Source: Temnopleurus reevesii (taxonomy: Eukaryota > Echinodermata > Echinoidea > Temnopleuroida > Temnopleuridae). Taken from it: DNA of 64,000 nt. Below the pieces are notes generated by a model. It was given only the letters and a program-made list of their open reading frames with translations. It had not been told where the DNA came from and did not search any database. Positions 1 through 64,000 of the stretch are shown piece by piece. The DNA is taken from contig BQKZ01001666.1 in NCBI GenBank assembly GCA_036244855.1, positions 15,046-79,045 on the forward strand. The letters are read 5' to 3'. The translations under genes were made by a program, and so were the position numbers. Each line of letters starts with the position of its first letter. Position 1 is the first letter of the stretch.

Positions 1-1424
1 GAAGAAGAAGAAGAATTTGGATGAGGGAGGTGGTCAAAGTGGAGGAAGGAGGATAAAACGGGAGAAGGATAGGGAGAAAAGGGGCAAGAAAAATCACTTT
101 ATTTGAAAAAAGCATATGGAAATTTTAATAAAAGAAAATCATAAAGCAAAGTTAAGATATTTATGTATGTGATGAAAGTGTAATTTTATTCTTTAATTTT
201 TTACGTGGACGCAGGTTTGAATTCCATTTTTGTAATTTTTATTATTAAATGTACATTAGAGTCAGATGAGACTCCAACGTTTTAAGTATATTCTTAACAG
301 CAAATTCCAGGTTATTCTAGTCATATATCCAATGCGTGTTTCGTCCCTTTCCACTTGCCATACATAAGTAAGTTCACATAAAATTTGGTTTTGTTCTCAG
401 CGTGGGTTTGTCTTTCATTCTGTTATACTGGACTATTTGGCAAAATTACGTTCTGTAATCTGTAATTTTTTACCCCTGCATATATGTCAGCCGTGATGGA
501 AAATTACTTTCCTTCTTATGATTTTTACAGCAAAAAAAAAAAAAATCTAAACTTTTTAAAGGAAAGCATATTCATTTGCGTTATTGTGACTCATTCATTT
601 GATTTCCTTTAGATACATGTACAAACATACAATTCGTTTTCCCCTTTTTATGTGAACCACCGTAAAGATACATTATCGTTGACATTTTTCTAATTTGTTT
701 TATCATGTAAAAAGGCTTGGAAGCAATTTAAGGTCATTGTTTTTTAAGAAAGTCTACAGGAGATTTGTGTAACATCTCATTTTCCTTTTGATGTTATTTG
801 TGGGTTTTTTTTCAGTTCTAGTTTTATCCTAGTTAGGAACCATTTTGAATTGTTTTGAAGATAGTAATTCTACTTTTCTTTGTTCTTATCACCTACAACT
901 CGTTGCTGTCTTGCAATCTATTTTTGTTAATTTTTCTTAGTTCATTCAAGACCAATTTTTTCCTGAGGTTTAACTGATAGGTCTTGGATTTTAAGAATTC
1001 ATAAATTGTATTCAGAAACTTAGAATGGTGTCTATTCATTTTACTTTTGTTAAGAAGTTGTTCTTCGTGATTGCAGTAATGTGTTTTTTAAGTGTCATTC
1101 ATAAACTAAAAATTATACTTTAATGTCAACTTCCTTTGTTTGGTATAATCTGGATAATTGCAAAACTTGAAAGCAATGTATTGACCAATTTTGAGCAAGA
1201 TGTGATTTGTAAACTGCTGTTACTAGTATGTTTTTGCCAATAGATTTTTTCTATATTAAGTCTCCAGTTATTAATCTATCAAGTTGACATTTATTGTCCT
1301 GTTTTCATTGGAAATAGAAATGTAAAACTCAAATTACGCCACTACCGTAACAAATATGATAGCTAGAAGTAAATTTGTAATGTAATGGGTTACCAAAACA
1401 TTAACATGTATGGGTCACTCATAT

Positions 1425-1612
1425 TCAGAGATGCCGACCGTTCCAGAATATGCTTGAGGTCAAAATTAAATGTGAATAAAACAACAGCTGAAGAAAATTT
1501 AGCGAAAATGTGACAACCATAACCAAACTTTCTGTCATCCACTTTTGATGAAAGCCTTGAATTCATATGGAAATACACCTCGTGATTCTTCTTGACTAGT
1601 TGGCGTCTCTGC
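1425..1612. mobile_element. GATGCCAAC-family inverted-repeat MITE
   Basis: Begins AGAGATGCCGACCGTTCC and ends with the inverted TTGGCGTCTCT. The same termini recur at 4592, 19740, 24317, 43325, 55664 and 56023. Confidence 0.65.
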
Positions 1613-2817
1613 ATATCGCAAGGTGATGAAAGAGCGCATGTGCATCAGCCCGTGACAGCCAGTGTTTATCAAAGTGTGATGCACAGGACGGGTTCCCACT
1701 CCAACCGGAAAAGCTGGGCAATTATCACTTTTGTAAGTCAGGGAAAAGTCAGGGAACTTGATACAAATCCCTCAAATAAGGAGAAAATCAGAGAATTTTG
1801 TTTTCCAAAGAAAAAGTAAGAACCTTGACTTAAAAATGATCAATATCTGTAATTGAGGATGCATCAAAACAATTTGGAATGAATGTATTAGGTTGACGAA
1901 CTTATGAAATTTTGAAAATTCATCAAGGAAAAATCTAGAAATTGTGGGAATCCTGACAATTCTCTTTGTATACCGTAAGTAAAAGATGAATTTCTATATT
2001 GAAGTAAAAAAGGAGCTTGAGCTTTCGATCCTAGCAGAATCTTAATGATAAGCGAAATGACAAGGAAACTTTATGGACTTTTATATTGTTGAAAGACGAA
2101 AATTTGAGCCATCAAAACAGAAGTGAGTCAATCATGTGATTTTTGTAATTGTGGTGTTATTGATATTCGTATGTGTTTTGTAGGTTTTTATTCAAATTTG
2201 CCCACCCCTGTACTGTTTCTTTTCTACTTTTATATAAACTTAGATCACCTAAAATCGGTGGTCATTTGTAGAAAGTTTATTTCTGATTTGTTTGTCAATG
2301 GCTACTTCGTTATCACATTGTTCAATCAGTTAATTGGCCACCAAATTTTCACCTTTTTTAATTGATGGTGGTGGTGACTATTTGGTTTATGACCATGTTT
2401 CAAGTTCTGTTGCTTAACCCCAAAATGAGTTTTACATTTGTACCATAAAATGGGGTAAAGAGGGATGCCAGGCTGAACGAAACTTACATTGTTATAATTT
2501 TATAGCGCAATCACTATAGGTGTACTCTTAATACATTGTGATATATAAATTGAATGTACATTTATCAGGGTCTGGGCCTTGATAATGCAAGAGAGGATCA
2601 AGTAGATACAAAATACTAAATACTTTTCAATCTGTGTGAAAAATTAGTAAAAAATGAAAGGAAATATGATGAAGCAGATTTGTTTTAATCAAATTTGTAT
2701 GCCTCAGCCACCATAACGTGGGGCTGGAAGAGTCATTAAAAATTTCTTCCCTGTTCACCCCATTTTACAGTGTTTGCAGCGGTAAAGCATTTTACAATGA
2801 GTCTAGAGTGCATACCA

Positions 2818-2967
2818 GGGCCCCGTAACATCAAGGTTTGCGATTGATTGCTAATCTGATAGCGATTGATATCAATCGCAAGTCTATGGCAAATCATGTA
2901 CTAAAGTTTGCAATCGATCGCAAAATCAAATAGCGATTAATTGCAAACTGTTATGTTACGGGGGCCC
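2818..2967. mobile_element. GGGCCYGTAACAT-family fold-back MITE
   Basis: GGGCCCCGTAACATCAAGG to the inverted TGTTATGTTACGGGGGCCC, with GCGATTGATATCAATCGC and ATCGATCGCAAA inside. One of five copies in the window. Confidence 0.8.
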
Positions 2968-3319
2968 AGATCTGAAGAGTATTGGACGTTTGTGGCCGTC
3001 TTAGCTTAAAGTTGATCGCTACTTGAGTTTAGTTTGATTGATTATCAATTTGATGAACAACTCCTTAGTTTTATTTAGTTACTTTTCAGGAGTGTTCTCA
3101 TATGTTACAGCATATTGTTTATCTACATGCCTAGATTTATTAGTACTTATTTGTATTCAGTACGAGACAAAAATTTGTATTCTTTTGTATTCTAAATTAT
3201 GTTTGCTATATTTATGTATTCTGTTTATATGTACAAAGAGTGTACATATTACTATGTTGTAAATAAACATAAAGAAACAGAGCCAAGCAACATATATTTT
3301 GTTTTTGCTTCCGTCTTTC

Positions 3320-3640
3320 TGGAGTTATGAAGGAGAAGAGAAGAAAGAGCGATTGAGAGAAGGGGAGGGAAAGACAGAGAGAGAGGAGTTAGACTTAGGG
3401 TGAAAGAGGGGAGAGAGACAGAAATGATGAAGGAGGGAGAGGGAGCTTGAAAGATAGAAGAGGGAGATTAGAGTAGGATGAATGACAGAGAAATTGGAGG
3501 GGGCGGAGGAGAGAAAGATTGAGAAGGGAAGATGTGGAGAATTGCAGAGAAAGAGAGAGAGAGAGAGAGAAAGAGAGGGGGCAAGAAAGGAGGAAAATGG
3601 AGAGAAGAGGAGATAGGAAAAGAGAGACTCTGATAAATAT
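3320..3640. repeat. Purine-rich GA low-complexity tract
   Basis: About 300 bases of almost only A and G on the plus strand, including GAGAGAGAGAGAGAGAGA. It produces serine/leucine/phenylalanine reading frames on the minus strand that are not genes. Confidence 0.9.
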
Positions 3641-3704
3641 CTTAATATCACCAATACGCAAAAGTACCTGGATGATGGCAGGTATGTAACCATGACCAAT
3701 AACC

Positions 3705-3878
3705 TGGGCGGTGTTTCACCAAATCGTTCTTAAAGTTACGCAAGACTATAAGAAAGACTGGAGTACGTTAACCAGTGTAATGCGCGCACGGTTCTTGATA
3801 ATTGAGCACAAGAAATGATATCAGTCGTGCGTAAGGTCGCTCTTAAAGTCTTTCGTAACTTGGTGAAACACTGCCAAG
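3705..3878. mobile_element. GTGTTTCACCAAATCG-family inverted-repeat element
   Basis: GCGGTGTTTCACCAAATCG to AACTTGGTGAAACACTGCC, with TTCTTAAAGTTACG and its inverse inside. Other copies or fragments occur at 26443, 37792, 37966 and 50937. Confidence 0.75.
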
Positions 3879-4591
3879 GATTATTTATGTACAGAAAGCA
3901 ATGAAAACTCTAACAATATTCACACTAAAATCAAGACAAATACCTACAAAATCAGGAATACGGAAAAATGGATGAACCTTCCGCTCATGGAAATCAGATT
4001 GTTCCGAGTTCGATGAGCTGAAGCTATGGCAACAAGAAATGAATTGGTCCCTTGGCTGTCCCACAATGCATCATAACAAGAGATTAATTGCAGCCTCCGG
4101 GGAGTTTATGCTTGTTAGCGATAACTAGAACAGACTCCATTCCCTTTTCTGCTGTATAATTGGCAAAAATTATGGACTTTAAGCAAGCATGCAGAAAGTT
4201 TGCATCTCTGGAACACAAACAATTAATCACAAATAAGGAAAAACAAGAAAATTTGAGTACATGATGAATTTTTATTCATGGGTTTATTGTAGGAAGACAA
4301 GGAGGACACAGTATACATACACCACTAAACTTTTTTGACAACATCAGTTTGTTCTGATTATTACTTGATTGTCAAATAATAATTTCAAAATCTACATGAT
4401 TCAAACACAATAACACTAATGCCTCCTTCATGCCTACCTAATAATGTGTTGCACTCTGCTGTATACACTGTACTTTTATCTCCGTCCTGAATGCAAAATA
4501 ACATGATTTAAATTTCTTCTTTTTATGTCTGTGAAATTTTACTCAAATTCTATCTCATTCAGACAATTTCAAACTAAACACAACTATTAAT

Positions 4592-4771
4592 GCAGAGATG
4601 CCAACTGTTCCGGAATATGCACAAGGTGTATTTTCATGTGAATTCAAGACTTCCATTAGAAGTGAATGGCTGAGAGTATGCTTCTTGTTGTCATGTTTGC
4701 TCTCACGTTTGTTCAGTTGTTGCATTATTCACATTTTTTTCATGCATATTCCGGAATGGTTTGGCACCTCT
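4592..4771. mobile_element. GATGCCAAC-family MITE
   Basis: GCAGAGATGCCAACTGTTCC and GGAATATGC at the left, inverted GCATATTCCGGAATGG and TTGGCACCTC at the right. The interior is AT-rich and contains TGAATTCAAG. Confidence 0.75.
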
Positions 4772-6280
4772 ATATGATAAACAGCTTGATGTAGTCCATC
4801 ACAATTTTCATAAATGGTAAAAAAATATATAGAATATTTTCAAACAGCGAAACTAAGATATGTTCAGCATGAATACTGGATTATAATGATAGAATCACGC
4901 AAGCAAAGAATACATGTACATATTAGAGAGCTATCTATTTCTTAGTTGAAAAAAAAACATGAATACATCAAGCAATCAATTACAGTTCTATTTATCAAGT
5001 ATAATTTGCCATTAGAATGATGGGGTGTTTCTAAAAAGTTACCCCAAAATGTGAATAATCTATGAATCAGTTGCAAATTCAAACACACAGTTTCATTTGT
5101 ACATGATCTGTGCTTGTCATGAGACTCGCATGAAACACTGATCCTGATTGGTGTGTTATAGCAACACTTCGTAATACTTTTTCTAGAGAGAAAGCACTAA
5201 ATAACCATGGCAATTTTATATTTGGGGGCAATTCTAAAAAGAGAAATAGAAGATTGTTGAAAAGAGATTAATCAATCAAGTTTCGGAAAGTTAATGTTAA
5301 TATTCATGTTCTATCAAAGTGCTCATTACTAAAGGAAGTTTCATTTGGGTCATAATTGCCAGTCAATTTGTCATTGAAAGAAAAATGATCATAATAACCA
5401 TCTAGCATTCTTCTACAAAAATACCTAGCACAAACGTAGCACAAATTAATGAATACAAAACTAAAAAATATGTGGAAAATGTAACATATTAAACTGATAT
5501 AAAGAAACCTTGGAATGTTTAAAGAAGTTTTGTTGGGCAAAAATATTGGCAGGGGAAATTAACTAAACTGTAGCAGGGTGTTATTCAATCTTTTATATCC
5601 TTTACTTGTGTAAGATAATCTATTTCAAAGCATTGAATACAATTGTATGACTTTGTAAAAATTATAAGAGCCGTTACAAAGTTTACTACAGCAAAAGAAA
5701 ATTAATTCAAAATCTTATGCAAAGACTTAAAGATTCACTACAAATTTATACACAAAACACCCAAATAAGAATGATACATGAAGGCCCGTGAAATCTAAAC
5801 AACAAAAAAGAATCGCATTTCAAAGAAATAAAGTGCACCTTAGAAAGTGCACCTTAGATTAATTTTGGTGAGTTAATACTGTAAATTAAGCAGCATATTT
5901 ATAATACATTTGTCTACATGAAAGGTAAAACAAAACCCTTTCAGACTGATTGTTGGAACAATACAGAAAGTCAAACGCTGATATCTCAAAATCCTTTGAC
6001 ACCAAACAGCTGACCCAAATCATGCGTCTTGAGAAAAAGCATATAGTTATTGTTACCATTATACTTTCTCTCATAAGAAAATACTTGGTTCAGGTGTTGG
6101 TTATTCAAGTTTTATTTTCTGTCCTCATGCATATTCCAGAAAATTTGCATCCCTTGTAGTGTACCGAGGCTTACATAAATCTTTGGATCCAATTTTTATA
6201 GAGACGACATATGACAATAACCCTCTACATGTATTCACACATACTGTAACATACAATGTTTACCGTATCACTCCACTTCA

Positions 6281-6684
6281 TGCCAATGGGGAGACACATA
6301 TGGGTACAAATGGGTTTTCTGAATGAATGAATTAATGAATCAATCTTAGAGGAATTTCTTTTGTCTCCATTAGCTTTAGATTATAAATACACACGGAGAA
6401 CAAATTTTGAAGATGGTGTAACATGGTGCAAATGCAAATTTTATTTGATTGTTTCAAGATTTGCTCAGAGTTGAAGATGCCAATGGGGAGAAACATATAG
6501 GTACATGTACAAATGGGTTTTCTGAATGAATTAATTAAATGAATCAATCTTAGAGGAATTTTGTTTGTCTCCATTAGCTTTAGATTATAAATACACACGG
6601 AGAACAAATTTTGAAGATGGTGTAACATGGTGCAAATGCAAATTTTATTTGATTGTTTCAAGATTTGCTCAGAGTCGAAGATGT
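6281..6684. repeat. 197-bp tandem duplication
   Basis: Two head-to-tail copies begin TGCCAATGGGGAGACACAT at 6281 and TGCCAATGGGGAGAAACAT at 6478. They share TTAGAGGAATTT through CAAGATTTGCTCAGAGT with a few substitutions. No gene overlaps. Confidence 0.85.
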
Positions 6685-7417
6685 TGCTTTGGAATGAATG
6701 ACTGGTTTATCATTAATGGCATCTTCTTGGTTCATCTTTGCACCATATAACAACGTGATTGAAAGTTTTGAACATGGAAGAAGAGAAATAGTTTGGGAAA
6801 ATATATACCCTTTTTGATGGTGTTTGATCAAAAAGTAGCAATTGAGGAAATTTATTAATATTGAAGGAATTCAATCAGTAGCTTCAAACAGAGCAAACGT
6901 AGAGCCTTGGAAAAATTACATCATTCACATCCCTCAAAATAAATTTTATTCACATTATCGTCCCTTCAGCTTTTGTTGTTACTTTTATTAATCTTTGTTT
7001 TATTAGCTTTGCTGTCTGATACACATATATTTTGACAAGTTTGACATCTTTGACATCAAACCATCTAAAAAACAAACACACAAATCACATTGGGACACAC
7101 TGGGACACTTTCCTAAGGCCAGACAATGAAGAATACTGGACAATGAGCAAGGTGACTTCTGTTACAACAAACATTGTTGTACCGACACAAAATGTCACAC
7201 AAATGCTTAATAGCATAATTGACCTGTGCGACGTGAGCACTATTTGTGATGTTAACTCTATGGACAGCCAAAACAATCATTAACATGATTCAGAGTGTGT
7301 TTTGCTTTAAAAAAAATTCTATTCTGACCTAGATGAAAATTAATACCATCACCTTTTCATTTTATCCCACAACCGAAAAAGAAAAAGGTACAGTGGAAGC
7401 TCCGTATACATACATCT

Positions 7418-7540
7418 GGGGCCTGTAACATAAATGATACGATTAAACTCACAATGAATTTTAATCTTACGTCTATGGCAAAATGTGTATCATAGAGATT
7501 AATTTTCAATTCATCGCATCTCCTTTATGTTACAGGCCCC
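7418..7540. mobile_element. GGGCCYGTAACAT-family fold-back MITE
   Basis: GGGGCCTGTAACATAAATG to TTTATGTTACAGGCCCC. The interior shares GTCTATGGCAAA with the other copies. Confidence 0.8.
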
Positions 7541-8455
7541 TGATGTAACCATATTCCTGATATAAAGAGGTAATAATCTAGGCTAGGCTCTTTTCAACTT
7601 ATTGTCTTATTAAACCTGATCTAACAGCCTTAATAAGGTATATTTGATGGTCCTGAGCACCACTGTATAAAGGAAAAAAATTATTATCTAGGCACATAAT
7701 TTGAAGTTCACATCAAGTCCATATCACCTGCACATAGAAGAGTGACATTATCCATTGATGCAGCATTATCAGTTGTAACAGCTCCAACTAACACTGGTCA
7801 AGGGGCGTTTCCACGGACGGTCAAGGAAGGAAGGAAGGTCTCGGACAAATCCCTGAACGTGACGTCTAAGACATGACAAGCTCAGTGTTTCCTTCTTTGG
7901 TGATAAGCTGAACCAGAGACCCGCTTTGTGGACGATCTTCTCCCAGAGACCACCTTAAGAGTAACCTGGTGAAAAAACAGCATCAATAGCAATGTTAAAC
8001 CGATAGACCAGTTTTTGGGAGAGATGGCGCTTCAGATATTTAAGTATTTTGTGAGCAGCAGTATACATATTACCATAATGCAGTTTTTCAACAGTATTTA
8101 GAGCATATTCATAGTTTGTTTGAAGAAAATCGACCTTAAATGGCTGAGTTATTGTGAAATAAAAATGATGATGCGTGTCGCGCTCACCAACACAACATCG
8201 CTTCACATACAAAATGAATGCTAACTCACATACTGCACACAATACCACTGGTCACTCTAGACCAGGGCTGCTCCAGACATCCTGTCCAGGTCCACACCCC
8301 TGCAATTCATTTTGCGAACCTTAGGAATAACGGCTGATTGGCATTTTCAAAGTAAAATGCGCCAGAATATGTGACTTATATTAGGCATGTAAAGCAATTT
8401 GTGAATACATCAGCTTGTTTCCAATACATTTCTAGGAGATTAAACCAATACTTAC

Positions 8456-8539
8456 TCAGACACGTATTCGAGAGTGGTCCAAGAGGAGAAATCAGCATTG
8501 GCCATGAACTTTCTGTTCATTGGTGTGTCAAGAGTCACT
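8456..8539 (-). CDS. QDPR: QDPR exon 5 (last one located)
   Basis: 84 bases encoding [19 protein letters not shown] and WTTLEYVS, with acceptor TAG and donor GTAAGT. It ends with two bases of a split codon, so at least one more coding exon must follow on the minus strand. Confidence 0.92.
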
Positions 8540-11500
8540 CTACAACAGGCAAAATAGAAAACATTTAATTAAACAAATCATAAATAAATACATGAAACTG
8601 CACAAAATACATTGGCAGGATACCTAAATAAATATACAATAAATTTGGGATGTCTTTTCATGAAATATATTGGAGGACTCGAAAAGTCTAACAACATACA
8701 TGAACATGTTTCATTCATTGGTGAATAAAAGGCACTCATATCTTTAATTGATGGTCATGGATAGAATACTACTACTGAACAATGACATTTTCCATGGAGA
8801 CAGGTGTGATACATTAAATTGTATAATGATGTTCTACATGTACATTCACAGACACCTGCAGATCTTAAAAACTCTTCTAGAAAATTAAGAGACAGTATAG
8901 AATACTATTTTTGATTGGTATGTCCCTATATAAGTTTTTATCAAGCTCGATTAGAGGTAGCAATGTGAACACACACAAAATGTGAACTAAAACAAGAGAA
9001 ATAAAATACATGTAATACATGTATCAGGGCTCTTCTAGGGTGGCGCATCTAACCAAAATAGCATCAATTTTTATAAAAATACAACTAAGAAAAAAGTACC
9101 TGGTTTACCAGTATCTGTGGCATGTCCACTTGTTGTTGCAAAGAATATGAATTTCATTTTCAGTTTTGATCGGTTTAGCGAGGACAACAATCTGAGGGTT
9201 TTGTTAGGTGTTGCGCTACGTAGGAGAGACCTTAGAAATAAATTCAAGAATATAACTCACGGTAGGATGGCAAGAGCTGTCGCATTGGCAGGAAGTCCGC
9301 TATTCTCAGCTCCTAGTCCCTTGGTGAGTTGATGGACAGCAGCCTTAGCCATTCCATACCCCATCATACCTGTAAACAAGAAAACAAACAATAAAATGGC
9401 TACAAACTGATGAAAATAAAACTGCTGAAACTGCTAATCTGATAATAGAGAGCTGTGGAGTACAATGAAGTAAAAAAAAAAAAAAAGAGCTTGAGCTTTC
9501 GATCCAAGCAGAATCTTAATCATAAGCAAAAAGACAAGGAAATGAAGTAAACAAACAAGTACATAGAACAAGCTAAACATTCAAATGTGAAAAGCATCAA
9601 AACAGAGCATTCTTTATTCTTTCATTTAATAAGTAGGAATTGACTGATCATATTCTTTTCTTTCTCAATTCTTTGTATTGTTTGGATATCCATAAACCAA
9701 TGAGTAAATTTAAAAAAAATAGGATAAAACAAATAAATGAGCAAATAGATTTAAGATCCCATGATTAGAATATGCATGCCAGTCCCAAAAGCTCCAGTCA
9801 CATAGGAGCCTAGAAGCAACAAGATCCAACATAACTCTTTGTTCCAGTTGAGCCTTTAAGTATCATTAATTGTCCCTGAACAAAGAGGGACACAAAACTC
9901 AGAGCACAAAGTCCTCAACTGGACTGAGAATTGTGTTGAATCGTGTTGCTTCCGGGCTCCTATGTGACTGGGGGCTTAAGGCCATTTGGAATTTTCTTCA
10001 GACCTACCTGCAGTTCCGCTGAGGGCAGGGGATGCACCGGTCAGTTGCAGAAGGCCACCCTCTTTGAGGTGTCTGGACGCGACTCCAGCAGAGATGACCG
10101 ATGTCCAGCAACTCTGCTTGACCATCATGTCAGCATTCTTCACCAGGTCTGAGCAGTCAAGATAAATTATAATACACAACATTTAAACGTCCTTTTATAC
10201 ACGAGTATTGCCCAAAAATGTCAGTGTATAATAATAATGATGATGATGATGACAATGATAATAACATCCATCTTATATTGCGTACTTTCCATCATAAATA
10301 CATGTAGATGCTGAAGGCCCTCAGAGCAAATTGATGTAATTAATGAAATAAAAGGTAACGAAAGTAAAAGACCACCTTTAAATAAATACGTCTTACAGGT
10401 GCCCTTCACTGAAGACAGTGATATTGATGTTTACCGACTCTGTGGAAGGACATTTCACTAAGTTGGTCCTGAGCGAGCAAATGCTCAATGTTCAACTGAT
10501 GACTAGGGCAAAGTTAACTGTAAATAAATACCTCTATTTTACCTTTAGAAATGAAATAAGTTAAAAAGATAAAAAAGAAAAAAGAAAAGAAATATGTTAA
10601 CATCTCATGAAGATAGCTTGGTGAGCAATGAAGCTTTTCTAATAGGTCTCCCATCACGATAATGAATGATGTTAAAGTAAGTCCGTCATGATCGACATGA
10701 CTTCCGGTTGCGAGCGCACACGGACGGCGTGTTGCATATTGGCAAAAACGACATTTGAAAATTTCCTTGCTTACGCACCTTGCCAAGCTCAGAAACTCGG
10801 AACACTTCGTACGACTTTTCGATCCTTGTTGTCGTTGCGTGTAACTTTGATTCGTTCACTCTTTCGCCTCAATTTTTTCTAACAACGTGCGGAACGCATA
10901 CGTTTGCGACTGCCGAGCTGTGAGCTAGCGAAATCAAGCTTGCTCACTCGCTATTCCAGGTCAAAAAAATGTTATTTTCGGTTTGGCAATCTCTGCAATC
11001 AAAATGGCTGTGGACACTTTGGCTATCGCAACCGGAAGTCATATCGATCATGACAGACTGCCTTTAAAGAAAGGTCTGAAATAACAAATTAATCATTATT
11101 TAAGCTCCAATAATGAAAAAAATAGCTTTTTAACAAAATCTCATTTGTTAACATAGAAGCTATCTAAGGAAGACAGCAATAAGAATAAGTTGTTTTCTTT
11201 GTATACTAGCGCAGAATATTTTCATAAAAATGCAAATAACAACCCGATGGATTAAAACATCGCAAAATATCGAAGTAAACAAATTATAAAATCTTCCTTT
11301 TTTTCTAGTGTCTACAAAATTTGATTCCATTAGTAGGTCATCATCTACTGAAGACAGCAAAAAGTCACTTTTTTGCAAGCATCAATTAATCAATTACAGC
11401 TCTTTTGATAGTATAAATACTGAACCCAATTAGGAAATATTCACATGATTTCACAGATTATTCACAAGAAAGTATCCTCATCTTTTTTTATCTAACTATG

Positions 11501-13651
11501 TGAAAAAAATCATACTTCTGTAAGACTAAAGCTTACACCGAGATAGTCTATCAAGATTCTGCTATCACATTACATATATGCCAAAAGAACAAAACAAAAT
11601 AAGAAACTAGTATTACATGAATGTACTATGTAAATAATCTAACATCCCTTGGTAACAGTATATTTTTTTGAAAAAAAAGTGTTTCATCATCTTATGAAGA
11701 TAGCATCAGGTCAAGGTTTTTCAGGCAATCTTGCTCAAGTTGAACATGTTGGAACTGAATAAATAAGTTTGGAAATTAATTACACTTATGGGGTACAAAC
11801 AATACAAAGAGACAATACAAAGAGACAAGGAATTGAAAAGAAATTTGATTTAGGCAATGATTTGAATAAATATGAGATTTACTCACACAAGGTTACTTTT
11901 TCATACAATTTCAATCTGTTGGATTTTAGAATCCAACACATCCATTCAACTGGCGGAAATTGGAGTGTTTTCTCGTTTGTCTTGTTTTTTTTAACTTGAA
12001 GCTTTTGAGTAATCTAACCCATTGACAACAGGAACTGGGTATTCACCACACAAGTCAACGGGAACAGTATTCTGCACTCAATGGGTTAAACGTACCTTTG
12101 GACTTTGCATTGCCTCCTGCCCAACCCCCGGCGACACAAAGAATCGCATCTAGCTTCGTGCCGGAGAGGATCTCCTCCACCTTGCTGTAAACTTCTTCCG
12201 ACTGCTGGGTCCAGGAGTTGAGCTCGGTGATGATCACATTTGCATCAGCTTGTTCATTTGCAGCCAAGTCTGCCGACAGTACCCACTATGAAAAGAAAGT
12301 AAAGAAACATTGATATCGAAACTATTATTTCATTTACAATTACATACAATACATTTCAACATGAGTTGAGCTCGGTGATAATGACATTTGCATGAGCTTG
12401 TTCAGTTGCAGCCAAATCTGCTGACAACACCCACTGAGACCAGCAATAACATTCCGAGCCCAGCTCTGCTGCAACGTCTATCTAACCCAGGCGAGACTTG
12501 TCAAGATTGGAAAAGCATCTGACGACTGCTGCCGTCTCTGTCATCTCGAACGGGAAGATGTAAAACACCTGGTCGCCACATGTCCTGTACTGGAACCCCA
12601 CCGGCAAGATCTTGTAAAACGCATTTCCTCTAACTCCAACACCGAGAGCTTTCAAAAGTTTTTCCAGAGGGACCCCAAGATCTTTCTTGACTCTGTTCTC
12701 TTCCTCCCACCTGGCCCAATGGCAAATTGTACAAGAGCGCAACTGCATACGCTCATACTTTATTACATCCGCAACCTTCACTCAACTCGACAACTAACAC
12801 TCAATGAGTCTTAAGTATCTTTAGGGACAAGACCTTGAATGAAAGCGGCATAGGTTGCCGACGATCTCCGATCTCAGCGGAGGAAGGACACAAGAGAGAG
12901 TCATGAGGAGATGGGATCAAACAAAAACAAGTTTACATGATAAAACTTCAAATTTATATTTATAATTTTATTTACATATTACCGGCACTTATTAGAATAT
13001 TTTTCAACAGGATAAAAACAAGATCAGCTATAAAATAAGCAGTCAAAACTTATTGAAAAGCAAAGAAAAGCTTTGGCAACTGAAATGAGACTAACCTTTG
13101 TATTTTAAAAGCAACGTAGGCTAACTGTAAATCTAGAAAATGGACTTTCGAGTCCGCAATATATTGGTCATGTTGGCATTTTCTTCTTAGGTAAATTTAC
13201 CTTGGCTTAGTCTGTTAGTTACGCACACTTCCCATAGCATAGGATTGTACACAAATCGAATACATCACATGCATCTAGCCCCCTAATCTCCAGGTTTGTC
13301 AATGTTTCTATCTCAAAAAATAAATCTTTGGGTGCTATTTTGCACGTGGGCCTATGGCGCCGATGTGCGCTTTATTTAATTACTCCGGAGTGATCTTATT
13401 CTTAACTAGAAATAGAACGTACCGCCTATCACGAACAACATTTGCAATAGGTGGGACTGAACAAAATTGTGCGCAGAGAGTACTAGTGTTTTTCGTCTAA
13501 ATTTGCGTTTTAAAGTAGACAAAATTTCATATATTAATTCATAAATATGTTTGAAATACTATACCCAATTTTTTGCTTTGAAAAAGTTCACTAATTGTGA
13601 ACCAAGGGCTCCTTTTCCACCGTAAACGAAGACACGGAGACTTGCTGCCAT
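8456..13651 (-). CDS. QDPR: QDPR, dihydropteridine reductase (gene span; 5 coding exons found, last exon not located)
   Basis: Cytosolic NADH-dependent short-chain reductase that regenerates tetrahydrobiopterin from quinonoid dihydrobiopterin for the aromatic amino acid hydroxylases. The exons are 13565-13651, 12096-12285, 10008-10148, 9261-9369 and 8456-8539. They join in frame with GT/AG sites and encode 203 residues plus two bases. The product starts [18 protein letters not shown], a Rossmann glycine motif at residues 8-18. It continues with [17 protein letters not shown], then a YGMAK segment (about Y144 and K148) that fits the YxxxK catalytic pair, then [12 protein letters not shown] and SSWTTLEYV. 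All of these match the vertebrate enzyme in order. Vertebrate QDPR is about 244 residues, so about 38 C-terminal residues are missing; I did not find their exon between 1 and 8455. It may be divergent, misassembled or outside the window. Intron 1 carries a LINE fragment and a partial copy of exon 2. Confidence 0.93.
9261..9369 (-). CDS. QDPR: QDPR exon 4, catalytic YxxxK
   Basis: 109 bases encoding [18 protein letters not shown] and [15 protein letters not shown]. It carries the YGMAK active-site pair and uses CAG acceptor and GTGAGT donor. Confidence 0.94.
9788..9976. mobile_element. Inverted-repeat element, possibly related to the TAGTCC MITE
   Basis: Left end CCAGTCACATAGGAGCC and right end GGCTCCTATGTGACTGG are inverted copies, with AGAAGCAAC and GTTGCTTCC just inside. 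The interior holds AGTCCTCAACTGGACT, as in the MITEs at 17225 and 17794. It lies in the QDPR intron before exon 3. Confidence 0.65.
10008..10148 (-). CDS. QDPR: QDPR exon 3
   Basis: 141 bases encoding [17 protein letters not shown] through [17 protein letters not shown], with a CAG acceptor and a GTAGGT donor. Phase 1 at both ends agrees with its neighbours. Confidence 0.94.
10220..11990. other. QDPR intron 2, no exon seen
   Basis: Contains an ATGATG microsatellite near 10230-10260. A segment with inverted ends lies at about 10676-11062: AAGTCCGTCATGATCGACATG and CATGACAGACTGCC, plus ACTTCCGGTTGC and its inverse. That segment may be another fold-back element. The rest is AT-rich without recognisable content. 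Confidence 0.45.
12096..12285 (-). CDS. QDPR: QDPR exon 2
   Basis: 190 bases. Acceptor TAG before TGGGTACTG restores the W-W-V junction seen in vertebrate QDPR. Encodes [18 protein letters not shown] through [17 protein letters not shown] and ends with one base of a split Asp codon at a GTACGT donor. Confidence 0.94.
12358..12437 (-). pseudogene. Partial degenerate copy of QDPR exon 2
   Basis: About 80 bases in intron 1 repeat the 5' part of exon 2, with a few substitutions (reads [18 protein letters not shown]). Similarity stops close to the exon edge on one side and inside the exon on the other. It directly abuts the LINE fragment. It has no matching donor and is unlikely to be spliced in frame. 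Confidence 0.8.
12441..12814 (+). mobile_element. 3' end of a non-LTR retrotransposon ORF2 (5'-truncated LINE)
   Basis: An open frame with no start codon runs to TAA at 12812-12814. It reads [20 protein letters not shown], then [17 protein letters not shown] and VATCPVL. The CxxC...H....C arrangement is the C-terminal zinc-finger region that follows reverse transcriptase in many LINEs. It lies antisense to QDPR within intron 1. The upstream polymerase and endonuclease are absent, so this is a 5'-truncated insertion. The family was not determined, and similar wording occurs in several LINE clades. Confidence 0.7.
13565..13651 (-). CDS. QDPR: QDPR exon 1
   Basis: 87 bases, 29 codons from the ATG at 13651 to AAT TGG, ending in phase 0 at a GTAT donor. 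Encodes the first Rossmann strand and the GGKGALGS loop. The start is fixed by homology and by the lack of any upstream in-frame extension resembling the family. Confidence 0.93.
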
Positions 13652-14023
13652 TTTGAAGTAATAAGTGACAGAAATTCGAGGGACAATTTCAATTTTTTAC
13701 TGATCGAAGAAATCATATTTCACCTATATATTATTATTCAAATAAATTTATATTTTTCAATTGAATTATAATGTAATAGTAATTTTAATGCACATTCTAA
13801 AGATTTTTTAGACAAATTATTTGATCGAGGTTGTGACATCACTGCTCATGGGGCTGAGTACTTCAGTCTTCAAAGAATATGTGTGAATAATTCGACAAAA
13901 AGGTTCATTTATTTTTCGATTGGTCCTTATTTGAAACTCTTTCATGGTGTTTGTGAATTGGAAGAAACGCATCAAGCTGTGGATGGATTTTGAATATCAC
14001 TTTTTGCTGAGTTTTCGCTTAGG
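13652..14023. promoter_or_regulatory. Probable bidirectional promoter between QDPR and KCMF1
   Basis: Only 372 bases separate the QDPR ATG (minus strand) from the KCMF1 ATG (plus strand). Both 5' untranslated regions and any core promoters that start close to the coding sequence must lie here, unless there are upstream non-coding exons. The tract is AT-rich and I see no convincing TATA box or CpG-rich stretch. The head-to-head layout is observed; shared regulation is inference. Confidence 0.55.
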
Positions 14024-14039
14024 ATGTCCCGACATGAAG
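14024..14039 (+). CDS. KCMF1: KCMF1 exon 1 (16-base coding part)
   Basis: ATGTCCCGACATGAAG followed by donor GTGAGC encodes MSRHE plus one base of the next Gly codon. This is the invariant start of KCMF1 and is too short to find without homology. Confidence 0.9.
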
Positions 14040-17000
14040 GTGAGCAGATTGCAGAAAACCGGAACATGTCAGCAATATTCAATAGACTTTACATGCAAAT
14101 GGTCTTGCAGTGCACTCATTCAAAATGAATGTGAATTAGGGGTTTGTCAAATGCTCGCAAGGCCAAGGGTGAATGTGGATGATGGTGATTTTTTTTTATG
14201 TGGCGCTGCTCAATGTTGACCAAGCCTTTAATCTATTGATTTTGAGGTCTCTGTATTTAATAATAAGCTTTAATTTGTATCTAATTTTGTGATCACAAGT
14301 GCCATTGATATTTCATTTGTAAACAGAGCAGAGCTGAAGTCAAAAATATTTTCATTCCTTTTTCTTGCGGATGAGTTCCTATTCTTAATTTTTCTTTTTC
14401 TCTAATTTATGCAGAGGGTCATTAACCTCCAAAATTGAATGAGGCATATAGTTCTGCCTAATCGTTCTATCTATCTCCACCGTTTATTTGTATCGTGAGT
14501 GAGTGCGTAGATTTTTTTGTGCGAGTCAATGCGGGTGGCTATCTGTCTCCAGCAATAAGAAAACAGGCGGCAGTGAATGGAGGGAAGGCAGATAGCACGA
14601 TAATGCCAGAGTAATTAAAACATTACTCAGCAAACCTGGAGCTGACATGCGCTGCATGCGCCATGTAAAATTTGCAAACATAGGCGGCAGAAATACAAGT
14701 AACCATGTCCATGTCACAAAACAAGTCCAAAAGTATGGTTTGGGCATCCTCCTCTGCGCCAGGTCCCTCATCTGCGCCTAATTGACAAACGCGATGTAAC
14801 GGGAACTATTACAATCACGAGATTCGTCACTAATGTGGTCTGTATATACTAACGATATAAAGGCCGATAAGTTGGTCTGTAAAACTTAAATTATATTCAT
14901 ATACAAACCAAAATGTCGCCGTTTGTGAANNNNNNNNNNNNNNNNNNNNNNNNNNNNNNNNNNNNNNNNNNNNNNNNNNNNNNNNNNNNNNNNNNNNNNN
15001 NNNNNNNNNNNNNNNNNNNNNNNNNNNNNNNNNNNNNNNNNNNNNNNNNNNNNNNNNNNNNNNNNNNNNNNNNNNNNNNNNNNNNNNNNNNNNNNNNNNN
15101 NNNNNNNNNNNNNNNNNNNNNNNNNNNNNNNNNNNNNNNNNNNNNNNNNNNNNNNNNNNNNNNNNNNNNNNNNNNNNNNNNNNNNNNNNNNNNNNNNNNN
15201 NNNNNNNNNNNNNNNNNNNNNNNNNNNNNNNNNNNNNNNNNNNNNNNNNNNNNNNNNNNNNNNNNNNNNNNNNNNNNNNNNNNNNNNNNNNNNNNNNNNN
15301 NNNNNNNNNGCCGTTCGTGGATTCGCAAACGGCGTCCAAGACGCACTTTTATTATAATGACCATTTTGAGGCCGTTCGTGGATTCGGCAAACGGCGTCAA
15401 AATGTGTCATATATGTATAAGTACATTTTGACGCCGTTAGTGGAATCGCAAACGGCGTCGAAGAAATTGCCTAAATAGTAAAACATTTTGAGGCCGTTAG
15501 TGGATTTGCAAACGGCGTCAAATTGTGTGATAAATAGACGTTCAATAAGGCCTTAAAAACGCTCGTATGTTACAGACCACCGAATCGACGAATTTCGTCA
15601 TTGTAAAAGAACGCCGATGTAACTCGCGTGCTCGGTGAAATCAAGACTTTTTCCTGAAAATCTCCAACCGCGTGTAAAGTGAATGGGATGCAGAGAAGGG
15701 ACCCAAATATTTTGAAATGCAAAAATGAAAGGGGTGTATATGTCATCTAAAATGACATTGTTCCTGGGGCCCGTAACATAAAGCTTTGCAATCGATCGTA
15801 CGATTGATATCAATCGCAAGTCTATGGAAAATCATGTGCTACAGTTTGCAATTGATTGCAAACTTGTTTTATGTTACAGTCCCCTGGTCAGATTTTGCTG
15901 AGATATTTCTCACACATAATCTTTAGGATATTTATGAACATGTCAGATTAAAATTGAATTGGATTTTCATTGTCTTCATGCTTTTTTCAAGCTGAAAGTT
16001 TTGGTGCGCAGACGTGCTTTAAATAGTATACATTTTAGGCAAAAATTATGCTTTTAATGTCTAATGTTGTTGCATTTTGGACTTCTGATGCCAATGTTTA
16101 CAATTTTTTGTGCCCACACCAATTGGCCACTTAAATCTAGTTCTGTAGATAGTTCAATGTCAGAAATTGTTTACAACCTCCTCAAATTCAATGAATGACT
16201 ATGTCTAACTTAATTATGATTAAAATTCTGCTAGGATCGAAAGCTCAAGCTCTTTTTTTACTTCATTTTACTCCACAGCTCTCCATTATTTAATAAGAAG
16301 ATTCAGCAGTTCTCTATGGGCAGCCAAAAGGGCCAATATTCAAAAGAGAGAAAATTAAATAAAAAAGTGAGAAATAAGAGTAACCAAGGGAAAAATATTT
16401 ATATAACGCAGAAATGTGAAAGAAGCGCAAAAGAAAATCTACTACAAAATTGAACCAAAAGTGTAGAAACAAAAACATAGATAAATATCTAGCTGTGTAA
16501 AACGAAATTAAAACCTACTACAAAAATGAACCAAAAGTGTGGAAACAAAAACATAGATAAATATCTAGCTGTGTAAAACGAAATTAAAACCAAGATGAAT
16601 AATCTATATCTTCTGCAGAAATAAGAACAAACACCAAAAAAGAAAAACAGTGTCAGAAAAATACAAATATATTGAAAACACAAATAAGTATTGGAATAAT
16701 ATAGAACGCTGAAATACAAGTTTAACCGGAGGAATTAAGAATTACAGAGAAATACGACAACACCAAAACATTAGAAGATGTAGGAAATTGAACAAAACGA
16801 CTGGATATAAGTTTATCATGAAAATAGAAGTGAGCGAAAAATAAAGAAGCTCGCGAAAAATAGAAGTAAGCCAAAAATAGAAGAGTAGCTATGCCGAGTG
16901 TCGGGTAGTCTGCAAGAACAGACCCTTGGGTTTCGTTGTGCACAAACACAGAGAGTGATACAGGGTATACACTGTGTGTCTCATTGTGTGTCTCGTGCTC

Positions 17001-20000
17001 TCCCCTAGACTGAGGATAGAGCAATGCTGTATGTGTGTGATGTAGTCACACAGCGCATGCCCTTTATCATGCTCTGCACACTCACATACCGAAAGTCTCG
17101 GGTTTGTGCTTTCAAACTACGTGTCGGGTGACTGCCGCCCGGCCGCCGCGCTAGCGCAGCGCAGGGCCATGCATTTTGTGCGCTCGTTTCGTTGGCCATA
17201 CACAGCCTAGCACAGTAGCAGGGATAGTCCAGTTAAGGACTGAGTGTTCTGATAGAACCCACCCGTCTGCATATTCACTTACACTGTACACACAGGGACT
17301 GCATAGAACTCAACCACAGAGTCCTTACATAACCCTCTATAAATATTTGAGGGTTATGTAAGGCCACTGTGGTTGAGTGCTGTGCAGTCCCTGTGTGTAC
17401 AGTGTAAGTGAATATGCAGAGGTGGGTTCTATCAGAACACTCAGTCCTCAACTGGACTATAGCAGGGACAGCCCTCGATCTCTGTTTCAATTTCGCAGCA
17501 AGTTTTGTGAGTTTTCTTTAATATTGGAGAGTCATATTGACGTTCGTAATTCAACAAAAGAAAAGGCGAGTAGACCTCTAGGCCTACACTTTAATGATGA
17601 TGAAGATGATGATGACGATGATGATTATGATGATGATGTCAGAAATCATTCAAGATTTCTGTGGAATCATTCCTGCTTTTTCTTTTTGATTTTTTTTTTC
17701 AATAAAATTATACCTACAAACACATGCTCGACCGCCGTACTTCGCAATGATGCTAGAAAGCACGATTATGCCAGATCGCAACACTCTCCACCGTAGTCCA
17801 GTTGAGGACTGAGTGTTCTGATAGAACCCACCTCTGCATATTCACTTACACTGTACATACAGTGACTGCACAGCACTCAACCACAGAGTCCTTACATAAC
17901 CCTCTATAAATATTAGAGGGTTATGTAAGGCCACTGTGGTTGAGTGCTGTGCTGTCCCTGTGTGTACAATGTAAGTGGATGCAGAGGTGGGTTCTATCAG
18001 AACACTCAGTCCTCAACTGGACTATCTCCACCGTAGCTCAGCTCACTTCTAGTTTTGGCCCACTTCTTTATTTTTCGCTCACTTCTATTTTTCGCAGTTA
18101 TTTATTTTCGTGATAAACTTACATCCAGTCGTTTGTTCAATTTCCTACATCTTCTAATGTTTTGGTGTTGTCGTATTTCTCTGTAATTCTTAATTCCGCT
18201 GGTTTAACTTGTATTTCTGTGTTTTATATTATTTCAATACTTATTTATGTTTTCAATATATTTGTATTTTCTGACATTGTTTTTCTTTTTTGGTGTTTGT
18301 TCTTATTTCTGCAGAAGATATAGATTAATTATTCATCTTGGTTTTAATTTCGTCTAACACAGCTAGATATTTATCTATGTTTTTGTTTCCACACTTTTGG
18401 TTCAATTTTGTAGTACATTTTCTTTTGAGCTTCTTTCACATTTCTGCGTTATATAGATATTTTTCCCTTGGTTACTTTTATTTCTCACGTTGTTATTTAA
18501 TTTTCTCTCTTTTGAATATTGGCCCTTTTGGCCGCCAATAGTTCTCTTTATTCATTTAATTATGATTAGCTAGTAGTCAATGTTGTTGTATTAAGTGATT
18601 ACAGTCTGCACATAAGGAATCTGCCATTGCTAAGTAATCTCAGAATATCTGATTTTGTAGCCTTTACCATTAGATTAAATAAAATATTAATGTAATATTC
18701 TTTATTTTCTCAAAGTTCCTTCCTTGTTCCTACATTCCTACTTCATTTTCTACTAATGATATAATTGGGATTATTCACAAAAAATACTTGAAAAAAAAAA
18801 ATGAACTTTATTATCTAACATGAACAAAACTGCTTTCATGTAGAATGTTGAAATTAGATTTGATTGAAAGTGACATTTTGTAATTTTTAAATGATCACAA
18901 CCTCTCGTTCGAAACTTTTACTTTAGTTGCTTTAATCTTCACTTTAGCTATATATTTTTTAAGTAGATATTAATTGGGAAAATGTAAACATGACAAATAT
19001 GGAGAGCTAAGAGGCAATACAAAATTGAATAACTGTAGAACACAATATCCTCACCTAAATAGAGTTATCGAGTGTAAAAAAAAATGCCCCCGAATGCTCC
19101 GTTTGCTACGAAACTACATGTATAGTGTACATATAATCCATTCAAATTTAATCGCAGATTCAACCACTATTCCTTTCCTAAACTGGCAACACTTAAATTT
19201 TGAATCTCTGTTTAGAACGTTCCAATTAAATGTTGTGATAACATACATGTATTAAATCTTCCTTTAAAAAGCATGTTAAAAAGATTTCCATGCCAATTTG
19301 CATGGAAAATAGTGATTTTATTATGAGTCATTGCCTAAAAATTCACCCGTTAATAACAGTGAAGAGATTCTCTTGAACGTTGTTTTCCCTGTTCTCTGTA
19401 TGGGTCAATAATGGGTTTTTATGTCAATCTATTTTGTACATAACTTGGCACTCTGTATGTGGCATACTGCATAAGTGCAAAGTTTTATTAGAGTAACAAT
19501 TCTTTCTATTGATGATTTTATGTACACTTTTCCATGTTCCGCCAGGTGTGAGCTGTGACTGCTGTCTGAAAAGTAATTTCCGAGGCAGACGGTACAAGTG
19601 TCTGATCTGTTACGACTATGACCTTTGTTCGACGTGCTATGAAAACGGAGCTACCACTACACGACACACAGCAGAACATCCAATGCAGTGCATACTTACT
19701 AGATCTGATTTTGGTAAGAATCTAATACTTAAAGAGTAGAGATGCCAAATGTTCCGGAATATGCACAAGGTGCATTTATGTACACATGTGTGAATGAAAG
19801 GCCCTCATCACTTATTGAATGGCTGAAAGTACGGTCATTGTTATGTTTCTCTCATGGCTGTTAAGCTGGTGCATTGTTCACATTTTAATTTTGACTTCGT
19901 GCATATTCTGTAACAGTTGGCTACTCTGTAAGGGATTGGCTATACATCGGCAGGGATGTGCCCAGGCGCGTTCATATCTTCTTGTATAATTCCAAAATAA

Positions 20001-23000
20001 AATAATTAAATATACCATGCCACTTTATATAAAGATGAAGAAATTTTTGTAGCAGCTTTTTCTAGTTTTCATCTACACACATGTACAAATTGGCATAGGC
20101 CATCAATTTGGGGCAAAGGAAATTTTGTTAGGGCAAGTGATTTGAAAACTTGGTTGCCTGACTGGGCAACTGGTGAAACAAATTCTTGTAGGACCCTGGG
20201 ATGTCGCTAGAAAGTTGTGATCAGTTGCAGTTGGTTGGCACAGACCAATCAAAATCCTCGTTTCATGTTTGTATTGAAAAAGTGCAAACTGTGCTCCAAT
20301 TAAAGTGCACATTCAATTTGAAGTGATATTCAATTCATGTGCAATCAATTGCAGATTTCAGGTAACCCCCAGAATTAAGTTTCGTAATGTTGTGCTCATA
20401 ATGATTTATTTTCTCCCCATATTCTAGATTTATATTATGGTGGTGAGGCGGTGAGTTTAGACCAAGCTCAGTCCTTTTCCTGTCCGTATTGCGGGAAGAT
20501 GGGATACACAGAAACAACCCTACAAGAGCATGTCACTTCAGAGCATTCAGACTCGAATGCAGAGGTGGTAAGTCACCTTGAGATTTGGTTTAAGTTATAA
20601 GCTGAAATTGACAAACTTGGAGAAAGAGGAGAATGTGTTATGGAAAAAACATAGTTTTAATTCCATTCTTGGTATCTTGTCATGAAATAATTCACAATGA
20701 TAACTTGACATCTGTGTTAAAAGGAAAGCCTACCAGTTCACATCGCAAATTTGACACGATGCAATTCATGGACGACATTTACAATTTGCAAGTAATGTTA
20801 ATGAGCTGAAATTAGGGAGGGGTAGGTGCAGATCGAACAAGCTTCATTTTGTGAAAATGTTTACGATTTTTTTTAGTTGGATCAGGATTACCCAGAAAAG
20901 GGTTTTTCTCTTCAGAATCAAGAACGATTTAGGCAAAATATAGTTGATGAGAAACAAAACCTTTTTTTTTCTTTTTTTTAATTTCTAAATCCTATTTTTC
21001 TTATAGAAATTGACAAATTCACCGACAAATCGGTGAAGGTTGCACCATGCATTATTCAATAAGCCTGAATTTGGTACAAAATATCGCCAATTTTAGACAT
21101 ATGCCCCACTGGTGATTTTAAAGTTCAGAGAGCTCTGATATTAATTTGATAACAAGATACCAATGGCATCATATTAACCATCCTCATATTATTTGGGCAA
21201 CATACTGTACACACAACAATAGATTTTAAGAATCCCCAATTTCCAAGTATTTCTTTTGCAAATGTAAGCAAATTTCACCCAACATGAAAAACAGACAAAG
21301 GGGGTATTGTTCAAAATCAACGGCAAAACAACTGCAACTATGCAAATTGTAACGCACATTTTAATGCGTGCACTGTATGCGCATTGAACAAGACATACAT
21401 AAAACAATGATTTTGATCAGCACGTTCCGATCAACTGCAACTTTTGAACAACACCTCCTATGATTAATTGTACATATTTGAATCAACAGTTGTGCATCTA
21501 GTATGTTGCTCAATGTTGAGATAATTTTTGAATAATGTCATTAGAGTGCATAATTCTTTTGTTTTCCATTCCATGTAGGTGTGTCCAGTTTGTGCAGCGT
21601 CGCCAGGAGGCGATCCTAATCATGTGACGGATGATTTTGCAGCTCATCTAACATTAGAACACAGATCATCGAGAGAAATTATATCCTTTACTGCTCACAA
21701 AAATCATCTGATAGTTATACATCAATTGTAGTTGGGCCAGTATACTCTAAACAAATTCTTTGATTATCCAGAGGTTGCCTTGCTGACATTTTGAAATAAT
21801 TTACTTGTTAATTTTGTTTGTTTGCTCATTATTGTTTTTTTTTCAGTATCAGAGCAGCTGTGCTACAAATTTGCTTGTACATAAGCCAATCCTATCGTTA
21901 CAGTTATTGTTGTTGCTGTTTTTTTCTCTGGGGTATAATGGCCTCCCCTTCCTCAACATTTTTTGCTGCCATGCTGCCAAAGATTTTTTTTTCTGCTTTG
22001 CGGATTTTTTTTTGCGGATTTTTTCTTTCAAATCTCATGCAACTGTTGAGAACAAATTTACCACCACTGAGTATCTAGTCTTGACATTTCGCTTTTTTGA
22101 AAGTCAGCTCATAAAACAGCCCAGTAGAATTAGAGATAAAAGTATTATCATTGTTATGATTTGCTTGTAAATAGAAATAAGAGTTTATCCTTGACTTGAC
22201 ATATCTCACGATGAAGCTGGTAATGTGAGACATTTAAGAAGAATGTTTCACCCCGGCAGAGGTATAGGACCGAGACCGCGCAGGACAAACATGCACTTTG
22301 GTGGCGGTAGCGGGCTCTCTGCAGGTCAAAGTTCAGGCTCTCCTGGAAACAGAGAAGCTATGGACCCCATAGCAGGTGAATTTCTTTTCATTATCTACTG
22401 TAAAAGTTGAAGTTTTTGCTGGGGTTTTATTTTTGCAGTTATGCGACCACCATTTCACTAAAATTTTCACTCATTATCCATAGACTTGTATACAAGAATC
22501 TTTCAAAATATGAAAAATAAAGACTTGCTAGTGTGAAATGGTCTGAATGTCAGAAGTAACAATTCATGTGCAAGGAAATTTTTTTTTTCTTTTTTACAGT
22601 ATGTGAACTTCTGTGAGTATTCCTTTATTTAGGAAGTAAAATATGAATTGTCAAGTAGCTGAAATCAATATGTTCTAATTAGAATAAAGCATGAAACCAC
22701 CAAGCATTTTTTGTCAAGATATTTATTTTTAGGTTAGAATCCAAAATTTTCAAAATAGTACATCATCATTCAATCATATTGGCAAATTTGTTGTAATTTC
22801 CAAGTAAATTGGATGAGTAATAGAAAACATGACAATGCAATGAAGACACAAGTCAACCAATAGAATTGTTTAGTACCTAATTACCTAATCGTGATATGAT
22901 TGATTTTATGATTAGCTGTATAGCTTGAAGTGGTTTAGTTTCATGTAAGTTTTGATATATAAAGTAGTAAAAAAAAAAGAAGAAAAAACCCAACTAATAA

Positions 23001-26000
23001 TAGGTTCCACATTTGATAATGTTTCAAACTCAACCATGAATTGTCATGACAGGAGACCTTCAAATTAAAGCCTAGCAAAATAGTTCATTGCTAAGTAGGC
23101 AGGTTTACTATTCATAGATACAAATTTTATTTGTACTCTGTACGCAAAGATTGGTCTTGACGACCCAAAAGCTTGTCGGTGGCTTGCTGGACGTAGCAAT
23201 AACTAATGTATGCAAACTGGATTCCAGTTAAATTTTTACTATAAATCAGTTGAAGGAGTTTCACCGAATTACATTGGTTGGCAAGAAAATTGCATTAGTC
23301 TTCTTGAATAAGATAAGATGATATATATATATATTGTCCAAAGTGATATGGGAATTCTTCTTCCTATGAAATTTTATGAACAAAAATCAAGTGGTGGTAG
23401 TCTTTGTGCAACAGCATCAGGTTCTATGGAAATGCTTGATATCGGCACTACTTTGAGATCTTGTTTTGTTTTTTATCCAACACTGACCTAACCCTAATAT
23501 TTTGTCCTTTTCACAGAACTCTTATCACAGCTATCGGGGGCAAGACGGTCGGCGGGCGGACTGGGCAGCCATTCCTCCACAGCATCTCAGCTCCATCAAC
23601 TCCAAATGATGCAGCTACAACTCGAGAGACAACAACAACAACAACAACAGCAGCAGCAGCAACAACAATCACAGAACGCCCAGGTTAGAAGTATGGTAAG
23701 TGAGGTATCTTTCTATCTTGTGCGTCTGCTTGAAATTTTTCCTGATGTGGGGTTTTAGAGGCAAGAATATTTCTCTTGGTCCGTCAACTTCGTCTTCAGG
23801 AAAGGAAGGATATTGTATCTGTACTGTTATGTGTTAAGTGTAGATTTACATCGTCAAGAATTATTGGACAGTTTTAGAAATTTTTCCAAAATTGGACCAC
23901 ATAAATATATTAGTGCTTCACTCTCAAAATTATAATTTAAGGATTTTGAAATATAATAGGATTTAATAGGATTTTTATAGAATTGAACATGTGAATGATG
24001 ATATCCTATATGTTCAGGGTCCAACATGTATGATTTATAGAATTGCCCTAGTTTGTGAATTCCATTTTTTGAATCCCTCTCTGTCATATGAAATGAACTT
24101 CTTTCACCGACGTCAGAATGCACGAAACAATAATTTTCAGTGACAAGGTGAAATTGTTGTGGTGTGCGTTTTGTGTGTGATCTTCTATTCATACATTATA
24201 TGATATCCGATTACTATTGCCAAATGAACCATTGCCAAGAAATTGAGGAAATGAGAAGAATTCCATATCCTGGATCCTGTTCATGATAGCTACTTTTAAG
24301 AATTTTGGATTGGAAATGCAGAGGTGCCAACTGTTCTGAAATACGCATGAGTTGTATTTTCATATGAATTCAAGGCTTTCTTTGCAAGTGAATGGCTGAG
24401 AGTATATTGGGTGACTTCAAGTACGGTGTTGAACGCAGGTGTTGGTGTTGCTGCAATACCAACACCAGCCTCAACACCAAACTTGAAGTCTGTCGGTGTT
24501 TGGGGTAGACCTCGCAAGATTCTGACGTATTTCCGGTCGTTTCTGTATCACTTCTGTACCCTGACCAACGGTGTTAGAGCTCGGTTTAAGGACCGTTTTG
24601 CTCTCTCAACACCAACACCAACACCAAACACCATACTTGAAGTCACCCATTGTTGTCATGTGTGATATCACCTTATTTCAGCTGTTGCATTATTCACATT
24701 TTAATCTTTACCTCATTCGCCTCATGCATATTCCGGAATGGTTGGCATTTCTGGAAATATCTGCTTGTGACATTTAGTACGGATAGAATAGGATGGAAAT
24801 TGATTTAACAAATGAAATAATCACTACATTGATGGACGAAATAAAAATTATTGTTATACCTTTGTATTTCCTGTTGTGTCATTCATCAACAAACCTGTTC
24901 TTTGAAGAATAACAGATCCTTCCTTCCTGTTTCTTGCCAAACAGTGGCCAATTGCACAAAATGGTCTTAGCTATCATCCTGAACGGTATCAAGGGTTATG
25001 TTTATAATTGGGTGGCACAAGAAGTTTAGACGTCTTAGCAAGTATAAGATAGCTAAGACCATTTCGTGCAATTGGCCCCAAGTGGATAAGAATATGACAT
25101 AAAAGTAGAGACACAGAACACAGAACAATCATAACTACGAACCATATATGCTTTTTTGTACAAGTGGTTGATAAGAGGTGCCTTTGGGAAACAGTTTTTT
25201 TTATGGACAATAGTAATTATTTTAATGAACTGATCACTAATATTTATTCATTTGCGTTCCCCCATGTCATGTGTGAAGGAAACAAATTAATAAGTGATCT
25301 GTAATGGTTGACATTTATGGTTGGCATAAATTGTTGGTAGGAATGTTTATGGCATTAATGATTATGGTCTGTAGAACATATGTTCACCAGACCAAGAACA
25401 TTTTTTTTTTAATGTGAGGAGACAATTACTGGGAGCAGAAGGGACAAAAGACTTTGACAAAGTTAGCAACTTCCATTGAAGCATTCACAATAGCTAGATG
25501 GAGACAAATTTCCTTCCCTCTTATTCTGCAGAGAAATGTCAAACAGGTGTCACCCCTGTTATTTGAATTTACAGCTGGAAGAAATTTTCTTTTGTGATCA
25601 TGAAGCTAGTGCGAAGGCTTGAAAGAAGTTATTTAATTGTTCCTTCTGCTCACAGTGAATATGATGCCAAAAGTGGAGCAGCCTAACTGAACAATTGATC
25701 TCTCAATGAGTGCCATGAATGCAGTTTGTAGGACTGGTTATTGGTTGCAAAATGAAAGCTTTATCATTTGTCATTCATGTCCAAGAGGCGAAGAAAAAAA
25801 ATGGTGATTGCTCTCAACTGACCCACCTTCTGAAAATAACCCACCGTGAATTTAAAAAAAAAATATTTTTTCTTTTTCTTTACTTCTCACTCGTATGAAA
25901 AAAAACCCAGTAAAATCATAGGAAAACATGTGATATGCAACCTAGAAAGACATTGTTGTATGTTCTTTGGTATTTCATGTCCTTGTAACTTTTCTTAGTC

Positions 26001-29000
26001 CTGTTTTTTTCACGTGAAATGTGTTCCTATCATTCAAAAGGAATAATTAAAACAAAAACTTTCGCTGGCCAGCACAGCCTATTTTTCCAAAATGCCATTT
26101 GTGGGTAGTCAAACACTATTTTTCCCAGCCCGATACTAATCCTTCTTGCTTTCATCCTCCTTCTCCCACAGGGAAGACGGCAAGTAGAAAGTTTGACAGT
26201 ACCTCCCCCTAGGAGACCGACGGGGGCGGCCGCATCGGCCAACAGCAACCCAAGCCACGGCGCCCCCTCGTACAGCGGGGTGGTGGAGGCCGGCCTGCTA
26301 GCCTCCAGCACATCACAACCAGAGTCCCAGTACCTATTATCAAGGTGAGTTTTAATGGCCATTTTGATATTTCATGGGCAAGGAAATATTTCTATCCTGT
26401 ACATTTAGGGGCGAGTTCACAATGGCGGTTTATTTTGTTACCAGGGCGGTGTTTCACCAAATCGTTCTTAAAGTTTCAAATGACTTTAACCCTCATTCTA
26501 CCCGGCCGTTTAACAAGGTGATTTTCAAACAGGTGTAACGTCAAAATCACTTACCCAGTTGTCACAAACTTGATCGCAACAGTTGTATAAGATCGAAAAG
26601 AAGAAACTTACCATCCTGCAGAGTGCAAACATCTTTTTGACAGCATGGCGCTTCAAAGCATCAAGGGGGGTGGCATCATGCCCCCGGTAGGGTTAAGTGC
26701 AAGGAAATATTTTTAAAGTGAACATTTGGGACACTATGGCCCGAATTCACAATAGTGGTTTATTTTGATACCAGTAAACTGAGGGTGGTTAAAATTTAAA
26801 TGTGCTTGATTAATTGCCAATGGGGTAGGCATTGAGTGGGCATGTGAGAGCCTTGAACAGGGATGCCAACCTGCCGTATTTCGCCGTATTTAGTACGTTT
26901 TTTTACCCAAAATACGGCCATACGTTTTTTTCCCATTTTCGTACGGTATTTTCATATTTCAGTATACACTATCGATTCTCCCCTTATTGTACTGCGCTGT
27001 GCTGCCACTGTGTGTATGCACAATACACGGTGTACTTTATCGGGGATCAACTCAAAAAGATCGATACCTTTCTCAAGCGCTCTATGTATGCTACGTGCAA
27101 CGTAATTACTTTCAAGAAGATCCCATAAGAACACGTGTTCTGTCAACTCGTGGCAGGGTTTTCCGGTACACGATANATATTGAAATAGTGTGGTGCAGCA
27201 CCACACTAAAAAAAATTGCACATTTTAGGTTATAGCTTTTCCCAAACTCGTTCATTTTTCGCACTATCTTTTGTGCAATATGTTTATGATACTATATTTC
27301 ATTTCATATAGATTTGAAGACAAAATCTGGTGATAAAAATATTTGCTTTTACCAGAACTGTACTTGGGCTTTAACTGAACAATTGATCTCTCAATGAGTG
27401 CCATGAATGCAGTTTGTAGGGCTGGTTATTGTATGCAAAGTGAAAGTCATGTCCTTTGTTAGTCATGTCCATACGTCCAAGAAAAAATTGTGTAGTTGCC
27501 CAAATTGCCCGATTTTTTTTCCTTTACTTTTCGCTCTAATTAAAAATCATGTGAAAAACATGTGACATGCAAGCCAAAAAGACATTTCTAGAAATTCTTT
27601 GGCTTTTCACTTCCTTGTAACTTTTTGTAGTCCTGTCCTTTTCTTGTAGTCCTTTTCATGTGAAATGCATTCCTAAAATTAAAAAGAATATATAAAACAA
27701 AAACTTTCGCTGACCATCACAGGCTATTTTTTCAAAATAACATTGTGGGCAATCAAATAATATTTCTCTGGGCCTAATACTAATTCTTCTCGCTTCCATC
27801 CTCTCACCACCACAGGGAAGACGGCAAGTAGAAAGTTTGACAGTACCTCCCCCTCGGAGACCGACGGGGGCGGCCGCATCGGCCAACAGCAACCCAAGCC
27901 ACGGCGCCCCCTCGTACAGCGGGGTGGTGGAGGCCGGCCTGCTAGCCTCCAGCACATCACAACCAGAGTCCCAGTACCTATTATCAAGGTGAGTTTTAAA
28001 GTTCTTCAATTTCTTTCAGTTAAAGGCTTGACCACATTTTATAATACATGATGCATGGGAAAAGAAAAATGGGTACAATAAATCTCCAATGGGATTGGCA
28101 TTTGAGTAGAGCATCCAAGGCATGGCGGTCAATGGCTATTGATTAATTAAAGCTTTGTGGTCTATAGGGGAACTGCTTTGGCCAAGCGTTTAAGACCTAA
28201 AAACTGTGATGCCAGAAAGTTTAAATTGCTCACAAACCACCTCCAAATGAGTTATGGATTAAAACGCGCATTTTTCATTTGCACGCTATCTGGACTTGTG
28301 TCAAGATGCGCATGATTCATTGCTCAATTGCAACTTATAATAATTCCCAACTTTCTAGCAACACCTCATTAGTCTTCCAATTAGAAGGTAGTGTGTTTAA
28401 CTCCTGGCCGTGGAGTTTATTGCCTCCTGCAAGAAATTCATCCACATTCATCCCAGATGAGATAAATGGGTACTTGTAGAAGTAATGATCATTTTGCTGC
28501 CAGTTGAATGACTAGTGATTGGCTAAATACAATTTTGAGAAATGGAAAAGCAATGTCACATTGTGCTGAATTGGGTCTCAAAATTCTTTAAATTGTTTTA
28601 CTGAAGTTTATGGATCCAAGAGTTCTGCTAAATATCTCAAGAAAAAATGACACAACTTCGTTTTTTTCAAATCTCTTTTTTGTTTGTGGCTTATACGATC
28701 AGATTTGACTTCTTGACATAATCACACCTCTTCTTTCTTTTCCTTTACAGGATTAATGAGCCTTCCCTTTCAGAGACGGACCTTCAAGTCTCGGAGATCG
28801 AGAACGCGGACCGGAGCTTCTTTCTCCAAGATCTCATCCTCTCCACACTCAACNGTCATCATGAACATGTGAACAGAAAGGATGCAACACGTAGGTTTAA
28901 AAAAACAACTTTGATTTTGCTCATTACGAAAATACTTTTTTTTAGGGCAAAATACTTTTTTTTTGCCTCATGGAATACTTTTTTTGGTTGGCAAAGGTTG

Positions 29001-29978
29001 GCATCCCTGCTTGAAATTTGTGTTCCAGTATTTCATCAAGGAAGAATTTAGGCCAGGTGTTTAGGACACTGTTCTTTCAAATTGGAAGGTTGTTGGTTTG
29101 AATCCCAGTAGTTTTATTAATTATATTAAAAAATTGTTTCTCATTCTGCTTCACTCGGCCCAGGTGACATGAATAGGTACTGGTAGGTATGCAGAAGTAG
29201 AAGTCGTGATAATGTAATTTTTACTTTGCTTCAATTTAATGACATTAGTGACTTTTTACATTCATTTGCTGTGATTGTGTGATTTTGGAAAGGTTGTCAA
29301 AGAGCAAGTCATTGAAAGCAGCAATTTAGTTATGGAAGAGTCTGAGAAAAGTCAGGGAATTTAGTTTTCAAATTTCTAAGTGATCCCTGCCAAGTTTCTT
29401 AATCGTGAAAACTGCCCAAAATGGCAAACGATGATACTTCTGTATAAGCTGAAATTTTTGCGTTGGTTTTATTTTCGCTAATTTCACAGTTTTGGCATCG
29501 CAAAAATTTCCACTCGATATGATGCACATTCATTTGTGTACAAATACTGTCAAGAACATGAAAATAACAACACGCCAATGTGTCAAACTGGTTTGAAGTT
29601 GTGAAAATATCTGTACACGGAAATATTGGCTTATACAGTGTAATTTGGTTCAAATTTAGTTTTGTTTTGTGGCTCATATCTGCTATGACATTTTTACATC
29701 AGACCCAATTCTTTCATTTCCTTTGCAGGATTAACGAGCCTTCCCTTTCAGAGACGGACCTTCAAGTCTCGGAGATCGAGAATGCGGACAGGAGCTTCTT
29801 TCTCCAAGATCTCATCCTCTCCACACTCAACGACTCCGATAAGGAGTCCGACACTTCCCTAGAAAACATAGAGGGCGCCCTAGCAGGTTGCAGTCCAGCG
29901 GAGGACCCAACGATAGCATCATCAACCCTCCGCAAGTTAGGATCTTTAAATTTGAAAGAGAAAGAGGGGCCGGCATAG
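14024..29978 (+). CDS. KCMF1: KCMF1, ZZ/C2H2 zinc-finger E3 ubiquitin ligase (gene span, 8 coding exons)
   Basis: E3 ubiquitin ligase; its vertebrate orthologue works with UBR4 in N-degron and lysosome-linked turnover. Coding exons: 14024-14039, 19546-19713, 20428-20567, 21579-21680, 22210-22375, 23517-23695, 26172-26344 and 29729-29978. They join in frame to 397 codons plus TAG, against 381 residues in human. The ZZ finger is at about 6-51 (CDCCLKSNFRGRRYKCLICY). A C2H2/Di19-type finger region follows at about 80-140 (SCPYCGKMGYTETTLQEH; VCPVCAASPGGDPNHV). Next come HLRRMFHPGRGIGPRPRRTN, AMDPIAELLSQLSG and a 13-residue polyglutamine (236-248), then the conserved YLLSRINEPSLSETD and ENADRSFFLQDLILSTL. 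The ATG gives MSRHEG, identical to the vertebrate N-terminus. Intron 4 is AT-AC. A second copy of exon 7 and a broken copy of exon 8 look like assembly duplicates. Confidence 0.95.
14040..14887. other. 5' part of KCMF1 intron 1
   Basis: Non-coding AT-rich sequence after the 16-base first coding exon. I see no further exon and no clear repeat up to the hairpin satellite. Confidence 0.5.
14906..15525. repeat. 61-bp hairpin satellite interrupted by an assembly gap
   Basis: Four right-hand units start with GCCGTT at 15310, 15371, 15433 and 15493 (spacing 60-62). Each contains GACGCCGTT or GAGGCCGTT and AACGGCGTC, arms of a short hairpin around a GTGGATTCGC loop. The fragment ATGTCGCCGTTTGTGAA just before the gap is the same unit, so the array probably continues through it. 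Unit count is unknown. Confidence 0.85.
14930..15309. other. Assembly gap, 380 Ns
   Basis: Unsequenced. Both edges are satellite units, which explains the assembly failure. Open reading frames crossing it are artefacts. Confidence 0.99.
15766..15885. mobile_element. GGGCCYGTAACAT-family fold-back MITE
   Basis: GGGGCCCGTAACATAAAGC to TTTATGTTACAGTCCCC, with AATCGATCG and GTCTATGG inside. In KCMF1 intron 1. Confidence 0.8.
17225..17459. mobile_element. Palindromic MITE copy 1, 9-bp target duplication
   Basis: 235 bp, almost entirely one inverted repeat, TAGTCCAGTT...AACTGGACTA, centred near 17341. TAGCAGGGA flanks it on both sides (17216-17224, 17460-17468). A 9-bp duplication and long terminal inverted repeats suggest a Mutator-type non-autonomous element. 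Nested in the larger fold-back element. Confidence 0.85.
17590..17640. repeat. ATG/GAT trinucleotide repeat
   Basis: Runs of GATGAT with interruptions between the two nested MITEs. It makes a spurious poly-Asp reading frame. Confidence 0.8.
17794..18024. mobile_element. Palindromic MITE copy 2, 9-bp target duplication
   Basis: 231 bp, same family as 17225-17459, flanked by TCTCCACCG at 17785-17793 and 18025-18033. Different target duplications show two independent insertions 334 bp apart. Confidence 0.85.
19546..19713 (+). CDS. KCMF1: KCMF1 exon 2, ZZ zinc finger
   Basis: 168 bases after a CAG acceptor, encoding GVSCDCCLKSNFRGRRYKC through HPMQCILTRSDF. Contains the zinc-binding cysteines and histidines of the ZZ domain. 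Donor GTAAGA. Confidence 0.96.
19740..19931. mobile_element. GATGCCAAC-family MITE just after KCMF1 exon 2
   Basis: AGAGATGCCAAATGTTCC to AACAGTTGGCTACTCT, the same family ends and interior as at 4592. It lies 27 bases into the intron. Confidence 0.7.
20195..20365. repeat. GTTGTTCAAAAGTTGCAA-family element, degraded
   Basis: Shares the block CAGTTGGTTGGCACAGACC, AATCAAAATC and CATTTCATG-like segments with better copies at 21300 and 62295. In KCMF1 intron 2. Confidence 0.45.
20428..20567 (+). CDS. KCMF1: KCMF1 exon 3, first C2H2 finger
   Basis: 140 bases after TAG, encoding DLYYGGEAVSLDQAQSF and CPYCGKMGYTETTLQEHV up to DSNAEV. Donor GTAAGT, phase 0. Confidence 0.96.
21300..21460. mobile_element. 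GTTGTTCAAAAGTTGCAA-family inverted-repeat element
   Basis: GGGGTATTGTTCAAAATC to CAACTTTTGAACAACACC, with AATTGTAACGCACATTTT inside. In KCMF1 intron 3. Confidence 0.7.
21579..21680 (+). CDS. KCMF1: KCMF1 exon 4, second zinc-binding segment
   Basis: 102 bases encoding VCPVCAASPGGDPNHVTDD to EHRSSREI. It ends at ATT directly before ATATCCTTTA, the U12-type donor, and not at a GT. Reading on as exon reaches a stop codon within 17 codons. Confidence 0.94.
21681..22209 (+). other. KCMF1: U12-type AT-AC intron of KCMF1
   Basis: The intron starts ATATCCTTTA, a full match to the minor-spliceosome 5' site, and ends in AC. TATCCTTGAC at 22186-22195 fits the U12 branch-point consensus (TTCCTTRAC). Its branch adenosine lies about 15 bases from the 3' site. 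Removing 529 bases joins SREI to DEAGNVRH in phase 0, matching vertebrate RDLDESSGVRH. No GT-AG choice gives this junction. Confidence 0.93.
22210..22375 (+). CDS. KCMF1: KCMF1 exon 5
   Basis: 166 bases preceded by AC, encoding DEAGNVRHLRRMFHPGRGI to GNREAMDPIA plus one base. Donor GTGAAT. Confidence 0.95.
23517..23695 (+). CDS. KCMF1: KCMF1 exon 6, glutamine-rich
   Basis: 179 bases after CAG, encoding ELLSQLSGARRSAGGLGS, QLHQLQMMQLQLER and 13 consecutive glutamines from mixed CAA/CAG codons. It ends VRSM at GTAAGT. A shorter ending at CAG before GTTAGA is possible and would drop four residues. Confidence 0.9.
24317..24755. mobile_element. GATGCCAAC-family MITE split by a nested element
   Basis: The ends match the family (GCAGAGGTGCCAACTGTTC; GGAATGGTTGGCATTTCTG). 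The middle is interrupted by a second element at about 24413-24655. Length is therefore about 440 bp against 180-190 for other copies. Confidence 0.75.
24413..24655. mobile_element. Nested TIR element, GGTGACTTCAAGTA ends
   Basis: Left GGTGACTTCAAGTACGGTG and right inverted CACCATACTTGAAGTCACC. GTTGGTGTTG and CAACACCAAC repeats lie inside each end. Exact boundaries and target duplication are ambiguous (ATT or ATTG). Confidence 0.7.
24945..25080. mobile_element. AATGGTCTTAGCTATC-family fold-back element
   Basis: GGCCAATTGCACAAAATGG and TCTTAGCTATC at the left, inverted GATAGCTAAGACCATTTCG and TGCAATTGGCC at the right. The interior contains AAGTTTAGACGTCTTAGC. A second copy is at 35307-35486. 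Confidence 0.75.
25435..25670. mobile_element. Palindromic AGCAGAAGGGACAAA-family element in KCMF1 intron 6
   Basis: Left GGAGCAGAAGGGACAAAAG, right TTCCTTCTGCTCACAGTG, with TCACAATAGCTAGATGG and TTATTCTGCAGAGAAATG shared with the copies at 39105 and 42965. Confidence 0.65.
25683..26360. repeat. Duplicated block around KCMF1 exon 7, copy A
   Basis: Starts AACTGAACAATTGATCTCTC and aligns, with small differences in the intron part, to 27371-28004. The exon itself is the same. See the finding on the N-bounded block 27177-28853. Confidence 0.8.
26172..26344 (+). CDS. KCMF1: KCMF1 exon 7
   Basis: 173 bases after ACAG, encoding GRRQVESLTVPPPRRP to SQPESQYLLS plus two bases of a split Arg codon, donor GTGAGT. 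It is GC-richer than its surroundings. An apparently identical coding copy lies at 27816-27988. Confidence 0.9.
26440..26515. repeat. Half copy of the GTGTTTCACC-family element
   Basis: GGGCGGTGTTTCACCAAATC and TTCTTAAAGTT match the left end of the copy at 3705. No right end follows. In KCMF1 intron 7. Confidence 0.6.
26864..27175. mobile_element. Left half of an element with GGGATGCCAACCTGCC end
   Basis: CAGGGATGCCAACCTGCCG followed by CGTATTT repeats and ATACGG segments. It stops at the single N at 27176 without a right end. Confidence 0.5.
27371..28004. repeat. Duplicated block around KCMF1 exon 7, copy B
   Basis: Counterpart of 25683-26360, inside a contig bounded by single Ns at 27176 and 28854. 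Intron flanks differ from copy A by substitutions and small indels, as alleles would. Confidence 0.8.
27816..27988 (+). pseudogene. KCMF1: Second copy of KCMF1 exon 7 (probable haplotype duplicate)
   Basis: Same 173 bases with at most a silent difference, and the same splice sites, inside the block 27177-28853 bounded by single Ns. The exon enters in phase 0 and leaves in phase 2, so splicing both copies in series would break the frame. Intron flanks are similar but diverged by small changes. Best read as the other allele inserted by the assembler; a mutually exclusive exon is the less likely alternative. Confidence 0.8.
28751..28853 (+). pseudogene. KCMF1: Truncated copy of KCMF1 exon 8 ending at a single N
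   Basis: Begins after TTTACAG and encodes RINEPSLSETDLQVSEIENA through ILSTLN, then stops at the N at 28854. What follows is unrelated repeat. The complete exon is at 29729-29978. Confidence 0.85.
28855..29012. mobile_element. Right half of an ATACGG/ATACTTTT-type element
   Basis: It ends AAAGGTTGGCATCCCTGC, the inverse of GCAGGGATGCCAACC, and is A/T-run rich. A left end CAGGGATGCCAACCTGCCG starts at about 26864 and runs to the N at 27176. The two may be one element split by an inserted contig. Confidence 0.5.
29729..29978 (+). CDS. KCMF1: KCMF1 exon 8 (terminal)
   Basis: 250 bases after TTGCAG, encoding INEPSLSETDLQVSEI, NADRSFFLQDLILSTLND and an acidic tail to LGSLNLKEKEGPA and TAG. The NLKE motif matches the vertebrate C-terminus. 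Confidence 0.95.
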
Positions 29979-30598
29979 CATATAGCCTTTCTCTCTTGTG
30001 TTTGTGTGTTGTTTGTGACTTATATTGTAACGAGGCGAGTTAAAAACCAGATTAATGAACACAAAAACCAATTTACCAGTGCATTCTTGTATATTATATT
30101 AATATGAATATATAACTATGATATTCGATTGTAGAGAATCTGCATAGCGCTATCTGATCGGTTTAGGACCGGGGTGAATTAGGACCAGGGCAGAGATTGG
30201 TTGGCAATTCATTTTTCAAAACTTTTGCAATATTTTATTTTATACTTTTTGCATACGCAGTAGATTATTTACATAGGCCCTCTGTACTTCGTATTATAGC
30301 TTTTATGTGAAACAGATTCTCTCCCTCTCCCCAATGTTGTAAGAACTTTTCAGTGGCATCATTTGGCAGCCATGTTGGGGAGGATTACCAATGAGCCATA
30401 TGCTTCACCTTATTGAAAATCCATTGTTTTGATCTCTTTGCATTGCCCTACAAAATGTCCAACTCTGATGTCATGCGATAACACTCGGTAAATCAAAGGC
30501 ATAAAGAATATCAAGATTGAACATTATCTTATAGGACAGACCTGTTATGTTGTGTTTCCATCAAACTTGCCTGCATGATAAGGTCATAATCCTCTTTA

Positions 30599-30775
30599 GG
30601 GTGTTGTTAGAAAGCAAATTGCAAGGTACAGTGGATCGGCATGCACCAATTGAAATCATTGTTTCATGCCAGTCTTGTAAGAGCACAGACGGTGCATGAA
30701 AGAAAATATGTGTATGAATTTGAAAACAATTTGCAGTTGATTTGCCATCAAATCCAACTTTCTAGCATAATTGCC
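30599..30775. mobile_element. GTTGTTCAAAAGTTGCAA-family element
   Basis: GGGTGTTGTTAGAAAGCAAA and GGATCGGCATGCACC at the left, CAGTTGATTTG and AACTTTCTAGC at the right. In the region after KCMF1. Confidence 0.55.
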
Positions 30776-31189
30776 TTAAATGTCGTTCAGGAAAGTTGTT
30801 GCAATTAATAGAGGGAGATATTTGTGAGCGATGGTCTGTTTGCTGTCATGTTGGTTGTGTTTAATATAATTTTTGAATGGTTAGATTTCCTTGTCCAACT
30901 ATATTCAAGATTAAACACGGTTGAAAGATGATAGTAAACAGATCAGGGAAAATGTGAACAGTCTGATAAAAAAAACAGGAGTATTTTCAGAAATATTCTG
31001 TTCCAACATCGAGCATTTGCAACACGTTGGCACTGTTTTCATCTCCAATGCCCCTTTGTTTATACAGACAGTTCTATGTATGTTTTATAGAGTTAAGGCT
31101 GCATTCAGAGTGAGAAAATGCATTTTGCTGATATAAGTTTTCTAAATTTATTCATACCAGACAAGCTCACAAATAAAACCATCCAGGTT

Positions 31190-31361
31190 TGTATTCCATA
31201 AAGCTGTTTGTAGAGGTAGGTATGACTCTACGACTGACTGGTGACCCTTTCTTGCACTCAGTGATAACCGCTGACGCTGAATCACACCTAAGAAAGTGTC
31301 ACCAGTCATTTGTAGAGTATTGTATAGATCCGCAAACAGCTTTATGAAACACAACCCTGGT
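31190..31361. mobile_element. CATAAAGCTGTTTG-family inverted-repeat element
   Basis: Left TATTCCATAAAGCTGTTTG, right AAACAGCTTTATGAAACAC. A related copy, with a divergent left end, ends at about 36552. Confidence 0.65.
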
Positions 31362-32033
31362 TCCATTTTGTTCTAGATTTAATGACAATAGAAAATTGGT
31401 TAATTCTTATCGAAACATTTTGAATTTTATTAGAGGCATAGGAAGATTTAACATTTTCATTGGAAATGTTTGTGTCTTAAGATATTTAATGCAGATACTC
31501 AAGTGTATTTACTGTACTAGAAATTTATGGTCTGATTCATTTCAGTTTTATATGTGCAGATTGGCCATTTACTCCTTGTCACAAAAGTTTCTGGATTTGC
31601 AGTCAAAAAGGGGAATGTAGGATTTGCTTTTTTCTGTTAAAATATTATTTCTCGTATTAATACATAAGATAGGGAGATCAAGCAAATGTACCTGGAATAT
31701 TTATTACATGAAAAATATAAAGTAAGTCAGCATGTAAACTTTGTTGAAATCTCAAAACTATTGTGGTGCAGATGTACAACATCTGACCATTATTTTAAAA
31801 TAAGAGTTTATGAATTTTGCAAATTAAGCATTTCTCATTGTTTATGTTGACAGAGTGTTTCTAAGTTTACATCACTTNTCAACAAAAATGTAGAAGCTTT
31901 GTTTTTCTGTTGGATACTTTTAAACATGTGATGAACTCCTCTGTCATGGTTTTTCCAACAGTGCCCACTTTGGCCAGTAAACAGTTTGCACCCAATTCAC
32001 ACTTAATCTACGTTTCCCAAAGAAGTTAATACA

Positions 32034-32208
32034 GTGGTGCCTCGTTATAAAGAGGTTGGGTATAGCGAGATACTTGTTATAACAAGGTGATTCTTTTGGT
32101 CTCAGTTCTTTATAGTTCTTTGTTTTTTACCCTGATGTAGTGAGGAACCGGATATATAAAGGTAATTTTCATGGTCCCAAGAACCTTGTTATAAAGAGGT
32201 TTCACTGT
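32034..32208. repeat. TATAAAGAGGTT-family inverted-repeat element
   Basis: CAGTGGTGCCTCGTTATAAAG to TTATAAAGAGGTTTCACTG. Related copies at 33745-33925 and 34490-34664 share TTCTTTATA and GGTCCCA blocks. Confidence 0.65.
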
Positions 32209-32212
32209 ACCA

Positions 32213-32325
32213 GGGGCCTGTAACATAAAAGAGATTAATTGCATCTCTTTAGTACACATTTTGCCATAGACTTATGATAAATATTTATTGTAAGTTTAAT
32301 TGCATCTTTTATGTTACAGGCCCCT
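32213..32325. mobile_element. GGGCCYGTAACAT-family fold-back MITE
   Basis: GGGGCCTGTAACATAAAAG to TTTTATGTTACAGGCCCC, directly after a CTCGTTATAAAGAGG element. Confidence 0.8.
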
Positions 32326-33744
32326 GAATATAATTTTAAAACTCTCTGCGTATATTGTTGTGTAAAGACGGATATAAAAAGAAATGCCTTGAATTGTAAG
32401 GAAACTAATTTAGAATGTCAATTATATGAAAGTGACTTAAATATTCTGTAGAGACATATGATGTGATCCTTTACTGTTAACCCTTTGATTCCTGAATTCT
32501 GCAAATCCAATACACTTTTTGCAGGGGCTACCCAGTTCCAGTAATTAATTCTCCCTATCGCATATAGCTCTCCGAATCTGAACGCCTGCAGCGCACTAGT
32601 TATTTTGACCCAGATTCTTGGCATGGGTACTTCCGGTAACATTCACGCGTTTTCAAAAGTCTATAAGCTTTCTAGGTAAACTTCGTCAGCGGTTTGTAGT
32701 GTCATATTTTTTCATCAATTTTTGCGAATAAAAGCATCATATTATATATCATATCTGCATGTATTTGTTTTATGGGTTTCTTTTGCGAAGCGGCCCAATG
32801 CTGGGCTTCCGACACAAAACGAAGAAATTACGCTAAATACACATGGATTGAAATTTCGTAGATAGTATACAGTGAAATCAAGATGGATCCCGGAAGTGAG
32901 TGTGCCAAAAGCCAAAGTGCGTGATACCGGGTGATATCGGCTATATGTGATAGGGAGAATTGGTTAAGAACCTGAAACCCATGCAAGCCTATCAAGATGA
33001 GGTTGTGGCATTTTATAGCTCACCTATATGATCTTTAAAGTACTTCTATTATGAAAAAAAAATTAATTAATTTAAGTATCTTCAAAAATGAGGGGAATAT
33101 GACAGGTACATGTACTGCACTGAATTTTTAAGGGTTTAGTCTTATTCGTACAGATTCTAGCCAAATTTCTCGTTTTCGCTGAACCGTATTTTGCCATTTG
33201 CCATTGGATAAGATTTGAATGTACATATTCAAGCTTATTAAGAATAGCATTGCTGACATTATGTTTTATGGGGTATTTTCAAATCATGCACAGTAAACCT
33301 GTCTATAGTGGCCATATAAGGGATGAGTTAGCCTTTATATTTCATTTCATTTCAAGGCTTCTTTATTCAGTCATAAAAACCACATTAAAAAGTGACAAAG
33401 ATAACATTAAATACACAAATATACATCAAAATACAAAAAAAAAAGAAGATTATTAAGAAATATACATTGACAATTAAAAAAAGAAATGCCAAATGGAAAT
33501 TAGAATGTTAAGTATGAAACGTTTTAACCAAATTGTTTCTGCGAGAAGGTGTTTGGTCATGAAAAAAAATGTGCGGTTCAGCTTCTTGTTATTCACACTT
33601 CAATTTTATACTCATGCTTATTCTGGACTTTCAGCGTTTCTGTCTTATAGACCTTGCGACCTCTCATAAAGACCACCAATATCAAACTATTGCAAACTGT
33701 TGTCATAACAAGGTTATTTTCTGGTCTCAGCTCTTTATATACTA

Positions 33745-33925
33745 CAGTGGAAACTCGTTATAAAGAGATCTGATATAACAAAATATCTGATATAAAGAGG
33801 CAACAAATCTGGTCCCAGCTCTTAATAACTTATTGTTTTTTAACTCTTCTATAAAGAGATTACTGCTATAACAAAGTAATTTTGATGGTACCAAGTATCT
33901 CGTTATACTGAGTTTTCACTGTATT
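33745..33925. repeat. TATAAAGAGGTT-family element
   Basis: CAGTGGAAACTCGTTATAAAG to CTCGTTATACTGAG and TTTTCACTG. Inner segments repeat GATATAACAAA and TATAAAGAG several times. Confidence 0.6.
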
Positions 33926-34489
33926 GTAGTTTGGTCCTGGTATAGCGAAGTTTCTACATACAAAAGGTAATACCAGGCTTTCGCTTGTGGAACCACGTGA
34001 GCGTAGTGGCCAAAATTTAACTAGCCATGAACGTTCTTCGCCCAACATATCGCCTCCTCCGTTAGTGGTCAAAATTTAACTAGCCATGAACGTTCTTCGC
34101 CTAACATATCACCTCCTCCGTTGCCTCTTACAATGTGATTTTCATTTCGCAGTAGCCCAAGCAAGATTGGTTCAATGAATAAATGTTTATTACACTCATT
34201 TGTTACGATTGCTGATTGACAGAGCTATTGTCTCGCGATCTTGCGTTGTACGCTGCTTCACAACTCAGGATCGCCATACAAGGGGTCTGGATTTGGAAGA
34301 AACGGAAGATTGTCTGTTTTGCACACAAAATTTTGCACGCAAACATGAATTTTACGTCCTGCGTTGTTCAGAATCGACAGCCAACCCATTCCTCTGGTTG
34401 CAACGACAATGTTATAAGGAGGTGTATTTTGGTTTGAAAGAATGCAAAAAATAATTCCACTTTAGATGGGTTACCACTTAAAACAAGTA

Positions 34490-34664
34490 CAGTCTAACCT
34501 CATTATAACGAGGTCGTTGGGACCAGAGGAACTACCTCTTTATATTGAAACCTTGTTATAGCAGGGTCAAAATACAATAAAATAAAGAGATGGGACCAGG
34601 AAAATTACCTTGTTAAAACGAGAGCTCGTTATATCGGTGCTCTTTATAACAAGGTTTGACTGTA
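34490..34664. repeat. TATAAAGAGGTT-family element
   Basis: ACAGTCTAACCTCATTATAAC to TTTATAACAAGGTTTGACTG, inverted ends with AAATTACCTTG and GGGACCAG inside. Confidence 0.65.
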
Positions 34665-35306
34665 GTTGCAAAAAACAGGCTTGACGGTATTTGTTCTTTC
34701 AAAACATGTAGAAGTCCTGCAAATGTACAAGCTTTTTGTCAACCCTTTTTTAATTTGCTAATTCATTTGTCTTCATAGTTTCAATGGTCGGTATTAAATA
34801 TTGAATCGGGCATTAGTCACAGCTGCAAAAGTTTTCCATTCTTTAAACAAAGAGATTAAATGTATCCTTAGATATTACTTGCTTTGCGATTGGATACAAA
34901 TGTCCTGTTTAAAAACTTAAGGATTGTGATTACTACATGTAGGACCTTTTTTTTATCATGACAGTCTATTAAAGTTGCTCATCACAAAATTAGAAGTTGG
35001 TTATGATATTTCATTTTGGATTTATCATGAAATTGTGAGTAAATATTTCCATTTTCATGTTCATTTGTCCTTCAATTCATAGTAATAGCATCTATGTATT
35101 TAGTACAGTATGATGTCCTATGGTCATGGAAATCACACATTATTTAATGATGCTTATTATTACAACAGGTTACAAAGATCTGGAATTCTTTGAAAATCTA
35201 AAAGGGCATATCCCCCAGACATTGATGTGTTATGAGCGGATGGAGAAAGATAAGATAAATAAACTGAAAAGGTTCTGAATTTTGAAAGTTTACATTTATA
35301 CCTCTG

Positions 35307-35486
35307 AGGCCGATTGCTCGAAATGGTCTTAGCTATCCTCTTCATGCTAAGGCGTCTTAAGTTCTTGCGCCACCCTCTTAACATAGTCGTATCGATGATA
35401 TTGTCTATGTTACGAGGATGGCACAAGAAGTCAAGACGTCTTAGCATGAAGAGGATAGCCAAGACCATTTCGAACAATCAGCCTCT
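35307..35486. mobile_element. AATGGTCTTAGCTATC-family fold-back element
   Basis: GGCCGATTGCTCGAAATGG to CCATTTCGAACAATCAGCC, with AAGTCAAGACGTCTTAGC inside. It yields spurious mirrored reading frames on both strands. Confidence 0.75.
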
Positions 35487-36427
35487 GATGGACATCCTTT
35501 ATTTGGCAATTAATCTGGTATGTCATCATGGAGAACTCCCCATTCACTTGTACACAAAATTCCACTTTTTTTTTCTTTAAGAAATGTAGGTATAATTTGT
35601 TTTTTCGTTTGAATACATACATCAATACATTAATTAGGCGAGCATTTCAGAAAGATTGATTGTGATTCTTCATTTGAAATTGATATTGATCTATTTTTAA
35701 ATGAATTTACATACCAAATAAATTTGGAGTTCTCAATGATGCCATCAGAGATCATGCCAAATTTACCAACTCAAGGATGCCCAGTAGAGATGCAAATAGA
35801 AAATTTGAAAGGTTATAACTTTCAAACAGATTATCTGATTTTGCTCAAATTATTAGTTTCTTCATCTTCTTTTCTCCATTCATTGACAGTACATCAATGC
35901 CTGGAGGAAGTTCTTCATCAATAGATTTTTTTATGTGCATGTAACGTGCAAAGTCTTCATAACCGCAATATTTTTACTGCATTTTGTTTGCCACTTATCC
36001 CAGACATATCACATTTCTTATTATGTCCTAACAAGACTCCTCGTTGCAGTTTCTTCAAAGAAAAGTTGCCTTAAAGATACTCCTATTAGTACTTGTAGCA
36101 TTATCATAATTTTATTATTATTTGAAGCTTTTGCAAAATGTTTGTTTTCATTGATTATAGGATTTGGCAAATCTGACATTTTTTTGTATGAATGATGTAG
36201 ATTTAATATTATATCTAATTAAAGTTGACGGCTTCTGCGAGACACACTGTTATATCCATACATTGTCAGCTGTACTGTAAACATTGATTTCAGTATCACA
36301 GTGTTCACTGCATAAATAGATATGTTATAAAAGATATGAAATTTAAAAAAGTAACAAGCTATTTGTTTTGTAGTTATTTGTTGTTTGTGAGAGAAATGAT
36401 TGTTAACGAAGCATGCAGATATTCCAG

Positions 36428-36552
36428 GGTGGTGCTGTTCGTAAATTTATGTACTCTTTCACTCAATGATAACCCCTGGTGACGATTCGCACTTACGATT
36501 CATGCGTAGAGTTGTACGTAGAAATACAAACAGCTTTATGAAACACAACCCA
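36428..36552. repeat. CATAAAGCTGTTTG-family element, partly degraded
   Basis: The right end AAACAGCTTTATGAAACAC matches 31190-31361. The left end is recognisable only as GGTGGTGCTGTTCGTAAA. Confidence 0.5.
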
Positions 36553-37637
36553 GCTCTACTGCTCTCCTGATTACCTTTTGTCCTTTTGTTTTGCCACCTG
36601 TTAATTAAGATTTTAGTGAAAGGCCCTATTCACATGCATTTCCAAAGCCCTGCTTGATCAAGATTTAAAACAACTCTTTGTTCAGTTAACAGTTAAGGTT
36701 AAAGATGCTGTGGTGAACAATTTTTTATCTTTGATCTTACATACTGGGAACTTCAAACTGTTAATGCCATTTGAAACATGGTCTCTGGCTTCTTCAGAAA
36801 TTAGTAACTTGTGTGCCCAAATACAAAGTATAACATACAAACATACAAGCGTTTTTCATGTTAGAAATATTTTATTCATACGTACAGTACAGTACCTCAG
36901 TGATAAAGATAATGATCAATACACTAAAACATGTAAAAATGATATAGTAAATGCATGGAAGACATAGTTTTAAAACAGGAATAGGAGTACATGTAGCTTG
37001 ATACGAGATGACTTGAGACAATTTAGAAATAAAGTGGCCTTCCCTTTGCAATGGAATTGGCTAAACACATTGTCCAAATAAAAATGTTTCAGCAAATTGG
37101 CATTATCAACAAAATTGTACCCTTGAATATTTTACTAGATGAATTAGCTTTATTTCAACATTCTTTTTTTGTGGACCAATGTCAGATCACATTTATTACA
37201 TGTTTTAAATTGCCTTAACTGAAATCTTATCACCCTTAGTTCCCCTTTACAAAAATTATTTGGATTGCTTTCGATAATATATTTTTAGTACATCCCAAAA
37301 AAAAATTTGAATGAAAAATAAAAAGCTGCTCCACAGGTGACTCAAATAGAGATAGCAAGGGATAGAAATTTAAATGTGAATCATCAAACATCTAAACCAA
37401 ATATTTTCGAATGGGAGAAATCATGATAGCAATAATCATACGTTTTCTTTGTGAAAACTTGGTTGAGCTGTTTAATGATTCAAGTTTTAATTTCTATCCC
37501 CATTTATTTTTGGAAGGTAAGCATACATGTATATGCATTTATAGATTGCTGCATAGGCATTGTTGGCATTAGCATAGAAATAAAAGTAGAAATAAAAAAT
37601 ATTACATACTACTGTTAGTGACCAATAATTACAGTCC

Positions 37638-37790
37638 TGGGCCCCGTAACATAAAGGTTTGCGATTAATTGATAATCTGATAGCAATTGATATCAATCGC
37701 TAGTCTATGGCAAATCATGTACTAAAGTTTGCAATCGATCGCTAAATCAAATAGCGATTAATCGCAAACCTCTATGTTACGGGGCCCTGG
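37638..37790. mobile_element. GGGCCYGTAACAT-family fold-back MITE
   Basis: GGGCCCCGTAACATAAAGG to CTATGTTACGGGGCCC. It is close in sequence to the copy at 2818 and abuts a GTGTTTCACC element. Confidence 0.8.
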
Positions 37791-37791
37791 G

Positions 37792-38101
37792 CAGTGTTTC
37801 ACCAAATTGTTCTTACAGTTACGTACGACCTTAAGAAAGACTGGAGTGCGTTAACGAGTCTAGAATAAGTATAAGATTCTCGATCATTCAGAACAAGACC
37901 TGATACTAGTCGGGCGTAAAGTCGTTCTTAAAATCTTTTGTAACTTAGTGAAACACTGCCAAGGACGGTGTTTCCCAAAGTTACGAAAAATTTTATGAAC
38001 GACTGGAATAAGTTTTTGTGCTAAATGATCAAGAATCTTATGAGTAATGTACTCTAGTCTTTCTTAAAATTGTTGTTAAGTCTTTTGTAAAAACACTGCC
38101 A
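37792..38101. mobile_element. Two adjacent GTGTTTCACC-family elements
   Basis: The first unit (to 37963) ends GTGAAACACTGCCAAGG. A second, more degraded unit starts GACGGTGTTTCCCAAAG and ends AAAACACTGCC. They sit tail to head next to the GGGCCC MITE. Confidence 0.65.
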
Positions 38102-38781
38102 TGTTCATAACTTGGGCCAATTAAAAGATTTAATAGTATTGTTTCATTAAATGTAGTAATATTGTTGTTTTTTTAAATCAGAATTTTCATAAATGATTGG
38201 CAATACACAAATAATAAAATCTTTAATTTAAGAACTGACCATGATTGTGACATAAAAATATTTGTTGACAATTATATTCTATCAACTTTTGTCGAAATAT
38301 ACAAATATCTGTGGAAATATTCTTAAAGATGTTCTTTCCCTGCAAGTCCTGTTCACAATTCAGACCAATTAAATGATTAAATGGACGATTGAATATTCAT
38401 GCTTCAATGCTTCATACATGTATCATGAAAATTACAAACTTTAGAAATGAATTAGTAATACAAGTAAGAAAATAAAATATATAACTTAATAAAATACTGT
38501 GAAATAATGATTCTCATCGACGTACATGATATGTGATATCACATCAACCTTTGTCAAAATATACAAATACCTGTGGAAATATTCAGAGAAGTGATTTTTA
38601 CCCACAATTTGGCCAATTTAAATGACAAATTTATTTATTCTTTCAATGTATGAACATCATAACAAATCAAAAACTTCAGAACTGAATTAGTAATCCAATA
38701 AAATAAAATGTATAATTTAAGAACTGACCATGATTGTGACATAACAATATTGACAATTACAAGCATACATGGTATTCCATC

Positions 38782-39979
38782 AACTTTTGTCAAAATATAC
38801 AAATATCTGTGGAAATATTCATTAAATCTGATTCCTTTCTTGCAAAGTGAATAGAGTATCATGATTCAAATATCAAATACATGTATAAGTAGAATTATAA
38901 CACAATTCAAATATCAATCTTCATCACCATCACCGCTAAGTACAGGCCACTTTTGATAAGCCTATGTACCGTTTATGAGCACAAATAAATGTATAAATAA
39001 ATTTTCTTAATGTACAGAGTATAATTTGTTCTGAAATTGCACTTGAAATAAATGTATGTACGCACATAGCGTTGCATAATGTGTCTTTCTATTCATCTGT
39101 GATGAGCAGAAGGGACAAAGGTTTGGAAAAAGTAAAATATTTCCTTTGCGCCTTCACAAGCGCATCACAAGCAAAAGAAAGTAGATTCCCTATTTTTTTA
39201 TGACAAGGTGTGACACCCATTCAACATTTCTCTGCAATATAAGAGGGAAAGGAAATTATTTGGTACACATCTAGCTATTGTGAATGCTTGAATGGAATTT
39301 GTCTAGTTCATCCAAATCCTTTGTCCCTTTTGCTCACAGTACCATATCTAACAGATAGACATACAAATAAACGCAGACCATTGCATAATATCGTTGTAGT
39401 AACAACCGTATTAAAGCAAGTGCTAGGTAATGAGCATGCATTTCAACAGTGCATTTGGTGCTATGTTGGGGATTTGTTTTGACAATCCAGCAAACACGTG
39501 CTTTTACGACAGTAAAATGTAAAAATTATAATATCATTAAATGTAAATGTTTAATAATACACACACAATACCTTCTTATTAGGAATGTACATGCAAACAC
39601 TAAAAACATAAGTTCCATCAGTCATAATCGATGCTCTAAAAGCTGGCACCAGCCAAATTGGGCGAGCATGATTTCAAAATAATTTATGAGGATCATGCAA
39701 ATTTTGTGCAGAGCATACTCAGATAACAAAGAAACAAACAAATCTTTCTCATATTTTCTTCACTCTATATATAATGCCAAGACATGATTTGAAAAACTCC
39801 AAAACTCACTTTAATATTTTCAAAAAATTAGTTGCATTAATGCAGCTGAAGGACTTTGGGCATTTTTTTGTCCCTCTAAAAATCAATTTGATGGAATAAA
39901 GCTACATTTATAAGTATTAAATAAATGGCAGTTAAAAGTGTTCTGATAAAATTGGAAACCAATTAATTTCTATCTTTGT
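38782..39979. repeat. 1.2-kb duplicated block, copy A
   Basis: 1198 bases starting AACTTTTGTCAAAATATAC, nearly identical to 39981-41178 with a handful of differences. A single N lies at the join. Probable unmerged alleles, not a real tandem repeat. No gene lies inside. Confidence 0.85.
39105..39345. mobile_element. Palindromic AGCAGAAGGGACAAA-family element
   Basis: Left GAGCAGAAGGGACAAAGG and right inverted CCTTTGTCCCTTTTGCTC. Inside are TTTCTCTGCAATATAAG and TAGCTATTGTGAATGCTTG. The allelic copy is at about 40304-40545. Related palindromes lie at 25435-25670 and 42965-43205. Confidence 0.7.
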
Positions 39980-39980
39980 N

Positions 39981-41178
39981 AACTTTTGTCAAAATATACA
40001 AATATCTGTGGAAATATTCATTAAATCTGATTCCTTTCTTGCAAAGTGAATAGAGTATCATGATTCAAATATCAAATACATGTATAAGTAGAATTATAAC
40101 ACAATTCAAATATCAATCTTCATCACCATCACCGCTAAGTACAGGCCACTTTTGATAAGTACACATGTTGATTATGAGCACAAATAAATGTATAAATAAA
40201 TTTTCTTAATGTACAGAGTATAATTTGTTCTGAAATTGCACTTGAAATAAATGTATGTACGCACATAGCGTTGCATAATGTGTCTTTCTATTCATCTGTG
40301 ATGAGCAGAAGGGACAAAGGTTTGGAAAAAGTAAAATATTTCCTTTGCACCTTCACAAGCGCATCACAAGCAAAAGAAAGTAGATTCCCTATTTTTTTAT
40401 GACAAGGTGTAACACCCATTCAACATTTCTCTGCAATATAAGAGGGAAAGGAAATTATTTGGTACACATCTAGCTATTGTGAATGCTTGAATGGAATTTG
40501 TCTAGTTCATCCAAATCCTTTGTCCCTTTTGCTCACAGTACCATATCTAACAGATAGACATACAAATAAACGCAGACCATTGCATAATATCGTTGTAGTA
40601 ACAACCGTATTAAAGCAAGTGCTAGGTAATGAGCATGCATTTCAACAGTGCATTTGGTGCTATGTTGGGGATTTGTTTTGACAATCCAGCAAACACGTGC
40701 TTTTACGACAGTAAAATGTAAAAATTATAATATCATTAAATGTAAATGTTTAATAATACACACACAATACCTTCTTATTAGGAATGTACATGCAAACACT
40801 AAAAACATAAGTTCCATCAGTCATAATCGATGCTCTAAAAGCTGGCACCAGCCAAATTGGGCGAGCATGATTTCAAAATAATTTATGAGGATCATGCAAA
40901 TTTTGTGCAGAGCATACTCAGATAACAAAGAAACAAACAAATCTTACTCATATTTTCTTCACTCTATATATAATGCCAAGACATGATTTGAAAAACTCCA
41001 AAACTCACTTTAATATTTTCAAAAAATTAGTTGCATTAATGCAGCTGAAGGACTTTGGGCATTTTTTTGTCCCTCTAAAAATCAATTTGATGGAATAAAG
41101 CTACATTTATAAGTATTAAATAAATGGCAGTTAAAAGTGTTCTGATAAAATTGGAAACCAATTAATTTCTATCTTTGT
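39981..41178. repeat. 1.2-kb duplicated block, copy B
   Basis: Same length and content as copy A. Differences include GCGCC/GCACC near 39150/40350 and a short changed patch near 38962/40160. Confidence 0.85.
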
Positions 41179-42176
41179 GTATGTATTTATAAAATTTCCA
41201 GCAACCAATTTAAAGAAATAAATATAAAATTTCCAAGGACACCTTTCCTTTCGGAATTCCAACAATAAAACTTTTAAGTACAGGAGTCACGATAAATGTA
41301 CAAGGAATAAATATATAAAGAAATATTTACTAATATACATATAAATCTCCTCTAAAATCACATGATAATACAAGTGTGTAATAGTCGAAGGCTTACCCAA
41401 GAGAAAAACATAATTCCATGACCTTTTGAAGGTATTCCTTTTCCTAAAAATCTTGAAAAAAGGGGAAAACAAAATAACAGGACATATCAAGGGTCCAGTG
41501 ACAATTAGAATCCACTCCGATTTGGGCAAAAATGAGGTTTTGGTATCAAATGTTCTGGAAAATGTGACCTTTCTAAAAAAAAACAAAAAAAAAAACAATA
41601 ATATGATTCTTACCATTAAAAATAAACTAAATAATCCTTTCAAATTCTATTTTTATATGCTGAGCAGTGTTGCCTAGAATCTTTGAGTTTGAGCACATTT
41701 TTTTTCTAAAAATGACAAAATTGGAGTTGCAACTTTGTGCCACTGACCCCTCGATGTGTGCCATCGTGCTGAATTTCATTATCCCCTTTTCTACGGTAGG
41801 TGGGAATTTATTTGCACATTGCAAAATGCATATATGGCATCAAAACTTCATTTGATTTAAGTATAAGTATACAGAACAAACGTATTTGAGACAATATGTC
41901 CCATTAAAACATTGCATTAACCGTCCAATATCTCTTGGTGTATACAAAATATATCATGTTATCTTTTTTAAATCACCTGAACACTTTGTTAACGTTTTTT
42001 TTTTCATCAAAAAGAGATTTCAAATTTGAAAGAGAAAAATTAAAATTGATCATATTTCATCCATCGGTGTACCAGAGTAGACATACTATAGACACTTTCG
42101 CAGACTTCCCACAAAATATGGTATAAAGAAGAACAAAATGTGGTATAAAGAAGATACTTTTTAAATATTTTTTTTT

Positions 42177-42350
42177 GGGGGGGCTGCTAAAAAGTTGCAA
42201 TTGATCGGTAAGCACCAATTGAAATCACTATTTATTTAATGCGCATCTTGTTAAACGCACAAACAGTGCACAAATAAAAATGCACATTGCAATCTACCAC
42301 TTATTTGCAGTTGATTTGTGATCGATTGCAACTCTGCAGCAACATGCCAT
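42177..42350. mobile_element. GTTGTTCAAAAGTTGCAA-family element
   Basis: AAAAAGTTGCAATTGATCGG to GATCGATTGCAACTCTGC, with the shared AATTGAAATCA and GCGCATCTTG interior. Confidence 0.65.
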
Positions 42351-42964
42351 AAAGTATGTAAAGTATATCTACATAAACACTGTGTTAGTTTAGGGTTGCT
42401 GCGTTAGTCTAGGGTTTGTTAGGTTTCTTTAATTTTTCATATTTTTTCCTTGTCTTTTCTTGGTATTTATATATTTCAATATGTACCTTTATATACAAAT
42501 TTCTTATATTGTGTTACTTTATTCATATCTTATGTATTATTTGGTGGCAGCATCTCATAAGACTCTGAATTTTCTAGCTGTCTCCTCATTCGATTTTATC
42601 TGTATATTTTACCTTGTACATGAAATTGGTTTTTATTTTTGAATGAAATAAATATGAATTAGAAAAAAAAGTATTTAAGTACTTCCTTATGAAAAGAAAA
42701 TGGATCAAAGAGAAATCAATATTAAATTGTTTGCTTTGCATGTCTCCTAATGACTTTGAGATATCTCAACATCAAAGAATAAGACTTCATTGATTCTAAA
42801 TTCACATTTGAAAGAATAAATCTTCACAGAAACTTCCTTCATAAAAAAAGATCAGAAAATGTAAGAAAAATCACACAGATGGAATGCACATTGTCTACTA
42901 CCGTGAATTAGCAAATGCGAGTACTGATAGATATATGTATTGTTACATAATCATAATACTCACT

Positions 42965-43205
42965 GTGAGAATAATGGACAAATAAATTGCACAATGTAAA
43001 TCACTTCTCATTCAAGCATTCACAGTGGTTCTAGTACACAAATAAAATTTCCTTCCCCATTATTCTGCAAAGGAATGTAGGACAGGGGTCACACCTGTCC
43101 ACTGAATAATGGGAAAGAAACTTTCTTTTGTCTGTTAGAGCTTTTATGAAGGCTGGAACGGAAGTTATTTCCTTTGTCCAATTTCTATGTTCTTTGATTT
43201 AACAG
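42965..43205. mobile_element. Palindromic element related to AGCAGAAGGGACAAA family
   Basis: GAGAATAATGGACAAATAA and TTCAAGCATTCACAGTGG at the left, TTATTTCCTTTGTCC at the right. The core is TTATTCTGCAAAGGAATG. Confidence 0.6.
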
Positions 43206-43324
43206 TAACCTGACTTCAATAACCTAGCCAACCATTCAGATAAGAGGTGATACCCGCTCCCCACAAAAAAAAAAGCTACTGCAGACAGGTAACTTGAGGT
43301 TCTATAACACACATTTCAATCTTC

Positions 43325-43704
43325 AGAGATTCCAACTGTTCCAGAATATGTATGAGGAGTATTATCGAGGCTTTCAGTCACCATGAGCAGAATAGACAAA
43401 TGATTTTGGACAAAGTAGACCACTTCATTCAAGCCTTCATAATAGCTTCATCAATACAAAAGAAGGTATTTTGGCATTTCTCAGAGGGTGGACAATTTTC
43501 TTTTGTGTTTATCTACCTATTGAGAATGCTTGAATGAAGATGTTCACCTTGTCCAAAATCATTTCTCCTTTCTGTTCACAATGAATACAAGTGAATAGTT
43601 GTGAGTAGGTTACTGCTTGCTCTCACTTTTGTTCAGCTTTAAAGTCATTCACATTTTAATTTTAACCTCTTGCATATTACAGAACAGTTGGCATGGCTGA
43701 AGCA
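43325..43704. mobile_element. GATGCCAAC-family MITE with internal insertion
   Basis: Left CAGAGATTCCAACTGTTCC, right AGAACAGTTGGCATGGCTG. The interior is about 200 bp longer than in simple copies. The extra part resembles the palindromic repeats at 25440, 39105 and 42965. Confidence 0.6.
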
Positions 43705-44095
43705 AGAATAAATAATATCATTGACCGTTGGACAAAAGGTCACTGTAGAGAGGTAGTCACTACATAGAGGTGGCCACTAAGACAGGTGTGAATGTTACAT
43801 TTCTTACCAAAGCCAACACATAGAGTTAAACTTGAAACATTGAAGACGAACAAGATGTTATATCTTAGTACTTTTGTTATGATATACTCTATGTACATGT
43901 ACACACATAAGTAGCTATGCCTGAGAGAGAGGGAAATGTGATTGATTACATGACTCATAAAGGATATGTTTCATGAACATGCAATGTTTCATAAAAAATC
44001 AAAATATTATTAGATGGAATTAAACATTTCATTGAGTTGCATCTAAATTAGACATCTTGAATAAGATTTATGGTCCATAATTTCTTTAGCGGGTG

Positions 44096-45774
44096 CTATC
44101 TCAACCTGAAGCACGCCTTGCATAAACGTTTGATACAAGAAGCTTCTCGCATCAGAAGAGATTCGTCCCCGATTTGATTGATGAAATCTTTGGACGATTC
44201 GTCACGGCGGGTTGCGATGATGGCTATGACCATCTCCGGGCTGAAGCCGGCATCGAGGTTGTCGATCATCCTCTGGAAGTCTCTAGATTTGGGCGGATGC
44301 GACGATGAAGCCTGAAGGGATCCCTCGTCCTGTTCTGGGATGGGATCGTAGATCTGCGCGAAGCAGTAGAGCTGCTGCGAGTCGGCCGTGAAAGCGGGAA
44401 CAATACCTTGCGGTGACCACGGACCAAGGACAGGGGTGCCCGTACGAGGGGTCATTCCTGGTTCGGAGTCCGTCACAATCTCGGACGTAGAGGAGGAGAA
44501 AGTGGAGGTTCGGGAGTGTCTTGAGGGGTGTCGAGGCTGCTCTGGGGAGATTGGACGTATTCTGTTAGCCTCCTTTGGCCTGGCGCCTGCTCCTTGGGGT
44601 CTCGGAGTAGCATCTTTGGAACCATTCCCAGATGAATGCTCATAACTTGATGGTGAATCAGTTCTAACATGCTCTTCTGAATTGCCATGTTGTGCAGAGT
44701 CTTGATTGCTCTCATCAAGCAGTGTGCTACCCTCTACAACAGCCGCCACCACCATATGATGCGATACTTCATCATCAATACTACTAACAGGACTGGATAA
44801 CGCCACAGCAGATGGTGAACCCGACCCTCGGTTTGGCACCACACTTTCAATAGTTCTTTCATCACAAGTACTTGCTGTTTTACTATCATCCTCAACCAAA
44901 TAGGCTCCAGAGACTACCTCACTGGATTGTCCATCCTGCAGACATTGTTCATTACCCTCTGCTTCTTCAGAAACTACGGGTATATGAAGAGGGTCTGCCT
45001 TTATAGCTTCTGAAGAACCCGCCTCTGTTTGTTCGTCTATTAGTACTGTTTTGTTACTTTGATCAGCTTCAGGGCTTGGTACAACTGCATCAACTGCACC
45101 AGGAGAGTCTTCTGCGGCTCCGGGAAATTCTTTGCTATCTTTCGTTGAGTCCCTCTCACTATCCTCGCAACTTGATTCCTGTTCGCCTTTATCAACAATA
45201 ACCGCTTGATCCACATCTTCGACCACAATGGATATTCTTGTTGGATGCGACTGTTTGTCCACTGTAGAATCGTCATCTTCCACACACTGTTCTTCACTAT
45301 CTACAACACTACCATGCATAGTTTCTGGAGTTCTTTGCATAGATAAATTCGCTTTGAGTTCCACTTTTGCCTCGGGATGACCAATGGAAGACTCTTCACA
45401 CACAACAGTTCTATCAGCATCGATGGCATTGTCTGGCGATGTAGAAACAGAATCGGACCTAACAGCAGATTCTACGCCATCAACAGAAGGCGAAAGACGA
45501 TTGCAAACCTCGACGGACATATCAAAGAGACGTTGGACCTCATCATTATCGCCACTCTTGCCGTCTTCCGTTTCCTGGCTTCTACGATCTTCGCTCATCC
45601 GCAGTCGTCTTGAAAGCTCATCTGACATACCATCAGTGTCATCTGCAGTAGAGGTATCACGAGCAGGATTCTTCCCTGATGTCCTCGGGATGCTGTGGAA
45701 GGTTACCTCAGGAAAGGGGTAGCCTTCATAGTCACTGATTTCTCCCTGGGAGGCGAAGTGCAGATGTGGTTCAT
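44096..45774 (-). CDS. Large gene terminal exon, acidic Ser-rich tail
   Basis: 1679 bases from a TTCAG acceptor to TGA: DEPHLHFASQGEISDYEGYP, then about 400 acidic, Ser/Thr-rich residues that look disordered. An ordered end follows, with QQLYCFAQIYDPIPEQD, FQRMIDNLDAGFSPEMVIAI and DESSKDFINQIGDESLL, then CIKRLCKACFRLR. Uninterrupted coding over 1.6 kb makes this the firmest exon of the gene. An ATG further upstream in the intron is not used, since splicing fixes the phase. Confidence 0.92.
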
Positions 45775-48700
45775 CTGAAGAGAAAAAACATGAAACAAAA
45801 TTATGCATAACAATAGTGAAACCGAAAAAAATCCAGAATCACAAAACCTTTTGAGTTGACACACTACCAAAAAAAAGTCATTAGATTCTTTTAAGAATTT
45901 GAACTTGAATGTAATATCTTGTGTGGGTGATAAACATAACCATATAAAACTTGACAAGAATATTCACAATCAAGCATAAAAATGAGTTTTGTTGGGAATA
46001 GAAAAATTGCATTGTTACAATTGCTGCATTCTGTGTTGGCTATTGTAAATATGCATGGGGTGACAATACTTTTTATTGCCGGTTTCAATCTACTTTATGC
46101 AGTGTCCCTTGTGAAGATAGGACTTATAGTACATTGTAATTAACACTCCATCACTTCCATTCACTTTCTTTCCTAAATCTAAGTTCTTTGCAATTACACG
46201 ATATTGGCTTTGATGTGCTCACTTTCGAAATCCCTCTTGCAACTTTCATGTCACGCCATAGGTTGGCAGCTCTGTATGATGCATGAGAGGATTTAAACAG
46301 GGCAACAAGTTTAAAGGAAAGAAACGAAGCAATAAATGCAGCCTACCTTGTTGTTGGAGAGCCGAGGGGTCGATGGTATGTCCGCTCGCCATCATCCTCC
46401 TTACCAGTCCGCACCCAAGAAGCTGCTCTGCCGTCTGCTGAGCCCACTCCCAAATGTTCTCTGACGGATTCTCATCTGTTGAATTATAAACAGTCAGGAA
46501 AGGAATTACTTTGCAGCAAATTCAATCACTATTCTTTTCTCAAATTGGCAACACTTAAATTATATAATAAACTAGAACATGGAATAGAATTGCAGTTGCA
46601 CCATGTGTTGTAGGGTTACATGTATCTTACAAGAAATAGTCCTGAAAAAGGACTGAGCAAAAGCTAGAAAAACAAAACAAAGAGTAGATTTAACTGTCTC
46701 ATCCTCAATTTTGTCAACATTCCAATTACCCGTAAATACGATTCTATCAATTGATAAAAAGCACATTGATAAGGGCATGAATATGAATTAAAAAAGATGA
46801 ACCTTTTAAATTATTTAATGTGTTGCCAGTTTTGATAACATCCAATTCCAAATCTCTGATGAAATATCCAGTTTTCTTTCCATGCAATACAGAAACCAAA
46901 CTATTCCAGAACAGGCATAAGGTAAAAATTAAGAAGTGAATAACACAACAGCTGAATAAATGTCAGAGAAAAAAAATTCTCAGCCATACATTTTTGATTA
47001 AAGCCTTGGATTCATATGATAAACCTACTGCATACCTTATCTGGGAAATAGGACTTATGATAATTGGATAATTCAACAAATTGAAATGTAGTGGCATACA
47101 AAGGTTTTTGATGACTTAACAAATTTGTTATTGGCTCACAATAAAGCAGATAATAGGAACCTAGTCTACATACCTTCTTGGCAATGCACCAATGCAAGTA
47201 GAAGCTCGTCTCCAGTGAAGCACTTCCTCTGTTGGGATAGCAACCGCTGTAAGACACGGAGCGTCTCCCGACGCACCGGCCAAGACTCTGCCGTTGTCCC
47301 TTCCCATGCCTTTGTGCGAAAAAAGAAGAAAAGGTGACAAAATAATTCATCTGTATTTAGCTTTCTTACACCATACAACCCTTATGTTAAAACCTTTATA
47401 AGGGACTGTAAAAATCGAGGTACATGTAAGGCCGCCCCAAAAGATCCATTGGTTGCCTGTTTCCACTTTCTTATAATATCATGTTATTTTACTGTGATAT
47501 TTTGAGTGAGAAGAAATAAAAAAAAGTTTACATAGTGCCATTTTCGATGGTCTTCCTGTTAAGGGCAAAAAAAAACCCAGAACAATTTCCATAATTTAAA
47601 ACTCAGAAGGAGGGCAGCAGAAAAAGGTTTTCTCCTTCTGCGCAAGCAATCTCTCAATTAAACAGTTCAGCACGACATCGAGAACCGACTTGCGATAGGC
47701 TGGTTGAGTACATAGCCAATACTAACCTTCTTCAGAAGACTTTGGTAGAGTTGAACCAGACGAGTTGTAGGCCAAGTGTACAGCTGAAGGACTTGGATTA
47801 CACCATCCTGTACAAACAAACAACAAATTGGATATACATTTATAACTGAGAGATGAATTTAAACAGTTTGTTGTTTTAAAACATGATTGATCATGCTACA
47901 AAAAATACAACACATATAAGTCTCTAGGTGCAACTATTTTGAAAAAAATGGCAATAAACAGAGATATTATATTTTGATATTTTTTTCCTACAACTTAAAA
48001 GATTTATATATATATTGTACCCAACAATGAATTTAAAATCATTTGATGCTTTTTGTTTTCTATTTCCTAGCAACCAAATCATTGTATCATCAAGAGAATA
48101 TTTTTTTCTAGATTGATTAAAAATATTAGAACTTACCGCAGGTTCTAAGAAAACATCTGCATTGAGTCCATGTTCAGAGTGGTTTGCGATAGTCTCCATA
48201 ATGTGCTGCAAATAAAAAGAGAATGATTCCCAGTTCAATATGAACAAAAACATAAGATATTCATCATTCTAATGTAATGATGAGCAAGTCTTCATTGAAT
48301 TGGTGAACTTATTGAGAGAAGTTTGAAGAGTGAACTTTAACAAAGCATTATGTAGCACACGCAATAGATTCAATGGTGTCAGGATATAATACTGACAGTT
48401 CCAAAGTTTGTGATAATCAAGTACCTAAGTTTTATGTCATCAAAATTCATGGAATTAATAATACTTGATACTGAATTTGAATTATTCATGAAAAGAAATA
48501 GAAAAAAAATCATCAACAGCCTGAATTGCTCTTTAAATCAATTCATAGGGAGTCGAGTTATAGCCATTTGAATAGTTTACGTAACTTGCCCCATTGATCA
48601 CTTTACAAAATTGTCCTAATTCGTAAAGTTGCGAACCAGGACAAATCTGTACAATGTGGTGCATTGTGTACAGTGTATTCATATGGCCATCTCTTGACTG

Positions 48701-51700
48701 CAGGAAAGTTTCGACCAAACTCTGTCTATCAATGTTTTTGATAATTTTTTATCGAAATATGGTTGCTACACTTAGAAATTGGAGAAAAAATTATGACATC
48801 ACTTTGATACTTATTTTGGATGCAAATAAGAATTTCTTGTTTCAAAATACTTACTGCTATAGCCTGGAGGAGGAGCATTGCCCGCTTCCGATCCTCTAGC
48901 TTCTTCATCAAAAGTTCCTCAACCAAGCGTTCAAAGTCCTGCAAATATCAGAGCAAAATTAAATTCTTTATTTGAGTGCACATTGTGGGGTATACTATAT
49001 TTGACACTTCATATACAGTCAAACCTGTCTATAGTGGCCACTTAAATTGATTCCCTCCAGGTGAAAATGCATGTTATAAAACCTGTCTAAAGAGGCCACC
49101 TGTCTACAGTGGCCACTTTTTCTGTTTCCCTTGGGGTGGCCTCTGTAGACAGGTTTGACTGTATATTAGAACCTGTCTATAGAGGCCACCTGTCTACAGT
49201 GGCCACTTTTTCTGTTTCCCTTGGGGTGGCCTCTGTAGACAGGTTTGACTGTAGATTCAAGTATAAAGTATCTTGCCGTGAAAAGACGTAATACAGTGTG
49301 TTTCAGTATTTGCAAAATTGGTCTTAACGTCTTAAAGGTATAGATTTGTAATGGTCAGGATGCAGAAATTGATGTGAAATGAGCTGATGTATTCACAAAT
49401 TGCTTTACATGCCTAAATATAAGTGCATAATAAATTAGGAGAAGGTTTTCGCAAGTATTCTGGCGTATTTCACCTTGAGAATGCCAATAACCTGCTATTC
49501 TTACGGCGTGCTGAATAGATCGCACGGGGCCCGAGCGGAACAGGATGGGAGGATTGACCGGGGGTATTGTCTGCAGCGTATGAGTTTGGGTTCATTTTGT
49601 ATGTGAAGCGATGTTGTGTTGGGAGCATGAAAGCGTCATCATTTTTTATTTCGCGATAATTAAGCCATTTCTAGATCGATTTTATTCAAACATTCAAAAC
49701 ATTCAAACATGTACATGATATTGTAATAAATTTACTGCATCTCGCAACCTTGTTAGATATCTGAAGCGCCATTTTTCCCAAAACTGATCTATCGGTTTAA
49801 AACTAAAGATCATGTAGTGAACAGTGGCCTTTACAGACTCCCAAGTTTCAATTGGTTGAAAAGTAAATTATACAGAACCACCAAACTTAAGAAAATTCAG
49901 ATAATTCAGGATTCTATACCTTTACAATAAACCTCCAGAGCTCCTGACAGAAGACTTGGAAGCACTGTGGATAGAGCCACGATGACGTCGCAATGAGATG
50001 GTTGTGGATACAGGCGGTCAGTGGATGGAGGCGGTTAGCGATACTATACGCACCCATGTCCAGTTCCAGTAAGACGGTCAAGGCTTGAGATAGCATCTGA
50101 TTAACCTAAGGAAAATAGTAATAAATTATAGATATTTTATCTTGTGCATAACATTTGACAATGATGTCGCACCAAGATGGTTGTGGATGCAGGGGGTCAG
50201 TGGATGGGGACGATCACAAGTTCAAGTAGGATGGCCAAGGCCTGAGAGAGCATCTGATTGACCTAAAGAAACAATTACATATGATGGATTTTTACTTTAA
50301 ACATAATATCTGATCAATGATGGCGTCACAACAAGATGGTTGTGGATACAGGCGGTCAGTGGATGGACACGGTCAGCGATACTCTACACACTGATGTCCA
50401 AATCCAATAGAACCTTCAAGGCCTGAGAAAGCATCTGAATAACCTGCCCATACAGTCATCAATTATGAATTGTAATCTCGAATATAATAAAACAGGACTC
50501 TGACTTTCTCAAAATCCCTAAAGTCATAGTTCTCTCTAAAAAAAAAAATTGATATTAGCTTTAATGATAACTTTAAGTTCTGGTAAAGAAATCAAATTTA
50601 GACAAAAATTAATGAAAGAATTTCATCTGAATGAAAGAAAGATATTTCACGGACCAATGAGAATCTTCATTACTAAATCATTCAATCATTAAATCTATAA
50701 ACTACGAACCTTGAACGCAAGGAGCTTGATCTGGCCAACGATTAAATTGTGCAGGTATTTCTGTAGAGGGCGCTGTTTCCTGGCACCTTCTCCATCCTGT
50801 GCCTGTGGTGACGATCTTGCTGCTATCGCTCCATCAAGGTCTGCCAGTAAGTCGGGCAGTATCTCTATCAAACCCTGGACGTTGTTGATGCGAAGGCACA
50901 TCTGTGTGGAAGTAAGCATAGAAATGACCTTCTGGGCAATGTTTCACCAAGTTCCCAAAGACTTTGAGTATTACTTTACGCGCGATTGGTACCAGTACTT
51001 GTGCTGAATGATCTACATTTGTATGTGCATTTATACACTCGTTAACCAACTCAAGCCTTTCTTAAAGTCACGAGTAACGATTTAGTGAAACACTGCACTG
51101 GATATGGGATTTGGCAAGACTTCACGTTTAGGTGTTTGAGGTGTTTGAATGCATAAGAGCATACTATCGTAATGAAAATCTCATGCAAATTCATCCTACC
51201 AATGTTGGAAATTGCATTTCGTTAGATTGGGTCTTTTGTTGAATAATTATGCTTGAAATCTTTATTTTCCCATACTTTATTTGAGTATTCAATGGCAAAA
51301 TCAATGAAATTTTCTTATTGATAAAAGAGAGACCCAGTTAAAGGGCTATAAACAGATATATATATATTTGACTCATACTTGACCAGCAACTTCATCCTCC
51401 TCAACGACTAATTATTACCCAAGGATCATTCGTCCCAAGTACAAAATTGAACAAATGAACGTAGAGAGAAAAGAGGGCAAATTATTCCAAAACTCTAAAA
51501 TTTTTGTGAAATTCCAAAAGACAAACCAACCAACCAAACAACCGACCAACTAACCAACCAACAAATTTGGAAAAAGATAAAGGTCTAAAGCAGAACTCCC
51601 AATGAGATAAAAAGGAGTACTGGAAATTACCTCGGGATTGATGGGCTCAAAATTATCACAAAGGCACTCTCTGTCTCGATTGAAATAAACGTTACAGTCT

Positions 51701-54700
51701 GGTAAACCGCTCCTCTCGTGCCGACAACCTCCAAGCAATCCGGCGCTCTGGGCAATAAACACACGGTTCAATACCTGTAATAGATCAAAGCAATCATAAG
51801 AGTACTAAAAGCATATCAGAAGATGATATCTAGTTTAAATAATGACTAAAAACAATATTCATAAATGGGTTTATAATTTCAGAGATACATGGACTTTGTC
51901 TACAGCTTTCGAGCAAAGAAGAGCTCTGGGCGATAAACACATGGTTCAATACCTGTAACAGATCAAAGGAGTGGTCAAAGTGTCAGAATTGTTAGAAAAT
52001 AACATCCTGTTCTCTGAAAAATTGCAAACCACTCTTGAATATTAATGAGTTGTAATTTGTTTAGATAAAAATCATTTTAGCGGTGGAAGTATTAAATTTT
52101 CAAAATTCTCAGGAAATTTGATGCACACTTATCATGATACATCTAAGGATGACTTGTACAGAGAAAAGCACAAAAGTTATTGCAATGGCAAGTGCATGCA
52201 ATTGAATGCACATGGATGAAAAAAGCCTTGCATTGAACTTCATTTCAAATTAAATTCTGCACTTTCATAAACATTACTGTTTATCTGCTTCTAAAATCGT
52301 CCACTGGTAATCCATACCATGTCATTTGAGGTTAATCTATTTACTCTAGCAGTGCACCAGTTTTATTACCTCCGAGACCGTTTCATATAATTATCAAAGG
52401 GGTTCACCTACCTCCTTGCTTATCATTGTATTGACATCGCCAGATGGTGTAGCACACAGGTCCATGGCAAGCATATTGGATGCAAACAATCTAATAGCAA
52501 AGGTCATGCCCTAGTTGAATATAAAAAAGAGAAAAGGAATAACATTCACATAAGTTCAGACACAGAGTCTGCTGTACATATACAACATTTCCTGACATAA
52601 TGGCAAGACCATTTACTTACATGTATACTTGAAATGTGAGTTAATTCTACAACACTTCGTTTAATATTTATTTTACGTTGTTATGAAATTTTTCTGGTAG
52701 TTTATAGAATCACTTGCAATAGAATAGTTTCATAATGTTATTCTATCCATGCTTCTTTGTTAAACTAACAATGACAAACTATTTGTTCACCTGATAGAAA
52801 ATAATCTTATTTCAATAGAAGATATTAGGATAACATGCAATGGTTGTTGCTAGGTTGGGCACGCTACAATTGTTTGTTCAGCCTAGCAACTATTGTACAG
52901 CCATTATCTTTGACAGCCAAATACATAGTTTTTCTTGAGGAAAACGAGAACAAATTTTAATTATGAAAGTGGTCTATTGAATGTTTGAACCAATTGTGTG
53001 CTAGAAGATCTGTCCATAAACGCCCCCTGTCTGCGTTGGCCATGATGACTTTACTTTAACTCACCTGAAGTGGGCTTATGAAGAGCTGCTGAAGATCTGT
53101 TGCCATCAAGCTTCGCTGCAGCTCATCCTCTTCCGTTTCCGTCGACACCTCCGGTTTAAGAACACTACAGATATCATGCATCAAGCTACACGCATGCCGC
53201 ACCACGTACACCATATCGACGAGGCTACTCGAGATGGGTAGCATGATCTCCGACTGCCGTAGCCCCTCGCCCGAGAAGATGCCTAATTGTTCGAAAACGG
53301 CTCTGAGCTGGTCTCGGTGGTGTTTTCGTGAGCGGGTGGCGACGCTGGACGATGCGTCCGTGCTGGCTTCGGCGTCGGAGCTGAAGTGTGGCTGGCTGCT
53401 GGTGCTTCGCGAGCGGNATCATTTTAGCGGTGGAAGTATTAAATTTTCAAAATTCTCAGGAAATTTGATGCACACTTCTCATGATACAGAGAAAAGCACA
53501 AAAGTTATTGCAATGGCAAGTGCATGCAACTGAATGCACATGAATGAAAAAAAGTTTTGCATTGAACTTCATTTCAAATTAAATTCTGCACTTTAATAAA
53601 CATTACTGTTTATCTGCTTGTACATCATCCACTGGTAATCCATACCATGTCAACTAATACTATTTGAGGTTAATCTATTTACTCTAGCAGTGCACCAGTC
53701 TTTTTTTTTTACCTCCGAGACCGTTCCATATATTTTCAAAGTGGTTAACCTACCTCCTTGCTTATCATTGTGTTGACATCGCCAGATGGTGTAGCACACA
53801 GGTCCATGGCAAGCATATTGGATGCAAACAATCTAATAGCAAAGGTCATGCCCTAGTTGAATATAAAAAAGAGAAAAGGAATAACATTCACATAAGTTCA
53901 GACACAGAGTCTGCTGTACATATACAACATTTCCTGACATAATGGCAAGACCATTTACTTACATGTATACTTGAAATGTGAGTTAATTCTACAACACTTC
54001 GTTTAATATTTATTTTACGTTGTTATGAAATTTTTCTGGTAGTTTATAGAATCACTTGCAATAGAATAGTTTCATAATGTTATTCTATCCATGCTTCTTT
54101 GTTAAACTAACAATGACAAACTATTTGTTCACCTGATAGAAAATAATCTTATTTCAATAGAAGATATTAGGATAACATGCAATGGTTGTTGCTAGGTTGG
54201 GCACGCTACAATTGTTTGTTCAGCCTAGCAACTATTGTACAGCCATTATCTTTGACAGCCAAATACATAGTTTTTCTTGAGGAAAACAAAACAAATTTGA
54301 ATTATGAAAGTGGTCTATTGAATGTTTGAACCAATTGTGTGCTAGAAGATCTGTCCATAAACGCCCCCTGTCTGCGTTGGCCATGATGACTTTACTTTAA
54401 CTCACCTGAAGTGGGCTTATGAAGAGCTGCTGAAGATCTGTTGCCATCAAGCTTCGCTGCAGCTCATCCTCTTCCGTTTCCGTCGACACCTCCGGTTTAA
54501 GAACACTACAGATATCATGCATCAAGCTACACGCATGCCGCACCACGTACACCATATCGACGAGGCTACTCGAGATGGGTAGCATGATCTCCGACTGCCG
54601 TAGCCCCTCGCCCGAGAAGATGCCTAATTGTTCGAAAACGGCTCTGAGCTGGTCTCGGTGGTGTTTTCGTGAGCGGGTGGCGACGCTGGACGATGCGTCC

Positions 54701-57700
54701 GTGCTGGCTTCGGCGTCGGAGCTGAAGTGTGGCTGGCTGCTGGTGCTTCGCGAGCGGCTCGGACTTGTTGACTGGTCTTTGCCGGACGTGTAATCATCAT
54801 GGAATGCATGGTGGTGGTGATGATGTCGGTCGTGGTGTGGAAGCGTAAGGGCTGCATCCTGCATGCCACTAGGTCCGGGAATGTCGATAGGGTCTGCAAC
54901 CATTTCAGAAAGATCAGGGGATGAATGCGAATGCGTAAAATCAGGAGCGATCTCATTCGAGTTCATTGGAGAGTTTCTTAATCTAGAGTTCACCGGCTGA
55001 AATGCACCATCACCACCACCACCAACTGCGGCTCCATCGTCCAATCTTCTCGCACCACCCCCTTCATCTTTAGAGCTTCCGGCTGCTGACCACTGCTCAC
55101 TGCGGTCAAGCAACTCCTTGATCTGAGGGAATGAACTCGTCCTCTCTGGCCGCTTGAAGTTGAGAACTCCGGAGGGGTTAAAGGTCACGTCTGGGTGAGT
55201 TGCTTTGGGTCTGATTATGTTATTGTTGTTTGCTGCACCTTCATCGCCCTGTAGAAATAAAGAAATTTTTTATAAATTCTTAAATTGAGCATTCAGTTTA
55301 TCCAATCAATTACACACCTAAATTATTAGATTCTGCCAGAATTAGATACCTTGTCTTTTAAAATTGTCTTTCCAAATGACATTATTCCTAATTTTCCAAG
55401 AATTCTTACAATCCCAGGAGAGCCGATTGAAATGCTTAAAGACTTTTTTATTACAAAGAAAAATAACACAGTACTTAAAAACAGTAAAACACAATACAAA
55501 AAGATGCATTAATCTGTCAACCTTTGAGAATTTCAAAATCCTTTTCTCTAACTAATTCTACAAACAGATAGTACAAGACATCCTAAAAACAGGTGGATTC
55601 AAAATGCTTTCCTGTAAACTGAATAATTTCTGAGGTCCACATATTTCAAAACCCCTTCCTAAATGCAGAGATGCCAACATTTAAGGAGTACGCATTAGGT
55701 GTTCTTTCACATGAATTCATGGTTTTCATTACAAGTGAGTGTCTGACTGTATGGTTAATTTTGACGTCATACATACACCAGAACTGTTAGCGTCTCTGTA
55801 AATATAATTTGCCAAAACTTAGATAGATTGACAGGGTTGTCCAAAGGACCATCANATACAAAAAGATGCATTAATCTGTCAACCTTTGAGAATTTTGACA
55901 TCCTTTTCTCTAACTAATTCTACAAACAGATAGTACAAGACAGCCTAAAAACAGGTGGATGCAAAATGATTTTCTGTAAACTGAATAATATCTGAGGTCC
56001 ACATATTTCAAAACCCCTTCCTAAATGCAGAGATGCCAACAGTTAAGGAGTACGCATTAGGTGTTCTTACACATGAATTCATGGTTTTCATTACAAGTGT
56101 GTGTCTGACTGTATAGTTATTGCTGCCATTTGCTTTTGTTCAGCTATTGAATTATTCACATTTTAATTTTGATGTCATACATACACCAGAACTGTTAGCA
56201 TCTCTGTAAATATAATTTGCCAAAACTTCAGAGATAGATTGACAGGGTTGTCCAAAGGACCATCAGTTGTCTTGTGTTGTTATAATTGGACAATATTACA
56301 GAGATTGATTGGCAGACTAAAGACCATCATTTACCTTTTGTTCTTTGGGGATGACGCTTGCAAAGGCTGACCCTATCGACTGGGTCAATTGATTGGCGTT
56401 GGACGGTCTATGCTGACCGTTGTAGGAGTCCTGCGAGTCTCCGTCCACTTGAGAGAAGGTCAGATGGACAGCTTCAAACTAGGAGAGTGAAAGATGACCA
56501 AATGTAAATAAGATTTGCAAACTGATTTGGGCACTTGTGATTCCAATTTTCCATATGTCATGTAATTGCAGACTTGCGAACCTCCTTACAGAAAGAAAGG
56601 GATAATTTGGCTCAAAAAGAGAGATGAAAAAGAATATCCTTCAAAGAGTAAAGCTGAACCATAAGTAACTGAAGAGGTGAAATTAGTACCAGATTTATGA
56701 ATAAATCAATATTGCAGCTGTTGTGCAGAGTCGGCCATAGCTTGCAAATCTCTAATGAAAAAAAAACGGGGCAAACAGGAATGCTGGGGAGAAATGGGAC
56801 AAAACTTAGACCATTACGGATTCGTTTATGATGAGGTGGATTACTCTATTGGCCCTGTTCTGAGATAGATCTTTTAAACTGTGTAAAAATAAACCAAAAT
56901 TAAAGGAAATATGATATACAAGCAGATCTATAAAAGACTGCACATATTTTGTTCCTAATCACCCCAGCGTTCCTCATCTCCAATTTTTTTCGTATTGGAA
57001 TTGATACCGTTAAGATTGGTGTCCTACCTTATCTCTGCATATGCTGTATACAATCATTGCTTGCACATCCCTTATGAGATATTGGAACCAATGCACAGCT
57101 GACTTGGTTAGAGACTTTCTCCATTGTTGTGATCTGGAATGACAAAAATATTCCACATTCAACAAAAGTATATTATCATTTTAACTTCTCTACCTTTGAC
57201 ATTACAATGTACAGCACTTAAAAAATTGAAAAGAATTGTTATATGTTCCAGGATGATGGGGAAAATTTATAACTGAGTATTCAAAGTTATTTTAGAATGT
57301 CAATTATGTGATGATACCAACTAAAAACAAAGATAAAAAATAATATGGCAGTCTTCAGTTATTTCAAGGAAATTGATATTCATAAATTATTCCATGAGCT
57401 CAGGATGGGTTAGGGAACAAACTTTTTAAAACCAACAACAGACCTTAACATACCAAGTCTCAGGCCTTGGGCATGAGCCTCTGCATTTTTACCCAATCTC
57501 ATGCTTCCAGCTCTTTCATTGAAATATTTTTGCTTGTCTTAACACGAATAAACATTGAATTAGGGTGCATCTCGAGATGCTACAAATAAAATTCACAGCA
57601 TCTAGAAGTCGTGTTCTCAATCAGTGTTTATAGATTCACAGAATCTCATAAACATAATGCCAAACAGTGTTTCTTTATGTTCGGATAAGGCAAGCATTAT

Positions 57701-60700
57701 TTCTATTATTATCTACCCAACAACAAAAACTTGGGTATGTCATAGGTCTACAGAGATTGAGGGGTAATCTACTCATTTGGGATTTTGAACTTTGGCATTT
57801 CTCCACAAAAGTAAGACAATTGAATTTCCAAATTAAAGTTGTTTCAATCAATTAATGAGAGGTAAAACAATATCAAAGACACAAAATAAAACAAATAACA
57901 ATAAAGCAAAAGAAATTTAAAAAAGAAAACAATAAAGAAGATCCAATTGCTACTTACGAGGCAGGTATGTAGTTCTTCCAAGCTTGGTCTAGTCTGTCCA
58001 GCCGACGCGCCATGGCAACCATCTCAGGGTCGACTGACTCTCTCATCTAAACAATGATAGGATCAGAGAAGCGTTATCAAACGTTCAGAATCAATGGTTC
58101 AATGATAAAGAGTGATGAGGGAAGAGTAATGAAAGATATAAAACAATATTTTTACCTCAACCACCAAATACAGGAGTGGCAATATTTTCTAAGCTACTAC
58201 CCCACATTAAAAAGAAATGCTCAAGATTTCCAACATTAATAACATTAATTGAAGAGAGTTAATCAGTTGTCTCATGATGTGCAAACGTAGAATGTTAGTA
58301 GAATGACCTTTCGGCTTCTGCATACTGCTAGCCTTCAGACTATAATGAAGATAGACCACACTGCGCGCACCTTATATTGACACGGGAGAGGTCGTTGCCG
58401 TTGACCAATCAGCGGGTGCGCCATTGTCCTCATGGCGACGGCAGGGGAGCACTGAATCTTTAGTAGATATTTTGTTGGAAGTAGAATCCTTAATATTATA
58501 TTCCTGGAATGCATCTAGTTGATGTACTATTTGTTGTTTCTTTTACTTACTTGTTCCTGTCGCTGCCGAGTAACTTGTATTCTATCGCACAGTACAGAAA
58601 CGTCAGCCATGAGACAGGAATAGAGGGTGGTGGTCGCAGACTGCATTATCTCCACATGGTAGCTGTAATGTGCAAATAAGAATGAAAGAAAATCATAGAA
58701 AATAATAAACAAGTGAAACGCCGCCTGGCAGTCTCGCCTGCATTGCGCGATTTGTAAATTATAGCAATATGATTTTGACTTATTTCTATAGAGATGGTTC
58801 AAGTTTGATGAATATTGGACGAGGAATTTTGAAATAAGAGCCAAGGTTAAGTTTTCAGGTTAAGATTTTGGAAATTTGACCTCAGATACCATTTGACCTC
58901 AACAATGCCCCGAGAATTGCTCTACATTATTTGGGCTACCCAATGGACACATTGTGCAAGTTTGATGAAATTCGGGCAAGGGGTTTTGAAATGAGAGCCA
59001 AGGTTATGTTTTCAGGTTAAGATTTCGTAAATTTGACCTCAGATGACCTTTGACCTCAACAATGACCTGAAAATTGCTCTGCACTTTTTAGGCCACCCAA
59101 CGGACCTATTGCGCAAGTTTGATGAAAATCAGGCCAGGGATTTGAAATGAGAGCCAAAGTTACGTTTTCAGGTTAAGATTTTGGAAATTTGACCTCAGAT
59201 GACCTTTGACCTAGAAAATGACCTGAAAATTGCTCTGCGCTATTTGGGTCACCCAATGGACCTATTGTGCAAGTTTGATGAAAATCGGGCAAGAGATTTT
59301 GAAATGAGAGCCAAGGTTAAGTTTTCAGGTTACGATTTCGTAAATTTGACCTCAGATGACCTTTGACCTGGATAATAACCTGAAAATTGCCCCACACTAT
59401 TTGGGCCGCCCAATGGACCTATTGTGCAAGTTTGATGAAAATCGGGCAAGGGGTTTTTGATTTAGAGCAATTCTAAATTGTTGACGCCGTCGCCGTCGCC
59501 GTCGTCGGAAAAAGCGGCGCCTATGTCTCGATTCTGCTACGCAGGCGAGACAAAAAGCAACTCTCTCACTTGTGATCTGCAATCTCACACATACTGTGTA
59601 AGAACTGACACCATTAGGTGAATGGCATTTCCTCTACCTACTAAGGGTAATTTTCATTCCTGTTGGTGGTGTGATGACAATTTTTAAATTTAAGATGGTA
59701 TCTGAATGTTTGCTTTGGTAATAAATTGGCCAATTTCTAGTATTTTTTAAATTCTAATATCTCATTGTAACACTGCCTTACTTGAAATATGTTCAAATTC
59801 AAGCATAAATGCTCTTGATTATTTGCTGAATAGGAGCATTCATTTGACGATTTTTAAGTGTCTGTGCTAAATCAAACACATTAACAAGTTCATTTTCCCA
59901 CGCCAGCGTTTTGTACCAGGTTTACACAGTGGTCGAAAATACAACATCTTTGTGAATTCTGACCTTTATGTCTGAATTACACTTACAGTTGAAACAATTG
60001 TTGATAGTTATCCTGGACAAACTGGATCTCAGACTGAATGTGTACAATAAGTTTGCTGATCTGTTAAAGAGAAACCAAAAAAGCAGTGAAATAATGATAG
60101 GCCTACATGTATTGTACAATGTAAAGTGTTTGAAGATTACCAGTCCTTATACTTGATATGTAATTGCATGACAGTATTATCATTACTTCATTGTGTAACA
60201 CGAATGAGACACAGGAATTACAAATTTTTACTCAAGATGCATTGCAAAAAACATGGGAATGTAAAAAATGAACGGAAATGATCTATCTACACAGGACCAA
60301 CACATAAACCAAGACACAAATAAGCACATGGGACTAAATATAAAAAATCTATGTGAATGCAGGAATTGAATGCTAAATGTTTCAAAATGCTTTTTCATAT
60401 TGTCAAACAGTTAAATACAGTCTGTATGAATTTCCTGGAACATTTTTATTGACTTCTTTCCATTTTTTATATAATCTAAGACAGCAGAAACAAATACATA
60501 TATAATTTCAAACAATTTAATTTTGTGATTCTATTGGAAACAAGATTGTTTTGAAACTAACCTAAATATGCAATATTCAGAGGTTCAACTTGAAGGGGCA
60601 AATATAAGCTCTCGCTTCACTGCTCTTTGTCTTATTCATTACCAAAATAAATAATGTTGGCTCTAATGATAAAAATGTATATAAGAATGTATAAATTCCA

Positions 60701-63486
60701 AACCTACCAGTTCTGCAGAAACTGGTGATGAATATGCATTAAGGCGGAGCTCTGTGGTCAGTCGTAACTTCTGACCGTTGTAACTATTCTGGATACTCTC
60801 CTGGATAGTGTAAAATTAAAGCAAAAAATAATTAAGGGGTAGAATAAAAAGAAAAAATGAAGCTTTGGAGGATAAAGTAAATTGGAGAGGTGCGGTGCAG
60901 AGATCTATTCTGCCATGTCCTCGTTCTATATATAAAAATCTATTTCTTTTCAGAGTCCTTCATCAAATATAACCTTAAAGGGGAACACAGACATTTCATT
61001 GCTATCATTAAATGAAGAAAATTAAGATGAACAAACTGTGAAAATTTGAGCAAAATCGTATATTCTATTCAAAAGTTATGAATTTTCAAAGTTTTGATTT
61101 ACACCCCTCATGGGCTCCCTAAATTGGCAAACGTACAGGTACAAAGTGGCTGCCAACATGGAGAACCCTCTATTGACTTTGTACATCAAAATTTCACATT
61201 TTCCTCTTTTTCCAGAAATGTATGCTAAATTTTGTTTTCTCGGTTAGATATATTATAGCCACATCAATTCTGCAAGCATTCCAGAAAGAAAGGTATTGAT
61301 TCCTCATTTGAAATATGATATTGATCCATTTTTAATATTTAATAAATTTATATACAAAGTGAATGAAGAGTGCTCCATGTATGACATCACAGATTATGCT
61401 AATTGGCTATACATTGCCAATTCAAGGATGCCCAGTACAGGTGGAAATGATAACTTTGAAAATTCATAACTTTTGAACGGATCATCCGATTTTGCTCAAA
61501 TTTTCACAGTTTGTTCATCTGATTTTTCTTCGTTTACTGACCATACATTATTGTCTGGATGTAATTCCCCTTTTATGACAGTCTCTATTCTATTGCTTTA
61601 ATAATGAAGGGTCACAATCTGAAAAAATATATTTTTACATCTACTAAAATTATCAAGTACCAATCGAGAATGGGAAGGTTGGAAACCCAGAGATAAACAT
61701 TTTCTTTCAAGGCCGCGCCATTGTTTCCCGAGAAGTGAAAAAGATAAGAAGTCAGACGATTGAAGGATTTCTGATAAACATTATTTCAATAAAGGCTCCA
61801 AACCTACTGAGTCATATAGACCTCTGACCGGCAGCAAATAGAAATCTTTATTAAGACAGTATTACTTCTTCAACCCATAAGTCATGCAACACATTTGATG
61901 CTCTTTTGAGTGTAAAGATATCATTCAGTAAGTTGTACTCTAATGAATACTTTTCTGAAAGTTCAACGGTCATACCTTTCCTAAAAGAAGACCTTTTTTT
62001 TTTTTTGGTTGACAATCTGCAGAGCCCATGGATTTGAGATGATTTTTGAGATGACGTTTGAATCATTGTTGATGAGTGTGAATATTTTTTTGTTGTTATC
62101 ATAGATGTGGAAGCTCATTAACTTACATAGAATGCGCAAGTGTATATACCTACCTACAGGAGTCCTGAGTGCTGGGAATTGGTGATTTCATTATTATTTA
62201 TTTCTTTAGAGGGGGTCTCATGTTTCATTTTGTGAGTTCCAAAAAGTACATTGGCAATTGATTTTGGTATCCCTTACAAAGCACATCAGGCATAGGGGGT
62301 GTTGTTCAAAATCAACTGTAGATCAAATGCAACTTTGTAAATTGTAACGCACATTTTCGTTCGCGCACGGTATGCGCATTTAACAAGATGTGCATGGAAC
62401 AATGATTTTGATTGGCACGTTCCGATCAACTGCAACTTTCGATCAATTGCAACTTTTGAACAACGCCCCCATACTAAAATACCATTTTTTGTTCAGGTTG
62501 GCATCTCTGCAGATATGGAGAAAAAGAATCTGACTAACCTTGAGACTCTGTGTGATGATGGTTTCCAGGTTGCCTTGGTGACGCCCCAACAAAATGGTGC
62601 TCAGAGCAAGGATGTCCGAAAGGTTGGTTATCAAGCAAACTGAAATGGAGGCAAAAGAATTCAATTAAATTTACTGCAATCTAAATTGTTATATTGCAAA
62701 CCATTACGGGATATTGATCTGATTGTCTCAAAAGAGTTACATGGCCTAAGTTATTTTTGAAAGGCTATCTTTCTCAAGTCCACTTAAGGGGTGTTGTTCA
62801 AAGGTTGCAATTGATCGGAACGCGCCAATCAAAATTATCATTTCATGCGCGTCTTGGTAAATGCACATACCGGACGCGAATGAAAATGCGCATTACAATT
62901 TGCAAAGTTGCAGTTGATTTTGAGCAACACTCCATCAGTCAGTTTCTTTTTTTCTGATTCTAGTCAGTTGGTCTTGGGCATCACATCAATTTTCCTTTTT
63001 TTTTTTAGGGGGGGGGGGCTTATTCCATCATTGTCCTTAAACATTTAAATAAAAATACATTGCAAATATTAGTAATCTTTTGTTTCCAGCATTCTGTTCT
63101 AGCTTTTTATTTATTTCTTTTTATTTTCCTGTCAACGCTAAAAACAGACTATAAGTGGGACTGACAAAGTGCAGTGGCTGAAGGGACATCCTCTGTACAC
63201 ACTTCCTGTGTAAATATTGGAAATAGAATTAATCAATTATCTAACATGTTGTGAGAGTATCTATTGCCCCAGGTTCCGACACATTATATCCATGTGAATG
63301 AGTACACACACACAATATCTGCAACAATCTTCAGGGGTGAAGGAGGCAGATGATAACGAAGAAGAAGAAGAAGAATGGACCTCACTTACCCACTCTGTGT
63401 GGTGGAATCCTCTCCTGCAGTATCCTCTCCAACATTTCACAGCACCTCTCTTGAAGCTGGGAGAGCGCTCGACTCAAGAGCTCATA
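44096..63486 (-). CDS. Large unidentified gene, MUN/MHD-like helical protein (19 exons, 5' end outside window)
   Basis: Nineteen exons with GT/AG sites sum to 4458 bases: 1485 codons plus TGA with no phase conflict. The 5' end lies beyond the window. The N-terminal 270 residues are helical (YELLSRALSQLQERCCEMLE; LDRLDQAWKNYIPASSQQW). An 843-base exon (273-553) is Ser/His/Gly-rich, with a histidine run, and ends in a helical segment. Residues 554-838 are helical: CLRINNVQGLIEILPDLLAD, NRLHPLTACIHNHLIA, FCQELWRFIVK and VIQVLQLYTWPTTRLVQLY. Their spacing recalls the end of UNC13-type MUN domains, including the ELW and LYT..T..L motifs. Residues 839-927 (RKCFTGDELLLAL, AEQLLGCGLVRRMM) look DEP-like. 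The 559-codon last exon is acidic and Ser-rich, and ends IKRLCKACFRLR. No C2 domain is visible. I cannot name the gene; the fold reading is inference. Confidence 0.85.
46347..46475 (-). CDS. Large gene exon, DEP-like segment part 2
   Basis: 129 bases encoding DENPSENIWEWAQQTAEQLL and GCGLVRRMMASG to ALQQQ, with ACAG acceptor and GTAGGC donor. Confidence 0.88.
47174..47309 (-). CDS. Large gene exon, DEP-like segment part 1
   Basis: 136 bases encoding AWEGTTAESWPVRRETLRVL and QQRKCFTGDELLLALVHCQE, acceptor AAAG and donor GTATGT. The CFTGDEL wording resembles the start of DEP domains. Confidence 0.88.
47727..47807 (-). CDS. Large gene exon, LYT motif
   Basis: 81 bases, 27 codons: DGVIQVLQLYTWPTTRLVQL and YQSLLKK. 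The LYT..T..L pattern fits the last helix of MUN/MHD2 domains. Confidence 0.87.
48137..48205 (-). CDS. Large gene exon
   Basis: 69 bases, 23 codons: HIMETIANHSEHGLNADV and FLEPA, with GCAG acceptor and GTAAGT donor. Confidence 0.87.
48855..48938 (-). CDS. Large gene exon
   Basis: 84 bases, 28 codons: DFERLVEELLMKKLEDRKR to LLLQAIA, with GCAG acceptor and GTAAGT donor. Confidence 0.88.
49014..49253. repeat. CTGTCTATAGTGGCC element with a duplicated half
   Basis: ACAGTCAAACCTGTCTATAG to CTGTAGACAGGTTTGACTG. The segment CCTGTCTACAGTGGCCAC to GACAGGTTTGACTG is then repeated at 49167-49253. In an intron of the large gene. Fragments occur near 33298 and 43728. Confidence 0.65.
49920..50105 (-). 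CDS. Large gene exon, core of MUN-like segment
   Basis: 186 bases, 62 codons: VNQMLSQALTVLLELDMGAY to FCQELWRFIVK, with TTAG acceptor and GTATAG donor. Two decayed partial copies lie upstream in the intron. Confidence 0.9.
50161..50266 (-). pseudogene. Decayed partial copy 1 of exon 49920-50105
   Basis: It repeats the acceptor and 5' part of the exon (VNQMLSQALAILLEL), with an internal deletion of about 25 bases followed by an in-frame stop. No matching donor. Confidence 0.8.
50325..50448 (-). pseudogene. Decayed partial copy 2 of exon 49920-50105
   Basis: Reads VIQMLSQALKVLLDLDISV and then a TAG stop. An AG remains at the acceptor. Covers about the first 120 bases of the exon. Confidence 0.8.
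50710..50901 (-). CDS. Large gene exon, MUN-like segment begins
   Basis: 192 bases, 64 codons: MCLRINNVQGLIEILPDLLA to KYLHNLIVGQIKLLAFK, with ACAG acceptor and GTTCGT donor. The INN motif followed by a helix recalls UNC13-type proteins. Confidence 0.88.
50937..51096. mobile_element. GTGTTTCACC-family inverted-repeat element in an intron
   Basis: GGCAATGTTTCACCAAGTTC to TTTAGTGAAACACTGCAC, in the intron between exons 51631-51774 and 50710-50901 of the large gene. Confidence 0.65.
51631..51774 (-). CDS. Large gene exon, cysteine-containing
   Basis: 144 bases encoding VLNRVFIAQSAGLLGGCRHE to CLCDNFEPINPE, with acceptor TTACAG and donor GTAATT. A fragment of its 5' part recurs at 51911-51957. 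Confidence 0.87.
51911..51957 (-). pseudogene. Fragment copy of the 5' end of exon 51631-51774
   Basis: About 47 bases (AGCTCTGGGCGATAAACAC to ACCTGTAACAG) repeat the exon's first 35 bases and its acceptor in the intron just upstream. No donor or continuing frame. Confidence 0.75.
52412..52510 (-). CDS. Large gene exon (second copy in the duplicated block)
   Basis: 99 bases, 33 codons, coding the same GMTFAIRLFASNMLAMDL as 53754-53852. Including both would repeat 33 residues in frame, so I count it once. Confidence 0.75.
53065..53416 (-). pseudogene. Truncated copy of the 843-base exon ending at a single N
   Basis: It matches the 3' 350 bases of exon 54406-55248 and stops at the N at 53417. 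It lies in the block 52071-53416, which pairs with 53418-54756. Probably the other allele of the same contig. Confidence 0.85.
53418..54756. repeat. Duplicated 1.35-kb block with two exon copies, copy B
   Basis: Partner of 52071-53416. This copy is continuous with the rest of the 843-base exon. Confidence 0.85.
53754..53852 (-). CDS. Large gene exon (copy next to the complete 843-base exon)
   Basis: 99 bases encoding GMTFAIRLFASNMLAMDLC to TMISKE. The same exon recurs at 52412-52510, in the other half of the duplicated block; only one should be in the real gene. Confidence 0.75.
54406..55248 (-). CDS. Large gene 843-base exon, Ser/His-rich then helical
   Basis: 281 codons from GDEGAANNNNIIRPKATH to DLQQLFISPLQ. 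The first two thirds are low-complexity (histidine run, Ser-Arg repeats) and probably disordered and phosphorylated. The last third includes LPISSSLVDMVYVVRHACSL, predicted helical. Its 3' part is duplicated at 53065-53416. Confidence 0.9.
55494..55854. repeat. Duplicated intron block, copy A
   Basis: Starts ATACAAAAAGATGCATTAATC and pairs with 55856-56269 across a single N at 55855. It lacks about 50 bases inside its MITE, so the two differ by an indel and point changes, as alleles might. Confidence 0.8.
55664..55800. mobile_element. GATGCCAAC-family MITE, internally shortened allele
   Basis: Same family ends (CAGAGATGCCAACATTTAAG; AACTGTTAGCGTCTCTG). It lacks about 50 bases present in the copy at 56023-56205, its apparent allelic partner. 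Confidence 0.65.
55856..56269. repeat. Duplicated intron block, copy B
   Basis: Longer partner of 55494-55854, ending TTGTCCAAAGGACCATCA. Non-coding. Confidence 0.8.
56023..56205. mobile_element. GATGCCAAC-family MITE, full copy
   Basis: CAGAGATGCCAACAGTTAAG to AACTGTTAGCATCTCTG, in the intron between 56478 and 55248 of the large minus-strand gene. Confidence 0.65.
56335..56478 (-). CDS. Large gene exon
   Basis: 144 bases encoding FEAVHLTFSQVDGDSQDSYN to FASVIPKEQK, with TAG acceptor and GTAAAT donor. Confidence 0.87.
57028..57133 (-). CDS. Large gene exon
   Basis: 106 bases encoding SQQWRKSLTKSAVHWFQY and LIRDVQAMIVYSICRDK, with CCAG acceptor and GTAGGA donor. Confidence 0.87.
57958..58046 (-). 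CDS. Large gene exon
   Basis: 89 bases encoding MRESVDPEMVAMARRLDRLD and QAWKNYIPA plus two bases. The leading Met is internal, since a TTTAG acceptor precedes it and the upstream exons share the frame. Confidence 0.86.
58551..58662 (-). CDS. Large gene exon
   Basis: 112 bases encoding YHVEIMQSATTTLYSCLM and SVLCDRIQVTRQRQEQ, acceptor ACAG and donor GTAAGT. Confidence 0.87.
58731..59551. mobile_element. TIR element built of 157-bp tandem repeats with AGGTCA half-sites
   Basis: The ends are inverted: GTCTCGCCTGCATTGCG at the left, CTACGCAGGCGAGAC at the right. Between them, four units of about 157 bp recur (AGAGCCA at about 58836, 58994, 59151 and 59307). Three units contain TGACCT, CAGA, TGACCT, T, TGACCT (59034-59056, 59190-59212, 59347-59369); the first has a partial version. 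A GACGCCGTCGCCGTCGCC tract lies before the right end. In the intron between 58662 and 59987. Confidence 0.8.
59987..60060 (-). CDS. Large gene small exon
   Basis: 74 bases encoding ISKLIVHIQSEIQFVQDN and YQQLFQ plus two bases. It is found only by splice phase and helical pattern, between acceptor AACAG and donor GTAAGT. Confidence 0.82.
60708..60800 (-). CDS. Large gene exon
   Basis: 93 bases, 31 codons: ESIQNSYNGQKLRLTTELRL to SPVSAEL. CAG acceptor, GTAGGT donor. Confidence 0.85.
62295..62471. mobile_element. GTTGTTCAAAAGTTGCAA-family inverted-repeat element
   Basis: GGGGGTGTTGTTCAAAATC to CAACTTTTGAACAACGCCCC, with an extra tandem GATCAACTGCAACTTTC near the right end. In an intron of the large gene. 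Confidence 0.75.
62539..62639 (-). CDS. Large gene exon, helical
   Basis: 101 bases encoding CLITNLSDILALSTILLG and RHQGNLETIITQSLK. Phase matches the previous exon. Confidence 0.87.
62788..62930. mobile_element. GTTGTTCAAAAGTTGCAA-family inverted-repeat element
   Basis: GGGGTGTTGTTCAAAGGTTG to TTGATTTTGAGCAACACTCC, opposite in orientation to 62295-62471 and about 320 bases away. It shares GCGCGTCTTGGTAAATGC. Confidence 0.75.
63355..63376. repeat. GAA trinucleotide repeat next to an exon
   Basis: ACGAAGAAGAAGAAGAATGG lies a few bases past the donor site of exon 63390-63486. Confidence 0.8.
63390..63486 (-). CDS. Large gene, first exon in window
   Basis: 97 bases encoding YELLSRALSQLQERCCEM and ERILQERIPPHRV, acceptor ACAG and donor GTAAGT. 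The acceptor shows that further exons lie upstream, past base 64000 or in 63487-64000. Confidence 0.85.
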
Positions 63487-64000
63487 CTGTCAAGAATAAT
63501 AAATTGTGGACCGTTGGCGACAATATTGAATAAATTCTATCTATCATTACGTCACCCAGCGGAATTAATCCCAATCTTTCAAGAATAATATTGATAATAA
63601 TAATGATAAGATGGTGAAGATGAAAATAATAACAAGGTCAATGACAATGATGATGATGATGATAATAACAATGACGACTGTGAGGATGGTGGTTATTATG
63701 ACAACAATGATGATGATGGTGATTAATATTGCTTGTATATGTATCTTGTTTTATTGTCCTGCCTTTGCAGTTATACGCTTTGCCCTGGACAGATTTTATT
63801 TTCTCTGTATTTCTATACTTCTGTCATGTTTGATGTATTGCTCAATGTTCTTTATAACCTATTCCTTTATGTCAATAAAGTGATACAAAATAAAAAATAA
63901 AAAAATTAATGAGGAGGATGATAGTGATGATGATGATGATGATGATGGTTGTAACTACATGTACGACAGCAACAATGGTGATGATGATGATGACGATGAT
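63487..64000. other. Right edge: GAT microsatellites and possible retroelement tail
   Basis: Degenerate GAT/AAT repeats at about 63590-63725 and 63910-64000 flank a segment ending TCAATAAAGTGATAC and an A-rich run. That looks like the 3' end of a retroposed sequence. No exon was recognised. The upstream exons of the large gene should lie here or beyond. Confidence 0.5.

What the first reader, a model, noticed from the sequence alone, without database searches (positions are those of the whole stretch)
21681..22209. KCMF1 carries a U12-type AT-AC intron
Exon 4 ends exactly before ATATCCTTTA, and exon 5 begins right after AC. TATCCTTGAC sits about 15 bases before the 3' site. All three minor-spliceosome signals are present, and the protein joins in phase 0 at the point expected from vertebrate KCMF1. 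AT-AC introns are a small minority even among U12 introns. Standard gene finders that require GT-AG would lose the junction and either truncate the protein at the stop soon after HLIVIHQL or start a false gene at the next exon.
Basis: partly seen in the sequence, partly recalled or inferred. Interest (0 to 1): 0.8.

Follow-up and report, generated by a model that had tools for sequence, protein, structure and literature searches.

The report
Sea-urchin KCMF1 AT-AC minor intron
A gene that looks like sea-urchin KCMF1, a ubiquitin ligase, contains one rare AT-AC intron of the kind cut out by the minor spliceosome; the prediction holds, but the same intron is already on record in flies and humans, so it is a conserved, expected feature.

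Summary
The window holds a complete 8-exon KCMF1 gene (397 aa, 14024-29978). Six introns are GT-AG. Intron 4 (21681-22209, 529 nt, phase 0) starts ATATCCTTTA, has TTATCCTTGAC with its branch A 15 nt before the end, and ends CAC. Joining 21680 to 22210 restores the conserved protein with no residue gained or lost; each of the six in-frame GT-AG joints found adds 16 residues and removes at least 7. The genome carries U11 and U12 snRNA genes. Misread gene models of other animals spell this intron in protein letters: Ile-Ser-Phe (ATATCCTTT in phase 0) at the same codon in bonobo, fish, newt, snail and limpet, and His or Tyr (CAC/TAC) before exon 5 in 24 of 25 misjoined models. So the intron is probably ancestral to bilaterians. 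Lin et al. 2010 already list KCMF1 among the AT-AC U12 introns of Drosophila, with a human orthologue. Verdict: real, ordinary, low novelty. A side finding is more interesting: in insects the donor looks tandemly duplicated, the downstream copy used and the upstream one coding (ISFL). No RNA from this species was available.

The parts
14024..14039 (+). KCMF1 exon 1, MSRHEG start (ATGTCCCGACATGAAG)
   Evidence: MSRHEG as in P0001
19546..19713 (+). KCMF1 exon 2 (most of the ZZ zinc finger)
   Evidence: Pfam ZZ residues 4-46
20428..20567 (+). KCMF1 exon 3
21579..21680 (+). KCMF1 exon 4, residues 109-142; ends just after the zf-Di19 match (76-137)
21681..22209 (+). U12-type AT-AC intron 4, phase 0, 529 nt
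21681..21690 (+). U12-type 5' splice site ATATCCTTTA; CCTTT can pair with AAAGG at the 5' end of this genome's U11 RNA
21729..21731 (+). first in-frame stop if the intron is retained (142 + 16 residues)
21930..22138 (+). decayed dispersed repeat inside the intron; the consensus of the aligned copies runs from TTAACCCT to AGGGTTAA (MITE-like, inferred; borders approximate)
22185..22195 (+). U12-type branch site TTATCCTTGAC, branch A at 22194
   Evidence: U12 RNA stretch GUAAGGA in L009 and L010
22207..22209 (+). 3' splice site CAC, AC at 22208-22209
22210..22375 (+). KCMF1 exon 5, residue 143 onward
23517..23695 (+). KCMF1 exon 6
26172..26344 (+). KCMF1 exon 7
29729..29978 (+). KCMF1 exon 8 with stop codon

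Best explanation
21681-22209 is an ancestral bilaterian U12-dependent AT-AC intron of KCMF1, kept at the same codon (after residue 142, phase 0). By the established pathway, U11 pairs with CCTTT of the donor and U12 with TCCTTGAC around the branch A; U6atac then replaces U11 and splicing joins 21680 to 22210. If the intron is not removed, translation stops after 16 intron codons, giving a protein with the ZZ and Di19 zinc fingers but without the C-terminal part, or the RNA is destroyed. Shown here: the sequence signals, the exact protein joint, U11 and U12 genes, and the same donor reading and YAC reading in other animals' gene models. Inferred: that this animal's RNA is spliced this way, that U6atac is present, and any regulatory role of retention.
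For: Exact protein continuity with KCMF1 PDB chains and with Diadema setosum (361 of 398 aligned columns identical over the whole protein). The six in-frame GT-AG joints found all use donor 21728, add 16 intron residues and lose at least 7 exon-5 residues. U12 genes at two places (E 7.5e-22 and 3.3e-21) and U11 genes at two places (E 5.9e-18 and 4.8e-15), over Rfam cut-offs. Among 344 retrieved relatives (120 listed of 1017, 120 of 398, and 104 new among the 120 listed of 899), 25 read ISF into the intron at the homologous codon and 29 read ISFL-ISF; 97 join directly to DE, 106 read ISFL and then D or E, 13 do otherwise, 74 have no anchor. Just before exon 5, 24 of 25 misjoined models have His or Tyr, as CAC or TAC would give. 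Four models (P0133, P0303, P0304, P0322) have SLT three codons before the end, as TCC-TTA-AC of a branch site would give. Internal control at intron 3: 18 of the 344 depart from the expected sequence there and none reads ISF; 8 read VS or VR, as GTRAG would give (204 as expected, 122 without anchor). Independent record: KCMF1 AT-AC, U12 in fly and human (PMC2831892 Table 2); listed as a U12 intron gene in a U6atac mutant fly study (PMC2952598).
Against: No transcript of this species was seen. In flies with a disrupted minor spliceosome the Kcmf1-a intron was still partly spliced, and the authors think the major spliceosome may then recognise it (PMC7644725), so dependence on the minor spliceosome may not be absolute. 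An unconstrained duplex energy between the branch site and this genome's U12 RNA does not single it out: 848 of 63,518 window 13-mers score as well or better, and other spots in the intron score better. One misjoined model (P0103) has Gln before DE. Table 2 gives intron number 3 of 6, this one is 4 of 7; identity of position rests on protein readings, not on aligned genomic DNA. U4atac, U6atac and CENATAC searches did not complete. A second in-frame AC at 22200 would add ISH, but lies only 6 nt from the branch A.
Confidence: 0.97

Rival explanations
1. A U2-type (major spliceosome) AT-AC intron, as known for some sodium-channel genes.
For: Such introns exist (PMC2831892); in minor-spliceosome-disrupted flies the Kcmf1-a intron is still partly spliced (PMC7644725).
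Against: The known ones have G at +5; here +5 is C within ATATCCTTT, and a near-consensus U12 branch site sits 15 nt from the end.
Confidence: 0.01
2. The true joint is GT-AG nearby and the AT-AC pairing is chance.
For: A GT lies at 21728, overlapping the frame's first stop.
Against: All six GT-AG joints found insert 16 residues and delete at least 7; relatives show ISF and H/Y readings at both ends.
Confidence: 0.01
3. The acceptor is AC at 22200, or both ACs are used, adding Ile-Ser-His.
For: In frame, no stop.
Against: Only 6 nt from the branch A; no added residues in the eleven relatives aligned.
Confidence: 0.02
4. A non-functional gene copy or assembly artefact.
For: The window holds several near-duplicate stretches beside N bases, including parts of exons 7 and 8.
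Against: An uninterrupted 397-aa protein, 361 of 398 columns identical to Diadema; of 40 scored matches to exon 4-intron-exon 5 (80 candidates in the first look), the 39 beside the gene itself cover only the repeat in the intron.
Confidence: 0.01

Closest known systems
KCMF1 / CG11984 AT-AC U12-type intron (Lin et al. 2010, PMC2831892 Table 2)
   Same: Same gene, same AT-AC subtype, U12-type in fly and human
   Different: New species (an echinoderm close to Diadema); intron 4 of 7 here against number 3 of 6 in the table; carries a dispersed repeat
U11 snRNP-binding splicing enhancer, USSE (PMC8329584, passages)
   Same: Tandem U12-type 5' splice-site motifs, compared with the insect ISFL-ISF arrangement
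   Different: USSE copies are non-coding and not used as donors; the window has a single donor, and in insects the second copy appears to be the real donor

Membership tests
U12-type (minor) intron, AT-AC subtype | 5' splice site ATATCCTT(T) (consensus recalled) | tested here: met
   ATATCCTTTA at 21681
U12-type (minor) intron, AT-AC subtype | Branch site TTCCTTRAC close to the 3' end (consensus and usual spacing recalled) | tested here: met
   TTATCCTTGAC, branch A 15 nt before the intron end; one departure from the consensus
U12-type (minor) intron, AT-AC subtype | 3' splice site YAC, no distinct pyrimidine tract before it (tract: PMC3584512) | tested here: met
   CTTGACATATCTCAC
U12-type (minor) intron, AT-AC subtype | Minor-spliceosome RNAs in the same genome | tested here: met
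   U12 and U11, two loci each; U4atac and U6atac searches not answered
U12-type (minor) intron, AT-AC subtype | Splicing depends on U11/U12/U6atac | not testable with these tools
   needs RNA and knock-down; in flies the orthologue is partly spliced without a normal minor spliceosome (PMC7644725)
Orthologue of the known KCMF1 minor intron | Same gene, same codon and phase | tested here: met
   ISF and H/Y readings at codon 142/143 in other animals' models; Table 2 of PMC2831892. Genomic DNA of other animals was not seen
U2-type AT-AC intron | G at donor position +5 | tested here: not met
   C at +5; criterion from PMC2831892
USSE tandem element | Two tandem U12-type 5' splice-site motifs | tested here: not met
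   Single donor in the window: intron 4 reads ISFTAHK, not ISFLISF

The most novel reading that the evidence does not exclude
The KCMF1 minor intron is a conserved switch whose donor was duplicated in tandem (12 nt, coding ISFL) before the sampled insect orders split; the downstream copy became the donor and the upstream copy became coding sequence that still resembles a U11 binding site. The pair would act like a USSE set on a used donor, raising minor-intron splicing, while retention gives a zinc-finger-only KCMF1 that competes with the full protein.
Probability: 0.15. Interest if true: 0.55.

Novelty: new member of a known kind. Interest (0 to 1): 0.25.

Why it matters
It adds an echinoderm case to a very old minor intron and shows a cheap way to trace such introns: misread gene models spell the U12 donor (ISF) and acceptor (H/Y) in protein letters. 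It also shows that database models of KCMF1 are sometimes garbled at this place, which matters for anyone using them.

Tried and rejected
Tried and of little use: unconstrained duplex energy of the branch site with the genome's own U12 RNA (not discriminating); counting the donor 10-mer genome-wide (no excess over the reversed control); Rfam scan of the window at gathering thresholds (no match). The second ATATCCTTTACT at 5595 was considered as another minor intron and rejected. GT-AG, second-AC and U2-type AT-AC readings were rejected as told above.

Counts: two regular-expression tallies of the same 344 proteins differ slightly. One search gives 99 direct, 28 ISF, 28 ISFL-ISF, 100 ISFL-DE, 22 other, 67 no anchor; one search gives 97, 25, 29, 106, 13, 74, and I quote. 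A bare motif count gives 29 ISFL-ISF, 112 ISFL-D/E and 171 of any R[DE]x-ISF kind. The patterns allowed I, L, M or V in the first place and S or T in the second in some classes. Two of the 106 ISFL-DE rows (P0303, P0304) are in fact misjoined models (ISFL-DSLTSMH-DE). In the acceptor tally (26 rows) P0114 was dropped as a false anchor; 128 proteins had no acceptor anchor. Some of the 18 intron-3 rows (for instance P0179, P0181) look like other joints, not read-through.

Papers: PMC2831892 passages and section 8; passages only of PMC2952598, PMC7644725, PMC10639083, PMC3584512, PMC8280824, PMC8329584. Paper searches: KCMF1 with minor introns; echinoderms; tandem U12 donors and USSE; misannotated minor introns. 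Their listings showed no report of the insect tandem donor, which is a weak negative.

Full report
What is there. The window holds a complete KCMF1 gene on the + strand: eight exons from 14024 to 29978 that encode 397 residues starting MSRHEGVSCD and ending LNLKEKEGPA. Pfam finds ZZ (residues 4-46) and zf-Di19 (76-137); a TFIIA match there is below its cut-off. The best protein found is KCMF1-like of the sea urchin Diadema setosum (361 of 398 aligned columns identical); brittle star, starfish and feather star proteins are also among the 120 listed. The animal is probably a sea urchin; its species was not established. Six of the seven introns are GT-AG. Intron 4, 21681-22209, is ATATCCTTTA ... 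TTATCCTTGACTTGACATATCTCAC, phase 0.

Is the joint right? KCMF1 chains in the PDB (species not printed; human by recall) align residues 109-141 to the first 33 of the 34 residues of exon 4 and 143-199 to exon 5, so 21680/22210 falls between residues 142 and 143 with nothing gained or lost. Twelve aligned sequences (the window and eleven database proteins that I chose out of 120 listed) run through this place without a gap. One of them (P0002, 393 aa, longest contig 1598 bases) probably comes from spliced RNA, because the contig is little longer than the coding frame; a retrocopy is not excluded. I listed every stop-free in-frame joint of GT-AG, GC-AG or AT-AC type with donors from 21640 to the first stop and acceptors from the last upstream stop (22192) to 22289: 39 joints, 33 AT-AC and 6 GT-AG. 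The six GT-AG joints all use donor 21728, add 16 residues and lose at least 7. Only 21681/22209 leaves the conserved protein as it is.

Chance. [AG]TATCCTT occurs 6 times and TCCTT[AG]A[CT] 8 times on the two strands of the window. That both lie where homology puts the ends of the intron has a chance of about 3e-8, or 2e-7 with 7 donor positions allowed (my arithmetic). The donor word alone is common.

The machinery. The genome has U12 RNA genes at two places and U11 RNA genes at two places, all over the Rfam cut-off. Both U12 copies contain GAGUAAGGA, which can pair with UCCUU-G-[A]-C of the branch site with the A bulged and one G-U pair. U11 copy L019 starts AAAAAGGG, able to pair with CCUUU of the donor. 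An unconstrained duplex energy did not single the branch site out (848 of 63,518 13-mers as good or better). U4atac, U6atac and CENATAC, which promotes splicing of AT-AN introns in human cells (PMC8280824, passages), could not be searched because the tool did not complete.

Reading other animals' introns in protein letters. No animal genome other than this one was open to me, but gene models that fail at an AT-AC intron spell it out. In phase 0 ATATCCTTT reads Ile-Ser-Phe. A search with the intron-retaining form of the protein brought short models that do this at the same codon: bonobo isoform X2 ending EHRAPRDLISF, the newt Pleurodeles, several fish, the snail Nucella, the limpet Lottia. Over all 344 proteins retrieved (120 listed of 1017, 120 of 398, 104 new among the 120 listed of 899), 25 read ISF into the intron, 97 join directly to exon 5, 106 read ISFL and then D or E (two of these, P0303 and P0304, are misjoined), 29 read ISFL-ISF, 13 do something else and 74 had no anchor. 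On the other side, 25 models enter exon 5 from a false upstream place (P0114 dropped as a false anchor; 128 proteins without anchor); 24 have His or Tyr just before Asp-Glu, as CAC or TAC would give, and one (P0103) has Gln. Lottia's model seems to read the whole intron through as 32 codons, ISFFILIFFSFHFTNMLFKLSILILSLTLFH. In it and in P0303, P0304 and P0322, Ser-Leu-Thr stands three codons before the end, as TCC-TTA-AC of a branch site would give. As a control, 18 of the 344 depart from the expected sequence at intron 3; none reads ISF and eight read VS or VR, as a GTRAG donor would. These readings are inferences from protein letters, not DNA.

Known or new. Lin et al. 2010 (PMC2831892, section 8 read) list CG11984/KCMF1 in Table 2 as an AT-AC intron, U12 in fly and human; the table has nine AT-AC rows of nineteen, while the text says eight. 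CG11984/KCMF1 is listed as a U12 intron gene in a U6atac mutant study, with 4 of 9 probes up in third instar (PMC2952598, passage). In flies with disrupted U12 or U6atac, the Kcmf1-a intron is named among classical U12 introns that were still partly spliced (PMC7644725, passage), so the major spliceosome may handle it in part. This intron is therefore a new species record of a known, ancient one. AT-AC makes up about a quarter of human U12 introns.

A by-product worth following. In insects the reading is not RDL|ISF but RDL-ISFL|ISF in intron-reading forms and RDL-ISFL|DE in joined forms. Some joined forms lie on contigs of about 1.4 kb that look like cDNA (P0241, P0246, P0309). Named Lepidoptera, beetles, true bugs, lice, stick insects (intron-reading form only) and the mosquito Anopheles show it; the sandfly Phlebotomus reads IAFL-ISF; Bradysia and the amphipod Hyalella could not be read. 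The listed tick, scorpion, nemertean and annelid proteins lack ISFL, and so do a shrimp (VSF) and a crab model. The simplest reading is a 12-nt tandem duplication of the U12 donor, with the downstream copy now used and the upstream one turned into coding sequence. Tandem U12 donors are known as USSE elements in SNRNP48 and RNPC3, where they are not used as donors (PMC8329584, passages). Proteins are clustered at 90% identity in the database, so isoforms using the upstream donor could be hidden. My paper searches showed no report of it, but they cover open papers only.

Mechanism, shown and inferred. Shown: signals, protein joint, U11 and U12 genes. Supported by protein readings: conservation of place, phase and both intron ends in other animals. 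Inferred: splicing in this animal; that retention makes a 158-residue protein ending ISFTAHKNHLIVIHQL or leads to decay; any regulatory use.

Noticed in passing
21930-22138: A decayed dispersed repeat lies in the minor intron, about 50 nt before the branch site; 39 other scored matches in the genome, and the consensus of seven aligned copies runs from TTAACCCT to AGGGTTAA, like a TTAA-type MITE.
   Followed up: partly
Insect KCMF1 proteins, e.g. P0127, P0138, P0243, P0255 (not in the window): ISFL-ISF in intron-reading models and ISFL-DE in joined ones suggest a tandem-duplicated U12 donor in insects, with the upstream copy made coding.
   Followed up: partly
38782-41178, 52071-54757, 55494-56119, 28678-29831: Alike stretches (88-99%) lie beside single N bases (39980, 53417, 55855, 28854), probably unmerged allelic contig ends; one affects KCMF1 exon 8.
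   Followed up: partly
25912-26355 and 27543-27999: KCMF1 exon 7 and its flanks occur twice at 85% identity; the second copy lies between the N bases at 27176 and 28854. Allele or true duplication is not settled.
   Followed up: no
16314-18541: Large inverted repeats (90-95% identical arms), with a palindromic element at 17224-17460 and again at 17794-18025; looks like nested mobile elements in KCMF1 intron 1.
   Followed up: no
P0144 (Halocaridina rubra): This shrimp model reads VSF, not ISF, after RDL, while His precedes DE: perhaps a GT donor with an AC acceptor, or a model error.
   Followed up: no
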